Below are positions 1 through 59,581 of a stretch of DNA of 59,581 nucleotides, one piece after another. The stretch covers positions 1 through 59,581 of the forward strand of contig JAUSFD010000022.1 of NCBI GenBank assembly GCA_030649955.1, in the 5' to 3' direction. The notes below the pieces were generated by a model, which had not been told where the DNA came from, did no database searches, and worked only from the letters and a program-made list of their open reading frames with translations. This DNA comes from Candidatus Peregrinibacteria bacterium. GTDB taxonomy: Bacteria; Patescibacteriota; Gracilibacteria; Peribacterales; Peribacteraceae. The translations under genes were made by a program, and so were the position numbers. How positions within the stretch are numbered: position 1 is the stretch's first letter; every line of letters begins with the position of its first letter.

Positions 1-9
1 GTTGCTCTA

Positions 10-147
10 ATCAATGGTATGAACCCCCGAGCAAGCTCTGGACTCCTTTTTCCGGAGCAAGCTCCGGGGAATCAGACCATCGACTCCGCAAGCAGGTATA
101 CTTTCTCCAGGCCGCTCGTCCGGCGTAGCCCCGCGCACGGGGCGAAG
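10..147. repeat. 138-bp long repeat, left copy
   Basis: This stretch recurs at 59444-59581 with a single mismatch (C at 28, A at 59462). It contains two short hairpins, gagcaagctc and ccggagcaagctccgg, a TATACT box at about 98-103, and a ccccgcgcacgggg hairpin at the right. It is either a dispersed intergenic repeat at which a contig broke, or overlap from a circular molecule; the mismatch favours a repeat. Confidence 0.85.
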
Positions 148-163
148 TCGGATTGAAACGCCC

Positions 164-204
164 CCTTCTCCCGAGTCCGGGAGAAGGGCCGGGGATGAGG
201 GCAC
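164..204. repeat. REP-like hairpin, CTTCTCCC family, solo copy
   Basis: A perfect stem (ccttctcccg / cgggagaagg around a short loop) is followed by the tail gatgagggcac. The stem and tail match the hairpins at 5137-5179 and 4699-4737 that flank a DUF559 nuclease gene. It lies just past the 3' end of the transglutaminase-like gene and could act as a terminator. Confidence 0.8.
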
Positions 205-208
205 CCGC

Positions 209-1990
209 TCACCCCCTCCTCACCACATACTGCTGCCAGATCTCATTGTTCGCGAAGGGGACTATCTGTGTGTGCGCATCGGGATTGGGATTCGCTCCGA
301 GCTCATACGCCGAGGGCGTGTAGATGGAAGCACCGCCGCCCTGATTCACCGCATGCGCAGCCATATCCGCAATGCGCGGATCGTTGTTGCGTTGTCTCGC
401 CTCCCACCGCGCTGCATCCGGCCAAACGGCGGCGATGGCCTCTCCAGCGGAGCGGTACGTGCGACGGTCGCGGTTGAAGCCATTCGTGTCGATCGTGCAG
501 TAGTTGAACCCGGAGGGAGACTGCTCGATGTACGCGCAGACGTAGTGGTAACTCCCCTTGCGGAGGACAACCCCATTGATGCCGATGAGGCGGAGCATCG
601 CGAGAGCCAACCCGGCGATGTCCTCGCAGTCCCCTCCTTCCAACAGCATGCGCTCCGGGCTCTTGATGTCCTGCTGGCGACGTGGCTCGGGGACGAACTT
701 GTGAACGATGTTGATCCACGTCCCGATCGCCTCCGGAGTGCGCAGTTCGCGTGCTGCCTCCTGCATGTAGATCCTCGTGAGTGCGAGATCCCCCATGCCC
801 GGGTTCTGCTCCCGGAGCCTCGAGACCTCCTGCTGGAACTTTCCCATGGGTCTGCCACCCTCGGAGATGAACGACACCCCTTGACGAACATCCACACTCC
901 TCCCATCGGGACGCAGCGCCAAGGGAACGCGTCCACTGCGGCTACTGTGGATGAGCGTCGGCTGGTGCTCCGCACGGTCGACGTAGAGGCTCGTGTGCCC
1001 TCCGCGCATCCGGACTACTCGCCCATCCCGCCTCTCGTGGATCTTGTACGCTCCCTGAGGTCCTTCGACGTTGAACTCATCAGCGACCACGCCGTTGGAG
1101 AGCGCGTCGAAGCGCACCTGCACCCTGTCCCCCTCTAAACTCTGGAACGCCCCACCTTTCGTCCGGTCGGCGCCTGGAGCGGATGCGAGCACTTGCGTCG
1201 CCGTCGCGAGGAGGTGCACTGATCCAGAGAGTCCCCAGACACGGACACCATCGCACGCGAAGTCCCACCGCAGCTTCCCCCACGTTTCCCTTCTCACATT
1301 GATTGCACCTTCGATGCGCTTGGCTGCACTCGTGAGCGAAGCGATGTGCTGCTCCACCGTCGCGGGGGGAATATCCTTCCTGCGGAGGAAGTTCCCCTGC
1401 ATGCGCTCCGTGCGCAGCGGCTGACCGTTGATGGTGATGCCCTCGATGCGTGCACGCACTTCGTCGGCATGCTGTCGCTGCTCCTCCGTCTCCTGTGGAC
1501 GGCGAGAGAACTGCGATCCTCTCTCGCTGCGGTATCCCCCTCTCTCTCGTTCGAATCCACCAGCCCTTCCTCCACTGTATCCACCGCCAGGTCTCGTACT
1601 CTCATACCCACCGTATCGTTGCTGCGGGAAATTCGGCGCATCGTATCCGTGCGCCTGTGCACCCCATGGCAAATAGGGCATGTGCCGCACAGATGAGGGT
1701 ACGCGCGGATCGTTCTGTGGAACTGCCAGAGGGAAACCCCACGGGTGCTGCCACATCATCTGGCCCTGAGGTGTGAAAGCGTACGGTTGGTTCGCATGAG
1801 CGAACACATCACCCTGGTGCATCCCCCACTGCTGTTGCGATCTCCACTGTCGTTGATAGATGGGCAGATTGAGAGCACCCCTCTGCTGCAGCATCTGGAG
1901 TCGCAATTGCGTCTGGAACTCCGGCGTGTTCTGCAGGGGCATCTGCTCTGGATTCTGGAAGCCTTCAGGTGGTGCGAATCCGTAGGGCAT
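209..1990 (-). CDS. transglutaminase-like protein with Gln-rich and RGG-rich N-terminal region
   Basis: A 593-aa protein. Residues about 1-100 are rich in Gln, Met and Pro; residues about 125-165 are a Gly/Arg/Tyr low-complexity stretch with RGG-type repeats. The C-terminal third has a transglutaminase-core pattern: Cys455 in GGDCEDIAGLAL, His482 in GSYHYVCAYIEQ and Asp501 in CTIDTNGF form a plausible Cys-His-Asp triad. Members of this superfamily act as peptidases, amidases or cross-linkers. No signal peptide is visible, so it is probably cytoplasmic. The middle region (about 250-400) looks beta-rich and is unrecognised. It may be the last gene of the minus-strand hypothetical block. The substrate is unknown; the Gln-rich head might itself be one, which is speculation. 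Confidence 0.6.
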   Translation of the reverse strand: MPYGFAPPEGFQNPEQMPLQNTPEFQTQLRLQMLQQRGALNLPIYQRQWRSQQQWGMHQGDVFAHANQPYAFTPQGQMMWQHPWGFPLAVPQNDPRVPSSVRHMPYLPWGAQAHGYDAPNFPQQRYGGYESTRPGGGYSGGRAGGFERERGGYRSERGSQFSRRPQETEEQRQHADEVRARIEGITINGQPLRTERMQGNFLRRKDIPPATVEQHIASLTSAAKRIEGAINVRRETWGKLRWDFACDGVRVWGLSGSVHLLATATQVLASAPGADRTKGGAFQSLEGDRVQVRFDALSNGVVADEFNVEGPQGAYKIHERRDGRVVRMRGGHTSLYVDRAEHQPTLIHSSRSGRVPLALRPDGRSVDVRQGVSFISEGGRPMGKFQQEVSRLREQNPGMGDLALTRIYMQEAARELRTPEAIGTWINIVHKFVPEPRRQQDIKSPERMLLEGGDCEDIAGLALAMLRLIGINGVVLRKGSYHYVCAYIEQSPSGFNYCTIDTNGFNRDRRTYRSAGEAIAAVWPDAARWEARQRNNDPRIADMAAHAVNQGGGASIYTPSAYELGANPNPDAHTQIVPFANNEIWQQYVVRRG

Positions 1991-1998
1991 TTGAGAGA

Positions 1999-2033
1999 TA
2001 CCACTTCGCCCCGCTTGGCGGGGCTACGCGGTA
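1999..2033. repeat. short hairpin, CGCCCCGC family
   Basis: Stem gccccgc / gcggggc inside the outer pair tacc / ggta. The core cttcgccccg...cggggctacg is the reverse complement of the hairpin at the right end of the 138-bp repeat (about 123-147), so the two belong to one family. It lies between two codirectional minus-strand genes. The rest of the 1991-2155 gap shows nothing recognisable. Confidence 0.6.
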
Positions 2034-2155
2034 CGAGAGGAGGAAGTGTCTGGTTCTAGGGAGTGGTATTTTTTCATTGAGTATGAGACGGGGAGGGGAA
2101 GAGAATCTGCGATCCTCATCCCCTCCCCATGCGTCACAGATACTCAGAATTGTCG

Positions 2156-4183
2156 TTACACAGAGCGGCGAGTGCTGGCGGCGCCAGTGCCGCCTTTGCC
2201 GGTGAAGCCCGGACCACCGAACGGTCCAGTAGCGGCGACATTGCCGTAGATCGTGCCGCTGTTATTGAAGTACGGTACGCCTGTGTTCTGATATGCGGCA
2301 GGCATTGCGGACACTGCGTAGTTCACGTAGGGAAGAGCTGCTTGAGGCACACTGAGAGTTGTGCCACTGAACTGTGTCTGCGGAACAAGCGAATGCAAGT
2401 ATGTGAGGTATGGAATCGAAGCCTGCGGACAGGTGCCAATGACTTTCGTCCCATCTGGACGGAAGTTAATACCAAACTCTTTGGAGATGATATTCATTGT
2501 TTCGACGAGCTGAAGTATATCCATTCTGGCTGCAACTTCCTTCCGTTCCTCCTCAAGTCTTGTGAGTTCTCGCTCGAGCTCTTCCACATTCGCACTCCCC
2601 GGATTTTTCCGAGCTTCATCAAGTCGCTTGCGGAAGTCTTTCGACTTAGCATCTAGTTCGACAAGCCTTCGTTCCAAGGTATTGACACTCTCCTTCATGG
2701 CTGCAGGGTTATTCACGCCACGGAGAATATTGAGGAGATCACGAATGAATGCGAGAACGCGATTCATATTGTCTTTCTTCTCCGGAGCGACTGCAGCAAC
2801 TGCGGGTGAAACATTGTGGTATTCGAGAGTCTTGTTCTTCGGTTCGAAACGCTTATTCCAACGGGAGATTCTGACATTGAGCTGCGTGAGGAATTTCTCC
2901 CTCTGTACCTCAGTGAGCTTTGTGAATTCCGGCTCCATTGCCTTGCGAGCATCCTCAATTTCTTTGTCTGACTTCGTGGTGTTCACGGCATTTGCGAATG
3001 CATCACCTAATTTCTTCATTGCTTCAGGAATATCTGGGCCAGCGGCAGGAGCAGCATGGAGTTTGAGGTCCTTGGTCTCCGGCTTGAATGCGCGATCGTA
3101 TCCTTTGATCTGGTCATTGAGGTGCTGGAGGAACTTCTCTTGGTCTTCCGGAGTCATTGCACTGAACTCTGGCCTCAAGACATTTGCAGCTGCATCAACT
3201 TCATCTACATTGCGCCGCCTGTCATTTGCCATTTCGATGAACTTCTTCGTCTTCGCATTGTCCTTGAGTTCATCGAGCCTGGGTTTGGGGCCGGCTGCCG
3301 GGCCAGATGCGGGGACAGCTGGCTTCTTCTCACGAGCACGAGCCTCTGTAGTGATCTGCTCAACCTGTTTCCTATGCTCTAGCATCGCCTCTATTTGCTT
3401 CAACCCATCCTTGGGGAAAGTACCATTGACCGGAGCGTCGGCAACCTTCTTAAGGTTGGCATTGAGTGCCACGATTCTTGTATCTTTCGCAGCAAGAACG
3501 GCCTCCCTCGTTCGCTTCACATCTGCTTCGTACAAGGTTTCGCCGATATCTTCCTTCTTCGCATTGATAGCGTCTCTGTACTCTTTGAGAAGAGTACGGA
3601 AATTTACACCTGTGCTCATGAAGTTCTCCTGTTCTGCATTCCTCGCTGTCACATCCCCGGCAAGAACAGGGGGTTTCGAAGGTGTGAAATCGAAGCTCTC
3701 TGCGAGTAGTAGAGCCTCTACTTGCTTTGCAATGCTCATTGCCTCGGACATTCGTTCCGCTGCATTGTGCTTCGGATCATCGAGGATTCCCTTCACGATC
3801 GTCGTCTGACTATTTATTTCGGTAACTGCCCGATCTTCCCAGTTAAGCCCCTTCAATTTGATCTGCTTGAGCGATTCCTTGTTCTCGTCCTTCTCCTTCC
3901 GAAGTTTGTCCTCTTCAAGGGACCTTGCTATACGTGCAGCGAGAAGTTTCTGGATCAAGCCGATAGCAGGTGGATAATCCTTATGCTTATCTAGCTTCTG
4001 TGTAACTGCATTCGCTATCTTATTCGCCTTCTCGAGGGTTGGCTCAGTCTTGAGTACCTTCTCAGCCTCCTCAGTTTCCTGAGTGAGCTGATCTTTATTC
4101 TTCTCGAAGTCCGCATCGAACATCAATCGATGCTCGCGGAGCGAGCCGACTGCCGGGAAGGAATGTGTGTATCTGTTCTCCAT
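2156..4183 (-). CDS. large coiled-coil hypothetical protein
   Basis: A 675-aa protein dominated by charged helices rich in Lys, Glu, Ala and Asp. Two or three related segments near 310-470 share the pattern 'EF..(M/L)T..(D/V)(Q/R)EKFL..LN..I', which suggests an internal duplicated helical repeat. A strong coiled coil (ELERELTRLEEERKEV) lies near residue 540. The C-terminal 100 residues are rich in Gly, Pro, Tyr and Asn and end in a Gly/Thr/Ser tail. There is no signal peptide, no membrane segment and no recognised enzyme motif. It is followed 24 nt upstream by the gene at 4208-4540, probably in the same transcript. It looks structural, but the function is unknown. Confidence 0.75.
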   Translation of the reverse strand: MENRYTHSFPAVGSLREHRLMFDADFEKNKDQLTQETEEAEKVLKTEPTLEKANKIANAVTQKLDKHKDYPPAIGLIQKLLAARIARSLEEDKLRKEKDENKESLKQIKLKGLNWEDRAVTEINSQTTIVKGILDDPKHNAAERMSEAMSIAKQVEALLLAESFDFTPSKPPVLAGDVTARNAEQENFMSTGVNFRTLLKEYRDAINAKKEDIGETLYEADVKRTREAVLAAKDTRIVALNANLKKVADAPVNGTFPKDGLKQIEAMLEHRKQVEQITTEARAREKKPAVPASGPAAGPKPRLDELKDNAKTKKFIEMANDRRRNVDEVDAAANVLRPEFSAMTPEDQEKFLQHLNDQIKGYDRAFKPETKDLKLHAAPAAGPDIPEAMKKLGDAFANAVNTTKSDKEIEDARKAMEPEFTKLTEVQREKFLTQLNVRISRWNKRFEPKNKTLEYHNVSPAVAAVAPEKKDNMNRVLAFIRDLLNILRGVNNPAAMKESVNTLERRLVELDAKSKDFRKRLDEARKNPGSANVEELERELTRLEEERKEVAARMDILQLVETMNIISKEFGINFRPDGTKVIGTCPQASIPYLTYLHSLVPQTQFSGTTLSVPQAALPYVNYAVSAMPAAYQNTGVPYFNNSGTIYGNVAATGPFGGPGFTGKGGTGAASTRRSV

Positions 4184-4207
4184 AGTTGGAGGGGGTAGTG
4201 AATGAGA

Positions 4208-4540
4208 TCAGCTGAATGCCTGTTCGAGGGTTGTGATGGCTGCTGATTCCTGAGTCTTGGCACTCTCCTCTTTCTGCTTGAGCGCCGTGCGCTTCGATGC
4301 TTTCACTTCATCGTCGACTTCGATCATGAACTTCGCACACTCTTCATCGAACTTCTTGTAGGCAACTTCGTATCGCTTGTTGCGCGCTTCCTTGTCCTCG
4401 GGAGTCTCGCCAGCGTACTTCGCATCGAGCGTTGGAATATTCTCGAGGAGGAGATCCGGTTCGATCTCCGCCATGAGCACGTCGTAGAGCTGCTCGGCGA
4501 GCTGCTGGTTCGTCGCGTCGTCCTGGACAGGAGTCGGCAT
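4208..4540 (-). CDS. small acidic helical hypothetical protein
   Basis: A 110-aa, strongly charged, all-helical protein starting MPTPVQDDATNQQ. It contains 'AGETPEDKEARNKRYE' and a Lys/Glu/Gln-rich C-terminal helix. There is no membrane segment or known domain. The start codon is the only ATG near the 5' end, and no Shine-Dalgarno site precedes it. It is probably cotranscribed with the 675-aa coiled-coil gene just downstream. Confidence 0.6.
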   Translation of the reverse strand: MPTPVQDDATNQQLAEQLYDVLMAEIEPDLLLENIPTLDAKYAGETPEDKEARNKRYEVAYKKFDEECAKFMIEVDDEVKASKRTALKQKEESAKTQESAAITTLEQAFS

Positions 4541-4619
4541 AGGTTCGGGAAGAGATTTTTATGTAACGTACGTAGTGTACCAGAAAGTTGACGTGGGAAC
4601 AATGGGGGTTTCGAGGCGT

Positions 4620-4737
4620 CTGCCCTCAACCCCCATACCCTTCTCCCGGATCCGGGAGAAGGGGTGACGATGCAAAAGAACAACACACAACCAACATTCC
4701 CTCTCCCGCGTCCGGGAGAGGGTTAGGGTGAGGGCAG
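4620..4737. repeat. inverted doublet of REP-like hairpins (REPIN-like)
   Basis: Two hairpins face each other. The left one (4638-4664, core cttctcccggatccgggaga) is preceded by ctgccctcaacccc; the right one (4699-4722, core ctctcccgcgtccgggagag) is followed by ttagggtgagggcag, which is nearly the reverse complement of the left flank. This is the layout of a REP doublet. The right hairpin and tail also encode the last residues and stop codon of the DUF559 gene at 4723-5088. Confidence 0.8.
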
Positions 4738-5088
4738 TCGCTCCGCTAATAGAACACTCACGTTCTTCAGAACATCAGCATTAGAAACGCGAATGACTCG
4801 GTATCCCCTGTCACTGAGGTAGGCATCGCGCTCTCGGTCGTACCCTTGCCGCGTCGCATGCACGCTCCCATCGACCTCGAGGATGAGCCGCTTCTCCTTG
4901 CAGCAGAAGTCTGCGATGAAGGGGCCGATGGCGACCTGCCTGCGGAACTTGAGTCCATGGAAGCGCCTCCCTCTCAGTGCGTTCCAGAGGACATCCTCCG
5001 CCTCCGTCATCCGTTTGCGGAGGTGCTTGGCGTACTGGCGCTTGTGGGACTTCTGCTCCCGTTCGCGAATCTCTTCGGCAATGGACAT
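4723..5088 (-). CDS. DUF559 (Vsr-like) endonuclease-domain protein
   Basis: A 121-aa protein of the DUF559 family, a PD-(D/E)XK-type fold related to very-short-patch-repair nucleases. Visible family features are 'LRKRMTEAEDVLWNALRGRR', the Asp in FIADFCC and the ExD motif in LILEVDGSVH, followed by YDRERDAYLSDRGYRVIR. It ends LPSP-stop inside a hairpin tail. It is flanked by hairpins at 4620-4737 and 5137-5179. It is clearly more distant from the two near-identical DUF559 copies at 6600 and 15103, yet sits among the same repeat family. The function is unproven; proteins of this family are often found beside this type of palindrome. Confidence 0.8.
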   Translation of the reverse strand: MSIAEEIREREQKSHKRQYAKHLRKRMTEAEDVLWNALRGRRFHGLKFRRQVAIGPFIADFCCKEKRLILEVDGSVHATRQGYDRERDAYLSDRGYRVIRVSNADVLKNVSVLLAERLPSP

Positions 5089-5136
5089 AGTGGGTCATTC
5101 TACATCCTCAGGGAGACGAAACAGAACAGCACACAT

Positions 5137-5179
5137 CCCCTTCTCCCGGATCCGGGAGAAGGGGGAGGGATGAGGGCAC
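5137..5179. repeat. REP-like hairpin upstream of DUF559 gene
   Basis: The stem ccccttctcccgg / ccgggagaagggg is followed by gagggatgagggcac, the same layout and orientation as the hairpin at 4699-4737. Together with that copy it brackets the DUF559 gene. Its tail overlaps the 3' end region of the gene at 5185. Confidence 0.8.
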
Positions 5180-5184
5180 TTCCC

Positions 5185-5868
5185 TCACTTCCCCTCCTCC
5201 ACCGCCGCTGCCGGAACCTTCTTCCCGAAGAGCGTATTCCACGCACCGCTCATGTAGCTCCCCGCAACGGGGATTCCAGCACCAACCCACTTGCTCAAGA
5301 TTCCAAGGTGTCCCTTCAGCGCGCCGAGTCCAGCGAGGAGTCCGCCGTGGTAGAGGGCGTAGCCACCGATCACGCCACCAGCGGTGAGACCACCAACGAC
5401 ACCCGCGGTGATGAGGAAGTGCTTCATGTTGTCCTTGAACTGACGCCACTTCACCCCGAACCAGTTGCGGATGTCCTCGCGGAACCACGCCTGGACCTTG
5501 CGCTCGGTGCGCGAGCCGAACCTGCGGTGCATGTCCGTGTTCATGTTCCGGAGTTTGCCCAGTTGAATGCGCAGCTTGTCGTCTATGTCTGCGTTGTCGT
5601 AGGAACCGTCGGCCATATCGATCTCTGCGATCATCCCATTCTTCTCCATTTGAGCATCCAGGAGTTGGCGGAGGGCTGCGACGATCGACGGGAGCTCCCT
5701 CGCGGCGAGCTTCTGCTCGGCTGGCGTCATCCCCCGCTCCTGCATTGCGAGGATCTCATCCGCGCGGTCCATCGTTTTTTTGAGCATCTCCTGGTAGCTC
5801 TTGTAGTCATCGAAGACTTTGAGGCCAGTTTCCTTCGGGATTTCGACGGGGACGGGTTTCGCTGCCAT
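5185..5868 (-). CDS. hypothetical protein with Gly-rich membrane segment
   Basis: A 227-aa protein. The first 140 residues are helical and charged (AEQKLAARELPSIVAALRQL; KVQAWFREDIRNWFGVKWRQ). Residues about 145-200 form one or two Gly/Ala-rich hydrophobic stretches (FLITAGVVGGLTAGGVIGGY). The tail is short and charged. The family is not recognised. It follows the gene at 5875-6501 by only 6 nt, so the two are cotranscribed. The charged helix plus Gly-rich hydrophobic segment recurs in the proteins at 7222 and 19082, which suggests related roles. Confidence 0.6.
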   Translation of the reverse strand: MAAKPVPVEIPKETGLKVFDDYKSYQEMLKKTMDRADEILAMQERGMTPAEQKLAARELPSIVAALRQLLDAQMEKNGMIAEIDMADGSYDNADIDDKLRIQLGKLRNMNTDMHRRFGSRTERKVQAWFREDIRNWFGVKWRQFKDNMKHFLITAGVVGGLTAGGVIGGYALYHGGLLAGLGALKGHLGILSKWVGAGIPVAGSYMSGAWNTLFGKKVPAAAVEEGK

Positions 5869-5874
5869 GGGAGA

Positions 5875-6501
5875 TCAAACGGAAAGTTGGCGCTGGAGAT
5901 CCTCGAGCGCATCGATCTGGTGCTTGAGCTTCACCGCTGTCGCGATGCCGGTGGCGAGCGGCAGAACTCTCTCATTCAGTTCCTTCTCATTCTGGAGCGC
6001 TTCTCCCTGCAGCTTGTCAAAGAACTTCAGCATCGTCTTCTTCATCGCCGGATCCATTTTCTGGCTCTTGAGTGCGTCCTTGTAGTACTCGATCTGGATG
6101 ACGGTGAGTGATGCGAAGTACGCCGCGAGTTTCCTGTCACTGGAGAACACGTCCTCCACCTGCTTCCTCGACAGTGGCTGCCCCTCGATCTCGAGCGATG
6201 CGAGCAGTTCGTTCGCCTGCTTCTTCAGTGCTGCACTCCTCGCGAGCTTGCTGAGTAACTCTCTGCGCTGCTTGCGCATCGACCGGTAGTACGTGAGGTA
6301 GGCCGTGAGCGTTGTGTCCTTCCGCTCCAGCGGCTGCTTGCGGTACTTCTCTAGGAACATGTGGATTTTCTGCAGGTGATCCTTGGACACACTCTTCAAA
6401 AATTTCTCCCACTTGCGCTCCTCCTCCGACGTGAGGAACCACCGGTGCAGCAGACCGAGGATGCGCTGCTTGAGTGATGAGGAGATTGCTTTCGGATTCA
6501 T
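5875..6501 (-). CDS. helical hypothetical protein
   Basis: A 208-aa protein if started at MNPKAISSSLKQRIL. The open frame continues upstream into the DUF559 element, but that part is repeat sequence. It is rich in Lys, Leu, Arg and Glu, almost wholly helical, with no membrane segment. Features are WFLTSEEERKWEKFLKSV and a C-terminal LKHQIDALEDLQRQL coiled coil. It is the first gene of a pair with the 227-aa membrane-segment protein 6 nt downstream. No family recognised. Confidence 0.6.
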   Translation of the reverse strand: MNPKAISSSLKQRILGLLHRWFLTSEEERKWEKFLKSVSKDHLQKIHMFLEKYRKQPLERKDTTLTAYLTYYRSMRKQRRELLSKLARSAALKKQANELLASLEIEGQPLSRKQVEDVFSSDRKLAAYFASLTVIQIEYYKDALKSQKMDPAMKKTMLKFFDKLQGEALQNEKELNERVLPLATGIATAVKLKHQIDALEDLQRQLSV

Positions 6502-6546
6502 TGATGGGAGTGTAGGACAAGTAGCACGGAAAGCAATTGCGGTTCT

Positions 6547-7112
6547 GACCTCACCCCTACCCCCTCTCCCGTCTCCTACGAGAAGTGAAAGGGGATTTCT
6601 CACTCGAGAACTTTTGACGGGGGAGAGGGGCATGTATTTTTTGTTGTTTGGTGAATGGTTTTCAGAACTCCGAGGAAATCCATTTCGATGTCATTGTTCG
6701 TGAAACGGAGAATTCTGTAACCGTGATCGCGCAAGTACTGTTCACGCAAGAGATCAACATCCCGTTGATCATCGTGGATGCTGCCATCAATTTCGATCAC
6801 CAATCGATGTTGTATGGAAACGAAATCAGCAATGAAACGACCAATGGGAAATTGGCGTCTGAACTTGATACGGAAGAAGGACCGATTCCGGAGTGCATCC
6901 CAGAGTTTCTCCTCGTGTGGAGTCAGCCTGCGTCGCAGCTTCCGCGCAAAGCGGAGCTTGTCTCCTCGTTGCTGTGTGGGCCGTTGCATAAGTCGCTCAT
7001 TCTAGCTCCCAAACACAAACAATACATGCCCCTCTCCCCCGCTTGTTGTTTCTGAATGAGGAAAGACCGTTCATATCAAATGGGAGACGGGAGAGGGGGT
7101 AGGGGTGAGGTC
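6547..7112 (-). mobile_element. DUF559 element, copy 1 (566 bp)
   Basis: A single nuclease gene bounded by perfect 30-bp terminal inverted repeats (6547-6576 and 7083-7112; outer core cctcacccctaccccctctc). Each end also carries an inner gggggagagggg arm, so each terminus can fold as a hairpin with a loop of about 40 nt. A second copy lies at 15050-15613, closely similar along its whole length including the internal spacer tattttttgttgtttggtga. There is no transposase. It sits between two divergently arranged hypothetical operons. Confidence 0.8.
6600..6989 (-). CDS. DUF559 endonuclease-domain protein, element copy 1
   Basis: A 129-aa protein. Motifs are 'LTPHEEKLWDALRNR', the Asp in FIADFVS and the ExD motif in LVIEIDGSIHDD, then YLRDHGYRILRF and a C-terminal helix. 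It is about 90% identical by eye to the copy at 15103-15492. The last residues (SPPSKVLE) are encoded by the element's own inner repeat, so gene and repeat move or evolve as one unit. The fold predicts a Vsr/PD-(D/E)XK nuclease; a role in mobilising the flanking palindromes is an inference. Confidence 0.85.
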   Translation of the reverse strand: MQRPTQQRGDKLRFARKLRRRLTPHEEKLWDALRNRSFFRIKFRRQFPIGRFIADFVSIQHRLVIEIDGSIHDDQRDVDLLREQYLRDHGYRILRFTNNDIEMDFLGVLKTIHQTTKNTCPSPPSKVLE

Positions 7113-7163
7113 GAACAGAACAAAAACAGCACACAGCCCACTCGTAAGCCCCAAACACCTCTT

Positions 7164-7190
7164 CCAGGAAATCAGTTTTCCTGGTATACT
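7164..7190 (+). promoter_or_regulatory. promoter with operator-like palindrome
   Basis: The inverted repeat ccaggaaa-tcagt-tttcctgg (7164-7184) runs directly into a TATACT -10 box at 7185-7190, about 31 nt before the start of the gene at 7222. The position fits a repressor site covering the promoter. There is no clear -35 box. Confidence 0.45.
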
Positions 7191-7221
7191 ACATAGATTT
7201 ACCAAAACAAAAAACCAACCC

Positions 7222-8334
7222 ATGCCGAACGTTGAATTCACACATACGCCGCTGCAGCCGAATGTTCTCGACGAACTGAGACTGAGTATCAACGCGAACA
7301 TCGGGCGCACCCAGCTAACGACGAGGACGGCGCTCCAGCAGCTCTTCCACCGTCAACCGACCGAGGAAATTATTCGGCACCATCAGGAAGCAGTGGATGT
7401 GCCGGGATTCCAGACGACGCTCTTGAGCGCGGGTGCGCAGCAGCTGAGCCAAGCAATTCGTCAGGAGATCGTGAACACGGTGACGACGCCGCTGCGCGGT
7501 CTGGACTTCCATGGTGACACGTTCGACCGCGGTGTCGATGCGATCAATCAAAACCTCAATAGACCTGGGCAGCCGCAGCCGACTCCGACTCCTACACCAA
7601 CACGTACTCCGCCGACACAAACACCAACAGGATTCTGGGGCAAACTCTGGAAGAACCCGTGGGTATCGGTGCCTGTCACTGTGGGAGCTACCACGGGTGT
7701 GGCGACAGCGAGCGTCGCAGCTGGTATGAAGCTCGCGGAGGTTCCCGTCCTCGGGAAAATTGCAACGGGCATCGGATCGGGCATCACTGCTGTTTCGAAC
7801 TACCTCACACCCATCACGAGTGCGCTTGGCGTTCCCGCAGGTGTCGTCTCACCCTTGGTCCTCGCTGGTTTAGGAGTGCCTGCCGCACTGTGGGGTCTCG
7901 GACACTTGAAGCGGGGAATCGTGAGCTCGTACACCGGCAAGGAAAAGCCTAAGCTCGATGGTTTTTGGCAGAATCTCACGACCCCTGTTTGGGATGGAGT
8001 GAAGATGACAGGAACTGTCCTCAGTTCTCCCATTTGGGCTCCGGCACTGGGAGCAGGATGGGTTCTTGGAAAAACTCCGGGGGCAATAAGCAAGACTCTC
8101 AGCACCGTCATCGGCACTCCGGTGAAAGCTGTGTGGAACGAAGTTGCGGAGACGTTCAAGAACCGCAAGCTCGCTACCGTCGGAGGTCTAGCTCTCGGCG
8201 CATTCGCGAGCTCGTTCTTCCCAGGAAGTTTGTTAGCAACATGGCTCCTCACGGGCGGTATCGGCGGCAACTTGCTCCGCCGTTCGAACCTGAAATCCAC
8301 AGGCGGGGGAGCCGCTGCACCCGCCCCTCACTAA
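7222..8334 (+). CDS. hypothetical protein with Pro/Thr linker and Gly-rich membrane segments
   Basis: A 370-aa protein starting MPNVEFTHTPLQPN; upstream in-frame codons lie before the -10 box and are rejected. Residues 1-110 are helical. Residues about 115-135 are a Pro/Thr linker. From about 145 on there are several Ala/Gly-rich hydrophobic stretches (VGATTGVATASVAAGMKL; GVPAGVVSPLVLAGLGVPAA; GGLALGAFASSFFPGSLL). This implies a membrane-embedded C-terminal half. The stop is 7 nt before the 1210-aa gene, so the two form an operon. No family recognised. Confidence 0.65.
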   Translation: MPNVEFTHTPLQPNVLDELRLSINANIGRTQLTTRTALQQLFHRQPTEEIIRHHQEAVDVPGFQTTLLSAGAQQLSQAIRQEIVNTVTTPLRGLDFHGDTFDRGVDAINQNLNRPGQPQPTPTPTPTRTPPTQTPTGFWGKLWKNPWVSVPVTVGATTGVATASVAAGMKLAEVPVLGKIATGIGSGITAVSNYLTPITSALGVPAGVVSPLVLAGLGVPAALWGLGHLKRGIVSSYTGKEKPKLDGFWQNLTTPVWDGVKMTGTVLSSPIWAPALGAGWVLGKTPGAISKTLSTVIGTPVKAVWNEVAETFKNRKLATVGGLALGAFASSFFPGSLLATWLLTGGIGGNLLRRSNLKSTGGGAAAPAPH

Positions 8335-8341
8335 TCGATCG

Positions 8342-11300
8342 ATGTTCACACACCCATTCCCCTCCGGCTCCGAACGCGAGAAGCGACTGTGCTTCATCAC
8401 CTCTCCTGATGGGCAGGATAGAGCCCTCCCCCCATTCCAGTGGCTCAACGATCAGCTGATGGGTGGCATGCAGGGAGTGAATGAGCAGCTCAATCCGCAG
8501 ATCCCCTCGGAGCGGAACATGATGGACGACGTACAGTGGATCAATGCATTCGTTGGGCCTGATGGGAGCGGGAGCATCTTCGATGTGCCGGAGAAGCCCG
8601 CTGTCCCCGCGGCGCCCATGACTCCCGCGAAGGCATTGGAAAGCCTGTCACCGGCTGCACGCGTTGCTGAGTGGGAGAAGTTCAAAGCGAAGTTCCTATC
8701 ACCCGAAGCTTCCAGCATCGCTCCGGAGCTGGGACTGAGTACAACGCCGGATGAGGCGAAGAGGCAGGTCCAGTACGCTTCGGACATCTTCGCGATGGTA
8801 CTCGGGCAGGTGAGTGGTGAAGCGCTCAACAACATGGATGCGACGAAGCGACAGGTCGCCGAGCTTGCACTACGTGCTCGGTACGCTCCGGGGAAGCCGG
8901 GCATCCTCCACCAAGATGTGAAGAGTGCTCGGGCGAGATCGGACAAGGGGAAGCAGGGGCTCGACTACACCAACCCTGAGCTCTTCGCGAAGAGCATCGA
9001 CGGGTCTTCCTTCGCCAAGGGTGCAGCACTCCTTGGAATCGTGGATCAGGAGACCCTCAAGGGACTCCAAAGCCTGCGTGGCGACATGGATGTGAGCGGG
9101 AATCTGGAGGTTCTGCGCGCACGGCAGGAACGCAATCCTCTCAATCGCAGTATTCGCGAGGGGGTGGAGCAGAGCAACCGCACGTTCATGGAGAACTGGG
9201 ATACTCTGAGTGGGAAGCAGAAGTTCGCGATCGCAGCGATTGGCATCTACGTCGGCTACAAGATGTTCAACTCGAACTGGAAGGTGCTCAAGGCCATCCC
9301 TGTCGGACTCGTGGGGTGGTACGCCTACCTGCGTCTCGTCAAAGGGGATACAGAGGCGATGAACACCATCGGGACGACGATCAAATCCATCGGCGATATG
9401 GCCGAGGCAAAGGTCACGAAGTTCGGACGCTGGACAGGGCACTTCGGAAGCCAGGAAGACGTGGATTATCTGAACGTCATGGCAAACTTCCTGGGGAAGA
9501 ACTACGAGAAGATCCGTCCGTCCGCAAATGCGTTCGCGGCACTCTCTCAAGTGAGGCTCTCTACCATCGCCACGGCATTCACCCTCAGTGATGACGGACG
9601 CGGCGGCTACCTGGAGCTGGATCCGAAGAAGAGCAATCTCCTCACAGAGCTGAAGGCTGTCGCACGCAAGGAGGGATACAACGAGAAGGAACTCATCGAC
9701 TACTTCCGCACGCACAACGGCGAGATCAGTTCAGGCATTGCCCACGTCTTCTACCTGCATGGTGCGAGCCTCCCGGGGAATCGCGAGACCGCAGAGCACA
9801 TCGACAATGCCCGTCAGAGCACATCAAAGGTCATTTCTGTGGGTGGCAGAGTCGGCGTGAATCCCGAGGCATCATTCGACGACATTCCCGACACTGCTAT
9901 CGATCCGGAATCGGGGAAGACCTACCGACACCTCTACTGGACTCTTTGCGTGGCAGGAATGAAGAATTCCGGCGAGGGCTCCTTCGTCGATCTCATTCGC
10001 AAGCTCTCCGATGTGAGTTCGCCAGAGAAGAAGAAGGATAAGGATCGCGAGAATGCGCAGCGACTGAACAACCCTCTCAATGCTCGCGTGCTCGGGTTCT
10101 TCGCGAGTGTCCGCGATGGAACCGACGTGAATACCCTCAAACCGAAGGAGGACATCCTCAAGAAGAACGGAGTCCTCTCTGCCGAGTTCAACGCGACGAT
10201 CGATGACTACGAGCGCATCCGTCTCATTGATGCTGATGCGAAGGCCACCTTCTCCCAGCGCATGGAAACAATCATGGAGGACAAGACGAAGAAGCTCTCA
10301 GAAATCTTCATCGCCATCGAGCGCCTCAAGTACGCGATCCTCATCAACGCGACGAAGAAGAAGCTCCCCTTGGACAAGAACGACGCGCTCAATATGACGG
10401 GCGGCCCAGGCGAGCAGACGGCATCCGCCGTCTACCAGTTCCTCATGGGTCCCATAAAGCGCAATGTCTTTGCAGCCACGAGCGACTTCGATGAGATCAA
10501 GCACATCGAGGATGTGGAGGCGCTCATCAAGGAGCGACTCCTCAAGGACATCAAGAGCATCAACGGTGTTGGATTCCCAGTGCTCAATAAGAAGCTCGAG
10601 AGCTACCGCATCCTCTTCAAGGCACTCAAGGAGAAAGATGTCCTGAATCCTACCCTCGTGACGATGCTCGGCGGCGAGCCGAAGGGACGTGAGCTCCTCA
10701 ATAATCTCCTCGCCCTCAATACTAAGGAGAGGGTGGAAGCGATGGAGCGCTACTTCTCCCAGCGCATGACGAACTCGCTCGCACTTGCCATGCTCACGAT
10801 CCACCAGAGCAGCGGAGAGCATCGCTTGCATCAGGAAGCGGACCAGCGCAGCGTGACTCCCATTGAGGAGCAGAACCTTGCTGACGAATTCGATGTGCTG
10901 TTCAAGGAGATTGTGGGTGATGTGACCGGAGGATCGGGGATTACGACGGTGCATGCAAAGGAAGGGATGTGGGAGATGGTGGATGTGCGGGATGCGAATA
11001 TTGGTTTCGATTCCATTGTGAAAATTGACTTGAAAGCAGCTGTGAAAGTGGATGAATTTCCGGATCTTCGCGAAAAGGATGAACCACTCTATGCAGATGG
11101 GCTTTCAAAACTCAGCACCCTTGGGCATGCATGGTTGCTGCTCAAGAATCGTGAGCGCGCTGGCACAATTAGTTCAACAGAACGTGATCAATTGCAAGAC
11201 CTCGAACGGCGTGCAGAAAACATTGCCGAGAAACTCAAGGAGCACATTGATAAAGTCCTCGATGCAAAGAAGATCGAGCTCGCATCAGATACAAAAGGTC

Positions 11301-11974
11301 ATGCCCTCGTAGACCTGATGCTGCGATTACTCACTGCAATGAAAAAGGAAAATACAGATGCATGGAAGAAGATTGATAACTACCTTAACGTTCACAAGAC
11401 TGGAGCAGCTAAGCCTCCTCCTGGCACAGAGAACCCTACTCCAGCAAAACCAGGAGAAGGTGGAGGAACTGCAAAAGTTACACCCATACCCGAAGGCCAG
11501 AAGGGGGTGGAAAATGACAAAACCATTGAATCCTACGCTCAGATCCCCGGACTGAAAGTCGAGCGTGATCCGATAATGAAGAAAGTGACTATCAGCAGAA
11601 ATAATGACTATCAATTGACCATCCCAATGGATGAGTACGACTCTCTTAGTGTTGATAAAATTCTTGACCGGTGGATTCGGCACGCCCTTGAAACTCTGAA
11701 GCAGCGAATGAATGAAATCGTAAGGGACCCATATCGGCCAATTTCTGGTATGCCAATAACTCCTACTGGCTGGAGTGTAGAACTCAAAGATGGCAACATC
11801 GTCGAGTATATTCTTGAACCTCGAGATCTTAACATTGGCTTCAGCAAACTTGCGAGGACACCCTTCATCACACTTCTTGATGCGGGAGCTCGCAACATTG
11901 TCGAGATGTATGTGCGTATCAGCGCAAGACTGAGGGCTGATGCAGCTGATCCATTCAATCCGCCTGCACTGTGA
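8342..11974 (+). CDS. 1210-aa hypothetical protein
   Basis: A very long protein, second in an operon with the 370-aa membrane protein. There are two hydrophobic stretches near 298-312 (FAIAAIGIYVGYKMF) and 322-337 (AIPVGLVGWYAYLRLV); the rest looks soluble and helical, with many Lys/Glu/Asp segments. A Pro-rich linker lies near 1023-1040. From about residue 850 the DNA becomes visibly less GC-rich and codon choice shifts, so the last third may have a separate origin. There is no signal peptide and no recognised catalytic motif. It is probably part of a lineage-specific cell-envelope or intracellular structure; that is a guess. Confidence 0.7.
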   Translation: MFTHPFPSGSEREKRLCFITSPDGQDRALPPFQWLNDQLMGGMQGVNEQLNPQIPSERNMMDDVQWINAFVGPDGSGSIFDVPEKPAVPAAPMTPAKALESLSPAARVAEWEKFKAKFLSPEASSIAPELGLSTTPDEAKRQVQYASDIFAMVLGQVSGEALNNMDATKRQVAELALRARYAPGKPGILHQDVKSARARSDKGKQGLDYTNPELFAKSIDGSSFAKGAALLGIVDQETLKGLQSLRGDMDVSGNLEVLRARQERNPLNRSIREGVEQSNRTFMENWDTLSGKQKFAIAAIGIYVGYKMFNSNWKVLKAIPVGLVGWYAYLRLVKGDTEAMNTIGTTIKSIGDMAEAKVTKFGRWTGHFGSQEDVDYLNVMANFLGKNYEKIRPSANAFAALSQVRLSTIATAFTLSDDGRGGYLELDPKKSNLLTELKAVARKEGYNEKELIDYFRTHNGEISSGIAHVFYLHGASLPGNRETAEHIDNARQSTSKVISVGGRVGVNPEASFDDIPDTAIDPESGKTYRHLYWTLCVAGMKNSGEGSFVDLIRKLSDVSSPEKKKDKDRENAQRLNNPLNARVLGFFASVRDGTDVNTLKPKEDILKKNGVLSAEFNATIDDYERIRLIDADAKATFSQRMETIMEDKTKKLSEIFIAIERLKYAILINATKKKLPLDKNDALNMTGGPGEQTASAVYQFLMGPIKRNVFAATSDFDEIKHIEDVEALIKERLLKDIKSINGVGFPVLNKKLESYRILFKALKEKDVLNPTLVTMLGGEPKGRELLNNLLALNTKERVEAMERYFSQRMTNSLALAMLTIHQSSGEHRLHQEADQRSVTPIEEQNLADEFDVLFKEIVGDVTGGSGITTVHAKEGMWEMVDVRDANIGFDSIVKIDLKAAVKVDEFPDLREKDEPLYADGLSKLSTLGHAWLLLKNRERAGTISSTERDQLQDLERRAENIAEKLKEHIDKVLDAKKIELASDTKGHALVDLMLRLLTAMKKENTDAWKKIDNYLNVHKTGAAKPPPGTENPTPAKPGEGGGTAKVTPIPEGQKGVENDKTIESYAQIPGLKVERDPIMKKVTISRNNDYQLTIPMDEYDSLSVDKILDRWIRHALETLKQRMNEIVRDPYRPISGMPITPTGWSVELKDGNIVEYILEPRDLNIGFSKLARTPFITLLDAGARNIVEMYVRISARLRADAADPFNPPAL

Positions 11975-11976
11975 AC

Positions 11977-12008
11977 AAAAAAAGAGGGCTCCTTCGAAAG
12001 AGTCCCTC
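11977..12008 (-). terminator. rho-independent terminator of minus-strand gene
   Basis: The imperfect stem gagggctc...gagtccctc (11984-12008) is followed on the minus strand by a run of seven T (11977-11983). It lies between the convergent genes ending at 11974 and 12046, so it terminates the latter. Confidence 0.65.
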
Positions 12009-12045
12009 AGTTTGCCGGTAGTTTGACCCACCGGCGGGGTGGCAG

Positions 12046-12708
12046 TTACCTGCCGACAGGCGGCATTGGAGCCGCTGGAACGGCAGGTCGTTCCACCCTG
12101 ATGTCAGTGAGGATTTTCAGAGCAGCCCACAGGTCCTCCTTCTTCAGCCTTCCAACGACGAATTGGAAGGTAAGTTGAACCAGATCGGGGCTTGGATCCA
12201 GCGGACATTGCATTGTGACGATCCTCCCTTCGCTATCTTGGAACGTGAAGATCACGTCCGTGAACGCGTCGGGGTTTTCGTGCGACAGCAACATCACACC
12301 TTCAACCTTCACAACGATCCGATTCACAGCCTTGCGGCGGTTGACATCACCGATCCGCTTCGCAAGCGTTTCGAGAACGTCTTCCCAGCCTTGCCCGAGC
12401 GTGGCTCCGGTCAGCACTGCAGCGAAGCACCACTTGTCGTGCCTGGTGTACCGAGAGCCGAGGACCTCCTTGAGATCTTCCATCTTCTTAGAGAGGCGCA
12501 TCGGGCTGGCGGGTGCTGCGGGCACGGGGGTGCTGCCGCCTGTGCCGGGCGCGGAATTCGCGGGGGCGGGCGTAGCGGGAGCAGGGGTAACGACCGCGGG
12601 CGTTGCGGGAGTGACTGTCGGCGTTCCAAAGAAGTAGTTGTACGCGGCGACAGCACCGACCAAGCCCAGACCAACCACAGTCACACCGAGAACTTTTGAC
12701 CACATCAT
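12046..12708 (-). CDS. membrane-anchored protein with Ala/Pro/Thr-rich stalk
   Basis: A 220-aa protein starting MMWSKVLGVTVVGLG, chosen because a strong Shine-Dalgarno site (ggaaaggagaga) ends right before the two ATGs. Residues about 5-25 are a signal anchor, then a stalk rich in Pro, Ala, Thr and Val (about 28-68), then a globular domain of about 150 residues with a single conserved-looking Trp/Cys stretch (HDKWCFAAVLTG). It is probably anchored with the C-terminal domain outside. The family is unknown. It has its own promoter and terminator and belongs to a set of four similar small genes at 12-15 kb. Confidence 0.75.
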   Translation of the reverse strand: MMWSKVLGVTVVGLGLVGAVAAYNYFFGTPTVTPATPAVVTPAPATPAPANSAPGTGGSTPVPAAPASPMRLSKKMEDLKEVLGSRYTRHDKWCFAAVLTGATLGQGWEDVLETLAKRIGDVNRRKAVNRIVVKVEGVMLLSHENPDAFTDVIFTFQDSEGRIVTMQCPLDPSPDLVQLTFQFVVGRLKKEDLWAALKILTDIRVERPAVPAAPMPPVGR

Positions 12709-12804
12709 TCTCTCCTTTCCGGCAATTAAGCCGGTATAGGGGTGCGGAAATTGTCCAGACGGGCGAAACCTACAGGTTTGCGGAGTTTCGAAGGAGCCTT
12801 TATA

Positions 12805-12832
12805 ATTATACAACTTTTATAGATAATAGCAA
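12805..12832 (-). promoter_or_regulatory. sigma70-type promoter of the 12046-12708 gene
   Basis: On the minus strand, a TTGCTA -35 box (12827-12832), a 16-nt spacer and a TATAAT -10 box (12805-12810). The leader of about 90 nt contains a ccggctt-aattgccgg hairpin just before the Shine-Dalgarno site. The -35, spacer length and -10 match the promoter at 14515-14542 almost exactly. Confidence 0.75.
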
Positions 12833-12864
12833 ATACACACCGGATTATTGGTTTGTTGAGGTTT

Positions 12865-12892
12865 TTGACATATGTATATTTTGATTTATAAT
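12865..12892 (+). promoter_or_regulatory. consensus sigma70 promoter of the 12984-13706 gene
   Basis: A perfect TTGACA (12865-12870), a 16-nt AT-rich spacer and a perfect TATAAT (12887-12892). The transcript would have a leader of about 85 nt that begins with a hairpin (gagcttcc...ggaagctc, 12900-12931). Confidence 0.85.
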
Positions 12893-12983
12893 ATATATTG
12901 AGCTTCCACACGGATTTGGCTGAGGAAGCTCTGATCCTTAACAACGCAGTGCACAACTCTAACAATCAGAAAGTGAGGACCTT

Positions 12984-13706
12984 ATGTCTCATGATCATGC
13001 ACACGATCATTCTGACAAAAGTGTGAGCTCTGAGCCTTCGAGCACACATCTGGAAGAAGAGAATGAAAACAACCTTCCGAACCGGCTCGTGATTCTTTCT
13101 CATGGCAAGATCATCGTGACTTGGCCATTCATCCTGACCACCTTTTTCATGTTCCTGATGTGGTCACTCAACCTCGCGGACGCACGAGTGCTGTCCTGGG
13201 TCTGCTTCCTAGCACTCTGGATGACACTTGCTGTCACCTATCTTGAATTCGGAAGGAATGTGGTACTCATTGGCGGGCTCATCGCAATCCTCCTCGTGAC
13301 AATCGTACTCCAGAGGTTCGGATTGCATGCGCTTCCAGAATCGTTTCACTTCCTAGAAAAGATCCCTGCTCCATTCACGGCATACCTCTGGCTAATGACG
13401 GGAATCTTCATGGCCTTGCTGTGGATTCCGGAGTACTTCGGGGCTTGGTGGTACTACAAGTGGGAGTTCACTCCCGCTGTTATCCGGCACATCATGCCGG
13501 GAGGCGATACCATCGAGTATCGCCTCGAGCAGGTGATTGTCACCTTCACCACCGGAGACTGGTTCGAAAGACTAGTCTGCGGCACAGGTACAATCATCCT
13601 GAAGGACCGGGTGAACCACAAGGTCCTGGCGATGATCGAAAACGTCTGGGATCTAAAGAAAAAGGAGGCAATTCTTCAGAAACTCTTACCGCGGGAAAGC
13701 CTGTAA
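12984..13706 (+). CDS. four-TM membrane protein with His-rich head and PH-like tail
   Basis: A 240-aa protein. The N-terminus MSHDHAHDHSD is rich in His and Asp and could bind metal. Four hydrophobic segments follow (about 47-65, 69-85, 90-112 and 130-155). The C-terminal 85 residues (EYRLEQVIVTFTTGDWFERL, then GTGTIILKDRVNHK) resemble a DUF304-type bacterial PH domain in pattern; this match is tentative. Shine-Dalgarno gaggacc lies 4-10 nt before ATG. It is bounded by a consensus promoter and a double terminator, so it is monocistronic. Function unknown. Confidence 0.75.
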   Translation: MSHDHAHDHSDKSVSSEPSSTHLEEENENNLPNRLVILSHGKIIVTWPFILTTFFMFLMWSLNLADARVLSWVCFLALWMTLAVTYLEFGRNVVLIGGLIAILLVTIVLQRFGLHALPESFHFLEKIPAPFTAYLWLMTGIFMALLWIPEYFGAWWYYKWEFTPAVIRHIMPGGDTIEYRLEQVIVTFTTGDWFERLVCGTGTIILKDRVNHKVLAMIENVWDLKKKEAILQKLLPRESL

Positions 13707-13723
13707 CGTGCACTGCGTTGAGT

Positions 13724-13754
13724 GCGGGCAGGTGGCTCCAAGCCACCTGCCCGC
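13724..13754. terminator. strong GC-rich hairpin after membrane gene
   Basis: A perfect stem gcgggcaggtggct / agccacctgcccgc with a minimal loop, 18 nt past the stop codon. It has no T-run, so it may protect the 3' end or act together with the next hairpin. Confidence 0.6.
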
Positions 13755-13782
13755 TTCGGCGTGAGCGATTATTTGTGCACGA

Positions 13783-13828
13783 CAAAAGGGGTGGGGGCGA
13801 CGGCTCTGTCGTCCGTCACCCCCTTTTT
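13783..13828. terminator. bidirectional terminator
   Basis: The stem aaaaggggtg...cacccccttttt serves the converging genes ending at 13706 and 13848, with T-runs on both strands. Confidence 0.7.
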
Positions 13829-13847
13829 GGCAGGCAGCCATCAACGC

Positions 13848-14423
13848 TCAAGTCCGATGCAGGAAGAATTCCTGAGATTTCTCTTCTAGACCGTTGACCT
13901 TCCTGTAGATGTACACCCGGATTTTATCCGGAGGCGAGAGTGGGTCCTTGAAGTCGTACCGGTCGGTGTAGTAATTGCCAGTGGACAGCGTATTGGGTGG
14001 ATCAACTATGACGAATTTCCACCCCCCGCCCATCGTTGGCAATGAGACATAGTACTTGAACACCGAGTTTCCGGATGAATCTTGGGTACCCGTATCCTCC
14101 TTGACGAACTTGGACTTGCTCAGCATCCGCTGAGCGTAAGTGTTGGGGTCGTTGACGTTCTCTGGTGACTCAGCGGTGGCGAAACAGATCGCATGAAAGA
14201 TCCAGCTCATAGCACTTCTTCCACCAAACGTTGGCTGACCCAGGATGAAGCCACCCAGCAGGAACGTCATCACCATGAACAGGAACAACGCGAGGCCCAT
14301 CGTTTTTTCCTTGCTCTCCACCTTGATCCAGTAGGCCAAGAGGAAAACGAGGAAGAGAATGAGCCCACCGACCAGGTAGAAACAGACGGCCGCCCACACG
14401 TTTGTCGTCAGTGCATGATACAT
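13848..14423 (-). CDS. two-TM membrane protein with extracytoplasmic domain
   Basis: A 191-aa protein. Two hydrophobic helices lie at about 9-31 and 42-62 (AAVCFYLVGGLILFLVFLLA; GLALFLFMVMTFLLGGFILG), then a domain of about 130 residues with beta-strand-like pattern (YYVSLPTMGGGWKFVIVDPP). The Shine-Dalgarno site aaggag precedes ATG by 5-6 nt. A TATAAT box lies on the minus strand at 14493-14498. Family not recognised. It is one of the four Shine-Dalgarno-led small membrane genes of this region. Confidence 0.7.
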   Translation of the reverse strand: MYHALTTNVWAAVCFYLVGGLILFLVFLLAYWIKVESKEKTMGLALFLFMVMTFLLGGFILGQPTFGGRSAMSWIFHAICFATAESPENVNDPNTYAQRMLSKSKFVKEDTGTQDSSGNSVFKYYVSLPTMGGGWKFVIVDPPNTLSTGNYYTDRYDFKDPLSPPDKIRVYIYRKVNGLEEKSQEFFLHRT

Positions 14424-14514
14424 AGGAACTCCTTGCGCCTATTGGCGCGGTTGAGGTTTTGAGCGTTGATTGGAAAGACCTGCCCAAGTAATATTATACC
14501 ACATTTTTCTGAAT

Positions 14515-14542
14515 TTGCTACTTTCGAGAAATATTGTATAAT
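14515..14542 (+). promoter_or_regulatory. sigma70-type promoter of the 14615-14938 gene
   Basis: TTGCTA (14515-14520), a 16-nt spacer and TATAAT (14537-14542), giving a leader of about 65 nt. It is nearly the same promoter as at 12805-12832, which suggests common regulation. Confidence 0.75.
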
Positions 14543-14614
14543 TACTTCGGAATATCGCTCTTTACAGCGCATCGGAGTCTCTTGTCTCTTTTTCGGGTCA
14601 ACCCCGGAGGATCT

Positions 14615-14938
14615 ATGAAAAAAATTGCAAGACTGTTCGACGTTCAGAACGTATGGGTGCCGCTTCTGTTCATCGGCGTCATGGTGTGCGTCGGCTTCGG
14701 CTTGAAGCGCGACTATGCCGCCTATCTTTTCGGCGTCGGCACCATGGTCCTGCTCAAAGCAGGAGCGGTTGGTTACCACTACGTCACACGCAAGCCTGAA
14801 AAGCCTGCAGCAAAAACCGGCTCAGAACCGGTACGCCTCCAGAAGGCTCCGGCCGTCGTCCCCTCCGCTGAGGCCGCCGGCCACAAGCCGGCAGACTCTC
14901 ACGCAACCGTGCACGGCCACGCGGCCGAGCACGACTAG
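14615..14938 (+). CDS. small two-TM protein with His-rich tail
   Basis: A 107-aa protein starting MKKIARLFDVQN; ATG follows ggagg by 4 nt. Two hydrophobic segments lie at about 13-30 and 34-52 (VWVPLLFIGVMVCVGFG; YLFGVGTMVLLKAGAVGYHY). The tail is rich in Ala, Pro and Lys and ends in a His cluster (HATVHGHAAEHD). The His-rich tail mirrors the His-rich head of the 12984 gene product. It is followed by an excellent terminator. Unrecognised family; possible metal-binding partner of the 240-aa protein (inference). Confidence 0.7.
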   Translation: MKKIARLFDVQNVWVPLLFIGVMVCVGFGLKRDYAAYLFGVGTMVLLKAGAVGYHYVTRKPEKPAAKTGSEPVRLQKAPAVVPSAEAAGHKPADSHATVHGHAAEHD

Positions 14939-14992
14939 GAAACAACCCGAGCGATATTCCAGCCTGGCCTCGGTGGCTAGGCAACCTCAAGG

Positions 14993-15018
14993 GCGAGCAC
15001 TTCGGTGTTCGCTCTTTT
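14993..15018 (+). terminator. rho-independent terminator
   Basis: The stem gcgagcac-ttcg-gtgttcgc with a UUCG-type tetraloop is followed by tctttt. It terminates the 107-aa gene. Confidence 0.85.
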
Positions 15019-15049
15019 GGGATGGGGGTGTTTGTTGGTGTTCTGTTAG

Positions 15050-15613
15050 GACCTCACCCCTATCCCCTCTCCCGTCTCCTACGAGGAGTGAAAAGCTTTT
15101 CCTCACTCCTGAACTTTTGACGGGGGAGAGGGGAATGTATTTTTTGTTGTTTGGTGAATGGTCTTCAGAACTCCGAGGAAATCCATTTCGATATCATTGT
15201 TCGTGAAACGGAGAATTCTGTAACCGTGATCGCGCAAATACTCTTCGCGCAGCAGATCAACATCTTGCCTATCATCGTGAATGCTACCGTCAATTTCGAT
15301 CACCAATCGGTGTTGCAGTGAGACAAAGTCCGCAATGTAGCGACCAATGGGAAATTGACGTCGGAACTTGATGTGGAAGAATGATCGGCCTCGGAGCGCT
15401 GCCCAGAGTTTCTCCTCGTGTGGAGTCAGCCTGCGTCGCAGCTTCCGCGCGAAGCGCAGCTTGTCCCCGCGTTGCTGTGTTGCCCGTCGCATAAGTGATG
15501 AATCATAGCTTCCAAACAAATACAAAACATCCCCCTCTCCCCCGTTTGACGTTCGTAAATGAGAAAAGAATATTCACGTCAATTGGGAGACGGGAGAGGG
15601 GGTAGGGGTGAGG
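15050..15613 (-). mobile_element. DUF559 element, copy 2 (564 bp)
   Basis: The same organisation as 6547-7112: terminal inverted repeats (15050-15079 and 15586-15613; one mismatch, tatccc for taccc), inner gggggagagggg arms and one DUF559 gene on the minus strand. Similarity to copy 1 covers the flanking spacer as well as the gene and stops at the ends of the terminal repeats; the neighbouring sequences are unrelated. That defines the element boundaries. Confidence 0.8.
15103..15492 (-). CDS. DUF559 endonuclease-domain protein, element copy 2
   Basis: A 129-aa protein started at MRRATQQRGDKLRF to match copy 1; an upstream TTG/ATG would add 11 residues. Its motifs are the same as in copy 1: LTPHEEKLWAALRGR, IADFVS and LVIEIDGSIHDD. 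Roughly a dozen residues differ from copy 1, mostly conservative, so both copies seem to be under selection for function rather than decaying. The C-terminus is again encoded by the inner repeat arm. Confidence 0.85.
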   Translation of the reverse strand: MRRATQQRGDKLRFARKLRRRLTPHEEKLWAALRGRSFFHIKFRRQFPIGRYIADFVSLQHRLVIEIDGSIHDDRQDVDLLREEYLRDHGYRILRFTNNDIEMDFLGVLKTIHQTTKNTFPSPPSKVQE

Positions 15614-15642
15614 AAAAAAAACAGAAAAAAACATCACAATCC

Positions 15643-15717
15643 CTACGCTGCAACCTTCCTCTCCAGCTTCACGATCCTCCGCTCGTGATTGTCGATCTTG
15701 TCGTGGGAGTTAGTCAT
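15643..15717 (-). pseudogene. C-terminal remnant of a small coiled-coil protein
   Basis: A 24-codon frame ending HDKIDNHERRIVKLERKVAA. The pattern resembles the end of the 67-aa protein at 21102-21305 (KDRLEQHEDRINSLERHTG). The N-terminal part is missing and the space upstream is taken by the 15791 gene, so this is probably a relic. It lies 30 bp from the DUF559 element. Confidence 0.35.
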
Positions 15718-15790
15718 TCTCTCGTTGGAAATCCTTCTGCCGCATGCGGCAATTGCAAGAGGAAGAAGTCTGCGTAGACTTTGCCTCTCC

Positions 15791-16162
15791 ATGACCGTGC
15801 GAGCCACCACATCACCATCGAAATCTCTGATTGGACAACAGTTGCATAAGCGCATCCTCCTGCTGAGTGCTGATCCAAAGCCAGAGGTGATCCTACCCCT
15901 AGACGCTACAGAAGATCTGGTAGCTAGGGAACGCCTTCGTGCAGAGGAGGAATTCCAGGATGCTCTCTGCGCTCGTACGTGGTGGCGCCTGACACCAGAA
16001 GAGCGATCGATCTTCCGGGAAGAGATTCGCCGGAAGAATGAGCACTACCGGGAGCATCCGGAGAGCGCGGGCCTGGACTACGCCTGCCAGAAGGAAATAC
16101 GGCGCCTGCTTGCGGTCAGCTGGCACATACAACCGCTTCGTGGTAGGATTGGTACTGTATGA
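15791..16162 (+). CDS. hypothetical protein leading the HicBA operon
   Basis: A 123-aa protein starting MTVRATTSPSKSLIG; earlier in-frame starts overlap the relic. It is charged, with 'LTPEERSIFREEIRRKNEHY' and no membrane segment. Its stop overlaps the hicB start (ATGA), so the two are translationally coupled. It is not a recognised component of HicBA modules. It could be an extra regulator or a separate small protein. Confidence 0.5.
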   Translation: MTVRATTSPSKSLIGQQLHKRILLLSADPKPEVILPLDATEDLVARERLRAEEEFQDALCARTWWRLTPEERSIFREEIRRKNEHYREHPESAGLDYACQKEIRRLLAVSWHIQPLRGRIGTV

Positions 16163-16416
16163 AAGCTACCAGAAAGATGCGTCACCTGACGGTGGAAATC
16201 ATTCCTGATGCGGAGCAGGGTGGCTTCACTGCACGTCTTCCGGACATCCCTGCGTACGGTGAGGGGGAGACGGAGGAAGAGGCGATCGCGGATCTCAAAG
16301 AGGCGCTGCAGGGATATGTCGAAGCGTTCGGTCTGGAGGACGCACTGGCACGCTTGAGCTCTCCCGTCACTCTCCGGAGCATCGACATCGATTTGGCGAA
16401 GCCTACGCTTGGGTAA
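16159..16416 (+). CDS. hicB: HicB-family antitoxin
   Basis: An 85-aa protein. It has the partial RNase H-like HicB fold signature: 'TVEIIPDAEQGGFTARLPDI', then YGEGETEEEAIADLKEAL. It neutralises the HicA RNase by binding it. There is no obvious C-terminal DNA-binding extension, so self-repression may need another factor. The start ATG overlaps the upstream stop, and the 3' end overlaps hicA by 8 nt. Confidence 0.85.
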   Translation: MKATRKMRHLTVEIIPDAEQGGFTARLPDIPAYGEGETEEEAIADLKEALQGYVEAFGLEDALARLSSPVTLRSIDIDLAKPTLG

Positions 16417-16636
16417 GCTCCCTCGTCCTTCTGGGAAGGAGATGGTTCGCTTTCTTGAGAAGCAGGGTTTTCGTTTGGTACGCACCCGCGGATCCCATCA
16501 TTTCCTGGAACGCACTCCGTACCGTACTTCCGTACCAGTACATGGGAATCGCTCGCTCAAGACTGGCACGCTCCGCAGCATCCTCCGTGACACCAACATG
16601 AGTCCTGCGGAGTTCGAGCACTTGTGGAATAGCTGA
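16409..16636 (+). CDS. hicA: HicA-family toxin (mRNA interferase)
   Basis: A 75-aa protein with the double-stranded-RNA-binding-like HicA fold: LPRPSGKEMVRFLEKQGF, the catalytic-His region TRGSHHFL, then VPVHGNRSLKTGTLRSILRD. It starts with TTG at 16409 overlapping the end of hicB, which gives weak translation coupled to the antitoxin. The gene order (antitoxin first) is the reverse of the common hicA-hicB order. Confidence 0.88.
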   Translation: MGKLPRPSGKEMVRFLEKQGFRLVRTRGSHHFLERTPYRTSVPVHGNRSLKTGTLRSILRDTNMSPAEFEHLWNS

Positions 16637-16672
16637 ACGGAGGGCTTCCGGCAGCGGTGATGCATTTCATGC

Positions 16673-16678
16673 TATACT
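16673..16678 (+). promoter_or_regulatory. -10 box of leaderless mntA transcript
   Basis: TATACT ends 7 nt before the ATG at 16686, so transcription would start at or next to the A of the start codon. No Shine-Dalgarno site. Confidence 0.6.
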
Positions 16679-16685
16679 CCGCTCG

Positions 16686-17000
16686 ATGCCCGCGAAGAGA
16701 AAAACGAAGGCGAAGAGCCCTCCAACTCTGGCGCAATTGCGTTCCAAGGTGTTGCGCATCACAAAGGAGCACGGCGTGTCGAACGTCCGGATCTTCGGAT
16801 CGTTCGCGCGGGGGGAGCAGCACCAACGCAGTGATGTGGACTTGCTCGTCGACCTCCCCGAACACATGAGCCTGCTCGATCTCGCCGGACTGAAGGTGGA
16901 TCTGGAGGCAGCACTTCGCCGAAAGGTGGACGTTGTGCCAGCACGCTCGATTAAGCGCGCTCTCCGGAAGTACATTCTCGCAGATGCCCGTCCCCTATGA
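16686..17000 (+). CDS. mntA: MntA-type nucleotidyltransferase antitoxin
   Basis: A 104-aa minimal nucleotidyltransferase. The signature 'GSFARGEQHQRSDVDLLVD' contains the GS-x10-DxD active site used to transfer AMP. In studied pairs MntA polyadenylylates a tyrosine of the HEPN toxin and so inactivates it. It overlaps the hepT start by 4 nt (ATGA). Basic, Lys-rich N-terminus. Confidence 0.88.
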   Translation: MPAKRKTKAKSPPTLAQLRSKVLRITKEHGVSNVRIFGSFARGEQHQRSDVDLLVDLPEHMSLLDLAGLKVDLEAALRRKVDVVPARSIKRALRKYILADARPL

Positions 17001-17347
17001 GATCTTCGAAGAGGGATCCTCGGGTGTACTTGGAGGATATTCTCTCTGCAATCGCACGGCTCGAAAAGTATGCTGTGGATGGTAGAGATGCATTCTTCAC
17101 GAATTTCCTCGTGCAGGACGCGATCATCCGGCAGGTCTCCATCCTTGGAGAGGCATCAGGGAAACTCCCAAAGAAGCTGATAGAACACTATCCGGAAATC
17201 CCGTGGAAGGACATCATCAGTATGCGGAATATCATCATCCACGATTACTCGGAGATTGATCTTCCAACAGTTTGGGACTCTGTTGAGCAGGATCTCCCTC
17301 AACTCAAGAAGGCCATTACGGTGATGCTCAAGGAGATCCCTGACTGA
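16997..17347 (+). CDS. hepT: HepT-type HEPN RNase toxin
   Basis: A 116-aa HEPN-domain protein. The RNase motif Rx4HxY is intact in MRNIIIHDYSEID, and the Tyr is the residue AMPylated in characterised pairs. It is translationally coupled to mntA. It forms the second toxin-antitoxin pair within 1.2 kb, after hicBA. Confidence 0.88.
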   Translation: MRSSKRDPRVYLEDILSAIARLEKYAVDGRDAFFTNFLVQDAIIRQVSILGEASGKLPKKLIEHYPEIPWKDIISMRNIIIHDYSEIDLPTVWDSVEQDLPQLKKAITVMLKEIPD

Positions 17348-17369
17348 GAGCGGATATGAGCGGAGAAGC

Positions 17370-17825
17370 TCAGTTCTTCTTGGGATTCAACCCCTGTCTA
17401 ATCTCTCTCCTGCGCCGCTCATCATCGTCTTTCTTCTTCAGTTCCAGGAATTTGACGACTTCATTCTGATCCTGGTCCGCACTGGCGATCACCTTCTTCT
17501 GCTCCGTTGCCGCTCGCTCAATCACCTTCGTCACCGCTTTCGGAGTGGGCTCACTTGCAATCTCAGCCGCTTCGAGTGCTTGATCGTGGAATTCCTCTTG
17601 GAGTCCGAGACGCTCTGCTTCCTCTTCGCGGAAGAGCTGCACTATCTTCTGATAGAGGAGACCTTGAATCCCCTCCGTCTCGATCTTGCGACAGACGGAC
17701 ACTGCGGACATGCCGAAGATGCGGCGAACGCGATCGGGGTCGCACATCCGGATGAGCGGGGCGTAGAGATTTCTGTAGAGCGTTCCCTCTCCTGGGTCTG
17801 CCGGTGGGGTGGCGAAGCGGACCAT
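17370..17825 (-). CDS. hypothetical charged helical protein
   Basis: A 151-aa protein. The N-terminal part has a small Cys/Arg-containing stretch (IRMCDPDRVRRIFGM); the remainder is helical and rich in Glu, Lys and Gln, ending RRREIRQGLNPKKN. No membrane segment. It begins 5 nt after the end of the 378-aa gene, so the two form an operon. Unrecognised. Confidence 0.6.
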   Translation of the reverse strand: MVRFATPPADPGEGTLYRNLYAPLIRMCDPDRVRRIFGMSAVSVCRKIETEGIQGLLYQKIVQLFREEEAERLGLQEEFHDQALEAAEIASEPTPKAVTKVIERAATEQKKVIASADQDQNEVVKFLELKKKDDDERRRREIRQGLNPKKN

Positions 17826-17830
17826 AGAGA

Positions 17831-18967
17831 TCAGGCAGCCACTGCCTCAGCAGCGGTTGCACGGTAGAGGGAAGGGATCAGGAACTGGTTCTTCTTCGTA
17901 TCTTTGAGGTTATCCTCCACATCTTCCTCACCAACTTTTCGTGAGAGAATCCCCTCCTTCGTATCGAGGAGGAGGATCTTGTCCGCACCGGGCTTCGCAT
18001 TGAGCTGCTCCAGATGCACGTGCGGAAAACTCGACCTCGAGTGAACGAAGCACTCCACCTTCTCGCCGCGCAGCTGGAAAGTGATTGCACGACCGTGCTT
18101 TCCGAACTCGGCGAGTCGCTGATCGACAGTGCCCGTATTCGCCTCCTCCGCAGTCGCGTGGAGGACACGGTGACGCTGGCCGTGCCAGCGAATGTCCTTT
18201 GCGGCGTGCCACATTGCTTTGGCTTTCTTCGGATCCTTCGCATACAGCTTGCCCATGATCTGTTTCTTGAGGAGACCAGAGTTGCCTGTGAGATTCGCAT
18301 CGAGGAGCGTTTGCACAGCGGCAGGAGAGATCTCCAGCTTCTCGAGCTGAAAGCGCAGTTGCTCCTCCTGCAGTAGGATATCCTGGAGGTTCTTCGGCCT
18401 ACCCCCTGACTTCGTGAGCTCCTTTTCGTATTTCGCCTCCAGCTTGCCCAGGACCTTCACGAGGTTCTGCTTGCGGTGGAGTTCATCCTTGGAGAGTCCG
18501 CCAGGATTCGCTTGGAGGTGATTCAACCCCAGACGAAATTGCCCAGCCTCCGTGAGGATCTCCTGCTCCTGTAGAGAGAGGTGAGCCATCATGTTCCTCG
18601 CGATGGCGCGCTTCGCATCCGCACGGAGAGCAGCACGCTCGCCCCAATGGCAGATCGCGTAGAGCATGGAGTTCCATTTCGTGTTCGATGCTTTCAGCTT
18701 CTCCTCCGCCATCCCCTTAATCTTCGTATCCACCGTCGACTCGTGACTCCCGAGAACATTCCACGTCTGCTGCAACCGATTCTCGAGAATCGCGGCGTTC
18801 GCCGCAGTGGTGGAGCGCAGGATTTGCGAAGGGTCTGCTTCCGCACTCGTGACTTGGGATCCTTCTGCGCGCTCGCGTGCGCGCACCTCTCGCATGTCAC
18901 TACGACGGAGCAACCGTCGTTCACGTACGTTTACTTCCCCAGAAAGAGGGTGGATGTGTGTTTTCAT
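17831..18967 (-). CDS. hypothetical helical protein with beta-rich C-terminal domain
   Basis: A 378-aa protein. Residues 1-270 are helical and charged (GGLSKDELHRKQNLVKVLGK; QILLQEE-type coiled stretches). The last 90 residues look beta-rich (AITFQLRGEKVECFVHSRSS, ADKILLLDTKEGILSRKV), similar in style to the C-terminal domain of the divergent gene product at 19082. A TATAAT box lies about 11 nt upstream of ATG on the minus strand. It leads a two-gene operon. Unknown function. Confidence 0.65.
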   Translation of the reverse strand: MKTHIHPLSGEVNVRERRLLRRSDMREVRARERAEGSQVTSAEADPSQILRSTTAANAAILENRLQQTWNVLGSHESTVDTKIKGMAEEKLKASNTKWNSMLYAICHWGERAALRADAKRAIARNMMAHLSLQEQEILTEAGQFRLGLNHLQANPGGLSKDELHRKQNLVKVLGKLEAKYEKELTKSGGRPKNLQDILLQEEQLRFQLEKLEISPAAVQTLLDANLTGNSGLLKKQIMGKLYAKDPKKAKAMWHAAKDIRWHGQRHRVLHATAEEANTGTVDQRLAEFGKHGRAITFQLRGEKVECFVHSRSSFPHVHLEQLNAKPGADKILLLDTKEGILSRKVGEEDVEDNLKDTKKNQFLIPSLYRATAAEAVAA

Positions 18968-19054
18968 GTATTCGTCTAATTATAGCGGAAATTTGCTTCT
19001 TGGTGAAGCGCTGTGGGCACTGCGAAGGCATTGCTTTTGAACCTGATTTTGTTG

Positions 19055-19060
19055 TATAAT
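19055..19060 (+). promoter_or_regulatory. -10 box for the 19082 operon
   Basis: TATAAT lies 21 nt before the ATG at 19082. The divergent operon at 18967 has its own TATAAT, so 18968-19081 is a two-way promoter region. Confidence 0.5.
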
Positions 19061-19081
19061 ATTCATGAAAACACACACCCG

Positions 19082-20623
19082 ATGCAGGTCACACAACCCT
19101 CACTGTTCGGCGATGCGGAGCACCGGCTGCTGTGCGACAAGTCGAATCCCAATGTCATCCCGTTCGCGGATGATGAAGAGGGGGATGAGAAGAACGTGAA
19201 ATCGAAGAAGGGAAAGAAGAAACGCGCACCAGTCACGAATGACCCTGACGAACTCAAACGCATTGTTGATTCCTTCGAAGCGAAGACAGACAAAGAAGAG
19301 TCAGTTGAAGCGGATCCACTCGAGGGGAATCTCCAAGCAGCGAGGAATGCTGTTATGGACAAAGCATCTCGTACATTGAGATTCTTGAGAAAGTTCGACG
19401 TGAGACGGACATACATGACCGCAGATGAAATTGAACAGAAGCGATTGGGAAAGGTGCTGGCGGAATCCGCGAAGAAGCAAGGTGAGGCTTCAGAGAAGCT
19501 CCTCAAAGGAAGAACGCTCCGTGCTTACTACGAACTGAAAGGAACGGCAGTACGCTGTCGAACTCGAGTGCGGTCGCTCATGGAGGGGAAGCACGTTTGC
19601 GAATCCGTGAAGGATCACCTCATGAAAGAGCGCGATACTTGGCAGAACCACATGGATAACTTGAAGAACGTCGCAGGAGCTCTAGGGGACAATCCCGAAG
19701 CGATCGACGCGAGCAGCCATATTCAGACGCTCGACAAGAGAATCGCGCAAGTGGAGACAGAACTCGACAAGTACCAGAATGATCTCTCTGAGACGAACGA
19801 GGGGAAGGTCATGGACAATGTCCGAGAGATGGATGAGAAAATTACGATGTGGCTCATTAAGCATGAGCCATCGCTTGCGCTCCAGGTAGAAGATCTTCTC
19901 ATGCAGAATGCTGCTGGCATCGGTAACAGGCTCGAGACCACCATCAATAACATTCAACTGAAAGGAAAGAGTACAACCGAGGCACAGGCGGAGAAGGATA
20001 TCTTCTTGAAGATGGCGAGTACGATCCGCGGCGATCAACGCACGTGGGTCAAACTCTTCACGAAAAGAGGTGCTATCGAAACCGTAGGAGCAGTAGGAGC
20101 TGCTGTAGGGACGGGATTGCTGCTCTCAAGCACGCCCTGGGGGCTCGCTGCACTCGGTGCCGCGGGGCTTACAAAGGGAGCACAGATTGCCGTACGGAGT
20201 TTGAAAAATCGCATTACGAAGGGGAACTGGACCCTCCAGGATTGGTACAAGAGCCATGTCGCAGCGGTCTACCAATCGAAAGCCAAGGAGTACGGAAACG
20301 TGAACCCGGAGAAAGATAAGGATCGACTGCAGAAGTTGTTCCAACTTCCCGCAGGAACACGTGTGAAGGTTTTCGATGGAAAGAACTACCGTGCGTTTGC
20401 AATCACTGCGAAGGCCAAGCATCGCTACGTGCATGTGGTCGACGCGGATGGGAAGCGAGGAGCGATAGATACGGACACCGGCACTATCGCATTGAAGGAG
20501 GGGAAGGAGAAGTGGTTCGAAGCGAAGCTCAAGGCGAGCAAGCGGACTGACGATAAGGGAACGATCATTAAGGAACTTGAGGATCCATTCCAGGTCTACT
20601 TCACTGTCGATGCCACACCATGA
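19082..20623 (+). CDS. hypothetical coiled-coil protein with Gly-rich hydrophobic segment
   Basis: A 513-aa protein started at MQVTQPSLFGDAEHR. A Lys-rich stretch (KSKKGKKKRAP) lies near 40; long helical/coiled segments run from 60 to 330. A hydrophobic Ala/Gly stretch lies at about 335-365 (VGAVGAAVGTGLLL; WGLAALGAAGLTKGAQIAV). A small beta-rich C-terminal domain contains VKVFDGKNYRAFAIT and HRYVHVVDADGKRGAIDTD. It may associate with membranes. It is coupled to the next gene by a 4-nt overlap. Family unknown; it shares its architecture with the proteins at 5185 and 7222. Confidence 0.65.
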   Translation: MQVTQPSLFGDAEHRLLCDKSNPNVIPFADDEEGDEKNVKSKKGKKKRAPVTNDPDELKRIVDSFEAKTDKEESVEADPLEGNLQAARNAVMDKASRTLRFLRKFDVRRTYMTADEIEQKRLGKVLAESAKKQGEASEKLLKGRTLRAYYELKGTAVRCRTRVRSLMEGKHVCESVKDHLMKERDTWQNHMDNLKNVAGALGDNPEAIDASSHIQTLDKRIAQVETELDKYQNDLSETNEGKVMDNVREMDEKITMWLIKHEPSLALQVEDLLMQNAAGIGNRLETTINNIQLKGKSTTEAQAEKDIFLKMASTIRGDQRTWVKLFTKRGAIETVGAVGAAVGTGLLLSSTPWGLAALGAAGLTKGAQIAVRSLKNRITKGNWTLQDWYKSHVAAVYQSKAKEYGNVNPEKDKDRLQKLFQLPAGTRVKVFDGKNYRAFAITAKAKHRYVHVVDADGKRGAIDTDTGTIALKEGKEKWFEAKLKASKRTDDKGTIIKELEDPFQVYFTVDATP

Positions 20624-21063
20624 CCATCACGCAATCCTCCTTCGAGCAACTCCTCTCTGCGATCCTCCTCGCCGCCTCTCTGACGGATGAAGAGAAGAAA
20701 GCAATGCTCCAGGAAATTGGCAGCGGCAAGATCTCACCGGAGCTCATCGCTCGTCTCCAGCAATTCCTCGCGAAGGAAATGGAGGTCGCGAAGGCAGAGA
20801 TCCAGCAACTCGATAGTGACATTGCGTTACAGGATAGACTGATCAACGAAGAAGTAGTTGCTCTGGGAACTGACATCGCAGAAGAGATGGAGGAAGCGGA
20901 TGCAAAGTTCCAGATGATTCAAGAGGCTTTCGCTCAAGACTGTATCTCTCTAGAGCGACATTTCGACAAATCTGTAGAAGGCGACGTCCGCTCCGACGAG
21001 AAGAACGCCGCCGATGACATCCGCCAGAGTCTGAAGCAACCACCGCCTCCGACCGCTCAATAA
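20620..21063 (+). CDS. small acidic helical protein
   Basis: A 147-aa, Glu/Asp/Gln-rich helical protein (EEKKAMLQEIGSGKISPELI; EVAKAEIQQLDSDIALQDRL) with a Pro-rich end. It is translationally coupled (ATGA) to the 513-aa gene and is a likely binding partner of it. No known domain. Confidence 0.65.
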   Translation: MTITQSSFEQLLSAILLAASLTDEEKKAMLQEIGSGKISPELIARLQQFLAKEMEVAKAEIQQLDSDIALQDRLINEEVVALGTDIAEEMEEADAKFQMIQEAFAQDCISLERHFDKSVEGDVRSDEKNAADDIRQSLKQPPPPTAQ

Positions 21064-21101
21064 CGGCCTCCTAAGGTCAGGACTCCCCGAGTGGAGTATT
21101 C

Positions 21102-21305
21102 CTACGCTCGCGCCAAGCCAGTGTGCCGTTCGAGACTATTTATGCGATCTTCATGCTGCTCCAAACGATCCTTGAAGATGCCCTTGAAATCTCTTACGAG
21201 GTTCTCAGCAATGACAAGGAATTGCTGCACTAGTCGTGCTTCTAATCGTGCCTCCAATTCGCGAAGATCTTTCTTCGTAGCCGGTGTGTCGTCGTCGTTG
21301 GGCAT
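21102..21305 (-). CDS. short coiled-coil protein
   Basis: A 67-aa protein: TKKDLRELEARLEARL followed by a heptad-like helix to SLERHTGLARA. This style of small protein is common in candidate-phyla genomes and its function is unknown. A partial relative is seen at 15643-15717. Confidence 0.55.
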   Translation of the reverse strand: MPNDDDTPATKKDLRELEARLEARLVQQFLVIAENLVRDFKGIFKDRLEQHEDRINSLERHTGLARA

Positions 21306-21372
21306 GGATGGGAGGGGGAAGAAGAATAATCTGTGTTGATTATCGATAGCAAGGAACTCACGAAAGAACTTG

Positions 21373-24300
21373 CTACAGGCGCGTTGAGGTTTGACTTGCG
21401 TGATACCAAGTGAGAAAGAACGGTGTGCTCCAGCCTGCTGCGTAACCGAAAGTGAGTGTCACGAGTGCGATCCAATTCCTCGTGTTCGGTATATCGGGGA
21501 GTACGAGCTCTCCTCCACCCCAGGCAGGAGGAGCCAGTTGCGTGAGTGCTGCGTAGGTACTCTGGAGCTGTGCACCAGAATCGGAGGCTAGCTGTTCGCC
21601 GATAACATTGCTGTAGCGGATAGGGAGTGCGCCCTTTGCTGCAGGCTTCTTGGTAGATGCCTTCTTCGATGCCGCTTTTGCCGCCGAAGCAGGAGCTGCG
21701 CAAACATTGTCTGCACCTGGGGTAGGACTTTGGGTAAGGCACCAACTATCCTCAGATCTGGCATAGGCAATCCCCTCTTTCACAGACGGCAGCTTCACGG
21801 TATCCATGAGGTCACCACAGGGTGAAATTATCGAAACTTCCTCACCGGTATCATTCAGCTTCAGCCCTGACTCTAGCTGAAATATTAGGTTCATTCCTCC
21901 AGGCTGAACGACGTGCTCTGCGAGCCTATGCTCCTTGCTCCCTGAGCCTCGTAGATCGTCGAGGATCCAACCAGAGAGGTCAACCGGTGCATCTGTAGGG
22001 TTGTAGAGCTCAATCCATTCACCTTGTGTATCTGAGGACGAAGGATGGGCAAAGATTTCGGTCAGAATAAGAGTTCCTTCGCAGTTCTGCTGGATCTCAA
22101 GGGGCAGCTCTTCATCCGGATTCTCACCTCCTTCCCCTGCCCACAATCCGCTCTTCAAGTTCTTTGCCTCCTGCTCAAGAGCCCTGTACTCAGCCATTTT
22201 TTCGAAGGGGAAGCGATCGTATACACGCACAAAGCCATTTATGAGGAGTTCTGCCTGGAGAGAGGCTCCTTCTTGGGTGAAGACGTAGGCGAGGAGACGA
22301 CCATAGGCATCGGTATCCGTATCATTCTGTAGTACAACTTCTTTGCCTATTACTAGGCTTCTCAAGAATTCCTTTGCCTTCAGTCCAAATGACTTTTCTT
22401 TGGAGTCTTCACTATTGATTTCCGGTGCATCAACACCGATGAGACGTACAGTCTCGCGCTCAGGACCTTCTGTTACAGAACCACTGCCTCTTCGCTCCGT
22501 GACGATGGTGTCACCATCGATCACCCGTACAACGTATGTACTCATGGAATTCGTCTTCCTCAAAGGCTGATAGTGTATCGATCCTTCTCTTGCATCACTC
22601 CATTTCAATACCGAAACTCCCATCCCCTCGGGTGAGAGGAGTGTGAGTTCTTCCTCGGTGTTTCGTAATGTCAGACCAAGCTCCTTGGGGAAGAGGCGAT
22701 AGAGAGCACCTGGATCGATTATCCCTCCGTCTTTCAACGCTTTCTTTGTCCCTCCACTCGTCTGCAAGCTCCATCCATCGAGCGAAGCAACTTGAGAAAG
22801 AGTGTTCTTAAGGTCGATCCATTCATTCCCCTCATCCTTCCCCAGAGGGTTCGGTAGTACCGCGTACAGGATGAAGGCACTTGTACCGGTCCGGAGGCCT
22901 TGGCTCGGAAGCGCATTTGGCTGTCCTGGAGTGGGGAGGTCCGTCCAGGAGAAGTAGCCATCGGGCCGCTTGGCATAGGTACTGCCTTGGCGCGCTTGGG
23001 CGTAGGAGACCTCCTCTGCTTTCGCAGACAAGCTGCTTGGAGGAATGAGGCGAATCAGATCAGCATCGTTATTCAGAGTGATCCCGGTCACTTTGCCGTC
23101 TAGGAGGAGATACCCCCGAGCGGGTAGGCGGAAGTCATCCAGAAGAAACGTCTTCTTCGCATCGCCGATGGACCACCCACAGAGAGAGATTTCCTGACCA
23201 GTTGTATTCCCAAGTTCGATCCACTCCTGACCTCCGCTTTCGGGGGATGGGAGGAGCTCGGAGAGGACGACTCCGGTGCCAGTAGTAGGGGTGCAATCCG
23301 CAGTGAGAGAGGGCTCCACCATGGCTGAGGATGACTCGCCTTTTTCAGACCCTCCCGAGGGCAGAACTGTAACGGAAAGTGATTGTGTTAACGTATTACC
23401 ACAGTATTCCACCACCTCGAGATTAAGACTGTAGGAGCCAACATCATCGTACGTGTGACTGCCAGGATTGCACCGGTCAGCCAGGGTGCCATCTCCGTAG
23501 TCCCAGCTGCACCTGGCACTTTCCAGCGTGCCCCTCAAAAGTGTTGCCTGAACATTGAGAGCAAGGTGGTCAACCCCCGTCGTCCGACCCGACTGGAGGT
23601 CGATCTGGAGACCAGAAACCTGAGCGTCATTTGGGGTACCTTGGGTGGGGAGGCAGAAGGGGAGGAGACTCCCATCATGATACCTTCCGTAGCTCACTCC
23701 CTTGGGGAGCTTGGGGTACTCAAGGCTATCCAATACTAAGGCTCCTGAGAGGATGCTTACGGTGCTCCCCAGCGTAGAGGGGGAGAACCCAAGATCTGTA
23801 GGAGAGATGAGAATGAAAGCACCTGGATCTATCCGATTGAAGGAAGTGAGGGCAACGGTGCGAGTCCCGACCTTGAGCTTCCAGGCATCCAAGGTCACAG
23901 AGCCTGAGCCTGCGTTGAGGATCTCGATCCAAGCCGCTTCCCCAGTGCGAACACTCGCGTAGACCTCGTTCACGAGAACGCGCATCGGGAGAACTGATCC
24001 TGTCACAGCTACAGGGACTGGCTCATCCTCAACCGGAAGTTCCATTGCAGCATTCGCAGACACATTCACCCCTGAGGAACGATTACCACTCGCATCGATA
24101 GAGATATGCCGGAGGAGGACTCCGGTCGCACTCACATTCTCCAAGATGAAACCCGTAGCCGTATTCGGGAGGATCGCTCCGCTGAGGACCCCGGGAGGGG
24201 AGAGCACCGTGATCTCTTGCAAAGTGAGATCTGGATCGGGGCTGACCGTCCACGTCACCGTCAGGACTCTCCCTGACGAGGATTCAGTGAGATGAGCAGA

Positions 24301-24966
24301 GAGATACGTTGCATCCGCAGGAGGCGTTGTATCGGGAACGCTTGCGTTGGGAAATCCGGGTGTTCCGTATTGAACGACGCCTGCATCGAACCCGAGAGCG
24401 GTGAATGCGGTCTGCCAGAGCTCAGGCAGATTCCCCAGTAGAGTGAGGGAGACACGCTCCATACTCGCTTTCTCTGTACCAGATCTGCCAGCGAAGGGAG
24501 CGCCAATCCAGTCATCGACCTCATCCTGAAGGATGCCATCGGCGGAACGGAGCGTGAGGAAGAGTTTGGAATTCACGAGCGAGATCGCCGGGACGACGTA
24601 GTCCGGTACCACGGCGAGTGTCGACCCCGCCTCGTCGAAGTTACTCACAAGCAAGAATTCTCCTGAGCCAATCTGTGCACCATGGGGGAATGTGAAGAAG
24701 ACCTCATCGATCCCCTGGGAATTCCTACTCGCAAGCGTCCATCCAGCAAGGGAAGTTCCCGAGCTCGTGGCATCCTCCGTACTCGTGATTTCCACCCACT
24801 CATCAGAGGTACTGCGATCCGAACCCGCCCACATAATCTCGTTGATGAGCACCCGAGCCACAGCGTGCTGCGACCAGAGGATGAGACCACCCAGGAAGAG
24901 GATGAGAAAGCAGTGACGGAGGAGAACCCACATGCTCACAGTGAACGTGACTCCCTTGATTGGCAC
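21373..24966 (-). CDS. surface-anchored nuclease with lamin-tail and PKD domains
   Basis: A 1197-aa protein. It has a signal peptide in the first 38 residues (LLRHCFLILFLGGLILW). Lamin-tail domains begin near 40 (INEIMWAGSDRS), 325 (LVNEVYAS), 565 (LSELLPSPESGGQEWIEL), 695 and 965 (LTEIFAHPSSSDTQGEWIEL). A PKD-like domain lies near 465-540 (CSWDYGDGT). A staphylococcal-nuclease domain lies near 807-945 with all three catalytic positions: Arg and Glu in VRLIGVDAPE, Arg in AYGRLLAYVF. A hydrophobic helix near 1165-1185 anchors the C-terminus. It is probably an exported, cell-attached nuclease that degrades external nucleic acid. Monocistronic, with no Shine-Dalgarno site. Confidence 0.85.
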   Translation of the reverse strand: MPIKGVTFTVSMWVLLRHCFLILFLGGLILWSQHAVARVLINEIMWAGSDRSTSDEWVEITSTEDATSSGTSLAGWTLASRNSQGIDEVFFTFPHGAQIGSGEFLLVSNFDEAGSTLAVVPDYVVPAISLVNSKLFLTLRSADGILQDEVDDWIGAPFAGRSGTEKASMERVSLTLLGNLPELWQTAFTALGFDAGVVQYGTPGFPNASVPDTTPPADATYLSAHLTESSSGRVLTVTWTVSPDPDLTLQEITVLSPPGVLSGAILPNTATGFILENVSATGVLLRHISIDASGNRSSGVNVSANAAMELPVEDEPVPVAVTGSVLPMRVLVNEVYASVRTGEAAWIEILNAGSGSVTLDAWKLKVGTRTVALTSFNRIDPGAFILISPTDLGFSPSTLGSTVSILSGALVLDSLEYPKLPKGVSYGRYHDGSLLPFCLPTQGTPNDAQVSGLQIDLQSGRTTGVDHLALNVQATLLRGTLESARCSWDYGDGTLADRCNPGSHTYDDVGSYSLNLEVVEYCGNTLTQSLSVTVLPSGGSEKGESSSAMVEPSLTADCTPTTGTGVVLSELLPSPESGGQEWIELGNTTGQEISLCGWSIGDAKKTFLLDDFRLPARGYLLLDGKVTGITLNNDADLIRLIPPSSLSAKAEEVSYAQARQGSTYAKRPDGYFSWTDLPTPGQPNALPSQGLRTGTSAFILYAVLPNPLGKDEGNEWIDLKNTLSQVASLDGWSLQTSGGTKKALKDGGIIDPGALYRLFPKELGLTLRNTEEELTLLSPEGMGVSVLKWSDAREGSIHYQPLRKTNSMSTYVVRVIDGDTIVTERRGSGSVTEGPERETVRLIGVDAPEINSEDSKEKSFGLKAKEFLRSLVIGKEVVLQNDTDTDAYGRLLAYVFTQEGASLQAELLINGFVRVYDRFPFEKMAEYRALEQEAKNLKSGLWAGEGGENPDEELPLEIQQNCEGTLILTEIFAHPSSSDTQGEWIELYNPTDAPVDLSGWILDDLRGSGSKEHRLAEHVVQPGGMNLIFQLESGLKLNDTGEEVSIISPCGDLMDTVKLPSVKEGIAYARSEDSWCLTQSPTPGADNVCAAPASAAKAASKKASTKKPAAKGALPIRYSNVIGEQLASDSGAQLQSTYAALTQLAPPAWGGGELVLPDIPNTRNWIALVTLTFGYAAGWSTPFFLTWYHASQTSTRL

Positions 24967-25313
24967 GATTGGTCCTCATCCCACTCGAGCAGGTCAACGG
25001 CAATCCTGGGCTTCCCTCTGAGGAGAATCTCGTTCCGTTCCCTGGGAGAACAACACCGGAATGTTTACCGGTCTCCGCAAGGCCATTTTGGGAGAAATTT
25101 GAGAAGGAAGCCTGCTTTAAGCCAAAAAAATCGCTCTCGCTCTCTGGAAATTCCAGGGGTAGTATAGGAGGGAATTTCTGCACTCACCTCCAGACTTCCC
25201 CACTGACTCTGATTCTCATGACCCGGACTAGCATCCCCTCCCGGCTCGTCAGCTAGCGCAGTCTCGCAGGAGAGTGGCAGGAACCCCATTTGTATACCCT
25301 GCCCTCATGCTCC
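24967..25313. other. 347-bp gap between divergent genes
   Basis: It holds promoter-like boxes only: TAGTAT near 25160 and TATACC at 25293-25298 on the plus strand ahead of rny, plus a small ctggaaattccag palindrome near 25143. No ORF or stable long hairpin stands out. Confidence 0.5.
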
Positions 25314-26870
25314 ATGGATCCCATCACCGCTCTCATCACTCTCGCCCTTGGGGGAGTTCTCGGCGTAGGTGCCGGTTGGTTCCTCTTCAGTAAGGGGAAG
25401 AAAATCTCCGCGTCTCTGCAACAGCAGATCAACGAACAGGAGCGCTCGCTCAAGTCGATGGAGGTGAAGATCATCGAGGCGAAGACGCAGATCAAGACAG
25501 CCGAAGCGGAAGCGAAAGCGACCGCTCGCGAAATCCTCAGCGAGGCCAAGCTCCAGGCGGCGGAGATGGAATCGAAGTTCCAGAGTGAGCATGCGAGGCT
25601 GGAGGAGAAGGAGAAGGGACTGGACCAGAAAGTGCATGAAGTTGAACGCCAGCGCACGCACTTAGACGATCAGCAGAAGGAAGTGGACGGACTCAAGGGC
25701 GAGCTCACGGACGCTGCCCTCAAGCATCGGGAGGCGCTAGAGAAAGTAGCCAAGCTGAGCCAGGAGGAAGCGAAGAATCAACTGAGCGCGGAGCTGGAAC
25801 ATGAGTTCGCGGACTACTACGCGGGCCAGATGAAGCTCGTGAAGGAGCACATGGAGGGCGAGGTGGAGGAGAAGGCGAAGAATTTAATGGCAGAGGCCAT
25901 GCAGCGCTACGCCTCGGAAGTCGCAAGCGAGTCGACAGCGACCGTGGTGCAGCTCCCGTCCGATGACATCAAGGGGAAGATCATTGGAAAGGAAGGGCGC
26001 AACATCATCGCCTTCGAACAGGCGACTGGCGTCGACGTCATCATTGATGACACCCCGGGAGCAATCATTGTCTCCGGCTTCGATCTCGCACGCCGCTACG
26101 TCGCGAAGCTCTCGATGGAGAAACTGATTCAGGATGGACGCATCCAGCCCGCACGCATCGAGGAAGTGGTGGCGAAGGTGAAGGAGCAGGTGGGCAAGAT
26201 GATGCTCGAGTTCGGCAAGCGCGCTGTGGAGGAGCTCGGCATCGCCGGCTACCCGCAGGATCTCCTGAAGATCATCGGGCGCCTGCGCTTCCGTACCAGC
26301 TACGGACAGAACGTCCTCAAGCACTCCGTGGAGATGGCGCACCTGGGACGCATGCTTGCTGAAGAAATGGGCGCGGATCCGATGATCGTCGTCGAGGGCT
26401 GCCTCCTCCACGACATTGGGAAAGCTCTCGATCACGAGGTGACAGGCACGCACGTGGAGATTGGCGTCGAGATCTGCAAGCGCTTCAAAGTTCGTCCGGA
26501 AGTCATTCACTGCGTCGCTGCTCACCACGAGGATATTCCGATGCAGTCTGCGGAAGCCTTCGTCGTTGCAGCTGCGGACGCTATTTCTGGAGCACGACCC
26601 GGCGCGCGCCGCGAATCCATCGAGGAGTACTTCAAGCGCCTGCGTGAACTCGAGGAGGTCGCGAAGGGCTTCGAGGGGGTGCAGCGCGCATTCGCCATCT
26701 CCGCAGGGCGAGAAATTCGCGTGTACGTGGATACCGTGAAAATCGATGACCTGCAGCAGCAGAAGCTCGCGAAGGACATCGCAAAGAAGATCGAGGAGCA
26801 GCTCACGTACCCGGGTGTCATCAAGGTCAATGTGATCCGAGAACGGAGAGTGGAGGAAATGGCGAAGTAG
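25314..26870 (+). CDS. rny: ribonuclease Y
   Basis: A 518-aa protein of standard family length. It has an N-terminal membrane anchor (ITALITLALGGVLGVGAGWF), a long coiled coil (about 25-200), a KH domain (GKIIGKEGRNIIAFEQATGV) and an HD metal-dependent phosphohydrolase domain with His-Asp in GCLLHDIGKALDHE and downstream VAAHHEDI. It initiates mRNA decay from the inner membrane. Start MDPITALITL is chosen because the upstream ATG is out of frame. A TATACC box ends 15 nt before the start. Confidence 0.97.
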   Translation: MDPITALITLALGGVLGVGAGWFLFSKGKKISASLQQQINEQERSLKSMEVKIIEAKTQIKTAEAEAKATAREILSEAKLQAAEMESKFQSEHARLEEKEKGLDQKVHEVERQRTHLDDQQKEVDGLKGELTDAALKHREALEKVAKLSQEEAKNQLSAELEHEFADYYAGQMKLVKEHMEGEVEEKAKNLMAEAMQRYASEVASESTATVVQLPSDDIKGKIIGKEGRNIIAFEQATGVDVIIDDTPGAIIVSGFDLARRYVAKLSMEKLIQDGRIQPARIEEVVAKVKEQVGKMMLEFGKRAVEELGIAGYPQDLLKIIGRLRFRTSYGQNVLKHSVEMAHLGRMLAEEMGADPMIVVEGCLLHDIGKALDHEVTGTHVEIGVEICKRFKVRPEVIHCVAAHHEDIPMQSAEAFVVAAADAISGARPGARRESIEEYFKRLRELEEVAKGFEGVQRAFAISAGREIRVYVDTVKIDDLQQQKLAKDIAKKIEEQLTYPGVIKVNVIRERRVEEMAK

Positions 26871-26957
26871 TCCGGCTTCGCGGGAGGGTTCACATTGCTC
26901 TGCCATAGCTGCTCCGGTTCCGAAGCGGCGATACCGCTACGCCGAGACTACATTCGA

Positions 26958-27054
26958 GAATTATGAATGGTGAATCTTGAATCATGGTGGAAGCATGAGA
27001 TCCTGCTCTACTTCCTTCCCCTGGTTCATAATTCAATACTCTAGATTCACCTTC
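26958..27054. repeat. iterated-word palindrome (GAATTATGAAT type)
   Basis: The left arm (26958-26988, gaattatgaatggtgaatct...) and the right arm (27022-27054, ggttcataattcaat...) are inverted copies, each built from repeats of a short 'tgaat' word. It lies in the AT-rich 308-bp gap after rny. Confidence 0.65.
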
Positions 27055-27123
27055 AAACACGAATATTTGTTTCAAATCGCTGTTTTAGGCAAAAGGGAGG
27101 CCTATTTGTTATGTTGAATATAC

Positions 27124-27153
27124 TTGACAATTTTAACTATAAGTGTTTATATA
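27124..27153 (+). promoter_or_regulatory. promoter of the DUF4215 surface protein
   Basis: TTGACA (27124-27129), an 18-nt spacer and TATATA (27148-27153), 25 nt before ATG 27179. This is one of few consensus -35/-10 promoters outside the 12-15 kb region. Confidence 0.7.
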
Positions 27154-27178
27154 TGTCGTCATTTTCCCCTCACTCTCC

Positions 27179-30100
27179 ATGCGGAAAATCCAGCCTTTCT
27201 CCGTGTTTGGGATCGCCTTCACCCTCTCGGCGATCGCCACCTTCTCCATCTCTGGTTCGACACCAACCACAGCAGAGATGTCTCAGTATTCCTGTGGAAA
27301 TGGCGTCGTAGAGTACCCAGAGCACTGTGATGACGGGAATACGGTAGGCAAGGACGGCTGCACGGCAACCTGCACCATGGAGTGGGGTTTTTCGTGTCCT
27401 CAAGCACCGAATGAAAGTGGTGGAACAGCGTGCGCCAAGCTCTGCGGAAATGGCCAAGTAGATGAGAGTACGAACGAACAGTGTGACGATGGCAACACTG
27501 TTGTTGGAGATGGGTGCAACGAAGCCTGCAGGATCGAGCGGCGCTCCTCCTGTGAAGAGGATGCGGATGGCAGGAGCATCTGCACAGCAAACTGCGGGAA
27601 TGGCAACGTGAACTACCTCGAACTCTGCGATGATGCCAATCGGAAGAACGGTGACGGGTGCAATGCTTCGTGCAATCCGGAGAAGGGGTGGGACTGCAGG
27701 AGCGGCTCCTGCACACGCACTTGCGGCAACGGGAAGCTCGACTACTACGAACAGTGCGACGACGGCAATACGAAGAACCGCGATGGGTGCAGCGCACTCT
27801 GCAAGAACGAGACGAGCAGTTCTTCAAAATCCTCTGTGAGCTCGAGCAGCACCTCGAGTTCGAATTCATCGTCCTCTGAGCAATCTTCCTCGAGTCAGTC
27901 GAGTGTTGCCGCGACGGGGCTCTCCATCAGCATCGATGGTCCTGTGCAGCAGTACTACACCCGTCAGAAGAAGGACGCTGTCCTCGCGAACATCGTGCTC
28001 ACGCCCTCGAACGGTGGTGTGGAGCTACGCAGATCCTTCATCGCCATCGAAGCAGCGACGAGTGATAACCGAGGACTCGCAACGACGAACACCAGTGCGT
28101 ACGACAACGTGCATGAAATTCTGGAAGACGTTGAACTCCGGAACGTCCGAACTGGACAGACAATTCGACCGACGCGGCTGACGCTGAGTGAGGATCTGGG
28201 GACCTCGACGGTCCAGACGTATCAGATTTACTACATCACAGGTATCGTCATTGATCAGAAGGATACGTGGGAAGTCCGCGGGGATTTCATCGATAACTCC
28301 GTAGCGAATTCCCCACGCAACGGAGATGGTGTGCGTGTGCACATGTGCACTGAACCAACAGACGTGAATGGAAGGCCCAATCCGACGGGATGTACCTTCG
28401 GCGGTCTCATCAAGGCGTCCATTGCTTACCAGATGATTGTGGTCGATTCCCTCACGGAGAGCCCCCTGTCTACCGTTACCCCTCGCGGCACGATTACCGG
28501 AAACTTTCACAGGATCGCCAGTGCCACTCTCTCGATTGCTGTGAAGGCGACAGGATCGACGGATACCGCGGTGAAGAACTCCAAGAACGTGAACCTGCTG
28601 CGCTTCGAGGGGAGAGCCTCGGAAGGTGGAGACGTCCTACTCACGAGAGCGCAGTTCGTTGCCCAGGCAGGATCACTGCTCAATGCGCAGAACTACATGC
28701 TCTGGGCTGATACAGATCAGAATAGTGTCGTGGATACTATCATCCAGAGAGGTGTTTCCTCACAGGGGGGGAAGGTGACGTTCGACAGTATCACCGGTGG
28801 AGGGTTCGTGATCCCCCGAGAGCAGACCGTTCTCTTCGAAGTCCATGCGGACATTCCGGCTTCACTGACATCCAATGAGCTCCAGCTCGCCTTCGACACG
28901 GCAACTTTGAACTACGTAGAAGCTGAGCGAGTGGATAATGGCGCCAGCTTGGCTGGCGTGAGCACAAATGGCGTGTGCGCGAGCAGTTGCGAGATCAACG
29001 TCTTCACGACGGACTCGCAGCGCTGGATCTTGGTCAGCCAGGGAGACCTCTTCGTCACGAAGGACACTGAGCCACTCCGCAATCGACAACTCCTCGGGGG
29101 CACGCTCGCTGATCCTGTCCTCCGTCTCCAGCTACACGCCGAGAACGAAGCTGTTGATGTCACGGATCTTCAGTTCACATCGGTGGGGTCCCGTGCATCG
29201 AGCGTGGACCGCCTCGAGCTCTACAAGCAGGGCGAGACATCAGCATTCGCAACAGCAACTGTCAGTGGATGCGGATCCGATCAGGTGCCGACGAGCTACC
29301 AGGGAGTCAGCGTGACCACCTTCTGCTCGAATACGGAGAGCAACCAGCTCGTCGTTCCAGAGGGCTCTGACGTCGACGTCATCGTCCGTCCGCGGATGAA
29401 GAGCGATGTGGAGGGAGCCGTGACTGGTGAACAGATTCAGTTCTTCCTCTCCGGACGGCCGGTATCGAACAACTCCACAGGGGAAGGGGCAGTACGTGCA
29501 CGCGGCTATGAATCGAGCAACAACCTGAGTGCCAACGATGGTGACAACCTCGCCGAAGGCGAAGTCTTCATCGGGACGAATGCACCGGGAGCGAATGCGG
29601 ATATTGTTGGGAAGAAGAACGTGAGCGTCCTCGCGAAGATCACCTCCATCACGAATGCGAATCCGGATGCGAATGGCACGGACGTACCGACGGGCGTCTC
29701 GCCGTTCGGTCAGTTCAAGATCGCGGCTGCCGCCCACTCGAACTCGAAGAACGGGATGAACAAAGTGGTGGTATCCGATCTGATCTTTAACGTCACTGCA
29801 ACGAATGTGCAGCTCTCTGCAACGGATTTCTTCTTCTACAACAAAGGAAACTCGGTGACCAAGCACAGCTGTAGCGTGATCGACGGGAGCAATCAGACCG
29901 TCACTGGTACCGTACAGGGGGCATTCCTCGTCCGGTGCCAAGGAATGAACAATGGACTAGTCAATGTCTCGATCGACCAGGGAACCGATCACACGTTCGT
30001 CCTCGAAGGCAACATCCTGAATGCCCAAGTGAGCTCAGTAAGTACGTCCACCCTGCAGGTGTCCCTTCAGAACTTCAACGACATGAACTTGAATGGCACT

Positions 30101-30214
30101 TTCGGGGCGAGCCAGAGCCACATCCAATGGATCGATACGGATACCGATACGAGCGCATACCAGTGGATCGAGTACCCGGAGACCGTCGTGAAATCGACGA
30201 GCTACCAGAGCTGA
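27179..30214 (+). CDS. DUF4215 cysteine-rich surface protein
   Basis: A 1011-aa protein starting MRKIQPFSVFG with a signal peptide of about 32 residues. Four DUF4215 (Myxococcus cysteine-rich) repeats follow, each opening CGNG and containing CDDGN...DGC...C (about 38-220), then a linker of almost only Ser (about 220-255), then about 750 residues of beta-rich sequence without a known enzyme motif. There is no sorting signal or C-terminal membrane helix, so it is secreted or held by other envelope parts. It is probably an adhesin or a surface-layer-type protein. Own promoter and terminator; monocistronic. Confidence 0.85.
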   Translation: MRKIQPFSVFGIAFTLSAIATFSISGSTPTTAEMSQYSCGNGVVEYPEHCDDGNTVGKDGCTATCTMEWGFSCPQAPNESGGTACAKLCGNGQVDESTNEQCDDGNTVVGDGCNEACRIERRSSCEEDADGRSICTANCGNGNVNYLELCDDANRKNGDGCNASCNPEKGWDCRSGSCTRTCGNGKLDYYEQCDDGNTKNRDGCSALCKNETSSSSKSSVSSSSTSSSNSSSSEQSSSSQSSVAATGLSISIDGPVQQYYTRQKKDAVLANIVLTPSNGGVELRRSFIAIEAATSDNRGLATTNTSAYDNVHEILEDVELRNVRTGQTIRPTRLTLSEDLGTSTVQTYQIYYITGIVIDQKDTWEVRGDFIDNSVANSPRNGDGVRVHMCTEPTDVNGRPNPTGCTFGGLIKASIAYQMIVVDSLTESPLSTVTPRGTITGNFHRIASATLSIAVKATGSTDTAVKNSKNVNLLRFEGRASEGGDVLLTRAQFVAQAGSLLNAQNYMLWADTDQNSVVDTIIQRGVSSQGGKVTFDSITGGGFVIPREQTVLFEVHADIPASLTSNELQLAFDTATLNYVEAERVDNGASLAGVSTNGVCASSCEINVFTTDSQRWILVSQGDLFVTKDTEPLRNRQLLGGTLADPVLRLQLHAENEAVDVTDLQFTSVGSRASSVDRLELYKQGETSAFATATVSGCGSDQVPTSYQGVSVTTFCSNTESNQLVVPEGSDVDVIVRPRMKSDVEGAVTGEQIQFFLSGRPVSNNSTGEGAVRARGYESSNNLSANDGDNLAEGEVFIGTNAPGANADIVGKKNVSVLAKITSITNANPDANGTDVPTGVSPFGQFKIAAAAHSNSKNGMNKVVVSDLIFNVTATNVQLSATDFFFYNKGNSVTKHSCSVIDGSNQTVTGTVQGAFLVRCQGMNNGLVNVSIDQGTDHTFVLEGNILNAQVSSVSTSTLQVSLQNFNDMNLNGTFGASQSHIQWIDTDTDTSAYQWIEYPETVVKSTSYQS

Positions 30215-30235
30215 TAGAACATAGGAAATCGAACG

Positions 30236-30266
30236 CAACGCAGCGGAGTGACCCTCCGCTGCGTTG
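30236..30266 (+). terminator. terminator-like hairpin after DUF4215 gene
   Basis: The stem caacgcagcggag / ctccgctgcgttg with a 5-nt loop, 21 nt after the stop codon, followed by ttgatg. The T-run is short. Confidence 0.7.
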
Positions 30267-30332
30267 TTGATGATGCGGATACGGACCGCACCCGAGGACG
30301 GGTGCTGCTCGGGTGTGAAAATACCCATGAAC

Positions 30333-30419
30333 AACCGTAGCCGGGATTCAGCTATCCCGGCGGTCCGCTTGGGTAACCCTTCGACTTCTCTCAGGGCTGG
30401 CCGAACCCAAGCTACGGTA
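30333..30419. repeat. double-hairpin repeat, CGGCGGTCCGC family, copy 1
   Basis: Hairpin 1 is ccggga-ttcagcta-tcccgg, then the conserved linker cggtccgc, then a gggtaaccc region. An outer pair accgtagc / gctacggt encloses all. The minus strand of 53782-53844 has the same layout (ccgggg-ttcggcta-ccccgg, cggtccgc, gggtaac), with compensating base changes in the stem. Confidence 0.7.
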
Positions 30420-30430
30420 GTTCTATAGCA

Positions 30431-31411
30431 TCAACTCAGAACGAATTTTCGTTTCTTCTGGGAAATGAGCGCATCCTTCTTAAGCTTCTCCAACAAAGCC
30501 TTAAGCCAATCGCGGTGTTCCCTTGCAGACCAATCTACAGTGATGCGCTTGCCGATCTGCTCGAGGGTGAGACCTTTCGATGCATCTCGTAGTTCCTCGA
30601 CAACGCGTCCGCGGAAGATGCGGTTGGGGACGAATACACCACCGACGGTTCGGCCAGGCTCTCGTCGAAGTGGATAGTGGACAGTGGACAGTGGAAAATG
30701 CTTTGGGAAATTCCTTGCTGTAGTCTTCATCAATCCAGCATTCGTTAGAGGGCAGATGTCCCATTTGGGATTCCTCTTCGTGCAGACAAGGGAACCAAAG
30801 TCCATGAGAGCGGCGTGCCAGTCTGCAGTCGTTCGATCTGGATCTGTCTCGAGCGCTGAGGAAAGTACATCATCAGCAATTGTGAGGAGGAATGCATCTT
30901 CCTTCTTCCACGTGCCATCGTGATTCTCTGGCCCGACGAAGACACGGTGGAGAATTCTCCGGATGTTCGTGTCGAGACAGGGTGTGGGAATGTGGAAAGC
31001 GAAGTTCCGGATCGCTGCTGCTGTGTAGTGACCGATCCCGGAGATGGATTGGAGTTCCTCCATCTCCGTAGGAAATTCCCCTCCTCTCCCTTCGACGATC
31101 CTCAGAGCGGCATCGCGAAGCCGGAGCGCGCGACTGTTGTAGCCCATGCCTCTCCAGGCGATGAGTACCTCCTTATTAGATGCGTGGCCAAGTGCTTCAA
31201 GAGTGGGGAATGTGCGAAGGAAGGAACGGAAGATCACCTCGACCCGTGGCACCTGGGTTTGCTGGAGCATGATCTCTGAAACCAAGATCCGGTACGCCCG
31301 ATCATCGAGGTCCTCCGGAGGAAGATCTCTCCAGGGGAGAGTCCGCTTGCACCGGGAGAACCACTGCCAGATTGTTGCCGTGAACCCTGCAAGTCGGTCA
31401 TCGTAGCGCAT
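30431..31411 (-). CDS. mutY: A/G-specific adenine glycosylase with incomplete Fe-S motif
   Basis: A 326-aa protein. It removes A mispaired with 8-oxoG. Seen: the catalytic Glu in VSEIMLQQTQV, the helix-hairpin-helix LQSISGIGHYTAAAI, and the catalytic Asp in CLDTNIRRIL. The usual C-x6-C-x2-C-x5-C cluster loop is here CTKRNPKWDICPLTNAG: the first and third Cys remain, the second is Trp and the fourth Gly. The C-terminal recognition domain is present but short. About 11 codons near 30669-30695 are made from the GTGGACA repeat (reading FPLSTVHYPL). A TAGAAT box ends 8 nt before ATG, so the mRNA is probably leaderless. Confidence 0.9.
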   Translation of the reverse strand: MRYDDRLAGFTATIWQWFSRCKRTLPWRDLPPEDLDDRAYRILVSEIMLQQTQVPRVEVIFRSFLRTFPTLEALGHASNKEVLIAWRGMGYNSRALRLRDAALRIVEGRGGEFPTEMEELQSISGIGHYTAAAIRNFAFHIPTPCLDTNIRRILHRVFVGPENHDGTWKKEDAFLLTIADDVLSSALETDPDRTTADWHAALMDFGSLVCTKRNPKWDICPLTNAGLMKTTARNFPKHFPLSTVHYPLRREPGRTVGGVFVPNRIFRGRVVEELRDASKGLTLEQIGKRITVDWSAREHRDWLKALLEKLKKDALISQKKRKFVLS

Positions 31412-31419
31412 CGCGGGGC

Positions 31420-31425
31420 ATTCTA
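31420..31425 (-). promoter_or_regulatory. -10 box of leaderless mutY transcript
   Basis: Minus-strand TAGAAT with 8 nt to the start codon at 31411. Confidence 0.55.
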
Positions 31426-31551
31426 TCCGAAGATCTGCTGCTCTTCATTCGCCTGAGGGATACAGAATTCGAAACCGGACGGCGAATCGATGGGAAACGG
31501 CTCTGGGATGGGCTCGGCGGGTTTCCTTGGATCAGTCACCGGGTCGCGTTA

Positions 31552-31611
31552 GAGGCAGTCCGATGCGAAAGTTCTGTTGACGGATTAGAAGGACATTCCC
31601 TAGACTGCCTC
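31552..31611 (+). promoter_or_regulatory. tuf promoter framed by an inverted repeat
   Basis: TTGACG (31577-31582), an 18-nt spacer and TAGACT (31601-31606). The arms gaggcagtc (31552-31560) and gactgcctc (31603-31611) lie either side, the right one overlapping the -10 box; they could be an operator or a leader stem. The leader is about 60 nt and has no Shine-Dalgarno site before ATG 31676. Confidence 0.6.
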
Positions 31612-31675
31612 GGCACTCAGGGGCTACGCTATTCCTCAATAGCGACCCCCCCAAAGCTTTCTTCCCTCCTTTCGT

Positions 31676-32854
31676 ATGGCAGACAAGAAGTTCGAACGCA
31701 CCAAGCCTCACGTCAACGTCGGTACCATCGGTCACGTCGACCATGGGAAGACGACACTGACCGCAGCACTGTCCATCAACTTCTCACCTGAGGGAGAGAA
31801 GAAGACCTATGCCGACATCGACAACGCTCCGGAGGAGAAGGAGCGCGGCATCACCATCAACACCGCTCACGTTGAGTACGAGTCCACGAAGCGCCACTAC
31901 GCGCACGTTGACTGTCCTGGTCACGCCGACTACGTGAAGAACATGATCACGGGCGCCGCCCAGATGGACGGAGCCATCCTCGTCGTGTCCGCTGCGGACG
32001 GTCCGATGCCGCAGACTCGCGAGCACATCCTCCTCGCACGTCAGGTGAACGTCCCCTACATCGTTGTCTTCCTCAACAAGGTGGACATGGTGAAGGATCC
32101 GGAGCTCCTCGAACTCGTCGATGTGGAGGTGCGCGAGCTCCTCACGAAGTACGAGTTCCCGGGCGACAAGACCCCCATCATCCGCGGTTCCGCTCTGAAG
32201 GCTGTGGAAGGTGACCCGACGGAAATCCAGCACTTGAAGGACCTCCTCGACGCTCTCGACACGTTCATCCCTGAACCCAAACGCGAACTCGATAAGCCGT
32301 TTCTCATGTCCGTGGAGGACGTCTTCTCCATTAAGGGCCGCGGCACGGTGGCTACGGGACGCATCGACACGGGCAAGGTGAAGGTGAACGAGGAAGTGGA
32401 ACTCATTGGCCTGAGGCCGACGCGCAAGGTCGTTGTGACCGGCGTCGAGATGTTCCACAAGCTCCTGGATGAAGGTCTCGCAGGCGACAACGTGGGTCTC
32501 CTCCTCCGCGGCATTGAGCGCGAGGACATCGAGCGCGGTCAAGTGCTCGCAAAGCCAGGCTCCATCACCCCGCACACGCAGTTCGAGGCAGAGGCCTACA
32601 TCCTCACGAAGGAAGAGGGCGGCCGCCACACACCGTTCTTCAAGGGATACAAGCCGCAGTTCTACATCCGCACCACTGATGTCACAGGCTCGGTTGAGCT
32701 CCCGGCAAATGTGGAAATGGTCATGCCGGGCGACAACATCAAGATGGTCGTCGAGCTCGCTGCTCCCATCGCCCTCGACTCAGGCACACGCTTCGCCATC
32801 CGCGAAGGCGGCCGCACCGTCGGCGCCGGAGTGGTCACGAAGATCGTGAAGTGA
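31676..32854 (+). CDS. tuf: elongation factor Tu
   Basis: A 392-aa GTPase that brings aminoacyl-tRNA to the ribosome. P-loop [14 protein letters not shown], switch [14 protein letters not shown], guanine motif NKVDM and the C-terminal barrel [14 protein letters not shown] are all standard. Full length. It is followed by rpsJ after 31 nt, a trace of the ancestral str/S10 arrangement, but fusA, rpsL, rpsG and the S10 operon are not here. Confidence 0.98.
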
Positions 32855-32885
32855 CCTCTCTCCCCTCGCTCATTCTTCCCCCGTC

Positions 32886-33356
32886 ATGACCCCTCCTCCC
32901 AAGAAGCAGCCCGCAAAGAAGAAGGCAGTGAAAGCTTCTCCCAAAGCCGTAAAGGCCCCAAAGGAGGCGAAATCGAAGGGCATGAAAACTGGTGGAGAGG
33001 TACCGGTCACTGAGTCCGCGAAGGAGACGAAAAAGGATGTAGCCCCCAAGCTCTCGATCATCCGCATCCGCCTGAGCGCCTTCGACCATACCGTCATGGA
33101 CGAGGCGGCGATGAAGATCGTGGAGACTGCCGAGCGGAGCGGTGCTGTCGTGCACGGGCCAATCCCCCTCCCCACGCAGATCCGCAAGTTCACGGTGAAC
33201 CGTTCCACGTTCGTCCACAAGAACGCCCGCGATCAGTTTGAGATGCGCACACACAGGAGACTCATCGACCTCTCCGAGACGACCTTCAAGACCGTGGAGA
33301 GTCTGCAGAACCTCAGCTTACCCTCGGGAGTGGATATTGAGATTAAAATGGGATAA
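32886..33356 (+). CDS. rpsJ: 30S ribosomal protein S10 with Lys-rich extension
   Basis: A 156-aa protein. Residues about 55-156 are S10 ([49 protein letters not shown]). The first 50 residues are an added Lys/Ala/Pro-rich tail ([20 protein letters not shown]) absent from the standard protein of about 102 aa. An internal start ([12 protein letters not shown]) would remove most of it. Cotranscribed with tuf. An intergenic palindrome lies 6 nt past the stop. Confidence 0.95.
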
Positions 33357-33361
33357 CGCTC

Positions 33362-33459
33362 AGTGGATAGTGGACAGTGGACAATAAATGAAAATACTGA
33401 GCTTCCTTTTGTGCGCAATCGATTTGTCATTGTCCACTGTCCGTTATCCACTGTCCACT
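33362..33459. repeat. iterated-word palindrome (GTGGACA type), copy 1
   Basis: The left arm agtggatagtggacagtgga... (33362-33385) and the right arm attgtccactgtccgttatc... (33429-33459) are inverted; the centre contains aatcgatttgtcattg, also found in the copy at 35016-35106. It sits exactly between the convergent rpsJ and rnc stops, so it can serve as a bidirectional terminator. Confidence 0.75.
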
Positions 33460-33467
33460 TTAGTGGG

Positions 33468-34160
33468 TTACTTCCATCCCTTCACCCTGAGCGCTTCTTT
33501 TGCAGCAGCTTGCTCTGCTCGCTGCTTGCTATTGCCAGTCCCCTCCGCAACCTTCTCCTCTGCGATGAACACAGCGCAGGTGAAGTTCTTGTCATGATCC
33601 GGTCCCTCTTCCACGAGCACTTCGTAGTGAGGGGTGACCCCTGTCTTCTCCTGCGACATCTCCTGGAACGTGCTCTTCTCGTCGCGATGCTTCCCCTCCG
33701 CGAGGAGTTGCTGGAGGTTTTTCAAGATGAACTTCTCGCAGAACTCCTGCGCCTTCTCGATCCCCTGATCGAGGTATATCGCGCCGATCAATGCCTCCAG
33801 CGCATTCGCGAGGGTGGAGGTCTTCGTACGCCCTTCGCTCGCCTCCTCCCCCCTGCTCATGTAGAGGTACTCCCCAAGCTTCAGGTCCAGCGCGATCTGC
33901 GCTAAGTGCTCTCCTTGGACCAGAGCTGCGCGCCAGTTCGTGAGTTCTCCCTCGGATTTGGGCGAGAGGTGATACAGGTACTCCGTCGCGATGAGCTCGA
34001 GCACGGCATCGCCGAGGAACTCTAAGCGTTCGTTGTTGCCGTGGGTAGCACTCTCTCGGACGGCGGACCGGTGCACGAGCGCCTGCGAGAGGAGCTCCTT
34101 ATTGCGGAACGGAATGCCGATGGCTTTCTCCAGGAGGATGAGGGATGAGGGCTTCGCCAT
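33468..34160 (-). CDS. rnc: ribonuclease III
   Basis: A 230-aa double-strand RNA endonuclease for rRNA and mRNA processing. Signature NERLEFLGDAVLELIATEY in the RNase III domain; dsRBD at the end (GTGNSKQRAEQAAAKEALRV). The second metal-site region reads ANALEALIGAIYLDQG: the usual Asp (E. coli D114) is Asn while the catalytic Glu is kept. nusB lies upstream (48 nt), in the same direction. Confidence 0.95.
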   Translation of the reverse strand: MAKPSSLILLEKAIGIPFRNKELLSQALVHRSAVRESATHGNNERLEFLGDAVLELIATEYLYHLSPKSEGELTNWRAALVQGEHLAQIALDLKLGEYLYMSRGEEASEGRTKTSTLANALEALIGAIYLDQGIEKAQEFCEKFILKNLQQLLAEGKHRDEKSTFQEMSQEKTGVTPHYEVLVEEGPDHDKNFTCAVFIAEEKVAEGTGNSKQRAEQAAAKEALRVKGWK

Positions 34161-34208
34161 TGGGGCAACGGAACACGCGCATGGTACACGACGGACCTCC
34201 TATGGTCA

Positions 34209-34622
34209 TCATGCCTTCGCTTCGCCACGGTGAGCAATTGCATTGAGGACGCCGTTCACGAACTTCCCGCTCTCTGCACTTCCGTACTCCTTCGCGATTT
34301 CGATCGCCTCATCCATGACTACCGCCTGCGGCGCATCGTTCCCGAAGAGCAGCTCATACGCACCGATGAGGAGGATACTCCGCGAGATAGGATCCATCCG
34401 ATCGAGAGGCCACTCCGGAGCGTGCTGTTGCACGGCAAGCTTGAGCTCGTCCTCCCTGCCAAGGACTCCTGCGAGGAGTCCCGCTGCGAATGTCTCATCC
34501 AGTTCCCCGAGCTCCTGCTCGTTCCTCAGGAGAGACTGCTCGACATCTGCCACCGTGTGCTTCTCCCGCTCGAAGAGCGCTTGCATGACGGCGATGCGGG
34601 AAAGGTGGCGGCGGCGAGCCAT
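34209..34622 (-). CDS. nusB: transcription antitermination factor NusB
   Basis: A 137-aa all-helical protein of normal size, starting MARRRHLSRIAVMQALFERE and ending VNGVLNAIAHR, both typical. With NusE (S10, encoded nearby at 32886) it binds boxA of rRNA leaders to prevent early termination. It precedes rnc, giving a small RNA-maturation operon. Confidence 0.93.
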   Translation of the reverse strand: MARRRHLSRIAVMQALFEREKHTVADVEQSLLRNEQELGELDETFAAGLLAGVLGREDELKLAVQQHAPEWPLDRMDPISRSILLIGAYELLFGNDAPQAVVMDEAIEIAKEYGSAESGKFVNGVLNAIAHRGEAKA

Positions 34623-34626
34623 GGGA

Positions 34627-34762
34627 CGAGGATTAGGATGAGGATGAGGATTTGGACGCAGCGAAAGGATACTGGATAGCGGGAACCAGGTGAAGATCTT
34701 CGGCTAGCAGCAGTCAGCTTCCGAGAAGAAGCCCCTAATCCAAACCCAAATCCAAATCCTCG
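34627..34762. repeat. iterated-word palindrome (GGATTAGGATGAGG type)
   Basis: The left arm ggattaggatgaggatgagg (from 34629) and the right arm cctaatccaaacccaaatcc (from 34734) are inverted low-complexity arms around about 85 nt. It lies between the nusB start and the rpmF stop. A single arm of the same type, ggatttggattaggattagg, occurs at about 53013-53034 between pyrE and rsmG. Confidence 0.65.
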
Positions 34763-34764
34763 CG

Positions 34765-34950
34765 TCAGGCCTTGATGCGCGTAATGCCCTTCAACGCCTT
34801 GCCCGACTTGTTCTTCGGCTCAGCAGGAACACCGTAAGGGGAGTTCTGAATATTCCTCAGCCTGCGCACTTCCTTCTGGAGGAAGATCGAGTGCTGGCGC
34901 CGGCCAGCGGACTTGGCCTTGCGCTTCTTTGGTGTAGGTCTCTTACCCAT
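34765..34950 (-). CDS. rpmF: 50S ribosomal protein L32 (probable)
   Basis: A 61-aa basic protein: 'RPTPKKRKAKSAGRRQHSIF' fits the L32 N-terminal pattern TPKK-x-S-R-RR. No zinc-binding Cys pairs are present, as in Cys-less L32 forms. Size and basicity fit. A minus-strand TACTCT box ends 8 nt before ATG. Confidence 0.7.
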   Translation of the reverse strand: MGKRPTPKKRKAKSAGRRQHSIFLQKEVRRLRNIQNSPYGVPAEPKNKSGKALKGITRIKA

Positions 34951-35015
34951 GCCGAGGCAGAGTACGGATTCTCCGCAGGAAAGTAAAGGCGGTTTTTCGC
35001 AGCCCCAAGGCCTTT

Positions 35016-35106
35016 AGTGGATAGTGGACAGTGGATAACGGACAATGACAAGAAAACTCTGGGGTCCCTTTGCATGCTGTCGATTTGCCATTGTCCACTG
35101 TCAACT
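35016..35106. repeat. iterated-word palindrome (GTGGACA type), copy 2
   Basis: The left arm agtggatagtggacagtgga... (35016-35047) and the right arm cattgtccactgtcaact (35089-35106) flank a centre containing gtcgatttgccattg, homologous to the 33362-33459 copy. It lies just past the stop of the BI-1 gene. Confidence 0.75.
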
Positions 35107-35137
35107 GGGAGAGGAATACCCTTGCAACACCTCAGTC

Positions 35138-35830
35138 CTACCGCCTCTCCCCTGACAATGCCACCATGAACCGCAGGACGTAGAGAAACAGGTTGAAGAT
35201 GTCGAGGTAGAGGCTCAGAGCGAGCATGAAGGGATTGGCACCCACCTTGCCCATGTGCGCGATGCGCTGGACATCGTAGGCGAGGAAGAGTGCGAAGATG
35301 ACAACACCAGCGCCCGAGGCGAAGAGCTCCATCTGCGTCCCGCGCAGGGAGGGGAAGAAGAGCTGGAGGAGACCGAAGCAGAGGAGACCGATCAATGCGA
35401 AGAAGAGGCCACGAGCCATCCCGGAGAGGTTCCAGCTAGTGACCTTGGCGAAGAAGCCTGCAGCGAGCGCCATCGAAGCCGTCGCTGCCAGAGCGTTCAC
35501 GAGGATGGTCCCACCGTTCGCGTACCCCGTGAGGACGAAAAGGAGGTACGGAGTGATCGTGATTCCCGAGAGCAGGGGAAACAAACCGAAGAGTAAGTAG
35601 TTCAGGGGCGTCTTCGACATCCACCACGGAGCGGAGATGATGATGGCAATTTCCACGAGGAGCAGGACGAAGTGCACTCCCGAGCTGAGGATCGTCACGG
35701 CACCAGCCATACCTGCGAAGACTCCCACCACGGTGAGCGCCATGGCGACTCCGAAGAGCAGGTACGTTTGCGCCTCCGTCGATGAGGAGAGCGTGAGGGG
35801 TTGGCTGCGAACGGGAACGTAGTGCTGCAT
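35138..35830 (-). CDS. Bax inhibitor-1/YccA family membrane protein
   Basis: A 230-aa protein with seven hydrophobic helices. It has the family-typical end AYDVQRIAHMGKVGANPFML, containing the Asp pair-type pH sensor region, and LSLYLDIFNLFLYVLRF. Family members are pH-sensitive calcium leak channels or stress-related membrane proteins. A TAGGAT box ends 6 nt before ATG. Confidence 0.92.
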   Translation of the reverse strand: MQHYVPVRSQPLTLSSSTEAQTYLLFGVAMALTVVGVFAGMAGAVTILSSGVHFVLLLVEIAIIISAPWWMSKTPLNYLLFGLFPLLSGITITPYLLFVLTGYANGGTILVNALAATASMALAAGFFAKVTSWNLSGMARGLFFALIGLLCFGLLQLFFPSLRGTQMELFASGAGVVIFALFLAYDVQRIAHMGKVGANPFMLALSLYLDIFNLFLYVLRFMVALSGERR

Positions 35831-35836
35831 AAGGTA

Positions 35837-35842
35837 ATCCTA
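35837..35842 (-). promoter_or_regulatory. -10 box of leaderless BI-1 transcript
   Basis: Minus-strand TAGGAT, 6 nt before the start codon at 35830. Confidence 0.5.
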
Positions 35843-36023
35843 CCGCTCCAGGACTGGAGATTCAATGAACTCCGCAATGAAAAGAGACCGAAGAGTCCGA
35901 GGAACTGGCAGGGAAGATGACGATTCTGTGAGGGTTTCGTTCGTTGGTCTCCTTGGTCTCTTCGGACTCATCGGACTCTTTATCTTCACAACAAGGTGAC
36001 TTCCACAATCCTGCGAAATCTGC

Positions 36024-36029
36024 TATAAT
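36024..36029 (+). promoter_or_regulatory. extended -10 promoter of the VirB2-like operon
   Basis: TGCTATAAT, 19 nt before ATG 36049; no clear -35. Confidence 0.6.
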
Positions 36030-36048
36030 ATCTAGAAAACTCATACCT

Positions 36049-36888
36049 ATGCCTCAAGCAGTTATCTCCATCCTCGCCGCGCTCACTGCACTGCTGCTGC
36101 CATTCCCAGCGCATGCCCTTCAGTTGAAAATGGGTTGGGCGACGAGCATCTGCGGCACGTACATGCCCTGCAGTACGAACATCGCAGGAGCAGGCGCAGA
36201 GGGGCTCGCGCTGTACATCATGTCCGTGGTCGTCACAGCCGTACAGGTCGGGTTCATCGCCGTAGCGCTCCTCATGCTCTTCACGTACGCCGCGCAGATG
36301 GTGTTCTACTCCACGGACGAGAACGCGCTCAGTGAGGCGCGCATGAGCTACGTGTACGCAATCACCGGTGCGGCGGTCGTCGGCATTTCCGGCTTCCTGG
36401 TGAAGGCGTTCCAGCCAGGTGTGGACATCGTCAACAAGAACGAAGTCGATGCCGGACTCGAAAACATCGTCCTGTTCGTGAAGTTCGGGCTCGCCGCTCT
36501 TGTCACCATCAACGTGGTCATTCAGGGTGTGCGGCTCATCACCGCGCAGTCACAGGAAGCATCGGAGAAGGCACGAAAGCGCCTGCTCGTAGGGTTTGGT
36601 GGAGTTGCCGTCATTCTCCTCGGGAAGATCGTCATCCAGGCAATCAACCCCGACGTTGCAGCACCTCCCAGCGCCCTCGCCGATCAGATCATCGGCATCG
36701 CGAGCTTCCTCATCACGTTCTTCGGATTCGCAGCCGTGGTCGCGATCCTCATCGCTGGATTCATGCTCGTCATCTCCATCGATGAATCGAACAAAGACAA
36801 GGCGAAGACCATCATCAAGACGAGCTTGATTGCCCTCGCAGTTCTCACCTCTGCCTACACGATTGTGAACACCTTCCTCTCCGTGTGA
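36049..36888 (+). CDS. VirB2/TrbC-like multi-helix pilin protein 1
   Basis: A 279-aa protein. It has a signal peptide (ISILAALTALLLPFPAHA). Pairs of hydrophobic helices typical of VirB2-type pilins follow: about 50-85, then a repeat unit from about 140 with FVKFGLAALVTINVVIQGVR and a third pair from about 215 (IIGIASFLITFFGFAAVVAI). VirB2 pilins have one helix pair; here several are fused. It might form a channel or pilus base for DNA or protein transport. Coupled to the next gene by TGATG overlap. Confidence 0.75.
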   Translation: MPQAVISILAALTALLLPFPAHALQLKMGWATSICGTYMPCSTNIAGAGAEGLALYIMSVVVTAVQVGFIAVALLMLFTYAAQMVFYSTDENALSEARMSYVYAITGAAVVGISGFLVKAFQPGVDIVNKNEVDAGLENIVLFVKFGLAALVTINVVIQGVRLITAQSQEASEKARKRLLVGFGGVAVILLGKIVIQAINPDVAAPPSALADQIIGIASFLITFFGFAAVVAILIAGFMLVISIDESNKDKAKTIIKTSLIALAVLTSAYTIVNTFLSV

Positions 36889-37823
36889 TGATGGTCACTC
36901 TCGCTGCATTCGGCGCTGTCCTCATGAGCATCCTCCTGCCCACAGGTGCGATGGCACAGTCCATAGGACAGACAGTAGCGAGTGTGGGAGGGGCCCTGAT
37001 GATCTTCCCCACCAATAGTCCGCTCTGCCCCCCCGTTACGCCAGGCTCCGCCTGGGGATTCGTGGGCATCGCCTGCAATGTCATGGTGAAGCTGCGACCC
37101 GTACTCGCATCCGCTGCCGTTCTCTTCATCATCATCGGCGGCATCCGCATGATCGTGACCCAGGATGATGATGGGATGGCGAAGGCGAAGACCATTATCA
37201 GCGCCTCCATTGTCGGCATGATCCTCTCGTTCCTCATCGTTCCATTCATCAACGCGTTCTACGGGGGTCTGGATGCCGGTGGGTCGACTATTCCCGTGGG
37301 CACCGTCGCTCAAGGGAATATGCTCCAGGGGGCGAGCGTTTTCACGGATGAAGTGCTCGGCATCATCAACTGGGGATTCACGTTCGTGGCCGTTATTGCC
37401 GTGCTCATGATCATCGTGAGTGGCTTCCGCGCGCTCATGAAGAGCGGATCGGAGGAGGGCATAACGGAGCTGCGACGCACGGTCGTCTCTGTGATCTTCG
37501 GCATCCTCCTGCTCGTCTTCCACGGGGTGCTGAACGAAGTGTTCGGACTCCAGCCGGGTGTCGATCCCTCGACAGTGGGCGTGGATGCTGCTCGTGGCCT
37601 CCCGAAAATCGTGGGCATCGTCAATTTCCTCCTCGGCTTCGTGTCGCTCATCGCCGTCGCCGTGGTGATCTTCGCCGGCATCCAGATGGTTCTCAACTTC
37701 GGGAAATCGGAAAATGTGGAGAAGGCGAAGGGCCTCCTCCTCCGCGCAATCCTGGGTCTCGTGATCATGCTCATGAGTTACGCACTCGTGAACTTCATCC
37801 ACAAGATTACGTTTGTGCTCTGA
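36888..37823 (+). CDS. VirB2/TrbC-like multi-helix pilin protein 2
   Basis: A 311-aa protein with signal peptide (LAAFGAVLMSILLPTGAMA) and three helix pairs: near 65-105 (LASAAVLFIIIGGIRMIV), 160-205 (WGFTFVAVIAVLMIIVSGFR) and 250-305 (NFLLGFVSLIAVAVVIFAGI). It is paralogous to the preceding gene product. The repeated 'GGIRMI / SGFRAL / AGIQMV' turns mark three VirB2-like units. No VirB4, VirB6 or VirD4 gene lies in the window. Confidence 0.75.
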   Translation: MMVTLAAFGAVLMSILLPTGAMAQSIGQTVASVGGALMIFPTNSPLCPPVTPGSAWGFVGIACNVMVKLRPVLASAAVLFIIIGGIRMIVTQDDDGMAKAKTIISASIVGMILSFLIVPFINAFYGGLDAGGSTIPVGTVAQGNMLQGASVFTDEVLGIINWGFTFVAVIAVLMIIVSGFRALMKSGSEEGITELRRTVVSVIFGILLLVFHGVLNEVFGLQPGVDPSTVGVDAARGLPKIVGIVNFLLGFVSLIAVAVVIFAGIQMVLNFGKSENVEKAKGLLLRAILGLVIMLMSYALVNFIHKITFVL

Positions 37824-37829
37824 GAAACG

Positions 37830-37924
37830 GTAGCGCAGTAGGAAAATAGGTCGGTAGTGGCACAGAGCTGGATTTCAGCAAGGATTCGATCAGGTATTCG
37901 CTTGCGCCTACAAACCTACTGCGC
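37830..37924. repeat. palindrome between convergent genes (GCAGTAGG type)
   Basis: gtagcgcagtagg at the left and cctactgcgc at the right (37913-37922) pair around about 70 nt. Both arms contain repeats of 'gtagg/cctac'. The right arm overlaps the folP stop region. It is a probable shared terminator for the VirB2-like operon and folP. Confidence 0.6.
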
Positions 37925-38737
37925 TTTCCCGACATCACGAACTGTAGCGGCAATTTCGCACGCTCGTCGCACTGCGAGGACATCGTGCGTGCGGATATAC
38001 TCCGCTCCATTGAGGACGGCGATTGATGAGGCGGCAATCGTCCCCGGCAACCGATCAGCGACAGGGAGATTCCCCTCTCCGGCGAGGAAGGATTTCCGCG
38101 ACGGGCTGAGGAAAATCGGGCATCCGAGTTCACGGAGTTCAGAGAGGCGATGGAGGATTTCCAGTGAGTATCGTGCATCGCTGGAGAGGAAATGCCCCAA
38201 ACCAGGATCGATGATGATGCGCCTACGTTCGATGTCGACTTGCTCGGCTGCGGCAATTCTCTCCGCGAGGAAATTGCGCACCGTCATGAGGACATCTTCG
38301 TACTGCTGACTCGCCATTGTTGTCCGTGCTGTTGAGTCCTTCGCGTACATCAGTACAATGGACGCTGTGGATGCGGCAACGACAGAGAAGAGCCCTGGAT
38401 CCCCTCGTCCCGCGGTGACATCATTCACCATCGTCACACCGAGCGCGATCGCCTCCTGAGCAATCGAAGCCTTGTACGTATCCACAGAAAGTCGAGCGTC
38501 TGGAAATGCCTTCCGAATCGCACCGATCACCGGGATCACGCGCATCCTCTCTTCCTCAAGAGAGACAGCAGGGGAATTAGGCCCCGTTGATTCCCCGCCA
38601 ATTTCGATAATATCCGCACCTTCCTTGAGCATCTCGGAAGCACGCGCAAGCGCACGGTCGACCCCCTCGTACTTGCCACCATCGACGTACGAGTTCGGAG
38701 TGACATTGAGGACACCGACGATGGAGAAACTCGACAT
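37916..38737 (-). CDS. folP: dihydropteroate synthase
   Basis: A 273-aa TIM-barrel enzyme joining pterin pyrophosphate to p-aminobenzoate. Motifs: GVLNVTPNSYVDGG (the usual Asp after NVTP is Asn), DIIEIGGESTGPNS, RLSVDTYK, MVNDVTAGRGDP, IIDPGLGHF, LSPSRKSFLAG and the final RTHDV. The start MSSFSIVG is supported by a TACGAT box 6 nt upstream. There is no other folate gene nearby. Confidence 0.9.
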   Translation of the reverse strand: MSSFSIVGVLNVTPNSYVDGGKYEGVDRALARASEMLKEGADIIEIGGESTGPNSPAVSLEEERMRVIPVIGAIRKAFPDARLSVDTYKASIAQEAIALGVTMVNDVTAGRGDPGLFSVVAASTASIVLMYAKDSTARTTMASQQYEDVLMTVRNFLAERIAAAEQVDIERRRIIIDPGLGHFLSSDARYSLEILHRLSELRELGCPIFLSPSRKSFLAGEGNLPVADRLPGTIAASSIAVLNGAEYIRTHDVLAVRRACEIAATVRDVGKAQ

Positions 38738-38743
38738 GGATGC

Positions 38744-38749
38744 ATCGTA
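38744..38749 (-). promoter_or_regulatory. -10 box of leaderless folP transcript
   Basis: Minus-strand TACGAT with 6 nt to the start codon at 38737. Confidence 0.5.
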
Positions 38750-38842
38750 CGCGAAGTGCCTGTCCATCGCACGGATGCAGAACTCCCAAATCGCGTGCAT
38801 CTGATTGACGCACGAGACAACGGAACGTACACAGGGAACAGC

Positions 38843-39469
38843 ATGCATCGACAACGTGCCATTGGCTTGCTCACCTGCTGCGCTCTGGTCTCTCTCTCAT
38901 TCCCGATGCCCGCACAGGGTGCTGCTTTGTCAGTAAGGGTGCAGGCACGTAGGGAGGTTCGACTTGAACGGATCCGCGCTCTACTCGCGAGGACCAATGT
39001 GCGGAGAGCAGCTCGGCTTGCGCGCGCTGAGGTACAGAGACCAAGTGTGCACCCGGCAACCACTTCTCTGGAGGCTCTCCGTGGCGCCATCCTCTCGCTC
39101 GTGAATGCTGAGCGCGGCAAAGAGAACCTCACACCGCTCACGCTCAATACTTTTCTGACGAATGCAGCGCAGGGCTATGCGGAGGAACTCGCGCAGGGAA
39201 ACTTCTTCAGTCACGAGAGCCCAAGTGGAGTGACACCCTTGGATCGCATTCGGAATGCAGGCTACTTCCACCCGCCCTGTAACTGCCCGCAGGGGTACGC
39301 AATCGGCGAGAACATCGCCAAGGGGCAACCGACAACAGAGCGGGTGATGCAGGACTGGATGCAATCGGAAGGGCACCGCGCGAATATCCTGAACCCGCAC
39401 TACAAGGAACTGGGCGTGGGATTCTATGAGAATCACTGGGTGCAGACGTTCGGGATGGTGAAGCAGTAA
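38843..39469 (+). CDS. secreted CAP/SCP domain protein
   Basis: A 208-aa protein with signal peptide (IGLLTCCALVSLSFPMPAQG), a basic helical linker and a CAP domain of the bacterial YkwD type from about 85: ILSLVNAERGKENLTPLTLN, the first His in NFFSHESPSG, GENIAKG, then the second His in WMQSEGHRANILNPHYKELG. The two His and the nearby Glu form the CAP cavity. Function in bacteria is uncertain; it acts outside the membrane. Confidence 0.9.
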   Translation: MHRQRAIGLLTCCALVSLSFPMPAQGAALSVRVQARREVRLERIRALLARTNVRRAARLARAEVQRPSVHPATTSLEALRGAILSLVNAERGKENLTPLTLNTFLTNAAQGYAEELAQGNFFSHESPSGVTPLDRIRNAGYFHPPCNCPQGYAIGENIAKGQPTTERVMQDWMQSEGHRANILNPHYKELGVGFYENHWVQTFGMVKQ

Positions 39470-39500
39470 TACCGTCTCGAACGCTTCTCCTGCTCTCGAC

Positions 39501-41159
39501 TCAGTTCTTCCACGCCCTCTCCAAATACTCCCGGACGCAGCGGTGGCTGCTGAAGTAGCCCATGAGGCCGATCGCGCGCTTCATCCTCCGGATCCACCGG
39601 ACGCGATCGGGATACTGGTACTCGGGGATCACTTCGTACTGGAGCTGGGTGTAGAGATCTTCTGCGTCGATGCGGCGTGTGTCCTCCGCATCGAGCGCCT
39701 GCGCCATCGGACCGATGCGCCAGCCGGATTCGTGATCGCGCGCGTAGCCCTCTATCCACCAGCCATCGAGTGTGGAGAGATTGAGGACGCCGTTCACGCA
39801 CGCTTTCATTCCCGATGTCCCGGACGCTTCATGGAGACGCATCGGCGTATTGAGCCACACGTCCGCACCAGCAACGAGGACCTTCGCGAGGTCTGGATTG
39901 TAATTGGGCAAGTAGCAAATACGCACAGAGTCCTTGAGCTCGCGGGAGCGCTCGATCATGCGCATGATGACTTCCTGAGAAAAACGGTCATCCGGATGCG
40001 CGTTTCCTGCGTGGATGATCTGGAGTTTCCCTCCGGCGACCTCCCGTAACCGTTGAATATCGGTATAGAGGAGTTCTGGCCGCTTGTACGGCACGACTCT
40101 ACGCGCACTCACAATGGTGAGCGTGTGTGCATCGAAGGGAACGGGTGCCACTCGATTCACGAGAGCAATCAAGCGCTCCTTCGCCTTCTGGTGTGCGGAC
40201 CACAATTCCTCATCCTGGAGATCGCGACTTTTGGCTTCCAGAAGCTGAGGATCTTCCCTCCAACCCGGGATTTCTCGATCGAAGAGTGCCGCCATCTCTG
40301 ACGATGCCCATTCCACATGGTGAACGCCATTCGTGATCGCGTCGATCGCCTGGTTCCCGAGCATCGATCGGGCAACGTGCCCGTGAACTTGGGAGACGCC
40401 ACACGTGTACCGGCTCAGGTTCATCGCGAGCTGCGTCATGGAGAGCGCGTCCTCGCCCGCAAGCGACTTGATGTGCCACGGGAGCATGCTGCCGACGACT
40501 TTCCACGCAAGGTCGTACGGGAACACATCGTGCCCTGCTTTCACGGGTGTGTGCGTGGTGAAAGCGCAGGAGGGGCGGACATCCTCGTCCTTGAATCCCC
40601 TCTCCTTGAGTAACTCGAGAGTGAGGAAGGCGCTGTGACCTTCATTCATGTGGTACGTCCCGATCTCCTCATACCCGAGTGCTCGGAGCATACGCACACC
40701 ACCGATACCGAGGATGATCTCCTGCTTGATGCGCATCGCCTGATCGCCACCGTAGAGGTGATTCGTGATCGCGCGATCTTCCGGCGCATTCTCCTCGAGA
40801 TTCGTATCGAGGAAGTACACGGGTACCCCACTCTTCGGATTCCCCGACCGCGCTTCCCACACACCCACATGCACAGTCCTGCCTTCCACTTCGACCGTCA
40901 CGCGTGCTGGAAGTTTCTGCAAATGCTCTGCAGGAACCCAGCGGATATCCTCGTAGCTCTGCGTTCCATCGGGCCGCAGCGCTTGGCGCATGTACCCGTG
41001 CTGCCAGCAGATCGTGATGCAGGCAGCAGCAACCTTCAAATCGGCACACGAGTGCATTAGATCTCCCGCGAGCACGCCAAGCCCACCCGCATACGTTGGA
41101 ATGTCGCTCCTGAGGGCGATCTCCATGGTGAAGTAGGCGACGCGGAGGGGAGGCAGCAT
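39501..41159 (-). CDS. glgP: alpha-glucan (glycogen) phosphorylase, short form
   Basis: A 552-aa GT35 enzyme of the compact alpha-glucan phosphorylase family. Releases glucose-1-phosphate from glycogen or maltodextrin. Seen: YFTMEIALRSDIPTYAGGLG at the start, YHMNEGHSAFLTLE, and the pyridoxal-phosphate region NTPMRLHEASGTSGMKACVN with the Lys that holds the cofactor, then GVLNLSTLDGWWIEGY. Divergent from the phosphohexomutase gene, whose product would use the glucose-1-phosphate. A TATACT box ends 7 nt before ATG. Confidence 0.93.
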   Translation of the reverse strand: MLPPLRVAYFTMEIALRSDIPTYAGGLGVLAGDLMHSCADLKVAAACITICWQHGYMRQALRPDGTQSYEDIRWVPAEHLQKLPARVTVEVEGRTVHVGVWEARSGNPKSGVPVYFLDTNLEENAPEDRAITNHLYGGDQAMRIKQEIILGIGGVRMLRALGYEEIGTYHMNEGHSAFLTLELLKERGFKDEDVRPSCAFTTHTPVKAGHDVFPYDLAWKVVGSMLPWHIKSLAGEDALSMTQLAMNLSRYTCGVSQVHGHVARSMLGNQAIDAITNGVHHVEWASSEMAALFDREIPGWREDPQLLEAKSRDLQDEELWSAHQKAKERLIALVNRVAPVPFDAHTLTIVSARRVVPYKRPELLYTDIQRLREVAGGKLQIIHAGNAHPDDRFSQEVIMRMIERSRELKDSVRICYLPNYNPDLAKVLVAGADVWLNTPMRLHEASGTSGMKACVNGVLNLSTLDGWWIEGYARDHESGWRIGPMAQALDAEDTRRIDAEDLYTQLQYEVIPEYQYPDRVRWIRRMKRAIGLMGYFSSHRCVREYLERAWKN

Positions 41160-41166
41160 TCCTCAT

Positions 41167-41172
41167 AGTATA
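41167..41172 (-). promoter_or_regulatory. -10 box of leaderless glgP transcript
   Basis: Minus-strand TATACT, 7 nt before the start codon at 41159. Confidence 0.6.
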
Positions 41173-41205
41173 GCAGATTTTGGGGCTATTGGCACTCCAG
41201 GAAAG

Positions 41206-41279
41206 GGAACAGGGAACCGAGTAACAGGGAACAGGGCCCTGTTATTCTGTTCCCAGTTCCCTGTTCCCGATTACAGGGA
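41206..41279. repeat. iterated-word palindrome (GGGAACAGGGAAC type)
   Basis: The left arm has three units of 'gggaacag' (from about 41208) and the right arm cccagttccctgttcccg (to about 41271) is its inverse; the centre is ggccctgttattctg. It lies between the divergent glgP and phosphohexomutase genes. Confidence 0.7.
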
Positions 41280-41296
41280 AGCTTTATCCTCCTCTT

Positions 41297-42682
41297 ATGT
41301 CACTGAATCCTCGCATCTTCCGGGCCTACGACATCCGCGGCAAAGCGGAGAGCCAGATCACACCAGAAGCGTGCAAGTTGATTGGGCAGGCGTTCGGTTC
41401 AACATTGCGCGAGATGTACGGCATCGAGCATCCGCGTGTTGCACTCGGGTGGGATGCGCGCACCCACAGTCCCCTCTTCGCGGAGCATACGCAGAAGGGT
41501 TTACAGGATGTGGGATGCTCGGTAGTACGGATCGGACTGACACCGAGTCCCGTGAACTACTTCACGGTCTGCATGCAGAAACTCGATGGATCCATCCAGA
41601 TCACTGCAAGCCACAATCCGGCAGAAGACAATGGACTCAAACTGCAACTTCGGGAAGCGCACGCGTACGCTGGAGACGATCTCCAGACCCTCAGGAAAAA
41701 AATTGAAGCAGGGAAATTCCTCAGTGGGAGCGGACGTGTCGAAGATGTCGATGCGATTACGCCGTACATCGATCACTTGAGTTCCCTCTTCCCTAATGGA
41801 GCCAAGGGACTTTCTGTCGTCGTCGATTCAGGGAATGGCGTTGCCGGTCCCACATACTGTAGGGCACTGCGCGCCATCGGTGCGACTGTCGATGAGCTCT
41901 ACACCGAGCCCGATGGGACCTTTCCGAACCATCTGGCGGACCCCAGCAAGCACGCGACACTGAAGGATCTGCAGAAACGTGTAACGGAGATCGATGCAGA
42001 CATCGGCCTTGCGTTCGATGGCGATGGCGACCGGCTGGGCGTGGTCGATGAGCACGGTCGCATTCTCACCGCGGATGAGGTGATCCTGCTGCTCGCGGAG
42101 GACCACCTGAAGAGACATCCCGGTTCCCCCGTCATCTTCACCGTGAGCAACTCCGGCATCCTCGAGAGTGAAGTCGCGCGGATGGGCGGGAAACCCATCA
42201 TGTGCAAAGTGGGACACTCCTTCGTCGAGCATGCGATGCGGGAGCACGGTGCACTCCTCGGCGGAGAGCAATCTGGGCACTTCTTCTGCGGCGAGGACTA
42301 CTTCTCCTTCGATGATGCTCTCGTCGCAGCCCTACGCGTCCTCTCCATTTGCACAACGAGGAAAAAACCCATTTCTGTGCTCATTGCCGCTTTCCCGCAG
42401 GTATTTCAAGCTCCTGAGTTGCGACCGCACTGTCCCGATGACGCGAAGACAGGAATCATCGAGAGAGTCACCAAACACTTCGCGAAGAGCTACCCTGTAA
42501 ATACCCTCGATGGCGTGCGCATCGACTTCGGTGACCACGCGTGGGCGGGCATTCGACAGAGCAACACAAGTCCGTGTCTCTCGATCTGCATGGAAGCTCG
42601 TAGTGAAGCGAAACTCAAGGAAGTACGAGAGATCGTCCTCTCACACTTGCAAACGTATCCTGAGCTCACCTGGGACAATTGA
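41297..42682 (+). CDS. manB: phosphomannomutase/phosphoglucomutase
   Basis: A 461-aa alpha-D-phosphohexomutase. Interconverts hexose 1- and 6-phosphates. Motifs: RAYDIRGK at the start, the phospho-serine loop TASHNPAEDNG, the metal loop DGDGDRLGVVDEHG, the sugar loop GGEQSGHFF and the C-terminal phosphate loop (QSNTSPCLSICMEA), where the usual Arg-x-Ser-x-T-x-P is roughly kept. Full length. Divergent from glgP, with a likely role in glycogen use or sugar-nucleotide supply. Confidence 0.92.
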   Translation: MSLNPRIFRAYDIRGKAESQITPEACKLIGQAFGSTLREMYGIEHPRVALGWDARTHSPLFAEHTQKGLQDVGCSVVRIGLTPSPVNYFTVCMQKLDGSIQITASHNPAEDNGLKLQLREAHAYAGDDLQTLRKKIEAGKFLSGSGRVEDVDAITPYIDHLSSLFPNGAKGLSVVVDSGNGVAGPTYCRALRAIGATVDELYTEPDGTFPNHLADPSKHATLKDLQKRVTEIDADIGLAFDGDGDRLGVVDEHGRILTADEVILLLAEDHLKRHPGSPVIFTVSNSGILESEVARMGGKPIMCKVGHSFVEHAMREHGALLGGEQSGHFFCGEDYFSFDDALVAALRVLSICTTRKKPISVLIAAFPQVFQAPELRPHCPDDAKTGIIERVTKHFAKSYPVNTLDGVRIDFGDHAWAGIRQSNTSPCLSICMEARSEAKLKEVREIVLSHLQTYPELTWDN

Positions 42683-42877
42683 TACCCCTTCGCGTTTGAA
42701 ACGCTATTAATCGACGGCAGCTTGATGGAAGCAGTTGCTTACTTGCGCAAAACGCTACGGGGCACGAGAGGAGAGAGCATATGGTTCTCGGAATAGTCGA
42801 GTTTCTATTGCAACTTGGAATAATACACAGAAGGACATAATTCACATTCTGGGCTCAACTGTAGTCTAGGCTTGTGC

Positions 42878-42883
42878 TATGAT
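42878..42883 (+). promoter_or_regulatory. extended -10 box of leaderless small gene
   Basis: TGCTATGAT with 8 nt to ATG 42892. The preceding gap 42683-42870 shows no feature. Confidence 0.5.
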
Positions 42884-42891
42884 CCCCCTCG

Positions 42892-43047
42892 ATGTGGCCA
42901 TTTCGCAGACAGCGCAAGCCCAACCCCCGAAAGATGATGAAGAAGATCATCGTGGGGCTCATCATTGGCGGTGCTATTGGATCGATCATCGGGAAGAAGC
43001 TCGTCGACGAGAAGGATGAGGAGTTTGATGATGAGTCGCTGGATTGA
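42892..43047 (+). CDS. 51-aa single-TM protein (glycine-zipper type)
   Basis: Starts MWPFRRQRKPNPRK (basic), then one hydrophobic Gly/Ile-rich helix (IIVGLIIGGAIGSIIG) and an acidic tail (DEKDEEFDDESLD). The pattern recalls short YtxH-like proteins. The -10 box 8 nt upstream supports it as a real leaderless gene. The stop lies 6 nt before the convergent asparaginase stop. Confidence 0.6.
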   Translation: MWPFRRQRKPNPRKMMKKIIVGLIIGGAIGSIIGKKLVDEKDEEFDDESLD

Positions 43048-43053
43048 TCAACA

Positions 43054-44046
43054 TCACTCATCGAGTTCGCCAACGAGGCTCCGCTCCATAATTTCCCGTA
43101 GCCTCAAGGGCGTGCGCGCCTGCGTGAGCGCCCACATGAGTTTCACCGTAGCGCACTCGAACCCCATGTTCTTGCCGGAGATGACCCCCAGCTCCTCGAT
43201 GGTGAGTTGCTTGCGGTGACGGTGGAGATCGACACCGCCGCGTAGCGACTGGGAAATGATGACAACAGGGATTCCCGCATTCTTCACTTTGCGGAGCCAC
43301 GGGAAGAGGTGTGCGGAGAGCATGCCCGGACCGTAGGCGCGCATGATGATCCCGTGAGGCTTGGAAGCGAGGATTGCCTCGAGGTACTGCTCGGAGAGCC
43401 CCGGGTGTAATGTGAGGATGATGACGTTGCTGTCGAACGTGGGGCGGCAGAGGAGCGTGCGCTTGCGGCGGACCATGCGCCACGGGTGCAGGTGGGAGTG
43501 GAGGCTGAAGTCCGCGAGCGGCGGGAAGCGCGGGGAGTCGAACGTCTGGAGGAGGGACTCATCCACCTTCTTCGCTCTGCATCCGCGAAGCACCTTGGGC
43601 CCGAGGACAATGCAGACTTCCGCAATATCCATCTGCGCAGCACGGATGGCGAAGATCATGTTCATGCGACCATCGCCAGCGAGGTCATTGATCGGCAGGA
43701 GGGCGCCCGTGAGGATGACAGGTTTGCGAAGGTTCTGGAGGGCAAAGCTCAACGCTGTCGCGGTATAGCTCATCGTGTTCGTGCCGTGGATGACCACGAA
43801 ACCCTCGAAGTCGTCGTAGATCGACTCGATCTTCTCCGCAATTTCGACCCAGAGCTGCGGAGTGACTTCCGAAGAGCCGACGTTCGCGATCGAGAAGAAC
43901 TCCAGCGCAACCTCTTTCTGGAGCTCTGGAATAAGTCTATGGATCATGCTCAAGGATTCGACGGGCTCAATGCGCCCGGTCTTCTGGTTCATCACCATCC
44001 CGATGGATCCTCCGACGTAGATGAGGGCAACCTTGGCTCTAGCCAT
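43054..44046 (-). CDS. L-asparaginase-family protein with altered active site
   Basis: A 330-aa protein of the type I asparaginase/GatD family. The first nucleophile motif TGGT reads VGGSIGM (Thr to Ser), and the second, HGTDT, reads HGTNTMSYTATAL (Asp to Asn); the Lys of RGCRAKKV and the downstream TFDSPRFPPLA are kept. It may hydrolyse asparagine weakly, use another amide, or act on peptides. The start MARAKVALIYVGG is chosen because upstream in-frame codons fall in the CCCAAAA palindrome. A TATACT box ends 21 nt upstream. Confidence 0.82.
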   Translation of the reverse strand: MARAKVALIYVGGSIGMVMNQKTGRIEPVESLSMIHRLIPELQKEVALEFFSIANVGSSEVTPQLWVEIAEKIESIYDDFEGFVVIHGTNTMSYTATALSFALQNLRKPVILTGALLPINDLAGDGRMNMIFAIRAAQMDIAEVCIVLGPKVLRGCRAKKVDESLLQTFDSPRFPPLADFSLHSHLHPWRMVRRKRTLLCRPTFDSNVIILTLHPGLSEQYLEAILASKPHGIIMRAYGPGMLSAHLFPWLRKVKNAGIPVVIISQSLRGGVDLHRHRKQLTIEELGVISGKNMGFECATVKLMWALTQARTPLRLREIMERSLVGELDE

Positions 44047-44102
44047 GGAACAGGGGGAAGTAGAGGCAGTATAGGCAAATACTAGGGGAAAACCCAAGTT
44101 AC

Positions 44103-44199
44103 AAAACCCAAAACCCAAAAAAATCCCAAAGAGAGAAGCTCCAAATTTCAAATTTGGGTTTTGCCATTTGTTTGGGATTTGGGTTTTGGGCTTTGGGAT
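44103..44199. repeat. iterated-word palindrome (CCCAAAACCCAAA type), copy 1
   Basis: The left arm aaaacccaaaacccaaaaaa and the right arm tttgggatttgggttttggg are inverses made of 'cccaaa' units; the centre contains ccaaatttcaaatttggg, itself a palindrome. It lies between the ncRNA terminator and the asparaginase start. Confidence 0.75.
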
Positions 44200-44221
44200 T
44201 TTTTCACCGTTCACCACTATC

Positions 44222-44276
44222 AAAAAACCCCGCACCTGTCTGATCTCCGCAGGAGACCAGAGTGGTACGGGGTTTT
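44222..44276 (-). terminator. terminator of the 44.2-44.8 kb RNA
   Basis: A long perfectly nested stem: aaaaccccg / cggggtttt, acc / ggt, ctg / cag, tctcc / ggaga. On the minus strand it ends in six T; on the plus strand in four T. It could also stop plus-strand transcription. Confidence 0.8.
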
Positions 44277-44791
44277 GTGCGCACCCGTGATCACGAGGAT
44301 CAGAGGAGTGAGCAGTGTGCAGTCGACTAGAACTGCATACTCCCTACCCTTCTAGCACGAGTGAGCGTGCTGCTCGTGTGTGTTTGTGTGGCGCCCGAAT
44401 GCTCGGGCATCGGCCCCCGCACTCGATGCGAGGATGGGTGTTTGTGTTTGTTGGTCCCTCCAGTGGATCACGTCACTCGAGAGCGACGTGATGGAGGGAA
44501 CCTCTAGGGCCCCCACACCACAAGGGTGCAGGGCAAGGCGGTAGTCGGCCGCGGGCAGAGGCAGGGAGGGATGAGGAGAGGCAGATCGCAGAGTGAGGAC
44601 TCCAGGTATGGAGGTTCTGCCGCCGCTCCTCATCTCTCCCTGCATTGATCACAAGAGAAAACCTTGTCGGTTTTCTCTCATGGGCTCTCTTTCCCTTCAA
44701 GGTGTCGCTCCAGGCAGGCGAAGCCTGCCTTCACGACAACTCTTCAATGGGATGTGAGCCCCCGCGTAGGGAGGGAGATATGAAAGAGCAA
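44222..44791 (-). ncRNA. structured non-coding RNA, about 570 nt, unknown family
   Basis: There is no plausible coding frame, but a full transcription unit: promoter at 44799-44827, terminator at 44222-44276 and a chain of stable hairpins on the minus strand. In transcript order: 44738-44703 (tgtcg / cgaca around ggcaggc / gcctgcc), 44677-44655 (gagaaaacc stem), a long branched stem 44643-44561 (gcagggag / ctccctgc, then gatgagga / tcctcatc, ggcag / ctgcc, ctcca / tggag), 44500-44454 (gttccctcca / tggagggac, atcacgtc / gacgtgat), 44408-44393, 44371-44354 and 44336-44319. Two AC-rich single-stranded linkers (44453-44438, 44391-44376) separate hairpins. It lacks recognisable RNase P, tmRNA, SRP or 6S motifs. 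Confidence 0.65.
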
Positions 44792-44798
44792 TCCCACC

Positions 44799-44827
44799 AT
44801 TATAGAACAAATTCTGCGAGTGCACAA
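44799..44827 (-). promoter_or_regulatory. promoter of the structured RNA
   Basis: On the minus strand, TTGTGC (44822-44827), a 17-nt spacer and TATAAT (44799-44804); predicted start near 44791. It faces away from gmk. Confidence 0.7.
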
Positions 44828-44856
44828 TGCCCAGGGATCTGCAACAATGCCCAGCC

Positions 44857-45456
44857 ATGAGCGATACACCAGCAGGGAAGCAGGGGAAACTCGTCCTCGT
44901 CATCGGCCCGAGCGGGGTGGGGAAGAGCGTGATTCTCAAGAAGTTGCGCGCGAAGCACCCCTCCCTCCACTTCCCACGCTCGGCGACGACGAGAGTGCGG
45001 CGTCCTGGTGAAGGCGATGAGCTCTACCGCTTCGTGAACGATACGGAATTCGATGCACTACTCACCAGTGAGAAGCTCCTCGAATGGGCCCAAGTCCATG
45101 GCGGTGCGCGGTACGGCACCCTCGTCGACGAGATCATCCCGCCGATTGAGCAAGGGAAGGTGGTGGTGCGCGAGGTCGATGTGCAGGGATTCGACAGCAT
45201 TCGCTCGCATGAATTCTTCTCCGGAGCGAATGCGCCCTACACCCTCGAGTCCATCTTCATCCTCCCGGAGAACAAGGAGCAGCTCATCGCGCGCATTACG
45301 AAGCGCGCACCCATCGGGGAGGACGAGCTCCAGCGCCGGGTGAAGAGTATGGAGAAAGAACTCGGGTACGCCAAGCTCTGCACCGCGAGCATCGTGAACA
45401 GGCAGGGAAAGCTCCAGGAGACGCTAGAGGAAGTAGAGCAACGGATATTCTCGTGA
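44857..45456 (+). CDS. gmk: guanylate kinase family protein
   Basis: A 199-aa protein from MSDTPAGKQGKLV; an upstream ATG at 44827 would add 10 residues. Phosphorylates GMP to GDP. P-loop GPSGVGKS, GMP-site stretch FPRSATTRVRRPGEGDELYR, then WAQVHGGARYGT and the lid IARITKRAPIGEDELQRR. The usual VSxTTRxPRPGExxGxxY is altered (ATTRVRRPGEGDELY) but recognisable. The gap upstream carries the divergent ncRNA promoter. Confidence 0.88.
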   Translation: MSDTPAGKQGKLVLVIGPSGVGKSVILKKLRAKHPSLHFPRSATTRVRRPGEGDELYRFVNDTEFDALLTSEKLLEWAQVHGGARYGTLVDEIIPPIEQGKVVVREVDVQGFDSIRSHEFFSGANAPYTLESIFILPENKEQLIARITKRAPIGEDELQRRVKSMEKELGYAKLCTASIVNRQGKLQETLEEVEQRIFS

Positions 45457-45593
45457 GTTTGGTGGACTTGTTCATGCGAATCTTGAACACCTCATTCGCA
45501 CGCTGATGCGTTCGCCGCAAGTTATAGAGCAATCAAGAAGGTTCGCCGCTCTACGCTACCGAAAAGACCCGATACACGCAATCCTCTTCTCTG

Positions 45594-45763
45594 ATGCCAT
45601 CGCCTACTAATCCATTGCCCGAAGAACTCAAAGACCCTAAATATGCGGCTGTCGTGAAGCTTCTGAACAGGCGAAAGACAAAGAGGCGCAGAAGGCAAAG
45701 AACCCTGAAAACCGCACACAGATGAAGGCAAAGAACGGCGAGTCGTTCAAGTTCACCGAATGA
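45594..45763 (+). pseudogene. frameshifted small ORF
   Basis: The frame opens MPSPTNPLPEELKDPKYAAV and continues, after a one-base shift near 45655, as QAKDKEAQKAKNPENRTQMK...FKFTE-stop. Both halves look protein-like; unshifted, the ORF ends after 43 codons in an Arg-rich stretch. Either a decayed gene or a sequencing indel. The rest of 45457-45833 shows no feature. Confidence 0.4.
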
Positions 45764-45833
45764 TGATTAGAATAGCGAGGCGCGGTATCAACCCTCCCCG
45801 CGCGTGCCATTGCTTTTTTAGTGAATTATAGTG

Positions 45834-45839
45834 TATAAT
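45834..45839 (+). promoter_or_regulatory. promoter of leaderless 45848 gene
   Basis: TATAAT with 8 nt to ATG; TTGCTT (45810-45815) 18 nt upstream is a usable -35. Confidence 0.6.
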
Positions 45840-45847
45840 ACTTCTAT

Positions 45848-46582
45848 ATGAAGCTTAATGAAGACCTGAATAAACAACCTAATCTACAAGGCGATGCCGA
45901 GCGGCAGGCTGAAATGCCTGATGTGATCGAAGGTCAACGAGCAGACTACGAGGCCACTCTTGATCCTTGGGTTGCTGGTATTCGAGCTGCCGATCAAAGG
46001 AACTGGACGTTCTTGCAAGAGAAGTCGCTGCCCAGATTAGCCGCAAATCGGTGTCCTGCATTTTTTGTACAAGTGAGTGGTGGTGCAGAAAACTTTATGG
46101 ACATTCAACACCTGCTTGATGCCTACCACTCAATTGCCGACAGAGTTTCTCATATTGATCGGAAAAAAATTGTACGAACCCTCATTCGTAGGGCGGCAAA
46201 CATTGCCCCAAGCATGGCTCTTGTGATTGTGAATCGTGAGGGAAATGATCAAGATGCTCGGAGCTTTGCACAGGAAACTGTTTTTGAGGCTTTGAGATTT
46301 GGGAAAGCAAATGCGCGGCAAATTGTCGTCGAGGCTCTACAAGAACTCTTTGGCAACGACGAGCGTTTCGGAGAGGTATTGTGCATGATCGCTGGTTCAT
46401 TTCTCGATTATGGTGAATACCCTCGACTACTGTCGTTTTTGCAGAAATGGAGCAAGGGCGCAGGAGTTCCTAGATATGCGATTGAGCGGCTGCCTCTTTA
46501 CGCGGGGTGGGCGATTCACAAAGTCACAGACCGTGAGTTGCAAAGACAGTTTCAAGCACTGTCTGGCGACGAGATCGAGTAG
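45848..46582 (+). CDS. hypothetical helical protein in lower-GC patch
   Basis: A 244-aa soluble protein, mostly helical, with HEAT-like spacing in the second half (IVRTLIRRAANIAPSMALVI; ARQIVVEALQELFGNDERFG). Its third-codon positions are visibly less GC-rich than those of neighbouring genes. No known domain. First gene of a probable acquired patch running to tRNA-Ala. Confidence 0.6.
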   Translation: MKLNEDLNKQPNLQGDAERQAEMPDVIEGQRADYEATLDPWVAGIRAADQRNWTFLQEKSLPRLAANRCPAFFVQVSGGAENFMDIQHLLDAYHSIADRVSHIDRKKIVRTLIRRAANIAPSMALVIVNREGNDQDARSFAQETVFEALRFGKANARQIVVEALQELFGNDERFGEVLCMIAGSFLDYGEYPRLLSFLQKWSKGAGVPRYAIERLPLYAGWAIHKVTDRELQRQFQALSGDEIE

Positions 46583-46602
46583 GAAACGGGTATACTATCT
46601 GC

Positions 46603-46767
46603 ATGATAGCGAACGTGCAGATTTCAGCGAATCATGCAAATCACCGCAAAGGCGACGTAAAGACCGAATTGGTGGAGCTACGGGGAACCATTTTCAACTT
46701 TCGTTCGATACCCTCGAATTGGCTAAAAAGTTCACAGAACTCAAATATTCACTTGATTGCATCATAA
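46603..46767 (+). CDS. possible 54-aa leaderless ORF
   Basis: TATACT (46591-46596) ends 6 nt before ATG, the spacing seen at real genes here. The product (MIANVQISANHANHRKGDVK...) has no recognisable feature, and its DNA includes tggtggagct, like the tRNA-Ala 3' end, so it could instead be a tRNA-derived scar with a chance ORF. Confidence 0.3.
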   Translation: MIANVQISANHANHRKGDVKTELVELRGTIFNFRSIPSNWLKSSQNSNIHLIAS

Positions 46768-46842
46768 TGATCTTAAGCAGCCAAGCAGAGGAAAAGAATA
46801 ACCTGATCCTTTAATAGAAACCAGCCAATAAGCTGTGGGGAA

Positions 46843-46854
46843 CGATTTTGAACT
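46843..46854. repeat. 12-bp direct repeat flanking the 46867-48045 gene, left
   Basis: cgattttgaact here and again at 48192-48203, bracketing one lower-GC gene. Candidate target-site duplication or att remnant. Confidence 0.4.
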
Positions 46855-46866
46855 AAGTCTCGGAAT

Positions 46867-48045
46867 TCACATTGGTTGAACAATCGCTTTGTCACCGTCT
46901 GCAATGATCCTCACACGTTTTGGCTGCAGCCCATCGAGGGAATCTCTCACATACGTTCCGCCCTTTATCCTTGCGCCCTTCTCACCATCAATCCCATTAC
47001 CGTTGCTGTCCAACATCAGATCTTCAAAATTTCTGCTCCTTTCCCCTAATACACTCACGTCTGCTTTTTGAATTTTCCAATAGTTCGAATGTTCTAAATT
47101 GGGGATGGCACTAAATCCGAAAGTGCTTGCGGACAAGTAGCCGCGCATACCTCTTGGCATAAAGTCGGGAATACGGCCGTCGCTTTGAGAAGTCGAGAGC
47201 AGAGCAAAATCTTCATTTGGCTGTGGCACGCTTCCGTCCTCAAATCTGGAATGAAAGACTGCAAGCTCAATTCCCTTTGCCGGAGTAACGCCAAATGCAA
47301 ATCCATTCGTGGCATCCTCTTCATCAATTGAGAAATCAGCGATTGCCTTTCGTGTGAACGCTCTCACTTGGAAAATGTATGGCAGCTCACCAGGTTCGCG
47401 ACCGAATTCCATTTGAAAGCTCAAATCATCTCTCACAAGACCGGCGGCACGAATGGCTTTATATATCTCAATAAGAGTCGGATCATTTTGTACTTCTCGG
47501 TATTGCTTGATGACATTTCCTTTTTCATCAAATAACGCAGAAGAAACATCCCGATCGTGCAGGCTGTAATCGTGAACTTCTGTCACAAAATACTTTCCAG
47601 GCTTGTTCGGATGTTCCACTATTGAACCCCTGCGGTAATCCCATGTTTTCTTTGCGTGAGGCTGCACAGCAATAACGACCTTCCCATCATAATTAGGATT
47701 CTCATACTGTCCGTATGCCATAACCTCACTGCCTGCTGCTTCATTGCGGATTAAGTTGATCGCTGCTCTCACTTGTTCGATTGATCCTTCCACAACCTCC
47801 GTTGGCAAAATATCAACAAGTCCCTGGAAATCATTTCGATGAGACCCACGCACAATATTTTTCCCACTATATGGTGAGCCCTTCCATTCTCCACCAGGCA
47901 AAATTATTTGCGTTGGAGGAAAGCGATCAGCGAGCTTCGGCACTCGTCTTTCGATAAATTTAAGTCCGCCAATCTTCCCGCCAAATTCCTCAATCTCTGG
48001 TGCAGCATTGTCGGTATAGCCAGGCTCTAAATGATTAATTGGCAC
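46867..48045 (-). CDS. PEP-synthase/PPDK N-domain-like (ATP-grasp) protein
   Basis: A 392-aa protein. The pattern resembles the ATP-binding N-terminal domain of phosphoenolpyruvate synthases: 'KNIVRGSHRNDFQGLVDILP' at the place of VRSSATAEDLxG, then 'DLSFQMEFGREPGELPYIFQ' at the place of DIEWAxDGKLYILQARP. The swivelling His domain and PEP barrel are absent. It may be a stand-alone ATP-grasp enzyme or a phosphotransferase relative. The DNA is clearly lower in GC than the surroundings. It lies beside tRNA-Ala and between 12-bp direct repeats, so it is probably acquired. Confidence 0.5.
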   Translation of the reverse strand: MPINHLEPGYTDNAAPEIEEFGGKIGGLKFIERRVPKLADRFPPTQIILPGGEWKGSPYSGKNIVRGSHRNDFQGLVDILPTEVVEGSIEQVRAAINLIRNEAAGSEVMAYGQYENPNYDGKVVIAVQPHAKKTWDYRRGSIVEHPNKPGKYFVTEVHDYSLHDRDVSSALFDEKGNVIKQYREVQNDPTLIEIYKAIRAAGLVRDDLSFQMEFGREPGELPYIFQVRAFTRKAIADFSIDEEDATNGFAFGVTPAKGIELAVFHSRFEDGSVPQPNEDFALLSTSQSDGRIPDFMPRGMRGYLSASTFGFSAIPNLEHSNYWKIQKADVSVLGERSRNFEDLMLDSNGNGIDGEKGARIKGGTYVRDSLDGLQPKRVRIIADGDKAIVQPM

Positions 48046-48191
48046 AAAGTGAATTTACTACTAATTTTTATTTAGTCAATTTCCACGCTCGTTCTTTCTG
48101 AGTCTCAAAGGCGCATTTGAATTTCAAGTAAACCGCTACTAAAAGCCACTTCCCACATTTGAAGTCTAAACTATTACGAAGCGATAAGTGG

Positions 48192-48203
48192 CGATTTTGA
48201 ACT
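48192..48203. repeat. 12-bp direct repeat, right
   Basis: Second copy of cgattttgaact (see 46843-46854). The surrounding 48046-48272 is AT-rich non-coding, with an aagccactt / aagtggc pairing around it. Confidence 0.4.
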
Positions 48204-48272
48204 CAACTAGAATCGACTTAAAATTCAAAAATATTGATCCAAACGTACATTTCAACTTTTTAAATTCCCGAA

Positions 48273-48349
<77 letters not shown>

Positions 48350-48491
48350 AAGGACAACCGAGAATACACAGGTCTCTAGGAAATCAACAGACCGAAGATG
48401 GAGCGCCCGGCCCCACTTCGCTCTATCGAGCTATAAGGGGCCTCTGCGCACGTTCATGAATGCAAGAAGGATCGAGGAAGTACCTAAATTC

Positions 48492-48569
48492 TGGTGCGCC
48501 CGGCAGGATTTGAACCTACGACTTCCAGATCCGCAATCTGGCGTTCTATCCGGGCTGAACTACGGGCGC
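48492..48569 (-). tRNA. tRNA-Arg (GCG)
   Basis: Acceptor gcgcccg / cgggcgc, anticodon stem ccaga / tctgg with loop TTGCGGA (anticodon GCG, reading CGC), T-arm with ggttcaaatcc, encoded CCA. It lies 142 nt from tRNA-Ala, same strand. Confidence 0.95.
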
Positions 48570-48683
48570 ATGTTAGTGAGGAAGAAAGAACAGAGAAGTG
48601 CGACCTGCGGAGAAGCCCGGGAGGGCTGCTTGTCCTTCCGAAGCCCGAGCCGAGCGAGGGCGAAGGAGGAAACTACGGGCGCA
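48558..48683. repeat. 13-bp duplication of the tRNA-Arg 5' end plus hairpin
   Basis: aactacgggcgca at 48558-48570 (tRNA 5' end) recurs at 48671-48683. Between them lies a hairpin of the tgtccttc...gaaggagga type, also seen near 49225-49252. This looks like an insertion at the tRNA 5' end with target duplication. Confidence 0.45.
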
Positions 48684-48748
48684 AACCGCAGGGAACGGTA
48701 GCATCTCAAGGAACAGGGCACAACGATCATTCCCTACCAATAAAAGCG

Positions 48749-48754
48749 TAGAAT
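48749..48754 (+). promoter_or_regulatory. -10 box of leaderless DUF2000 transcript
   Basis: TAGAAT, 7 nt before ATG 48762; this supports the second of two possible starts. Confidence 0.5.
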
Positions 48755-48761
48755 GCGATGC

Positions 48762-49217
48762 ATGAGCACTCTTCCGAATGAAACGACGAAGCGCTTCGTC
48801 GCGGTGCTGAACAAGAAGATCGAAGCGGGGAAACTCATGAATGCCCTCGGGCACATGACTGCGGGATTCGCGGCGAACTACCCGAACATCGAGGAACTCG
48901 GCTTCCTCCAGTACCAGGACAAGGATGGAGGAGTGCACCCGAACATCTCTCATTATCCATTCATCGTCCTGCAGGCAGACAACGGGAATCAAATTCGGGC
49001 GCTGCGCAATGAGCTCCAGACGCGAGGAATTCCCTTCATAGACTTCACGAGCACGATGACCGTCGGAACATCCGCGGAGCAAGTGGAGCGCACGCAGGCG
49101 ACACCGGAGGCAGAGCTCGAGTACTGGGGGATCTGCACATTCGGATCTGCGGAAGTCCTCAAGCCCCTGACGAAGAAGTTCTCGATGTTCCGCTCAGGAA
49201 CTCCCCCTAGCCCTTAA
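48762..49217 (+). CDS. DUF2000 family protein
   Basis: A 151-aa protein from MSTLPNETTKRF. Family pattern 'RFVAVLNKKIEAGKLMNALG' (Lys and Asn-Ala near the N-terminus), then HMTAGFAANY, and a C-terminal half with PFIVLQADNGNQIRALRNEL. The fold resembles peptidyl-tRNA hydrolase 2; the biochemical role is unknown. Single gene between tRNA-Arg and purE. Confidence 0.8.
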   Translation: MSTLPNETTKRFVAVLNKKIEAGKLMNALGHMTAGFAANYPNIEELGFLQYQDKDGGVHPNISHYPFIVLQADNGNQIRALRNELQTRGIPFIDFTSTMTVGTSAEQVERTQATPEAELEYWGICTFGSAEVLKPLTKKFSMFRSGTPPSP

Positions 49218-49262
49218 CCCTACTTGTCCTCCATAGCCTTGGCGAAGGAGGAGCCCTGACCC

Positions 49263-49268
49263 TATACT
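49263..49268 (+). promoter_or_regulatory. -10 box of leaderless purE transcript
   Basis: TATACT with 6 nt to ATG 49275. Confidence 0.6.
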
Positions 49269-49274
49269 CTCGGC

Positions 49275-49724
49275 ATGAGAGTTCCCATTATCCTCGGATC
49301 CAAGACCGACACGGAGTACGCGCAGAAGATCGTGGATGTACTCACGGAGTTCGGCGTTCCGTCCGAAATCATCGTTGCCTCCGCGCACAAAGTTCCGGAG
49401 AAAGTCGTTACGATTGTGGAAGAGCTGAACAATGCGAGCGAGCCGATTGTCATCATCACGGTCGTAGGGATGAGCAATGGGCTCGGCGGAGTCCTTGCGG
49501 GCACTTCCATCCATCCGGTGATCTCCTGTCCGCCGTTCAAGGACATGGATGACTACCTGGTGAACATCCACAGCAATCTCCAGATGCCCTCCGATGTACC
49601 GCTCCTCACTGTGCTGAATCCGAAGAATGCGGCGCTGTGCGCGGTCCGCATTTTCGCCGAAGGTGATGCGAAGCTGCGCACGAAGCTTGAGGAGCGCAGG
49701 AAGAAAATACAGGCGTCGTACTGA
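49275..49724 (+). CDS. purE: AIR carboxylase, class II PurE-like
   Basis: A 149-aa protein. It acts in purine synthesis between AIR and CAIR. N-terminal IILGSKTD, then SAHKVPEKVV with Lys where class I PurE has Arg, then VGMSNGLGGVLAGTS...PVISCPP and LNPKNAALCAVRIFAEGD. The 'SNGLG...ISCPP' and 'PKNAAL' segments match animal and Treponema class II enzymes, which carboxylate AIR directly with CO2 and need no PurK. purM lies at 55477. It is followed by a UDG gene 18 nt later. Confidence 0.85.
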   Translation: MRVPIILGSKTDTEYAQKIVDVLTEFGVPSEIIVASAHKVPEKVVTIVEELNNASEPIVIITVVGMSNGLGGVLAGTSIHPVISCPPFKDMDDYLVNIHSNLQMPSDVPLLTVLNPKNAALCAVRIFAEGDAKLRTKLEERRKKIQASY

Positions 49725-49729
49725 CGTGG

Positions 49730-49735
49730 TATCAT
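49730..49735 (+). promoter_or_regulatory. -10 box of leaderless UDG transcript
   Basis: TATCAT with 7 nt to ATG 49743; supports that start over the ATG at 49734. Confidence 0.45.
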
Positions 49736-49742
49736 GCCGACC

Positions 49743-50303
49743 ATGACACTTACGCTCGCTACCCTTGCTGAACGCCTGAAGGAATGGAAAGGGTGCGATT
49801 TGAGCAAGAACGCGAATCCTGTGCTGGGCGAAGGCAATCCCACTGCGCAGATCATGTTCATCGGAGAGGCACCCGGCCAGCGCGAGGATGAGATGGGCCG
49901 CCCGTTCGTAGGACCAGCGGGAAAGTTCCTGGATGAACTCCTCGCATCCATCGGGCTCAAGCGGGAGGATGTGTACATTAGCAACGTCGTGAAGTACCGG
50001 CCGCCGGGGAACCGCGACCCGACACCGGAGGAGAAGGAGGTATGCATGCCGTGGCTGCAGCTGGAGATCGCCCTCATCAAGCCTGCAGTACTCGTGCCAC
50101 TGGGCCGCCACGCACTCGGACACTTCTTCACAAAGCTGAGCATCACGGCAGCGCATGGGAAAGCGCAGCAACTTCCTAACGGCACGACGGTCTTCCCGAT
50201 CTACCACCCTGCGGCTGCACTGCACAATGGGTCGCTGAAGCAGTCGCTGTACGATGATTTTGCGGCACTCCGCGCGTTCTTGGATAGCAAGAAGAAGTCA
50301 TGA
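49743..50303 (+). CDS. family 4 uracil-DNA glycosylase with incomplete Fe-S motif
   Basis: A 186-aa protein. It removes uracil from DNA. Motif A GEAPGQREDEMGRPFVGPAG and motif B HPAAALHN are clear. Family 4 enzymes hold a 4Fe-4S cluster by CxxC near the N-terminus, Cys in KCRPP and Cys in a later helix. Here the N-terminal pair reads WKGC (first Cys is Trp), KCRPP reads VKYRPPGNR (Cys is Tyr), and the last is kept (EVCMPWL). Only two ligands remain. Start MTLTLATLAERL. Confidence 0.88.
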   Translation: MTLTLATLAERLKEWKGCDLSKNANPVLGEGNPTAQIMFIGEAPGQREDEMGRPFVGPAGKFLDELLASIGLKREDVYISNVVKYRPPGNRDPTPEEKEVCMPWLQLEIALIKPAVLVPLGRHALGHFFTKLSITAAHGKAQQLPNGTTVFPIYHPAAALHNGSLKQSLYDDFAALRAFLDSKKKS

Positions 50304-50379
50304 GCTTTTAGCTGTTAGCTATTAGCTTTTAGGATGACGACTCCTAGACCTAAAAACTAAAAGCTATAAGCTAAAAGCT
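50303..50379. repeat. iterated-word palindrome (AGCTTTTAGCT type)
   Basis: Two 30-nt arms: left 50303-50332 (agcttttagctgttagctat...) and right 50350-50379 (ctaaaaactaaaagctataa...), inverse of each other, each with four 'agcttt/ttagct' units, 17-nt loop. It lies between the UDG stop and the next start. Confidence 0.8.
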
Positions 50380-50383
50380 AGCT

Positions 50384-50746
50384 ATGACCTCTCTCCTCTT
50401 CGGCATCATCCTCTCGGCTCTCCTCTCTCTCACGTCCCTCCTCGTGATCCTCCTGCGCGTGAGTCCACTCAGCGCTCCGGGGCAGGCGCTTCCCTCGTTC
50501 TTCCTGAGCCTCTTCCTCTCCGTGAGTTCCGTCGCTTCCCTCGTCCTCTTCGTCCTCTGGGGAATCCTCCCGCTCCACGCGTGGGACCAGGGGAAGCTCC
50601 TCAGCATTTCGCTGCGGCAGGGCACCTTCATCGGGCTCGGGACCGTCATCCTCCTGCTCTTCCATCTCCTCGCCCTCCTGAATTGGTGGATTGCGATCCT
50701 GATTTATGCGGTGTTTGTACTGGTGGAATTGGCGTTGCTGTATTGA
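50384..50746 (+). CDS. small integral membrane protein
   Basis: A 120-aa protein of four predicted hydrophobic helices (LLFGIILSALLSLTSLLVIL; LPSFFLSLFLSVSSVASLVL; FIGLGTVILLLFHLLALL; WWIAILIYAVFVLVELALL). Only a few charged residues, in the loops. No known family. It starts 5 nt after the AGCTTTT palindrome. Confidence 0.65.
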   Translation: MTSLLFGIILSALLSLTSLLVILLRVSPLSAPGQALPSFFLSLFLSVSSVASLVLFVLWGILPLHAWDQGKLLSISLRQGTFIGLGTVILLLFHLLALLNWWIAILIYAVFVLVELALLY

Positions 50747-50812
50747 CCCGGGACCGCGGGCCAGACCCCCATCGTCCGCGGGCCAGAAAGCCCGCTCTAC
50801 TGGTGGAAATGG
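50718..50812. repeat. duplicated gene end with GCGGGCC hairpins
   Basis: tactggtggaattgg (50718-50732, 3' end of the membrane gene) recurs as tactggtggaaatgg (50798-50812) after two ccgcgggccaga units and a gcgggcc-agaaa-gcccgc hairpin. This is consistent with a hairpin repeat inserted with target duplication. Confidence 0.45.
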
Positions 50813-50818
50813 TTGGTG

Positions 50819-50824
50819 TAGTAT
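50819..50824 (+). promoter_or_regulatory. -10 box of leaderless pheS transcript
   Basis: TAGTAT with 6 nt to ATG 50831. Confidence 0.55.
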
Positions 50825-50830
50825 GCTCGC

Positions 50831-51856
50831 ATGGCAACCCCCGCCACAGCTGCTTGGGATGATCTCCTGAAGAAGATCAAGAGCGCTCCTGATGCGCCGA
50901 CGCTCGATGCGCTCGAGCAGGAGATTTTTGGGAGGAAGCAGGGGCTCCTGACCCTGGCGATGAAGGACCTGGGGAGCGCGACACCGGAGGAGCGGACCAA
51001 GCGCGGCACCGAGTTGAATCGGTGGAAGCAGACGTTCACCGAAGCAGTTGAACGCAGGCGAGAAGATTTCCAAAGTGCATCACTGGGATCCCTCGCGACG
51101 GAGGACGCGCTCGATGTGACGCTTCCCCTTCCGCCGAAACGCCACGGCCACCTCCATCTGATTCCCGAGTTCATCCGCTCTGTGGAGGATATTTTCGGCA
51201 GGATGGGATTCGAAGTCGCAAGCGGGCCGGAGATCGAGACGGAGGAGAACAACTTCAACCTCCTGAACATCCCCGCGGATCACCCCGCGCGCGACTCGCA
51301 GGACACGTTCTGGCTGACGCGCACCGGCAATCCCAAGAAAGATATGGTGCTGCGAACGCACACATCTCCAGTGCAAGCGCGCTACATGCAAGCCCACAAG
51401 CCTCCCTTCCGCATCATCTACCATGGCAAAACCTACCGGAAGGACGCCGATGCGACGCACTCCCCGATGTTCCACCAGTTCGAAGCATTGATGGTGGGGA
51501 AGGACATCTCGCTTGCGAACATGAAAGCAGTCATGACCGCTGCGATCCGCGAGCTCACGAGTAAGGACGCGACGTTCCGCTTCCGCACAGGATTCTTCCC
51601 GTTCGTCGAACCGGGGCTCGAAGTCGACATGCGGTGGCAAGGAGATGCTGCTGCGAGTCGTGAAGGCGATTGGTTAGAAATTGCTGGTTGTGGAATGGTG
51701 CATCCCAACGTCCTCACGAACTGCGGGATCAATCCAAAGGAATGGCAGGGCTTCGCCTTCGGCTTCGGCGTCGAGCGCATGATCATGATCAAGCACCAGA
51801 TTCCTGACCTGCGCGCGTTCTACCAGGGGGATCTCAAGTTCCTCGCGCAGTTTTAG
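50831..51856 (+). CDS. pheS: phenylalanyl-tRNA synthetase alpha subunit
   Basis: A 341-aa class II synthetase subunit. N-terminal coiled coil, then motif 1 region (MGFEVASGPEIETEENNFNL), motif 2 (RIIYHGKTYRKDADATHSPM) and motif 3 (GFAFGFGVERMIMIKHQI). Full length. It needs the beta subunit PheT, which usually follows but is not in this window; the next gene is on the other strand. Confidence 0.96.
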   Translation: MATPATAAWDDLLKKIKSAPDAPTLDALEQEIFGRKQGLLTLAMKDLGSATPEERTKRGTELNRWKQTFTEAVERRREDFQSASLGSLATEDALDVTLPLPPKRHGHLHLIPEFIRSVEDIFGRMGFEVASGPEIETEENNFNLLNIPADHPARDSQDTFWLTRTGNPKKDMVLRTHTSPVQARYMQAHKPPFRIIYHGKTYRKDADATHSPMFHQFEALMVGKDISLANMKAVMTAAIRELTSKDATFRFRTGFFPFVEPGLEVDMRWQGDAAASREGDWLEIAGCGMVHPNVLTNCGINPKEWQGFAFGFGVERMIMIKHQIPDLRAFYQGDLKFLAQF

Positions 51857-51899
51857 TAGAGGGAAAGAGCGCGGCAGAGACTTCGATTTTTGAGTTGAA

Positions 51900-51922
51900 A
51901 AGAGGGCCACTTGGCCCTCTCT
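51900..51922. terminator. hairpin between convergent genes
   Basis: agagggcca-ctt-ggccctctct, between pheS and the gene at 51944. A compact perfect stem that can serve both. Confidence 0.65.
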
Positions 51923-51943
51923 GACTATCTACATTATTCCTGA

Positions 51944-52264
51944 TCACCTCCCATCAAGCTGAATAAAATCTGGAGTAAAGTCCGTACCTTCAGTGTTCCC
52001 CTTGATAGGCACGTACTTCTCTTCCTTTACATTTTTGGTTCCCTCTGTTTTTTTGGGTCCACCGAAAAAATTCTCATAAGCTTCTCTGTAGGCAATATCA
52101 CCTAGGGCCAACTTTCGCCCAGCATCCTCGGCTTTAAGTACTTCCTCTCCCAACCCCACGAAGAACGCATCCTTTGCTGCTGTACTCGGCTGTTGTGCCA
52201 CTTCTGCCTTCACGACACGGTCCTGCGAGTCCGCATCACTGAGATTTCCAAGAGTTTTATCCAT
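51944..52264 (-). CDS. small hypothetical acidic protein
   Basis: A 106-aa protein, helical at the N-terminus with a Lys/Glu/Thr-rich C-terminal part. No membrane segment or known motif. Upstream on the minus strand is an AT-rich stretch with TATAGT-like boxes and no Shine-Dalgarno site. Confidence 0.5.
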   Translation of the reverse strand: MDKTLGNLSDADSQDRVVKAEVAQQPSTAAKDAFFVGLGEEVLKAEDAGRKLALGDIAYREAYENFFGGPKKTEGTKNVKEEKYVPIKGNTEGTDFTPDFIQLDGR

Positions 52265-52334
52265 ACGTAGTTGGGGAATACTATATGTATATTTTATATT
52301 ACATTTGTACTTTTGTCAATAATACCCTCTGGTG

Positions 52335-52967
52335 CTACTTTCCCCACCTTTCCGGTTCCTCCGCAAAGGAGAGGACTATTTCAGCTTCCTTCTGCGTAAC
52401 TCTGCCCTGACCCAGTGCGACCCCCACCAGAGTCTGGAGATCGGTGAGGGGGTGGAAGCGGACGCCATTCTCTGCAGCAGCTTCCAGCGAAGACGGCAAT
52501 GCGTAGGTGAAGATCGCGATGACATCCCCCACGCGACCCTGCCCCTCTTCGCGCAATGCCTGCACGGTGGAGATGGAACTGCCGCCGGTGGAGATCAGGT
52601 CCTCGATGACGACGATATCCGCTTCTGGATGGAGATCACCCTCGATGCGCTTCTTCGCACCGTGCTCCTTTGCCTTCGCACGAACGTAGACGAAGGGGAG
52701 GTGCATCCGATCCGCGACGAGCGCTGCCCAGCCGATGGCTGCGGTTGCTGTACCGGCGATGACATCGGGCGGAACGTGGAGGGCCTTCACTCGAGAAACG
52801 AGCGCATCTGCGACGAAGGTGCGCGCATCCGGGTGGCTGTAGATCATCCGGTTGTCGCAGTAGATGGGTGCGCGCAGACCGCTCGTCCAGGTGAAGGGTG
52901 GATCTATAGAGAGCTTCACAGCTCCGATGTCGAGGAGGAACTCGGCGATGCGCTTACTGTGGGGCAT
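52335..52967 (-). CDS. pyrE: orotate phosphoribosyltransferase
   Basis: A 210-aa protein. It makes OMP from orotate and PRPP in pyrimidine synthesis. Orotate/PRPP motifs: FTWTSGLRAPIYCDNR, YVRAKAKEHGAKKRIEG and the PRPP loop DIVVIEDLISTGGSSI. The start MPHSKRIAEF is chosen because TATACT ends 6 nt before it; the upstream ATG overlaps that box. No other pyrimidine genes nearby. Confidence 0.94.
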   Translation of the reverse strand: MPHSKRIAEFLLDIGAVKLSIDPPFTWTSGLRAPIYCDNRMIYSHPDARTFVADALVSRVKALHVPPDVIAGTATAAIGWAALVADRMHLPFVYVRAKAKEHGAKKRIEGDLHPEADIVVIEDLISTGGSSISTVQALREEGQGRVGDVIAIFTYALPSSLEAAAENGVRFHPLTDLQTLVGVALGQGRVTQKEAEIVLSFAEEPERWGK

Positions 52968-52973
52968 GGCTGG

Positions 52974-52979
52974 AGTATA
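52974..52979 (-). promoter_or_regulatory. -10 box of leaderless pyrE transcript
   Basis: Minus-strand TATACT, 6 nt before the start codon at 52967. Confidence 0.6.
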
Positions 52980-53042
52980 CGGATTCATTCGAGCGCAGGC
53001 TATGGTGGGGATTTGGATTAGGATTAGGATTTGGTCGGTGTA

Positions 53043-53756
53043 TCAGGAGAGTGGAGCCTTCTTCGGGATACCGACGCGACGAGGGTAATTCAGAGAGAGA
53101 GGTTTCACCTTTTCGTAAATGAGGAGCTGGCGCTCTCCTTTGTCGTCAGGCAAGGCGTAGACGAATTGTTCGCGTAGCGTGCAGGAGAGGAGCTTCGACG
53201 CTTTCTCTGCGGCTGCGAGTTCATTGTCGATGTGCAAACTCTTCCAGAGCACGATGGCTCCACCGACCTTCGTGAAAGGACTCATGTACTCGAGGAGGGT
53301 TGCAATCGGGGCGACCGCGCGAGAGAGGACGAGATCGAACTGCTCCCGGAGCTTGGGGTCGCGCCCTAGCTCCTCAGCTCTCCCTGTACGGAGCGACACG
53401 TTCCCGAGACCGAGTGTCGCAACAATCCTCCCTACGGCTTCCACTTTCTTCACCGTCGCATCCATACCCATGCACTGCCATGACGGTCGGCAGATGGCGA
53501 GTGGCAGCAATGGGAATCCCCCACCTGTCCCCACATCGAGGAGCGTGAGCTGTTCATCTGCACCGCGCTTATCCATCCAATCCAGAAGACTTAGGGAATC
53601 GAGGACGTTCCCCGCCCAGCAGCTCTGCCGCGTTCGCAATGCGGAGAGGTTGAGCTTCGCATTTTCCTCGAGGAAGATCGTGACGAGGGTCTCGAGCTGC
53701 GCCTGAGTGGAAGGAGAGAAATGCACCAAGGGTATTCTCTGCTCTTTTCCTTTCAC
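53043..53756 (-). CDS. rsmG: 16S rRNA m7G527 methyltransferase RsmG
   Basis: A 237-aa SAM-dependent methyltransferase (also called GidB). NLSALRTRQSCWAGNVLDSL, SAM motif LLDVGTGGGFPLLPLAI, FDLVLSRAVAPI and WKS are typical. The start is a GTG at 53756 (MKGKEQRIP); an in-frame GTG a few codons later is possible. An RNA-modification neighbour, rlmE, is divergent on the other side of a hairpin repeat. Confidence 0.93.
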   Translation of the reverse strand: MKGKEQRIPLVHFSPSTQAQLETLVTIFLEENAKLNLSALRTRQSCWAGNVLDSLSLLDWMDKRGADEQLTLLDVGTGGGFPLLPLAICRPSWQCMGMDATVKKVEAVGRIVATLGLGNVSLRTGRAEELGRDPKLREQFDLVLSRAVAPIATLLEYMSPFTKVGGAIVLWKSLHIDNELAAAEKASKLLSCTLREQFVYALPDDKGERQLLIYEKVKPLSLNYPRRVGIPKKAPLS

Positions 53757-53781
53757 AATTCAAGACGCACGCAATACAAAC

Positions 53782-53844
53782 ACCCCGCAGCGCGGGTTCG
53801 TTACCCGCGCGGACCGCCGGGGTAGCCGAACCCCGGCTGCGGTG
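53782..53844. repeat. double-hairpin repeat, CGGCGGTCCGC family, copy 2
   Basis: Read on the minus strand: gcagccggggttcggctacc..., linker cggtccgc, then gcgcgggtaacgaacccgcg. Compared with 30333-30419 the first stem changes A:T to G:C in both arms. It sits between the divergent rsmG and rlmE genes. Confidence 0.7.
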
Positions 53845-53852
53845 GTGGAGGG

Positions 53853-53858
53853 TATACT
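53853..53858 (+). promoter_or_regulatory. -10 box of leaderless rlmE transcript
   Basis: TATACT with 6 nt to ATG 53865. Confidence 0.6.
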
Positions 53859-53864
53859 CTCTCC

Positions 53865-54464
53865 ATGCCAAAACCCTACACGCCAAACGATACGTGGAGC
53901 CGGAAGGCGCAGGAGGAGGGCTACCGCGCGCGCTCGGTGTACAAACTCATGGAACTCGATGTGCGCTTCCACCTGCTCTCGCCAGGCAAGCGTGTCCTCG
54001 ATATGGGCGCAGCACCGGGGAGCTGGCTGCAGTACGTATCCGAACGCATCGGGCCGAAGGGAATCGTCCTCGGCATCGACCTCACCCCCATCGAGCGCGT
54101 GGCGAGCAACGTCCGTACGGCGACACTCGACTTCACCGATGATCGTGCTGTGGAGACATTCCTTGCGGAGAGCAAGGTTGAAAGGGTGGATCTCATCCTC
54201 TCCGACGCTGCGCCTTCTACGAGCGGCGTGAAGGATGTGGACCAGTGGCAATCCCTGGAGCTCTGCCGCGCCGTACTCCACGTCGCAGAGAAGTACCTGG
54301 CTCCAGGTGGAAGAGTGGCTTTGAAAGTTTTCCGTGGAGCAGACTTCGACGAGTTCCTGCGCGAAGTGAAAGCAGAGTGGCCCTCTGTACGGGTTGCGCA
54401 TGTGAAGGCCAGTCGTGATAGGAGTAGGGAAGTCTATATGGTGCTGAGTGGACGGAGAGCTTGA
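53865..54464 (+). CDS. rlmE: 23S rRNA U2552 2'-O-methyltransferase
   Basis: A 199-aa FtsJ/RrmJ-type protein. The catalytic tetrad is visible: Lys in RARSVYKLMELD, Asp in ILSDAAPSTSG, Lys in VALKVFRGADFDEF and Glu in SREVYMVLSG. SAM motif VLDMGAAPGSWLQYVSE. Normal size. A palindrome of CCCAAA words follows the stop. Confidence 0.95.
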   Translation: MPKPYTPNDTWSRKAQEEGYRARSVYKLMELDVRFHLLSPGKRVLDMGAAPGSWLQYVSERIGPKGIVLGIDLTPIERVASNVRTATLDFTDDRAVETFLAESKVERVDLILSDAAPSTSGVKDVDQWQSLELCRAVLHVAEKYLAPGGRVALKVFRGADFDEFLREVKAEWPSVRVAHVKASRDRSREVYMVLSGRRA

Positions 54465-54466
54465 AA

Positions 54467-54605
54467 AAACCCAGAACCCAAAGCCCAAAATATATCCAAA
54501 ATTCCAATATCCAAGCACAACATTGAGCAAATCTCCTGTGTAGACATTTTGGACTATTGATCCTTGGAGCTTGTTTGGGTTTTTGGGTTTTGTGTTTTGG
54601 GATTT
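54467..54605. repeat. iterated-word palindrome (CCCAAAACCC type), copy 2
   Basis: The left arm aaaacccagaacccaaagcc and the right arm gggtttttgggttttgtg... are inverse, with about 80 nt between. The same word family as 44103-44199. It lies between rlmE and the FtsE-like gene. Confidence 0.7.
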
Positions 54606-54643
54606 CCCTCTCAGGGGTCACTTCACCTCTGCACTTGAGCAGG

Positions 54644-54649
54644 TATACT
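54644..54649 (+). promoter_or_regulatory. -10 box of leaderless ftsE-purM transcript
   Basis: TATACT with 6 nt to ATG 54656. Confidence 0.6.
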
Positions 54650-54655
54650 CTCCCC

Positions 54656-55480
54656 ATGATAGTGCTGAAGCATGTGTCGAAGACCCTCGGGCGCACCCGC
54701 GTGCTCGCCGATGTGAGCTTTCGCGTGGAGCCCGGGGAGTTCGTCTGCCTCACGGGACCTAGCGGAGCGGGGAAATCGACCCTCCTCCACCTCCTCATGG
54801 GCGCGGAAGGGGTGACGAGCGGATCGATCGAAGTCGACAGCGTAGATTTGAAGAAAATCCCCTCGCCCGTCATGCAACTCTACCGACGAAGAGTGGGCGT
54901 GATTCTGCAGGACAGGAAACTCCTCATGGACCGGACAGTCGCGGAGAATGTGAGCTTTCCACTCGAAGTGTGCGGCCTCCCTGATGCAGTCATCCGCAAG
55001 CGCGTGCCCGAGGTACTCCAACGCATAGGACTCACAGCGAAAGCAAACGCGTTCCCATCAGAACTCAATGCGGGAGACCAGGTCCGCGTCGCCATCGGCC
55101 GAGCCATCGCCCTGTACCCGATGATCGTGCTCGCGGATGAACCGACAGCGGGAATAGATGCAGAGCACTCGACGAAGATCCTCCGGCTCTTGCAAGAGAT
55201 CCATGCGGAGGGTCGCACGGTGATTCTCGCAACGTACGACACCACTCTTGCCGAAGGCCTCGGAACGCGGATAATTCGTATCCAAGGAGGAAAAGTGATC
55301 GAAGACAATGCAAAAACCTACGATCATGCAGCACGCACCACACCTCCGCAGGAAACGATTCGTGCGAAACATCACATCTTCTCTAACGAGGAGGCATCAC
55401 TCCCGTCCCAGGAGCAGGAAGTCACGCCAACACCGCGCAAGGACACGCGGAAGATACGCATTACCTCCATCGGGTCATGA
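54656..55480 (+). CDS. ftsE: FtsE-like ABC ATPase with degenerate signature
   Basis: A 274-aa protein. Walker A GPSGAGKS, Q-loop GVILQDRKLLMDRTVAENVS (the FtsE-typical 'DRKLL'), Walker B MIVLADEPTAG. However, the ABC signature LSGGQ reads LNAGDQVRVAIGRA, and the H-loop His is Tyr (ILATYDTT). A charged tail of about 45 residues follows the ATPase domain. FtsE with FtsX controls cell-wall hydrolysis at division; ftsX is not adjacent. Stop overlaps the purM start. Confidence 0.82.
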   Translation: MIVLKHVSKTLGRTRVLADVSFRVEPGEFVCLTGPSGAGKSTLLHLLMGAEGVTSGSIEVDSVDLKKIPSPVMQLYRRRVGVILQDRKLLMDRTVAENVSFPLEVCGLPDAVIRKRVPEVLQRIGLTAKANAFPSELNAGDQVRVAIGRAIALYPMIVLADEPTAGIDAEHSTKILRLLQEIHAEGRTVILATYDTTLAEGLGTRIIRIQGGKVIEDNAKTYDHAARTTPPQETIRAKHHIFSNEEASLPSQEQEVTPTPRKDTRKIRITSIGS

Positions 55481-56565
55481 CGACGTACCGCGAGAGCGGG
55501 GTCGACGCTCCGATGGGTGACCGCGCGTCCGCGCTCGCCTACGCGCGAGCGCAGGAGACATTCCCATCCCGCAAAGGGAGCATCGGTAGTGCGATGACGG
55601 ACGCCGGTGGGTTCGCGGGATTGATTGACATGGGAGACTTCTTCCTCGTGCAGAACGCCGATGGCACGGGATCGAAGATGTCGCTTGCCGTGGCTATGGA
55701 GAAGTACGACACGATCGGGGTCGACCTGCTCGCCATGGTGTGCGACGACGCGATCTGCACGGGAGCGGAGGTCATCTCTGTGACGAACACCCTCGATGTT
55801 CCACGTGTCGACCCTGCGGTGGTCGATGCCCTGATGGCTGGCCACGCTCGCGCATGCAAGGAGCAGAAGATCATCATCCCCGGGGGGGAAATCGCAGAAG
55901 TGCCGGGAGCCACGACGGAGCCCGTGTGGAATGCCACCTCCGTCGGCATCGTTGCAAAAGATAGGGTGCTCGATCCCTCCACTATCAAAGCGGGAGATAG
56001 CGTGATCGCTCTCCGGTCAGCCGTCGCGAGGAGTAATGGCTTCTCGTTCATTCGGAAAATCCTCGATGATGCACACGGAGAGCAGTGGTTTCAGAAACCG
56101 TGGAAGGATGGGAAAACCTGGGGCGACATCATGCTCACCCCGAGCATCCTCTACCACGCGGCGCTCCTCACACTCCTGGGGCGCTACGGTGAAGAGAGAG
56201 TCGTTCCGATCAAAGCACTCGCGCACATCACCGGTGGCGGAATTTCTGGGAATGTTCCGCGCATCCTCAAGCACGCCGGTGTCGGTGTAACACTCGATGC
56301 ACTCTGGGATCCACACCCGGCACTCCAGGACCTCGTCGCTCTCGGCCCAGCCCTGCTCATCGATGCCTATGAGACGTGGAACATGGGGACAGGGATGATC
56401 GCCATCGTCGATCATGCAGATGAAGAGCGCACGATCACTCTCCTCAAAAAAAGTGGGATTCAAGCGAAGCATGCCGGGGTGGTCACAAAGGAGAAACGCC
56501 TCATCATTCGGGCATACACAGGGGAGGAACTGCACTTCGACCCAGCGACCGGAGACGCTCTCTGA
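55477..56565 (+). CDS. purM: phosphoribosylformylglycinamidine cyclo-ligase
   Basis: A 362-aa AIR synthetase. DAGGFAGLIDMGDFFLVQNA, ADGTGSK, GVDLLAMVCDDAICTGAEVI (the typical GxDLVAMxVND region), IPGGEIAEVPG, ITGGGISGNVPRIL and WNMGTGMI are all present. It makes AIR, the substrate of the PurE encoded at 49275. It is translationally coupled (ATGA) to the FtsE-like gene. Confidence 0.95.
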   Translation: MTTYRESGVDAPMGDRASALAYARAQETFPSRKGSIGSAMTDAGGFAGLIDMGDFFLVQNADGTGSKMSLAVAMEKYDTIGVDLLAMVCDDAICTGAEVISVTNTLDVPRVDPAVVDALMAGHARACKEQKIIIPGGEIAEVPGATTEPVWNATSVGIVAKDRVLDPSTIKAGDSVIALRSAVARSNGFSFIRKILDDAHGEQWFQKPWKDGKTWGDIMLTPSILYHAALLTLLGRYGEERVVPIKALAHITGGGISGNVPRILKHAGVGVTLDALWDPHPALQDLVALGPALLIDAYETWNMGTGMIAIVDHADEERTITLLKKSGIQAKHAGVVTKEKRLIIRAYTGEELHFDPATGDAL

Positions 56566-56697
56566 GCCAACAGAACGGGATTAAGCTGCTTCGTGACTTG
56601 ATTTGCTTGTGGAATTCACTGTGAGCTCTACAGTAACGGGAAAATGCTGCGCTCGCGTGAAATTGCGGGTCCAGTAGCCCCCCGGCGGGGTACGATC

Positions 56698-57288
56698 ATG
56701 AGTGTTCCACTCACCATGATCCTCTCGATGACGACGATCGTGGGAGCAGCGACCGTGGAGACGTTCAAAATGAAGAAGGAGTTGCCAACTGCAGCTTCGA
56801 CGGAGAACTCCCTGGAGCCACGCCGGTACGCGGAGATTGGGGAAGATGAGAATCTGCTGAACGTCCCCATACTCATTGAGGTAGAAGGCAACGCTCCGAT
56901 CGTCGCACGCTTCGTCCTCCATCAGCAGAAAGGTATAGGACTGGAAATCGGGGGAGAGATCTTCACGATCGACGAGGAGAAGACGCTCGGCTCGAAGGGT
57001 CTGCACCCTGCGTCGTACATCAGCAGCGTCTCGAAGAAGGGATTTAGCATCTGCTTCGTGTCCTCCGCTCTCGACAAGACGGAGATCGTCGTCCCGCACG
57101 AAGGATTCGAGGAAGGGGTGCACACGCTCAAGCAGACATCGAAGCGCTGGGTGAAGATGCCGTTCAATCTCACGAAGAACGGCAGAGGAAAGACTCTCCT
57201 CTTCTTCGCAAAGAATGCCGGATCGTTCTACATGTACTTCCAGGGAGACAACGACATTCCCATCGATACCCTCGCCATGGCGCAGTGA
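56698..57288 (+). CDS. hypothetical protein with N-terminal signal-like segment
   Basis: A 196-aa protein starting MSVPLTMILSMTTIVGAA; this hydrophobic head may be a signal peptide or anchor. The rest looks beta-rich (VPILIEVEGNAPIVARFVLH; GKTLLFFAKNAGSFYMYFQG). No recognised domain. Confidence 0.55.
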   Translation: MSVPLTMILSMTTIVGAATVETFKMKKELPTAASTENSLEPRRYAEIGEDENLLNVPILIEVEGNAPIVARFVLHQQKGIGLEIGGEIFTIDEEKTLGSKGLHPASYISSVSKKGFSICFVSSALDKTEIVVPHEGFEEGVHTLKQTSKRWVKMPFNLTKNGRGKTLLFFAKNAGSFYMYFQGDNDIPIDTLAMAQ

Positions 57289-57466
57289 TGGTTTGCGCTT
57301 GCAAGAGCGAAATCCGTCCTCTGCATTCCGAGGTGCTTGCATCAGCTGAGCCGAGTGTGTAGCGTTCCCGTCGCAATGGCACGCGCGACTCTCCTCCGGC
57401 TCTCCCTCCTCCTCCTTACGGCGGAAGGTGAGCTGCGCGCGTAGAGAAATCTACGAAGAAAGCCCG

Positions 57467-57498
57467 CCTTCCCCGCAGATCAGGAAGGTTCTTTTTTT
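57467..57498 (+). terminator. rho-independent terminator
   Basis: ccttcc-ccgcagatca-ggaagg followed by ttcttttttt. It lies 180 nt after the previous stop. The stretch 57289-57466 contains a 22-codon frame at 57376 (MARATLLRLSLLLL...) that might be a leader peptide, but there is no further support. Confidence 0.7.
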
Positions 57499-57520
57499 GT
57501 ATTTCATTTCTCTCCTCCCC

Positions 57521-57706
57521 ATGGAAAGTTCTGAGTTCTTCAATTCTCCCGATCGATCTCCAATCAGACCCCGAGATGTAAACAACATCACTGCTGAAGC
57601 GAGGCGCGGAATTTACTGGGACGCTATCCCGAATGGAAATGATGGACCGATGGTCATTCCAGAGCCTGAAGCTGTGAAACCACTCATCGACGGCGACATT
57701 TGTTAA
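57521..57706 (+). CDS. small hypothetical protein
   Basis: A 61-aa protein starting MESSEFFNSPDRSP; the ATG lies just after the terminator. Hydrophilic and Pro-rich, with RRGIYWDAIPNGNDG. It ends 18 nt before the next gene and may be cotranscribed. Unknown. Confidence 0.4.
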   Translation: MESSEFFNSPDRSPIRPRDVNNITAEARRGIYWDAIPNGNDGPMVIPEPEAVKPLIDGDIC

Positions 57707-57724
57707 TTCCCTACCCACTCACTC

Positions 57725-58405
57725 ATGATCACTCTCGAACTCGATCGCAATCGTCCTCGAACACCTGCAAGCAGCAGTGTGCTGGACACAACGGAAGCAA
57801 TCCCTGCAACACGCGACGATGCACCACATCTGAGCGTTGATTGCAGACCACGACTGGAAGTTGCAACGGAACCGACGCAGCAAACTACAATACCTCTCCT
57901 CCCCGATTACCGTAGTATGGTCGACCGATTGCTCGCGAATCCCCAGCAAGTGGAGGTAAGCCGTGAGATTGCACTCTCATTGATGGATACGCGCTGGGGA
58001 GTGGCGTACCAGGCACTGCCTCGGTCGTTACAAGGCGATCGTGAAATCCTTTTGAAGGCGACCGTGAATTCGCGCGGCCATATCCTAGGACGTGCTCCGA
58101 AGGATGTCGTTGATTCCCTCGATCCGAATTTCTTCATCGAGGCAATTCAACGGGGAGCACGGGGGTGGATCCTCCGGTTCGCGAACGAGGACGTACGGAG
58201 CAATCCGCTCGTTGTCTCCAATTGCATTCAAGACTGGGGTGAGGCATTTGCGCATGCTTCTCCGGTTGCGAGACAGCACGGCACACTCCAGTACAAGGCC
58301 ATTGAGAGAGATTCAAATGCGCTAGAGCACGCGATAAATCCATCTCTAGAAATGCGAGAATTTGCCGAAGCCAGACGAATGAAGAAGCTAGTGCAAGCTA
58401 CATGA
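57725..58405 (+). CDS. hypothetical protein with DUF4116-like repeats
   Basis: A 226-aa protein. Residues 1-60 are polar and disordered. From about 75 there are repeated units with the pattern 'DREILLKATVNSRGHILGRA' and 'NPLVVSNCIQDWGEAFAHAS', like DUF4116 repeats (D..VV..A....G.AL..AS). Such repeats occur in large effector-like and bacterial surface proteins of unknown role. Confidence 0.5.
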   Translation: MITLELDRNRPRTPASSSVLDTTEAIPATRDDAPHLSVDCRPRLEVATEPTQQTTIPLLPDYRSMVDRLLANPQQVEVSREIALSLMDTRWGVAYQALPRSLQGDREILLKATVNSRGHILGRAPKDVVDSLDPNFFIEAIQRGARGWILRFANEDVRSNPLVVSNCIQDWGEAFAHASPVARQHGTLQYKAIERDSNALEHAINPSLEMREFAEARRMKKLVQAT

Positions 58406-58537
58406 TCGCCCTCTAAATGCCCTAGTTTTCCGCTTCACAGTGAGACGAATGGACGCTAGCCTCACTTGCCCTCTCGGAATTCTCGCCAGGGATCTGCAAC
58501 CCTCGTAGTCTCTGCGAAACTCCTCATCTCCTCAACC

Positions 58538-58939
58538 ATGAAGCGCGTCACGCAGATCAACGTCCTCCTCCCCAATGTCCCAGGCTCCCTGGCGACCATC
58601 TGCGACAAGCTCAGGGCAGCGGACGTGAACTTGATCGCGCTCTGCACAACAGAGGGGAAGCCGAACTCCACGTTTCACATGGTCGTCGACGATACGGATA
58701 CGGCGAAGCTCGTCCTTTCCCCGCTCTTCAAGGTGACGACGAACACCGTGTTCTGCTTCGAGGTGAAGAACAAGCCTGGGGCGATCGCCGCCATTGGACG
58801 AACATGCGCGGGTGCGGGGGTGAACATCCGCAACATCTACGCGACGACGTACGGGAAGGAGGCAACGGTCTACGTGTCCGTCGAGGACGACGCGAAGGCG
58901 GAGGAGGCGTTCAAGAGTATGAAGAACGGCGGGAGCTGA
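58538..58939 (+). CDS. tandem ACT-domain protein
   Basis: A 133-aa protein from MKRVTQINVLLPNVPG. Two ACT domains: NVPGSLATICDKLRAADVNL and KPGAIAAIGRTCAGAGVNIR. ACT pairs bind amino acids and regulate enzymes. No enzyme is fused here. The upstream in-frame extension to 58466 is not ACT-like and is left out. Confidence 0.85.
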   Translation: MKRVTQINVLLPNVPGSLATICDKLRAADVNLIALCTTEGKPNSTFHMVVDDTDTAKLVLSPLFKVTTNTVFCFEVKNKPGAIAAIGRTCAGAGVNIRNIYATTYGKEATVYVSVEDDAKAEEAFKSMKNGGS

Positions 58940-58982
58940 TACGGCTTCGCAAGGGGACGGCCAAAACCCGAGAGCACCCTCC

Positions 58983-59378
58983 TCACTGCCTCTCCCCGAT
59001 CACCGCGTCGAGGGAGTACTTGCCCGCGCCCTGGATGGCGATGCTGAGTGCTGCGAAGAAGAGGATGAAATCGAGTTCCCACTTGGAGAAGTCATTCCCG
59101 CCGCTGATCTTCATGTACATCGCACTGATCATGACGCAGAGGATGCCGATCGCGCCAACCTGCGTGAGCAGGCCGAGGAGGAGCGACACACCGGCGAGCG
59201 GCTCGGCGATGGAGAGGAACTTGAAGATCGTCACCAATGTCGAGGACATGCCCTCTGGAGCACCCTCCCAGAACCCACGCTTCTGCAGGCCGTGGTAGAG
59301 GAAGATGATCGCGATCGCGACGCGCAGGAGGAGGAGGGCGACATCGCGGAACTGAGGGGACGATCGGGGGAAGGCCAT
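58983..59378 (-). CDS. DoxX family membrane protein
   Basis: A 131-aa, four-helix membrane protein: VALLLLRVAIAIIFLYHGLQ at the start, then FLSIAEPLAGVSLLLGLLTQ with the family Glu-Pro, and SKWELDFILFFAALSIAIQG. DoxX/DoxD-like proteins are linked to quinone or thiol redox, but roles vary. Start MAFPRSSPQF. Confidence 0.88.
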   Translation of the reverse strand: MAFPRSSPQFRDVALLLLRVAIAIIFLYHGLQKRGFWEGAPEGMSSTLVTIFKFLSIAEPLAGVSLLLGLLTQVGAIGILCVMISAMYMKISGGNDFSKWELDFILFFAALSIAIQGAGKYSLDAVIGERQ

Positions 59379-59443
59379 AGAGGAGAGTGGGGAAGGAACT
59401 GCCGTACTGTAGCATTCGGTATCCTCTATTGAGGAAGGAGACG

Positions 59444-59581
59444 ATCAATGGTATGAACCCCAGAGCAAGCTCTGGACTCCTTTTTCCGGAGCAAGCTCCG
59501 GGGAATCAGACCATCGACTCCGCAAGCAGGTATACTTTCTCCAGGCCGCTCGTCCGGCGTAGCCCCGCGCACGGGGCGAAG
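59444..59581. repeat. 138-bp long repeat, right copy
   Basis: Matches 10-147 with one mismatch and runs to the last base of the window, so its true end is not seen. Confidence 0.85.

Follow-up and report, generated by a model that had tools for sequence, protein, structure and literature searches.

Small membrane-protein genes with boxA-like leaders and Shine-Dalgarno sites in a Peribacteria lineage where such sites are scarce

The window analyzed here is the whole 59,581-nucleotide stretch of contig JAUSFD010000022.1 (assembly GCA_030649955.1), from a Candidatus Peregrinibacteria bacterium whose 1.67 Mb genome is assembled in 34 contigs and is 98.6% complete. The nearest named relatives of the host's RNase Y come from Candidatus Peribacteria and Peregrinibacteria MAGs, at 72-88% identity. 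An island of four genes, designated A to D and arranged as two divergent pairs, lies within the window beside a large leaderless gene. In the following list, transmembrane (TM) segments were predicted by a hydropathy rule, the strength of Shine-Dalgarno (SD) sites was taken as duplex energy with the canonical 16S tail, and boxA-like elements are ranked by their match to the motif described below.

8342..11974, + strand: large leaderless neighbor of 1,210 aa, which anchors the conserved locus
11980..12008, strand not assigned: hairpin and T-tract between the 3' ends of the large gene and A (-13.7 kcal/mol)
12046..12708, - strand: gene A, 220 aa; one N-terminal TM segment, a Pro/Ala-rich linker and a soluble domain
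12712..12717, - strand: SD site of A, AAGGAG
12787..12797, - strand: boxA-like element of A, GCTCCTTCGAA, beginning 7 nt past the -10 box; rank 2 of 759
12805..12832, - strand: promoter of A, TTGCTA-16-TATAAT, exact pattern match
12865..12892, + strand: promoter of B, TTGACA-16-TATAAT, exact pattern match
12933..12943, + strand: boxA-like element of B, GATCCTTAACA; rank 8 of 759
12975..12979, + strand: SD site of B, GAGGA
12984..13706, + strand: gene B, 240 aa; four TM segments, with a beta-rich domain at the C-terminus
13784..13830, strand not assigned: long hairpin and T-tracts where the 3' ends of B and C face each other (-25 kcal/mol)
13848..14423, - strand: gene C, 191 aa; two TM segments followed by a C-terminal domain
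14429..14434, - strand: SD site of C, AAGGAG
14470..14480, - strand: boxA-like element of C, GGTCTTTCCAA; rank 7 of 759
14493..14498, - strand: extended -10 box of C, TGGTATAAT, read directly
14515..14542, + strand: promoter of D, TTGCTA-16-TATAAT, exact pattern match
14557..14567, + strand: boxA-like element of D, GCTCTTTACAG, by eye a shifted boxA minus one base; rank 181 of 759 with a score of 4.7
14606..14610, + strand: SD site of D, GGAGG
14615..14938, + strand: gene D, 107 aa; small membrane protein with one TM segment and a His-rich tail
14992..15018, + strand: hairpin and T-tract 3' of D (-13.6 kcal/mol)
32886..33356, + strand: S10 (NusE), named from its own sequence; presumed to join NusB on boxA
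34209..34622, - strand: nusB, inferred boxA-binding factor (PF01029 at 34233-34601, E 2e-30)

Searches of A-D against Pfam and NCBIfam gave nothing significant, and the structure predicted for B from its single sequence (mean pLDDT 50.5) was too poor for a fold search. A first-pass annotation had credited at least three of the genes with consensus-like promoters, two of them nearly identical, and this is what we find: those of A, B and D match the pattern exactly, A and D forming the near-identical pair, while a promoter search of C gave no full promoter, its extended -10 box being accompanied by no good -35. The same annotation had called the terminators strong, which holds in part. The three hairpins with their T-tracts are present, and they are plausibly terminators, but a generic terminator scan counted 4 against 2.8 in shuffles, so that any general enrichment was rejected.

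Shine-Dalgarno sites in a genome that seldom has them

Genome-wide statistics were drawn from 761 genes called on 969 kb (58% of the genome) with a simple coding model that ignores SD sites in the choice of start, so both gene starts and transcription start sites (TSSs) are predicted ones. SD sites proved as rare outside the island as the first reading of the sequence had held. A duplex energy of -7 kcal/mol or better was found at 3.9% of starts as compared to 5.5% of control windows 25 nt upstream, which amounts to a depletion at gene starts. The sequence TANNNT, on the other hand, ends 5-8 nt ahead of the start codon in 162 genes versus 30 at a control offset, with a positional peak of -10-like boxes at a gap of 6-8, and leaderless transcription is therefore common in the host genome.

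The 3' end of the host 16S rRNA is itself altered, reading GGAACUUUUCCUUA in place of GGAUCACCUCCUUA, so that 30S subunits would bear the tail UUUUCCUUA. Within the family CCUCC is lost from 46 of 49 genomes and intact in the other three, whereas 47 of the 49 still have UCCUU, the 3' half of the anti-SD; families outside mostly retain CACCUCC. Retention of UCCUU while the 5' half drifts would fit a retained, weaker pairing with AAGGA. Both the loss of CCUCC and the scarcity of SD sites have already been reported for Ca. Peribacter riflensis (PMC10783764), and the host lineage, with a 16S tail lacking CCUCC and few SD sites, shows the features that define class iv of that study.

Against this background all four island genes carry the clear SD sites first ascribed to them, with energy ranks of 9, 15, 17 and 17 among the 761. 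Taken singly these strengths are merely in the top 2% or so, and it is their clustering that is unusual: a run of four such genes arose in 6 of 20,000 permutations of the energies among genes, and the island is the sole such run in the sample. The promoters are similarly concentrated. There are 22 copies of TTGNNA-N15..18-TATAAT in the 1.67 Mb (3 for the reversed control pattern), and three of them fall within the 1.74 kb of the island, a Poisson probability of 2e-6 for that single stretch. At the remaining 19 the start codon lies 5-37 nt downstream in 18 cases and none has an SD site, so it is the combination of long leader and SD that distinguishes the island and bears out the leaders of the earlier description. 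Strong promoter, long leader and SD site occur together only at the island among the sampled genes. A general tendency of the host's membrane genes toward SD sites was considered and rejected, these showing no excess (13 of 117, versus 39 of 516; p=0.2).

One might suppose that the island genes are simply highly expressed, in which case promoters, SD sites and terminators would all be marks of strength and the boxA-like motif described below would have no regulatory role. Near-consensus promoters and hairpin terminators are what such an account would predict. However, EF-Tu and S10, both encoded within the same window, have no SD site, other genes with consensus promoters lack SD sites and long leaders, and the leader motif is conserved across genera and equal to that of the rRNA leaders. 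We regard high expression as an unlikely explanation.

The locus in related genomes

The contrast between the island and the rest of the genome had been read as a possible sign of acquisition. Under that reading the genes would have come recently from an SD-using donor, bringing their own promoters and SD sites with them. The island's SD and promoter style, unlike the rest of the genome, speaks for such an origin, as does the failure of single-sequence searches of relatives to find matches for A and C. That said, the comparative evidence points the other way. Gene B has relatives in seven further genomes from the class; six of these belong to the family, and in the family members AAGGAG(G) or GGAG stands ahead of the ATG. 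In two genomes, G038 and G053, gene order matches the island, with a positional counterpart of A followed by B and then C, adjoining homologues of the window's genes at 20620-21063 and 21373-24966. The homologue of the large gene is directly beside the module in G038 and on another contig in G053; overall this gene is present in 20 of 74 family genomes.

The co-occurrence that had been proposed as a check thus extends to three of the four gene types, A by position and D untraced. Gene C is tied to its counterparts by a profile match (E 4e-5). For gene A no sequence relative was found across 59 related genomes, and although it has positional counterparts in L097, L099 and L100, profile searches detect no homology to them; A is therefore a positional and architectural counterpart only. 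With that qualification for A, the large neighbor, B and C share their arrangement in other genera, and SD sites are found there too. At the module loci of relatives 25 of 49 small membrane genes have an SD site, leaving about half without a strong one, as against 14 of 139 other genes (p=1e-8), the module genes having been chosen for their position or SD regardless of boxA, with several loci drawn from a shared genus.

Searches of viral contigs with A, B and C, and of phages and plasmids with B, returned no relative. The island is thus not missing from the homologous position in relatives, nor do its genes, within the scope of those searches, have kin in mobile elements or distant lineages. 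Its leaders, moreover, bear the family's own rRNA boxA. Horizontal acquisition was rejected on the grounds of synteny and SD sites conserved in other genera, and we hold it to be the least probable explanation of those weighed here. The island is probably a vertically inherited gene module of a Peribacteria family, this being one part of the joint reading favored below.

The leader motif and the rRNA boxA

When the leaders were compared side by side, a common motif emerged downstream of the -10 box, between the predicted -10 and the SD site. The window's own rRNA operon leader contains two copies of it. In rRNA leaders the motif reads GCTC(C/A)TTCACAGCATCG and is conserved, with small variations, in 19 of 19 from the family. 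A matrix built from these rRNA leaders was applied to the module leaders of relatives and to other upstream regions, giving medians of 6.3 and 1.2, respectively (p=1.8e-6), and none of 300 column-permuted matrices did as well as the real one, though about a third of the relatives' module leaders are without a strong boxA match. In the host genome this strict matrix ranks B 13, C 286 and D 496 of 759.

Unsupervised motif discovery approached the question from the opposite direction, using 29 leaders of relatives with the window and all rRNA sequences excluded. The first motif returned was GnTCnTTnACA and the second was the -35 box; non-module and shuffled sets scored about half as high as the module motif or less, and GnTCnTTnACA remained the top motif in 21 less redundant leaders. 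Reverse-complemented leaders mirror the same motif and so were unusable as a control. Applied to the host, the motif from relatives ranks A 2, C 7, B 8 and D 181 of 759. All 19 rRNA leaders score 11.7-15.3 with it, and their median is reached by 0.1% of random 450-nt windows. By sequence comparison, then, the motif of the module leaders is shown to be the same conserved motif as that of the family's rRNA leaders. The consensus fits the E. coli boxA, GCTCTTTAACA. A strongly scoring boxA-like site before an EF-P gene, located within a pyrimidine-rich tract 120 nt upstream, was taken as a chance match.

Two other roles for the motif deserve mention. It could be a DNA site for a transcription regulator, or a part of the promoter, common to rRNA and module promoters, and in many cases it does lie near the -10 box (7-20 nt). 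Its start nevertheless ranges from 7 to 42 nt after the -10 (median 17), the rRNA-operon copies sit deep in the leader, at distances of 89-251 nt from the 16S gene downstream, and the motif matches boxA, which is an RNA element and the binding site of NusB-S10. We consider a DNA site very improbable. Alternatively, the TCCTT-like sequence could act as an anti-SD that sequesters the leader's own SD site, forming an RNA switch that needs no Nus factor. Motif and SD do pair when leaders A and B are folded at minimum energy, and pairing with the SD region is somewhat better for the motif than for random 12-mers of the leader (-5.7 vs -4.2 kcal/mol). Across the family, however, motifs pair with their own SD sites no better than with swapped ones, 1935 of 2000 permutations being as good or better, so sequestration is not regarded as a conserved mechanism and was rejected as such. 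Position five of the motif, required for pairing with AAGGA, varies, and the rRNA leaders bear the same motif yet have no SD site. An SD-sequestering switch thus seems improbable as well, if less so than a DNA site.

Possible Nus-factor control and its parallels

Taken together, boxA, SD site and long leader suggest that the island genes are controlled unlike the rest of the genome. The notion that their expression is separately controlled, first raised on promoter and SD evidence, gains support from individual promoters, long leaders, SD sites, terminators and a boxA shared with rRNA. The reading we favor, and think probable on the sequence evidence, is that of a vertically inherited module whose own promoters give rise to mRNAs with boxA- and SD-bearing leaders to which NusB-S10 would bind. 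Each small membrane-protein gene would be transcribed from its own promoter into an mRNA with boxA near the putative 5' end, a partly structured leader of about 30-80 nt and an SD site; the genes for the large neighboring proteins, like most others in the genome, have no SD site. NusB-S10 (NusE) may then bind boxA on the nascent message, so that expression would answer to the Nus complex and, through it, to the production of ribosomes, like that of suhB in E. coli. Translation would presumably begin with base pairing between the SD and UCCUU, the half of the anti-SD that is left.

A Rho-based step is unlikely, since the Rho RNA-binding domain (PF07497) found no match in the 98.6% complete host genome, a control being found in 9 of 14 genomes; an effect on elongation, RNA folding or ribosome access is expected instead. 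A bolder and rather doubtful extension is that UCCUU has been kept for dedicated boxA-led membrane mRNAs, which would constitute a second, Nus-factor-gated route of initiation tied to rRNA synthesis. If the favored reading is true, a lineage of very small, uncultured bacteria that largely gave up SD-led initiation retains it, along with boxA, in a single conserved membrane module, and Nus-factor control of mRNAs reaches Patescibacteria, for which no report of boxA was found in the literature searched. The module also makes it possible to ask experimentally why altered anti-SDs persist and what role boxA plays where Rho is not found.

The closest parallel is suhB of E. coli, where NusB/E on the leader boxA represses translation and thereby favors termination by Rho; boxA sites also occur ahead of other genes in many species (PMC5725501). 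As in suhB and other boxA-regulated mRNAs, the island has boxA upstream of the SD in a protein-coding 5' leader, transcribed if the predicted TSSs are correct. The leader boxA equals that of the species' rRNA leaders (D having a shifted match only), and NusB and S10 (NusE) are both encoded, here in the same window. The island is nonetheless not a full suhB-type system, as Rho-dependent termination follows repression in E. coli suhB and the host genome has no PF07497 match. It differs further in that the genes concerned are small membrane-protein genes conserved as a set, suhB being a Nus-factor gene, in that the distance from boxA to the start codon is mostly 28-95 nt in the module leaders, as against 6 nt between boxA and SD for suhB, and in that other host mRNAs mostly lack an SD site.

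In lambdoid nut sites and in the antitermination leaders of rRNA a promoter precedes boxA, and a hairpin sometimes comes after it; the module leaders resemble them in this order of parts. Unlike them, the module leaders head short protein-coding transcripts with SD sites, and no N-like protein was identified. The host also resembles SD-scarce organisms that have lost CCUCC, Ca. Peribacter riflensis among them, in its altered anti-SD and few genome-wide SD sites (PMC10783764). What sets it apart from these is a gene module that holds its SD sites across genera while the UCCUU half of the anti-SD persists.

Leaders, the 16S rRNA 3' end and Rho

Upstream of some homologues of the second island gene (12984-13706, forward strand) lies a further leader block, GCTGTCCTCGTCGGACGGCAAC...GGGGGTCGGTCGT, present at both tandem copies in one related genome (G043) and at the copy in another (G012; stretches L067 and L096). 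The block looks like a hairpin and is probably genus-specific. Among the sampled genes of the window's own genome, the combination of a consensus promoter, a 95-nt leader and a motif like boxA, the leader motif common to the island genes and the family's rRNA leaders, was found outside the island at a single gene, whose leader lacks a Shine-Dalgarno site:

L069:15546-15986 (contig C11), D-aminoacyl-tRNA deacylase-like gene

Across 49 family genomes, the 3' end of 16S rRNA has kept UCCUU in 47 and lost CCUCC in 46. A search of the whole genome carrying the window, which is 98.6% complete, found no Rho RNA-binding domain (PF07497).

Large proteins of the island locus

The large proteins of the locus have in common a short N-terminal motif resembling EREKRLCF, LREHRLMF or VRERRLLR, and they lack signal peptides. 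In the window these are:

8342-11974, forward strand, 1,210-aa protein beside the island
2156-4183, large protein
17831-18967, large protein

Among the large proteins encoded at the loci of relatives, many have the motif as well (L100, L104-L119). Within the first 40 residues, the motif occurs in 4 of 495 proteins sampled from the window's own genome, three of them at the island locus, and it is possibly a sorting or processing signal.

Neighbouring genes

Three DUF559 (Vsr-like) endonuclease genes lie near the island:

4723-5088
6600-6989
15103-15525

Two of them are 89% identical and are adjoined by near-identical non-coding repeats; this pair, together with its repeats, looks like a small mobile unit adjoining the island. 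Inside nusB (34209-34622, reverse strand), ARAGORN called a tRNA-Ala(cgc) at 34414-34510, which lacks Rfam support and is probably false. One further pair was named from sequence:

16686-17347, nucleotidyltransferase-like gene, then HEPN-like gene

By that naming, the two would likely constitute a toxin-antitoxin system of the MNT/HEPN type.

Follow-up and report, generated by a model that had tools for sequence, protein, structure and literature searches.

The locus lies in a 59,581-nucleotide contig of a Candidatus Peregrinibacteria bacterium (Peribacteraceae); this whole stretch is referred to here as the window. Between a guanylate kinase gene (gmk) and an L-asparaginase gene, positions 44222-44827 contain, on the minus strand, a promoter, a boxA-like element, a series of hairpins with AC-rich linkers and an intrinsic terminator, and we consider it rather probable that together they make up the gene of a structured non-coding RNA, new and autonomous, in the Peribacteraceae, ~310-600 nt in predicted length depending on the species. 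The features are as follows.

44827..45456, plus strand: guanylate kinase gene (gmk; PF00625, E = 7.7e-23), divergent; the start may be ATG 44857
44822..44827, minus strand: -35 box TTGTGC, read directly; TTG at the same spacing in nearly all homologues
44799..44804, minus strand: -10 box TATAAT, 17 nt from the -35 box; transcript start expected near 44792
44779..44789, minus strand: boxA-like element GCTCTTTCATA, at the 5' end of the predicted transcript
44654..44735, minus strand: inserted copy of a dispersed palindromic repeat, outside the conserved RNA, between boxA and P1
44561..44643, minus strand: P1 domain, here a long hairpin
44636..44643, minus strand: 5' strand of outer P1, GCAGGGAG, pairing with CUCCCUGC
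44560..44568, minus strand: strand CUCCCUGCC, able to pair with outer P1 or with GGUAGGGAG
44538..44552, minus strand: P2 hairpin, loop CGACU at 44543-44547
44453..44502, minus strand: P3 hairpin, GGUUCCCUCC...GGAGGGACC (folding and homologues)
44436..44452, minus strand: AC-rich single-stranded linker 1, CAAACA type
44415..44433, minus strand: P4 hairpin (folding)
44393..44408, minus strand: P5 hairpin GCCCGAGCAUUCGGGC (folding and homologues)
44374..44390, minus strand: AC-rich single-stranded linker 2, nearly invariant in subgroup 1
44355..44370, minus strand: P6 hairpin (covariation)
44340..44348, minus strand: GGUAGGGAG, 3' partner of CUCCCUGCC (complementarity within the molecule)
44318..44337, minus strand: P7 hairpin, loop AGUCG at 44324-44328, contact with the P2 loop by covariation
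44222..44276, minus strand: intrinsic terminator, a long GC-rich hairpin and six T
43057..44046, minus strand: L-asparaginase gene (PF00710, E = 1.3e-51), downstream of the RNA gene

Among named asparaginases, the closest ones are 62-81% identical, most of them from Peribacteria and Peregrinibacteria assemblies, which makes the window part of a relative of Candidatus Peribacteria. At 44088-44202, in the gap that separates the asparaginase gene from the RNA terminator, lies an imperfect inverted repeat of the TTTGGGATTT/AAATCCCAAA type. Elsewhere in the window, two long ORFs of 392 and 244 aa (46867-48045, minus strand, and 45848-46582, plus strand) have no Pfam match, and ARAGORN calls a 97-nt tRNA-Ala (cgc) at 34414-34510 (minus strand) that is unconfirmed by Rfam and is probably a false or degenerate gene.

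The minus-strand promoter TTGTGC-17-TATAAT of the initial annotation is confirmed in the sequence at 44827-44799, and its long terminator with six T is likewise present at 44276-44222. A promoter scan of the window did not include this site among its calls because TTGTGC is a weak -35 box, and the recurrence of the site in ~36 homologues supports the predicted promoter better than the scan does. The motif GYTCWTT (GCTCTTT and variants) is found at the same place in 33 of 37 homologues, 6-9 nt behind the -10 box, so that the feature by which boxA-antiterminated transcripts are recognised, a boxA motif near the RNA 5' end, is found here. In rRNA operons, boxA serves the antitermination of long untranslated RNA. 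The rRNA promoter of a relative with a complete genome (G030) is followed by GCGCTCTTTGAGA at the equivalent leader position, and this genome encodes a NusB homologue. The presence of an rRNA-type boxA at the start of the RNA thus makes Nus antitermination of its transcription likely. The published boxA consensus, GYTCTTTAANA, is gamma-proteobacterial, and known boxA-led transcripts, namely rRNA operons and the suhB leader, likewise have the motif near the RNA 5' end (PMC5725501); in the present case, the RNA that it leads is short, non-coding and stand-alone, and has a terminator of its own. By itself, the pattern of promoter and boxA is not rare, as G030 has ~40 matches where ~11 turn up in a random genome; combined with an AC linker and CTCCCTG/GGTAGGG, it occurs once in that complete genome and once in the window. 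Near position 797610 of contig C1 of G030 (plus strand; L189), a strong promoter, TTGACA/TATAGT, is followed by GGCTCTTTTCACAACA, possibly marking a second boxA-led transcript.

The homologues, with estimated lengths of 309-605 nt (median 439), share a common order of elements. A TATAAT-type -10 box and boxA are followed by the P1 domain and CUCCCUGCC or a variant of it, then by P2, whose loop has the form (Y)GAC(Y), in most cases P3, an AC-rich linker and often P4 and P5 (of the CCCGAG-N-UUCGGG type), and finally by a second AC-rich linker, P6, GGUAGGGAG or a variant, P7 with a loop of the form (R)GUC(R), and the terminator. The P1 domain varies, being short in one subgroup and, in another, large and branched (GAGAAGUGAC...GUCACUUCUC); in the window, the stem at 44561-44643, previously described as four-part and branched, is predicted by folding to be a single long hairpin with internal loops. 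In P3, the window has CCCUCC/GGAGGG, L047 has CCCUCU/AGAGGG, and L008 has CCCUCA/UGAGGG. The AC-rich linkers noted earlier between the hairpins recur throughout the homologues: each of the 40 that were counted has linkers of the CAAACA type, in most cases two. The hairpins themselves are present as claimed, from sequence and folding, except that those of 44735-44654 belong to an insertion. The inserted repeat consists of two hairpins, is ~80 nt long in the window copy, and reaches up to ~10 copies per genome in many Peribacteraceae. BLAST against the family genomes returns two kinds of match, the dispersed repeat, at 80-90% identity and many per genome across the family, and true homologues in the same neighbourhood, which lack the repeat at this place.

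The 570-nt strand has a predicted folding energy of -282.9 kcal/mol against -204.4 +/- 7.5 kcal/mol in dinucleotide shuffles (z = -10.4), and the z-score without the 5' insert is -8.3. It had been stated that no ORF fits the locus, which holds, the longest on the RNA strand being 97 aa and unconserved: tblastn matched it in 3 of 39 homologous loci, against 37 for the gmk control. A small-protein gene was rejected on the lack of ORF conservation across homologous loci. As judged from sequence, the locus is a conserved RNA gene rather than a product of chance folding.

Covariation in related genomes had been named as a check in the initial annotation, and it is strong in P6, in P7, and between the loops of P2 and P7. 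For P6 and P7 in 26 sequences, 95.2% of cells are paired against 65.8% when shuffled, two-sided changes occur in 11 of 12 pairs, and the covariation score is 0.715 against 0.201 when shuffled and at most 0.126 in slid controls, in an alignment fitted to its own structure, so that these statistics lean in the structure's favour. In the same 26 sequences, P6 is paired in 96% of cells with two-sided changes in 4 of 5 pairs, and in P7 all 7 pairs show them. RNAalifold on a first MAFFT alignment, in which the hairpins were misaligned, returned no pairs. The contact between the P2 and P7 loops was first noticed by visual inspection. In a subsequent test, which used fixed 7-mers and windows on hand-picked P2 loops, 40 sequences gave a mean score of 13.2 versus 11.4 +/- 0.28, and none of 200,000 permutations was as good, the permutation tests here and below ignoring the kinship of the sequences. 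An earlier fixed-position test on 27 sequences gave 6 of 100,000 permutations as good, and the first loop-loop test, on automatically folded loops, gave 2.4%, a weak result because the folding had consumed loop bases. The loop pairs are CGACU/AGUCG in the window and L008, CGACC/GGUCG in L007, UGACC/GGUCA in L013, CCGACC/GGUCGG in L022, GCCAAC/GUUGGC in L047, and UAGACC/GGUCUA in L247. Five homologues without P7 (L149, L235, L238, L241, and L243) are also without the GAC loop of P2; in these variants, the terminator follows almost directly after an AGGGAG motif.

The loop-loop contact, the size of the RNA and its unpaired linkers recall OLE, ROOL, and GOLLD, whose complexes consist of RNA alone and contain kissing loops (PMC12286853) and which, like the RNA described here, are several hundred nucleotides long, elaborately folded, non-coding, and lineage-restricted. 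The P2-P7 contact could be intermolecular, and the RNA would then be an ornate, self-assembling homo-oligomer. We regard this as rather unlikely, however, as there is no sequence or covariance-model match to the Rfam families of OLE, ROOL, or GOLLD, and the RNA differs from them in its smaller conserved core, its boxA start, its AC-rich linkers, and the large species-specific variation in P1 and between the hairpins.

The RNA gene is present near gmk in at least 49 of 74 Peribacteraceae genomes, with one copy each where counted, a lower bound made up of 29 genomes in which a sequence profile of the 3' part of the RNA (R1) finds one match each and 20 recognised by gmk position. The latter come from 30 genomes missed by the profile, 23 of which have convincing gmk loci; in 20 of the 23, two of them truncated at a contig end, the strand opposite gmk carries the same set of promoter, boxA, and structured RNA upstream of that gene, and in the other three (L254, L256, and L257), the RNA was not found. 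Outside the family, 19 gmk neighbourhoods in other families of the class contained no such RNA, and a P6/P7 model, which also misses many true members, found none in the class beyond the Peribacteraceae. A search for phage or plasmid origin gave no match.

Since the RNA usually adjoins gmk and the asparaginase gene often follows it on the same strand, the RNA might be a cis-acting leader or attenuator of one of these genes. The arrangement of the loci makes this improbable. In the window and most of subgroup 1, gmk is divergent upstream and the asparaginase gene lies downstream; in L004 and L023, the RNA gene is inverted between the two; and in subgroup 2, both genes are upstream and divergent. 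The RNA is directed away from gmk in most loci, and its 3' end is formed by a terminator of its own that lies clear of the conserved core. The inversion between its neighbours in some genomes points to an autonomous gene rather than a leader.

With regard to known classes, the Rfam check proposed earlier returned no significant family other than tRNA: with Rfam 15 at gathering cut-offs, only tRNAs were detected in the window and 20 homologous loci, and low-threshold scans gave weak matches, mostly to microRNA hairpin models, far below cut-off. The RNA shares a housekeeping-like distribution and its size range with tmRNA, RNase P, 6S, and SRP RNAs, but the tests for these classes came out negative. 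The genome's RNase P RNA (RF00010) lies at C28:28794-29239 (119 bits) and its tmRNA (RF00023) at C20:27625-28033 (102 bits), ARAGORN finding no tmRNA at the RNA locus, and the best 6S RNA match (RF00013; 32.7 bits, below cut-off) is elsewhere, on contig C1. SRP RNA was not matched by RF00169 or RF01854 in the same genome or in 36 relatives. It was rejected as an identity for the RNA on the covariance models, on the motif in the complete genome G030, and on its protein partner: the Ffh/FtsY GTPase family (PF00448) gave no convincing match in 24 relatives, all 14 controls being found, and lacking Ffh and FtsY, an SRP RNA would have no partner. The signal recognition particle thus seems to be missing from the whole class (36 and 24 genomes searched), which fits a published remark that many CPR bacteria lack two of its subunits (PMC8080830). 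The wide occurrence in the family, the own promoter, the strong structure, and the lack of a recognised SRP RNA in the genome could each speak for a highly divergent housekeeping RNA, which had been left open as a possibility; with RNase P RNA, tmRNA, and the weak 6S match placed elsewhere and no sign of SRP, that possibility is now largely closed and appears very improbable. Pairing with the rRNA operon was rejected: although TGTGTTTGT in the rRNA leader of G030 is complementary to ACAAACACA, 9-12 nt matches to the operon are at chance level. The 3' end of the 16S rRNA on contig C1 of G030 (L210) reads ...GGATGGAACATCTCCTTACC rather than the usual GGATCACCTCCTT, so that the anti-Shine-Dalgarno core differs.

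That the locus is functionless mobile or REP-like palindrome clutter is scarcely credible: the window copy does hold a dispersed repeat and these genomes contain many palindromes, but the conserved neighbourhood, promoter and boxA speak against it, and for the conserved part it is refuted by the single copy per genome and by coordinated covariation beyond the repeat.

The initial annotation of the locus as a new structured RNA that has a promoter and a terminator of its own is therefore supported by the absence of any Rfam family at cut-off and by the strong covariation, and the open literature yielded no account of such an RNA. The predicted family is new, with no known relative, and its broad kind, that of large structured bacterial RNAs, is already known. 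The raiA-motif RNA (ModT) is likewise a conserved structured bacterial RNA (PMC11706538), from which the present one differs in having no Rfam match and in belonging to another phylum. The new family is judged to be real and probably important to its hosts. Stable RNAs common to most members of one bacterial family are few, and new ones so conserved are rare; the presence of this one in most examined Peribacteria genomes near the same gene suggests a basic function, and its covariation-backed core, clear promoter, and conserved address make it searchable in metatranscriptomes and foldable in vitro.

In the model that we favour for this autonomous RNA, it would be transcribed by a Nus-modified, antiterminated polymerase, as for rRNA, would fold with P2 and P7 docked via their loops, and would probably act in trans as a stable RNA. 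Most likely, it would serve as a ribonucleoprotein scaffold whose AC linkers are putative docking sites for proteins. A more far-reaching proposal, which we put forward only tentatively and hold to be doubtful as a whole, is that it represents a new, probably essential class of housekeeping RNA confined to Peribacteria, with rRNA-type antitermination and a two-helix switch, serving a core process in cells that seemingly lack SRP.

The switch, which may operate between outer P1 and the GGUAGGGAG helix, is the weakest part of the favoured model. The strand CUCCCUGCC has two complementary partners, GCAGGGAG on the 5' side, with which it would form outer P1, and GGUAGGGAG close to the 3' end. A two-state fold is therefore possible, in which the RNA may alternate between a ground state (outer P1) and a closed state (the GGUAGGGAG helix). 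When complementarity within molecules was compared with that between molecules, 15 of 100,000 permutations were as good for outer P1 and 41 of 100,000 for the CUCCCUGCC-GGUAGGGAG pairing. By nearest-neighbour energies, outer P1 is favoured over the alternative helix in most homologues, by a median of 8 kcal/mol, so that the latter would have to be assisted by a protein or by the docking of P2 with P7. The 3' partner is AAGACAGGGAG against CUCUCUGUCUU in L241, GAACAGGGA against UCCCUGUUC in L250, and CAGAGAG against CUCUCUG in L247.
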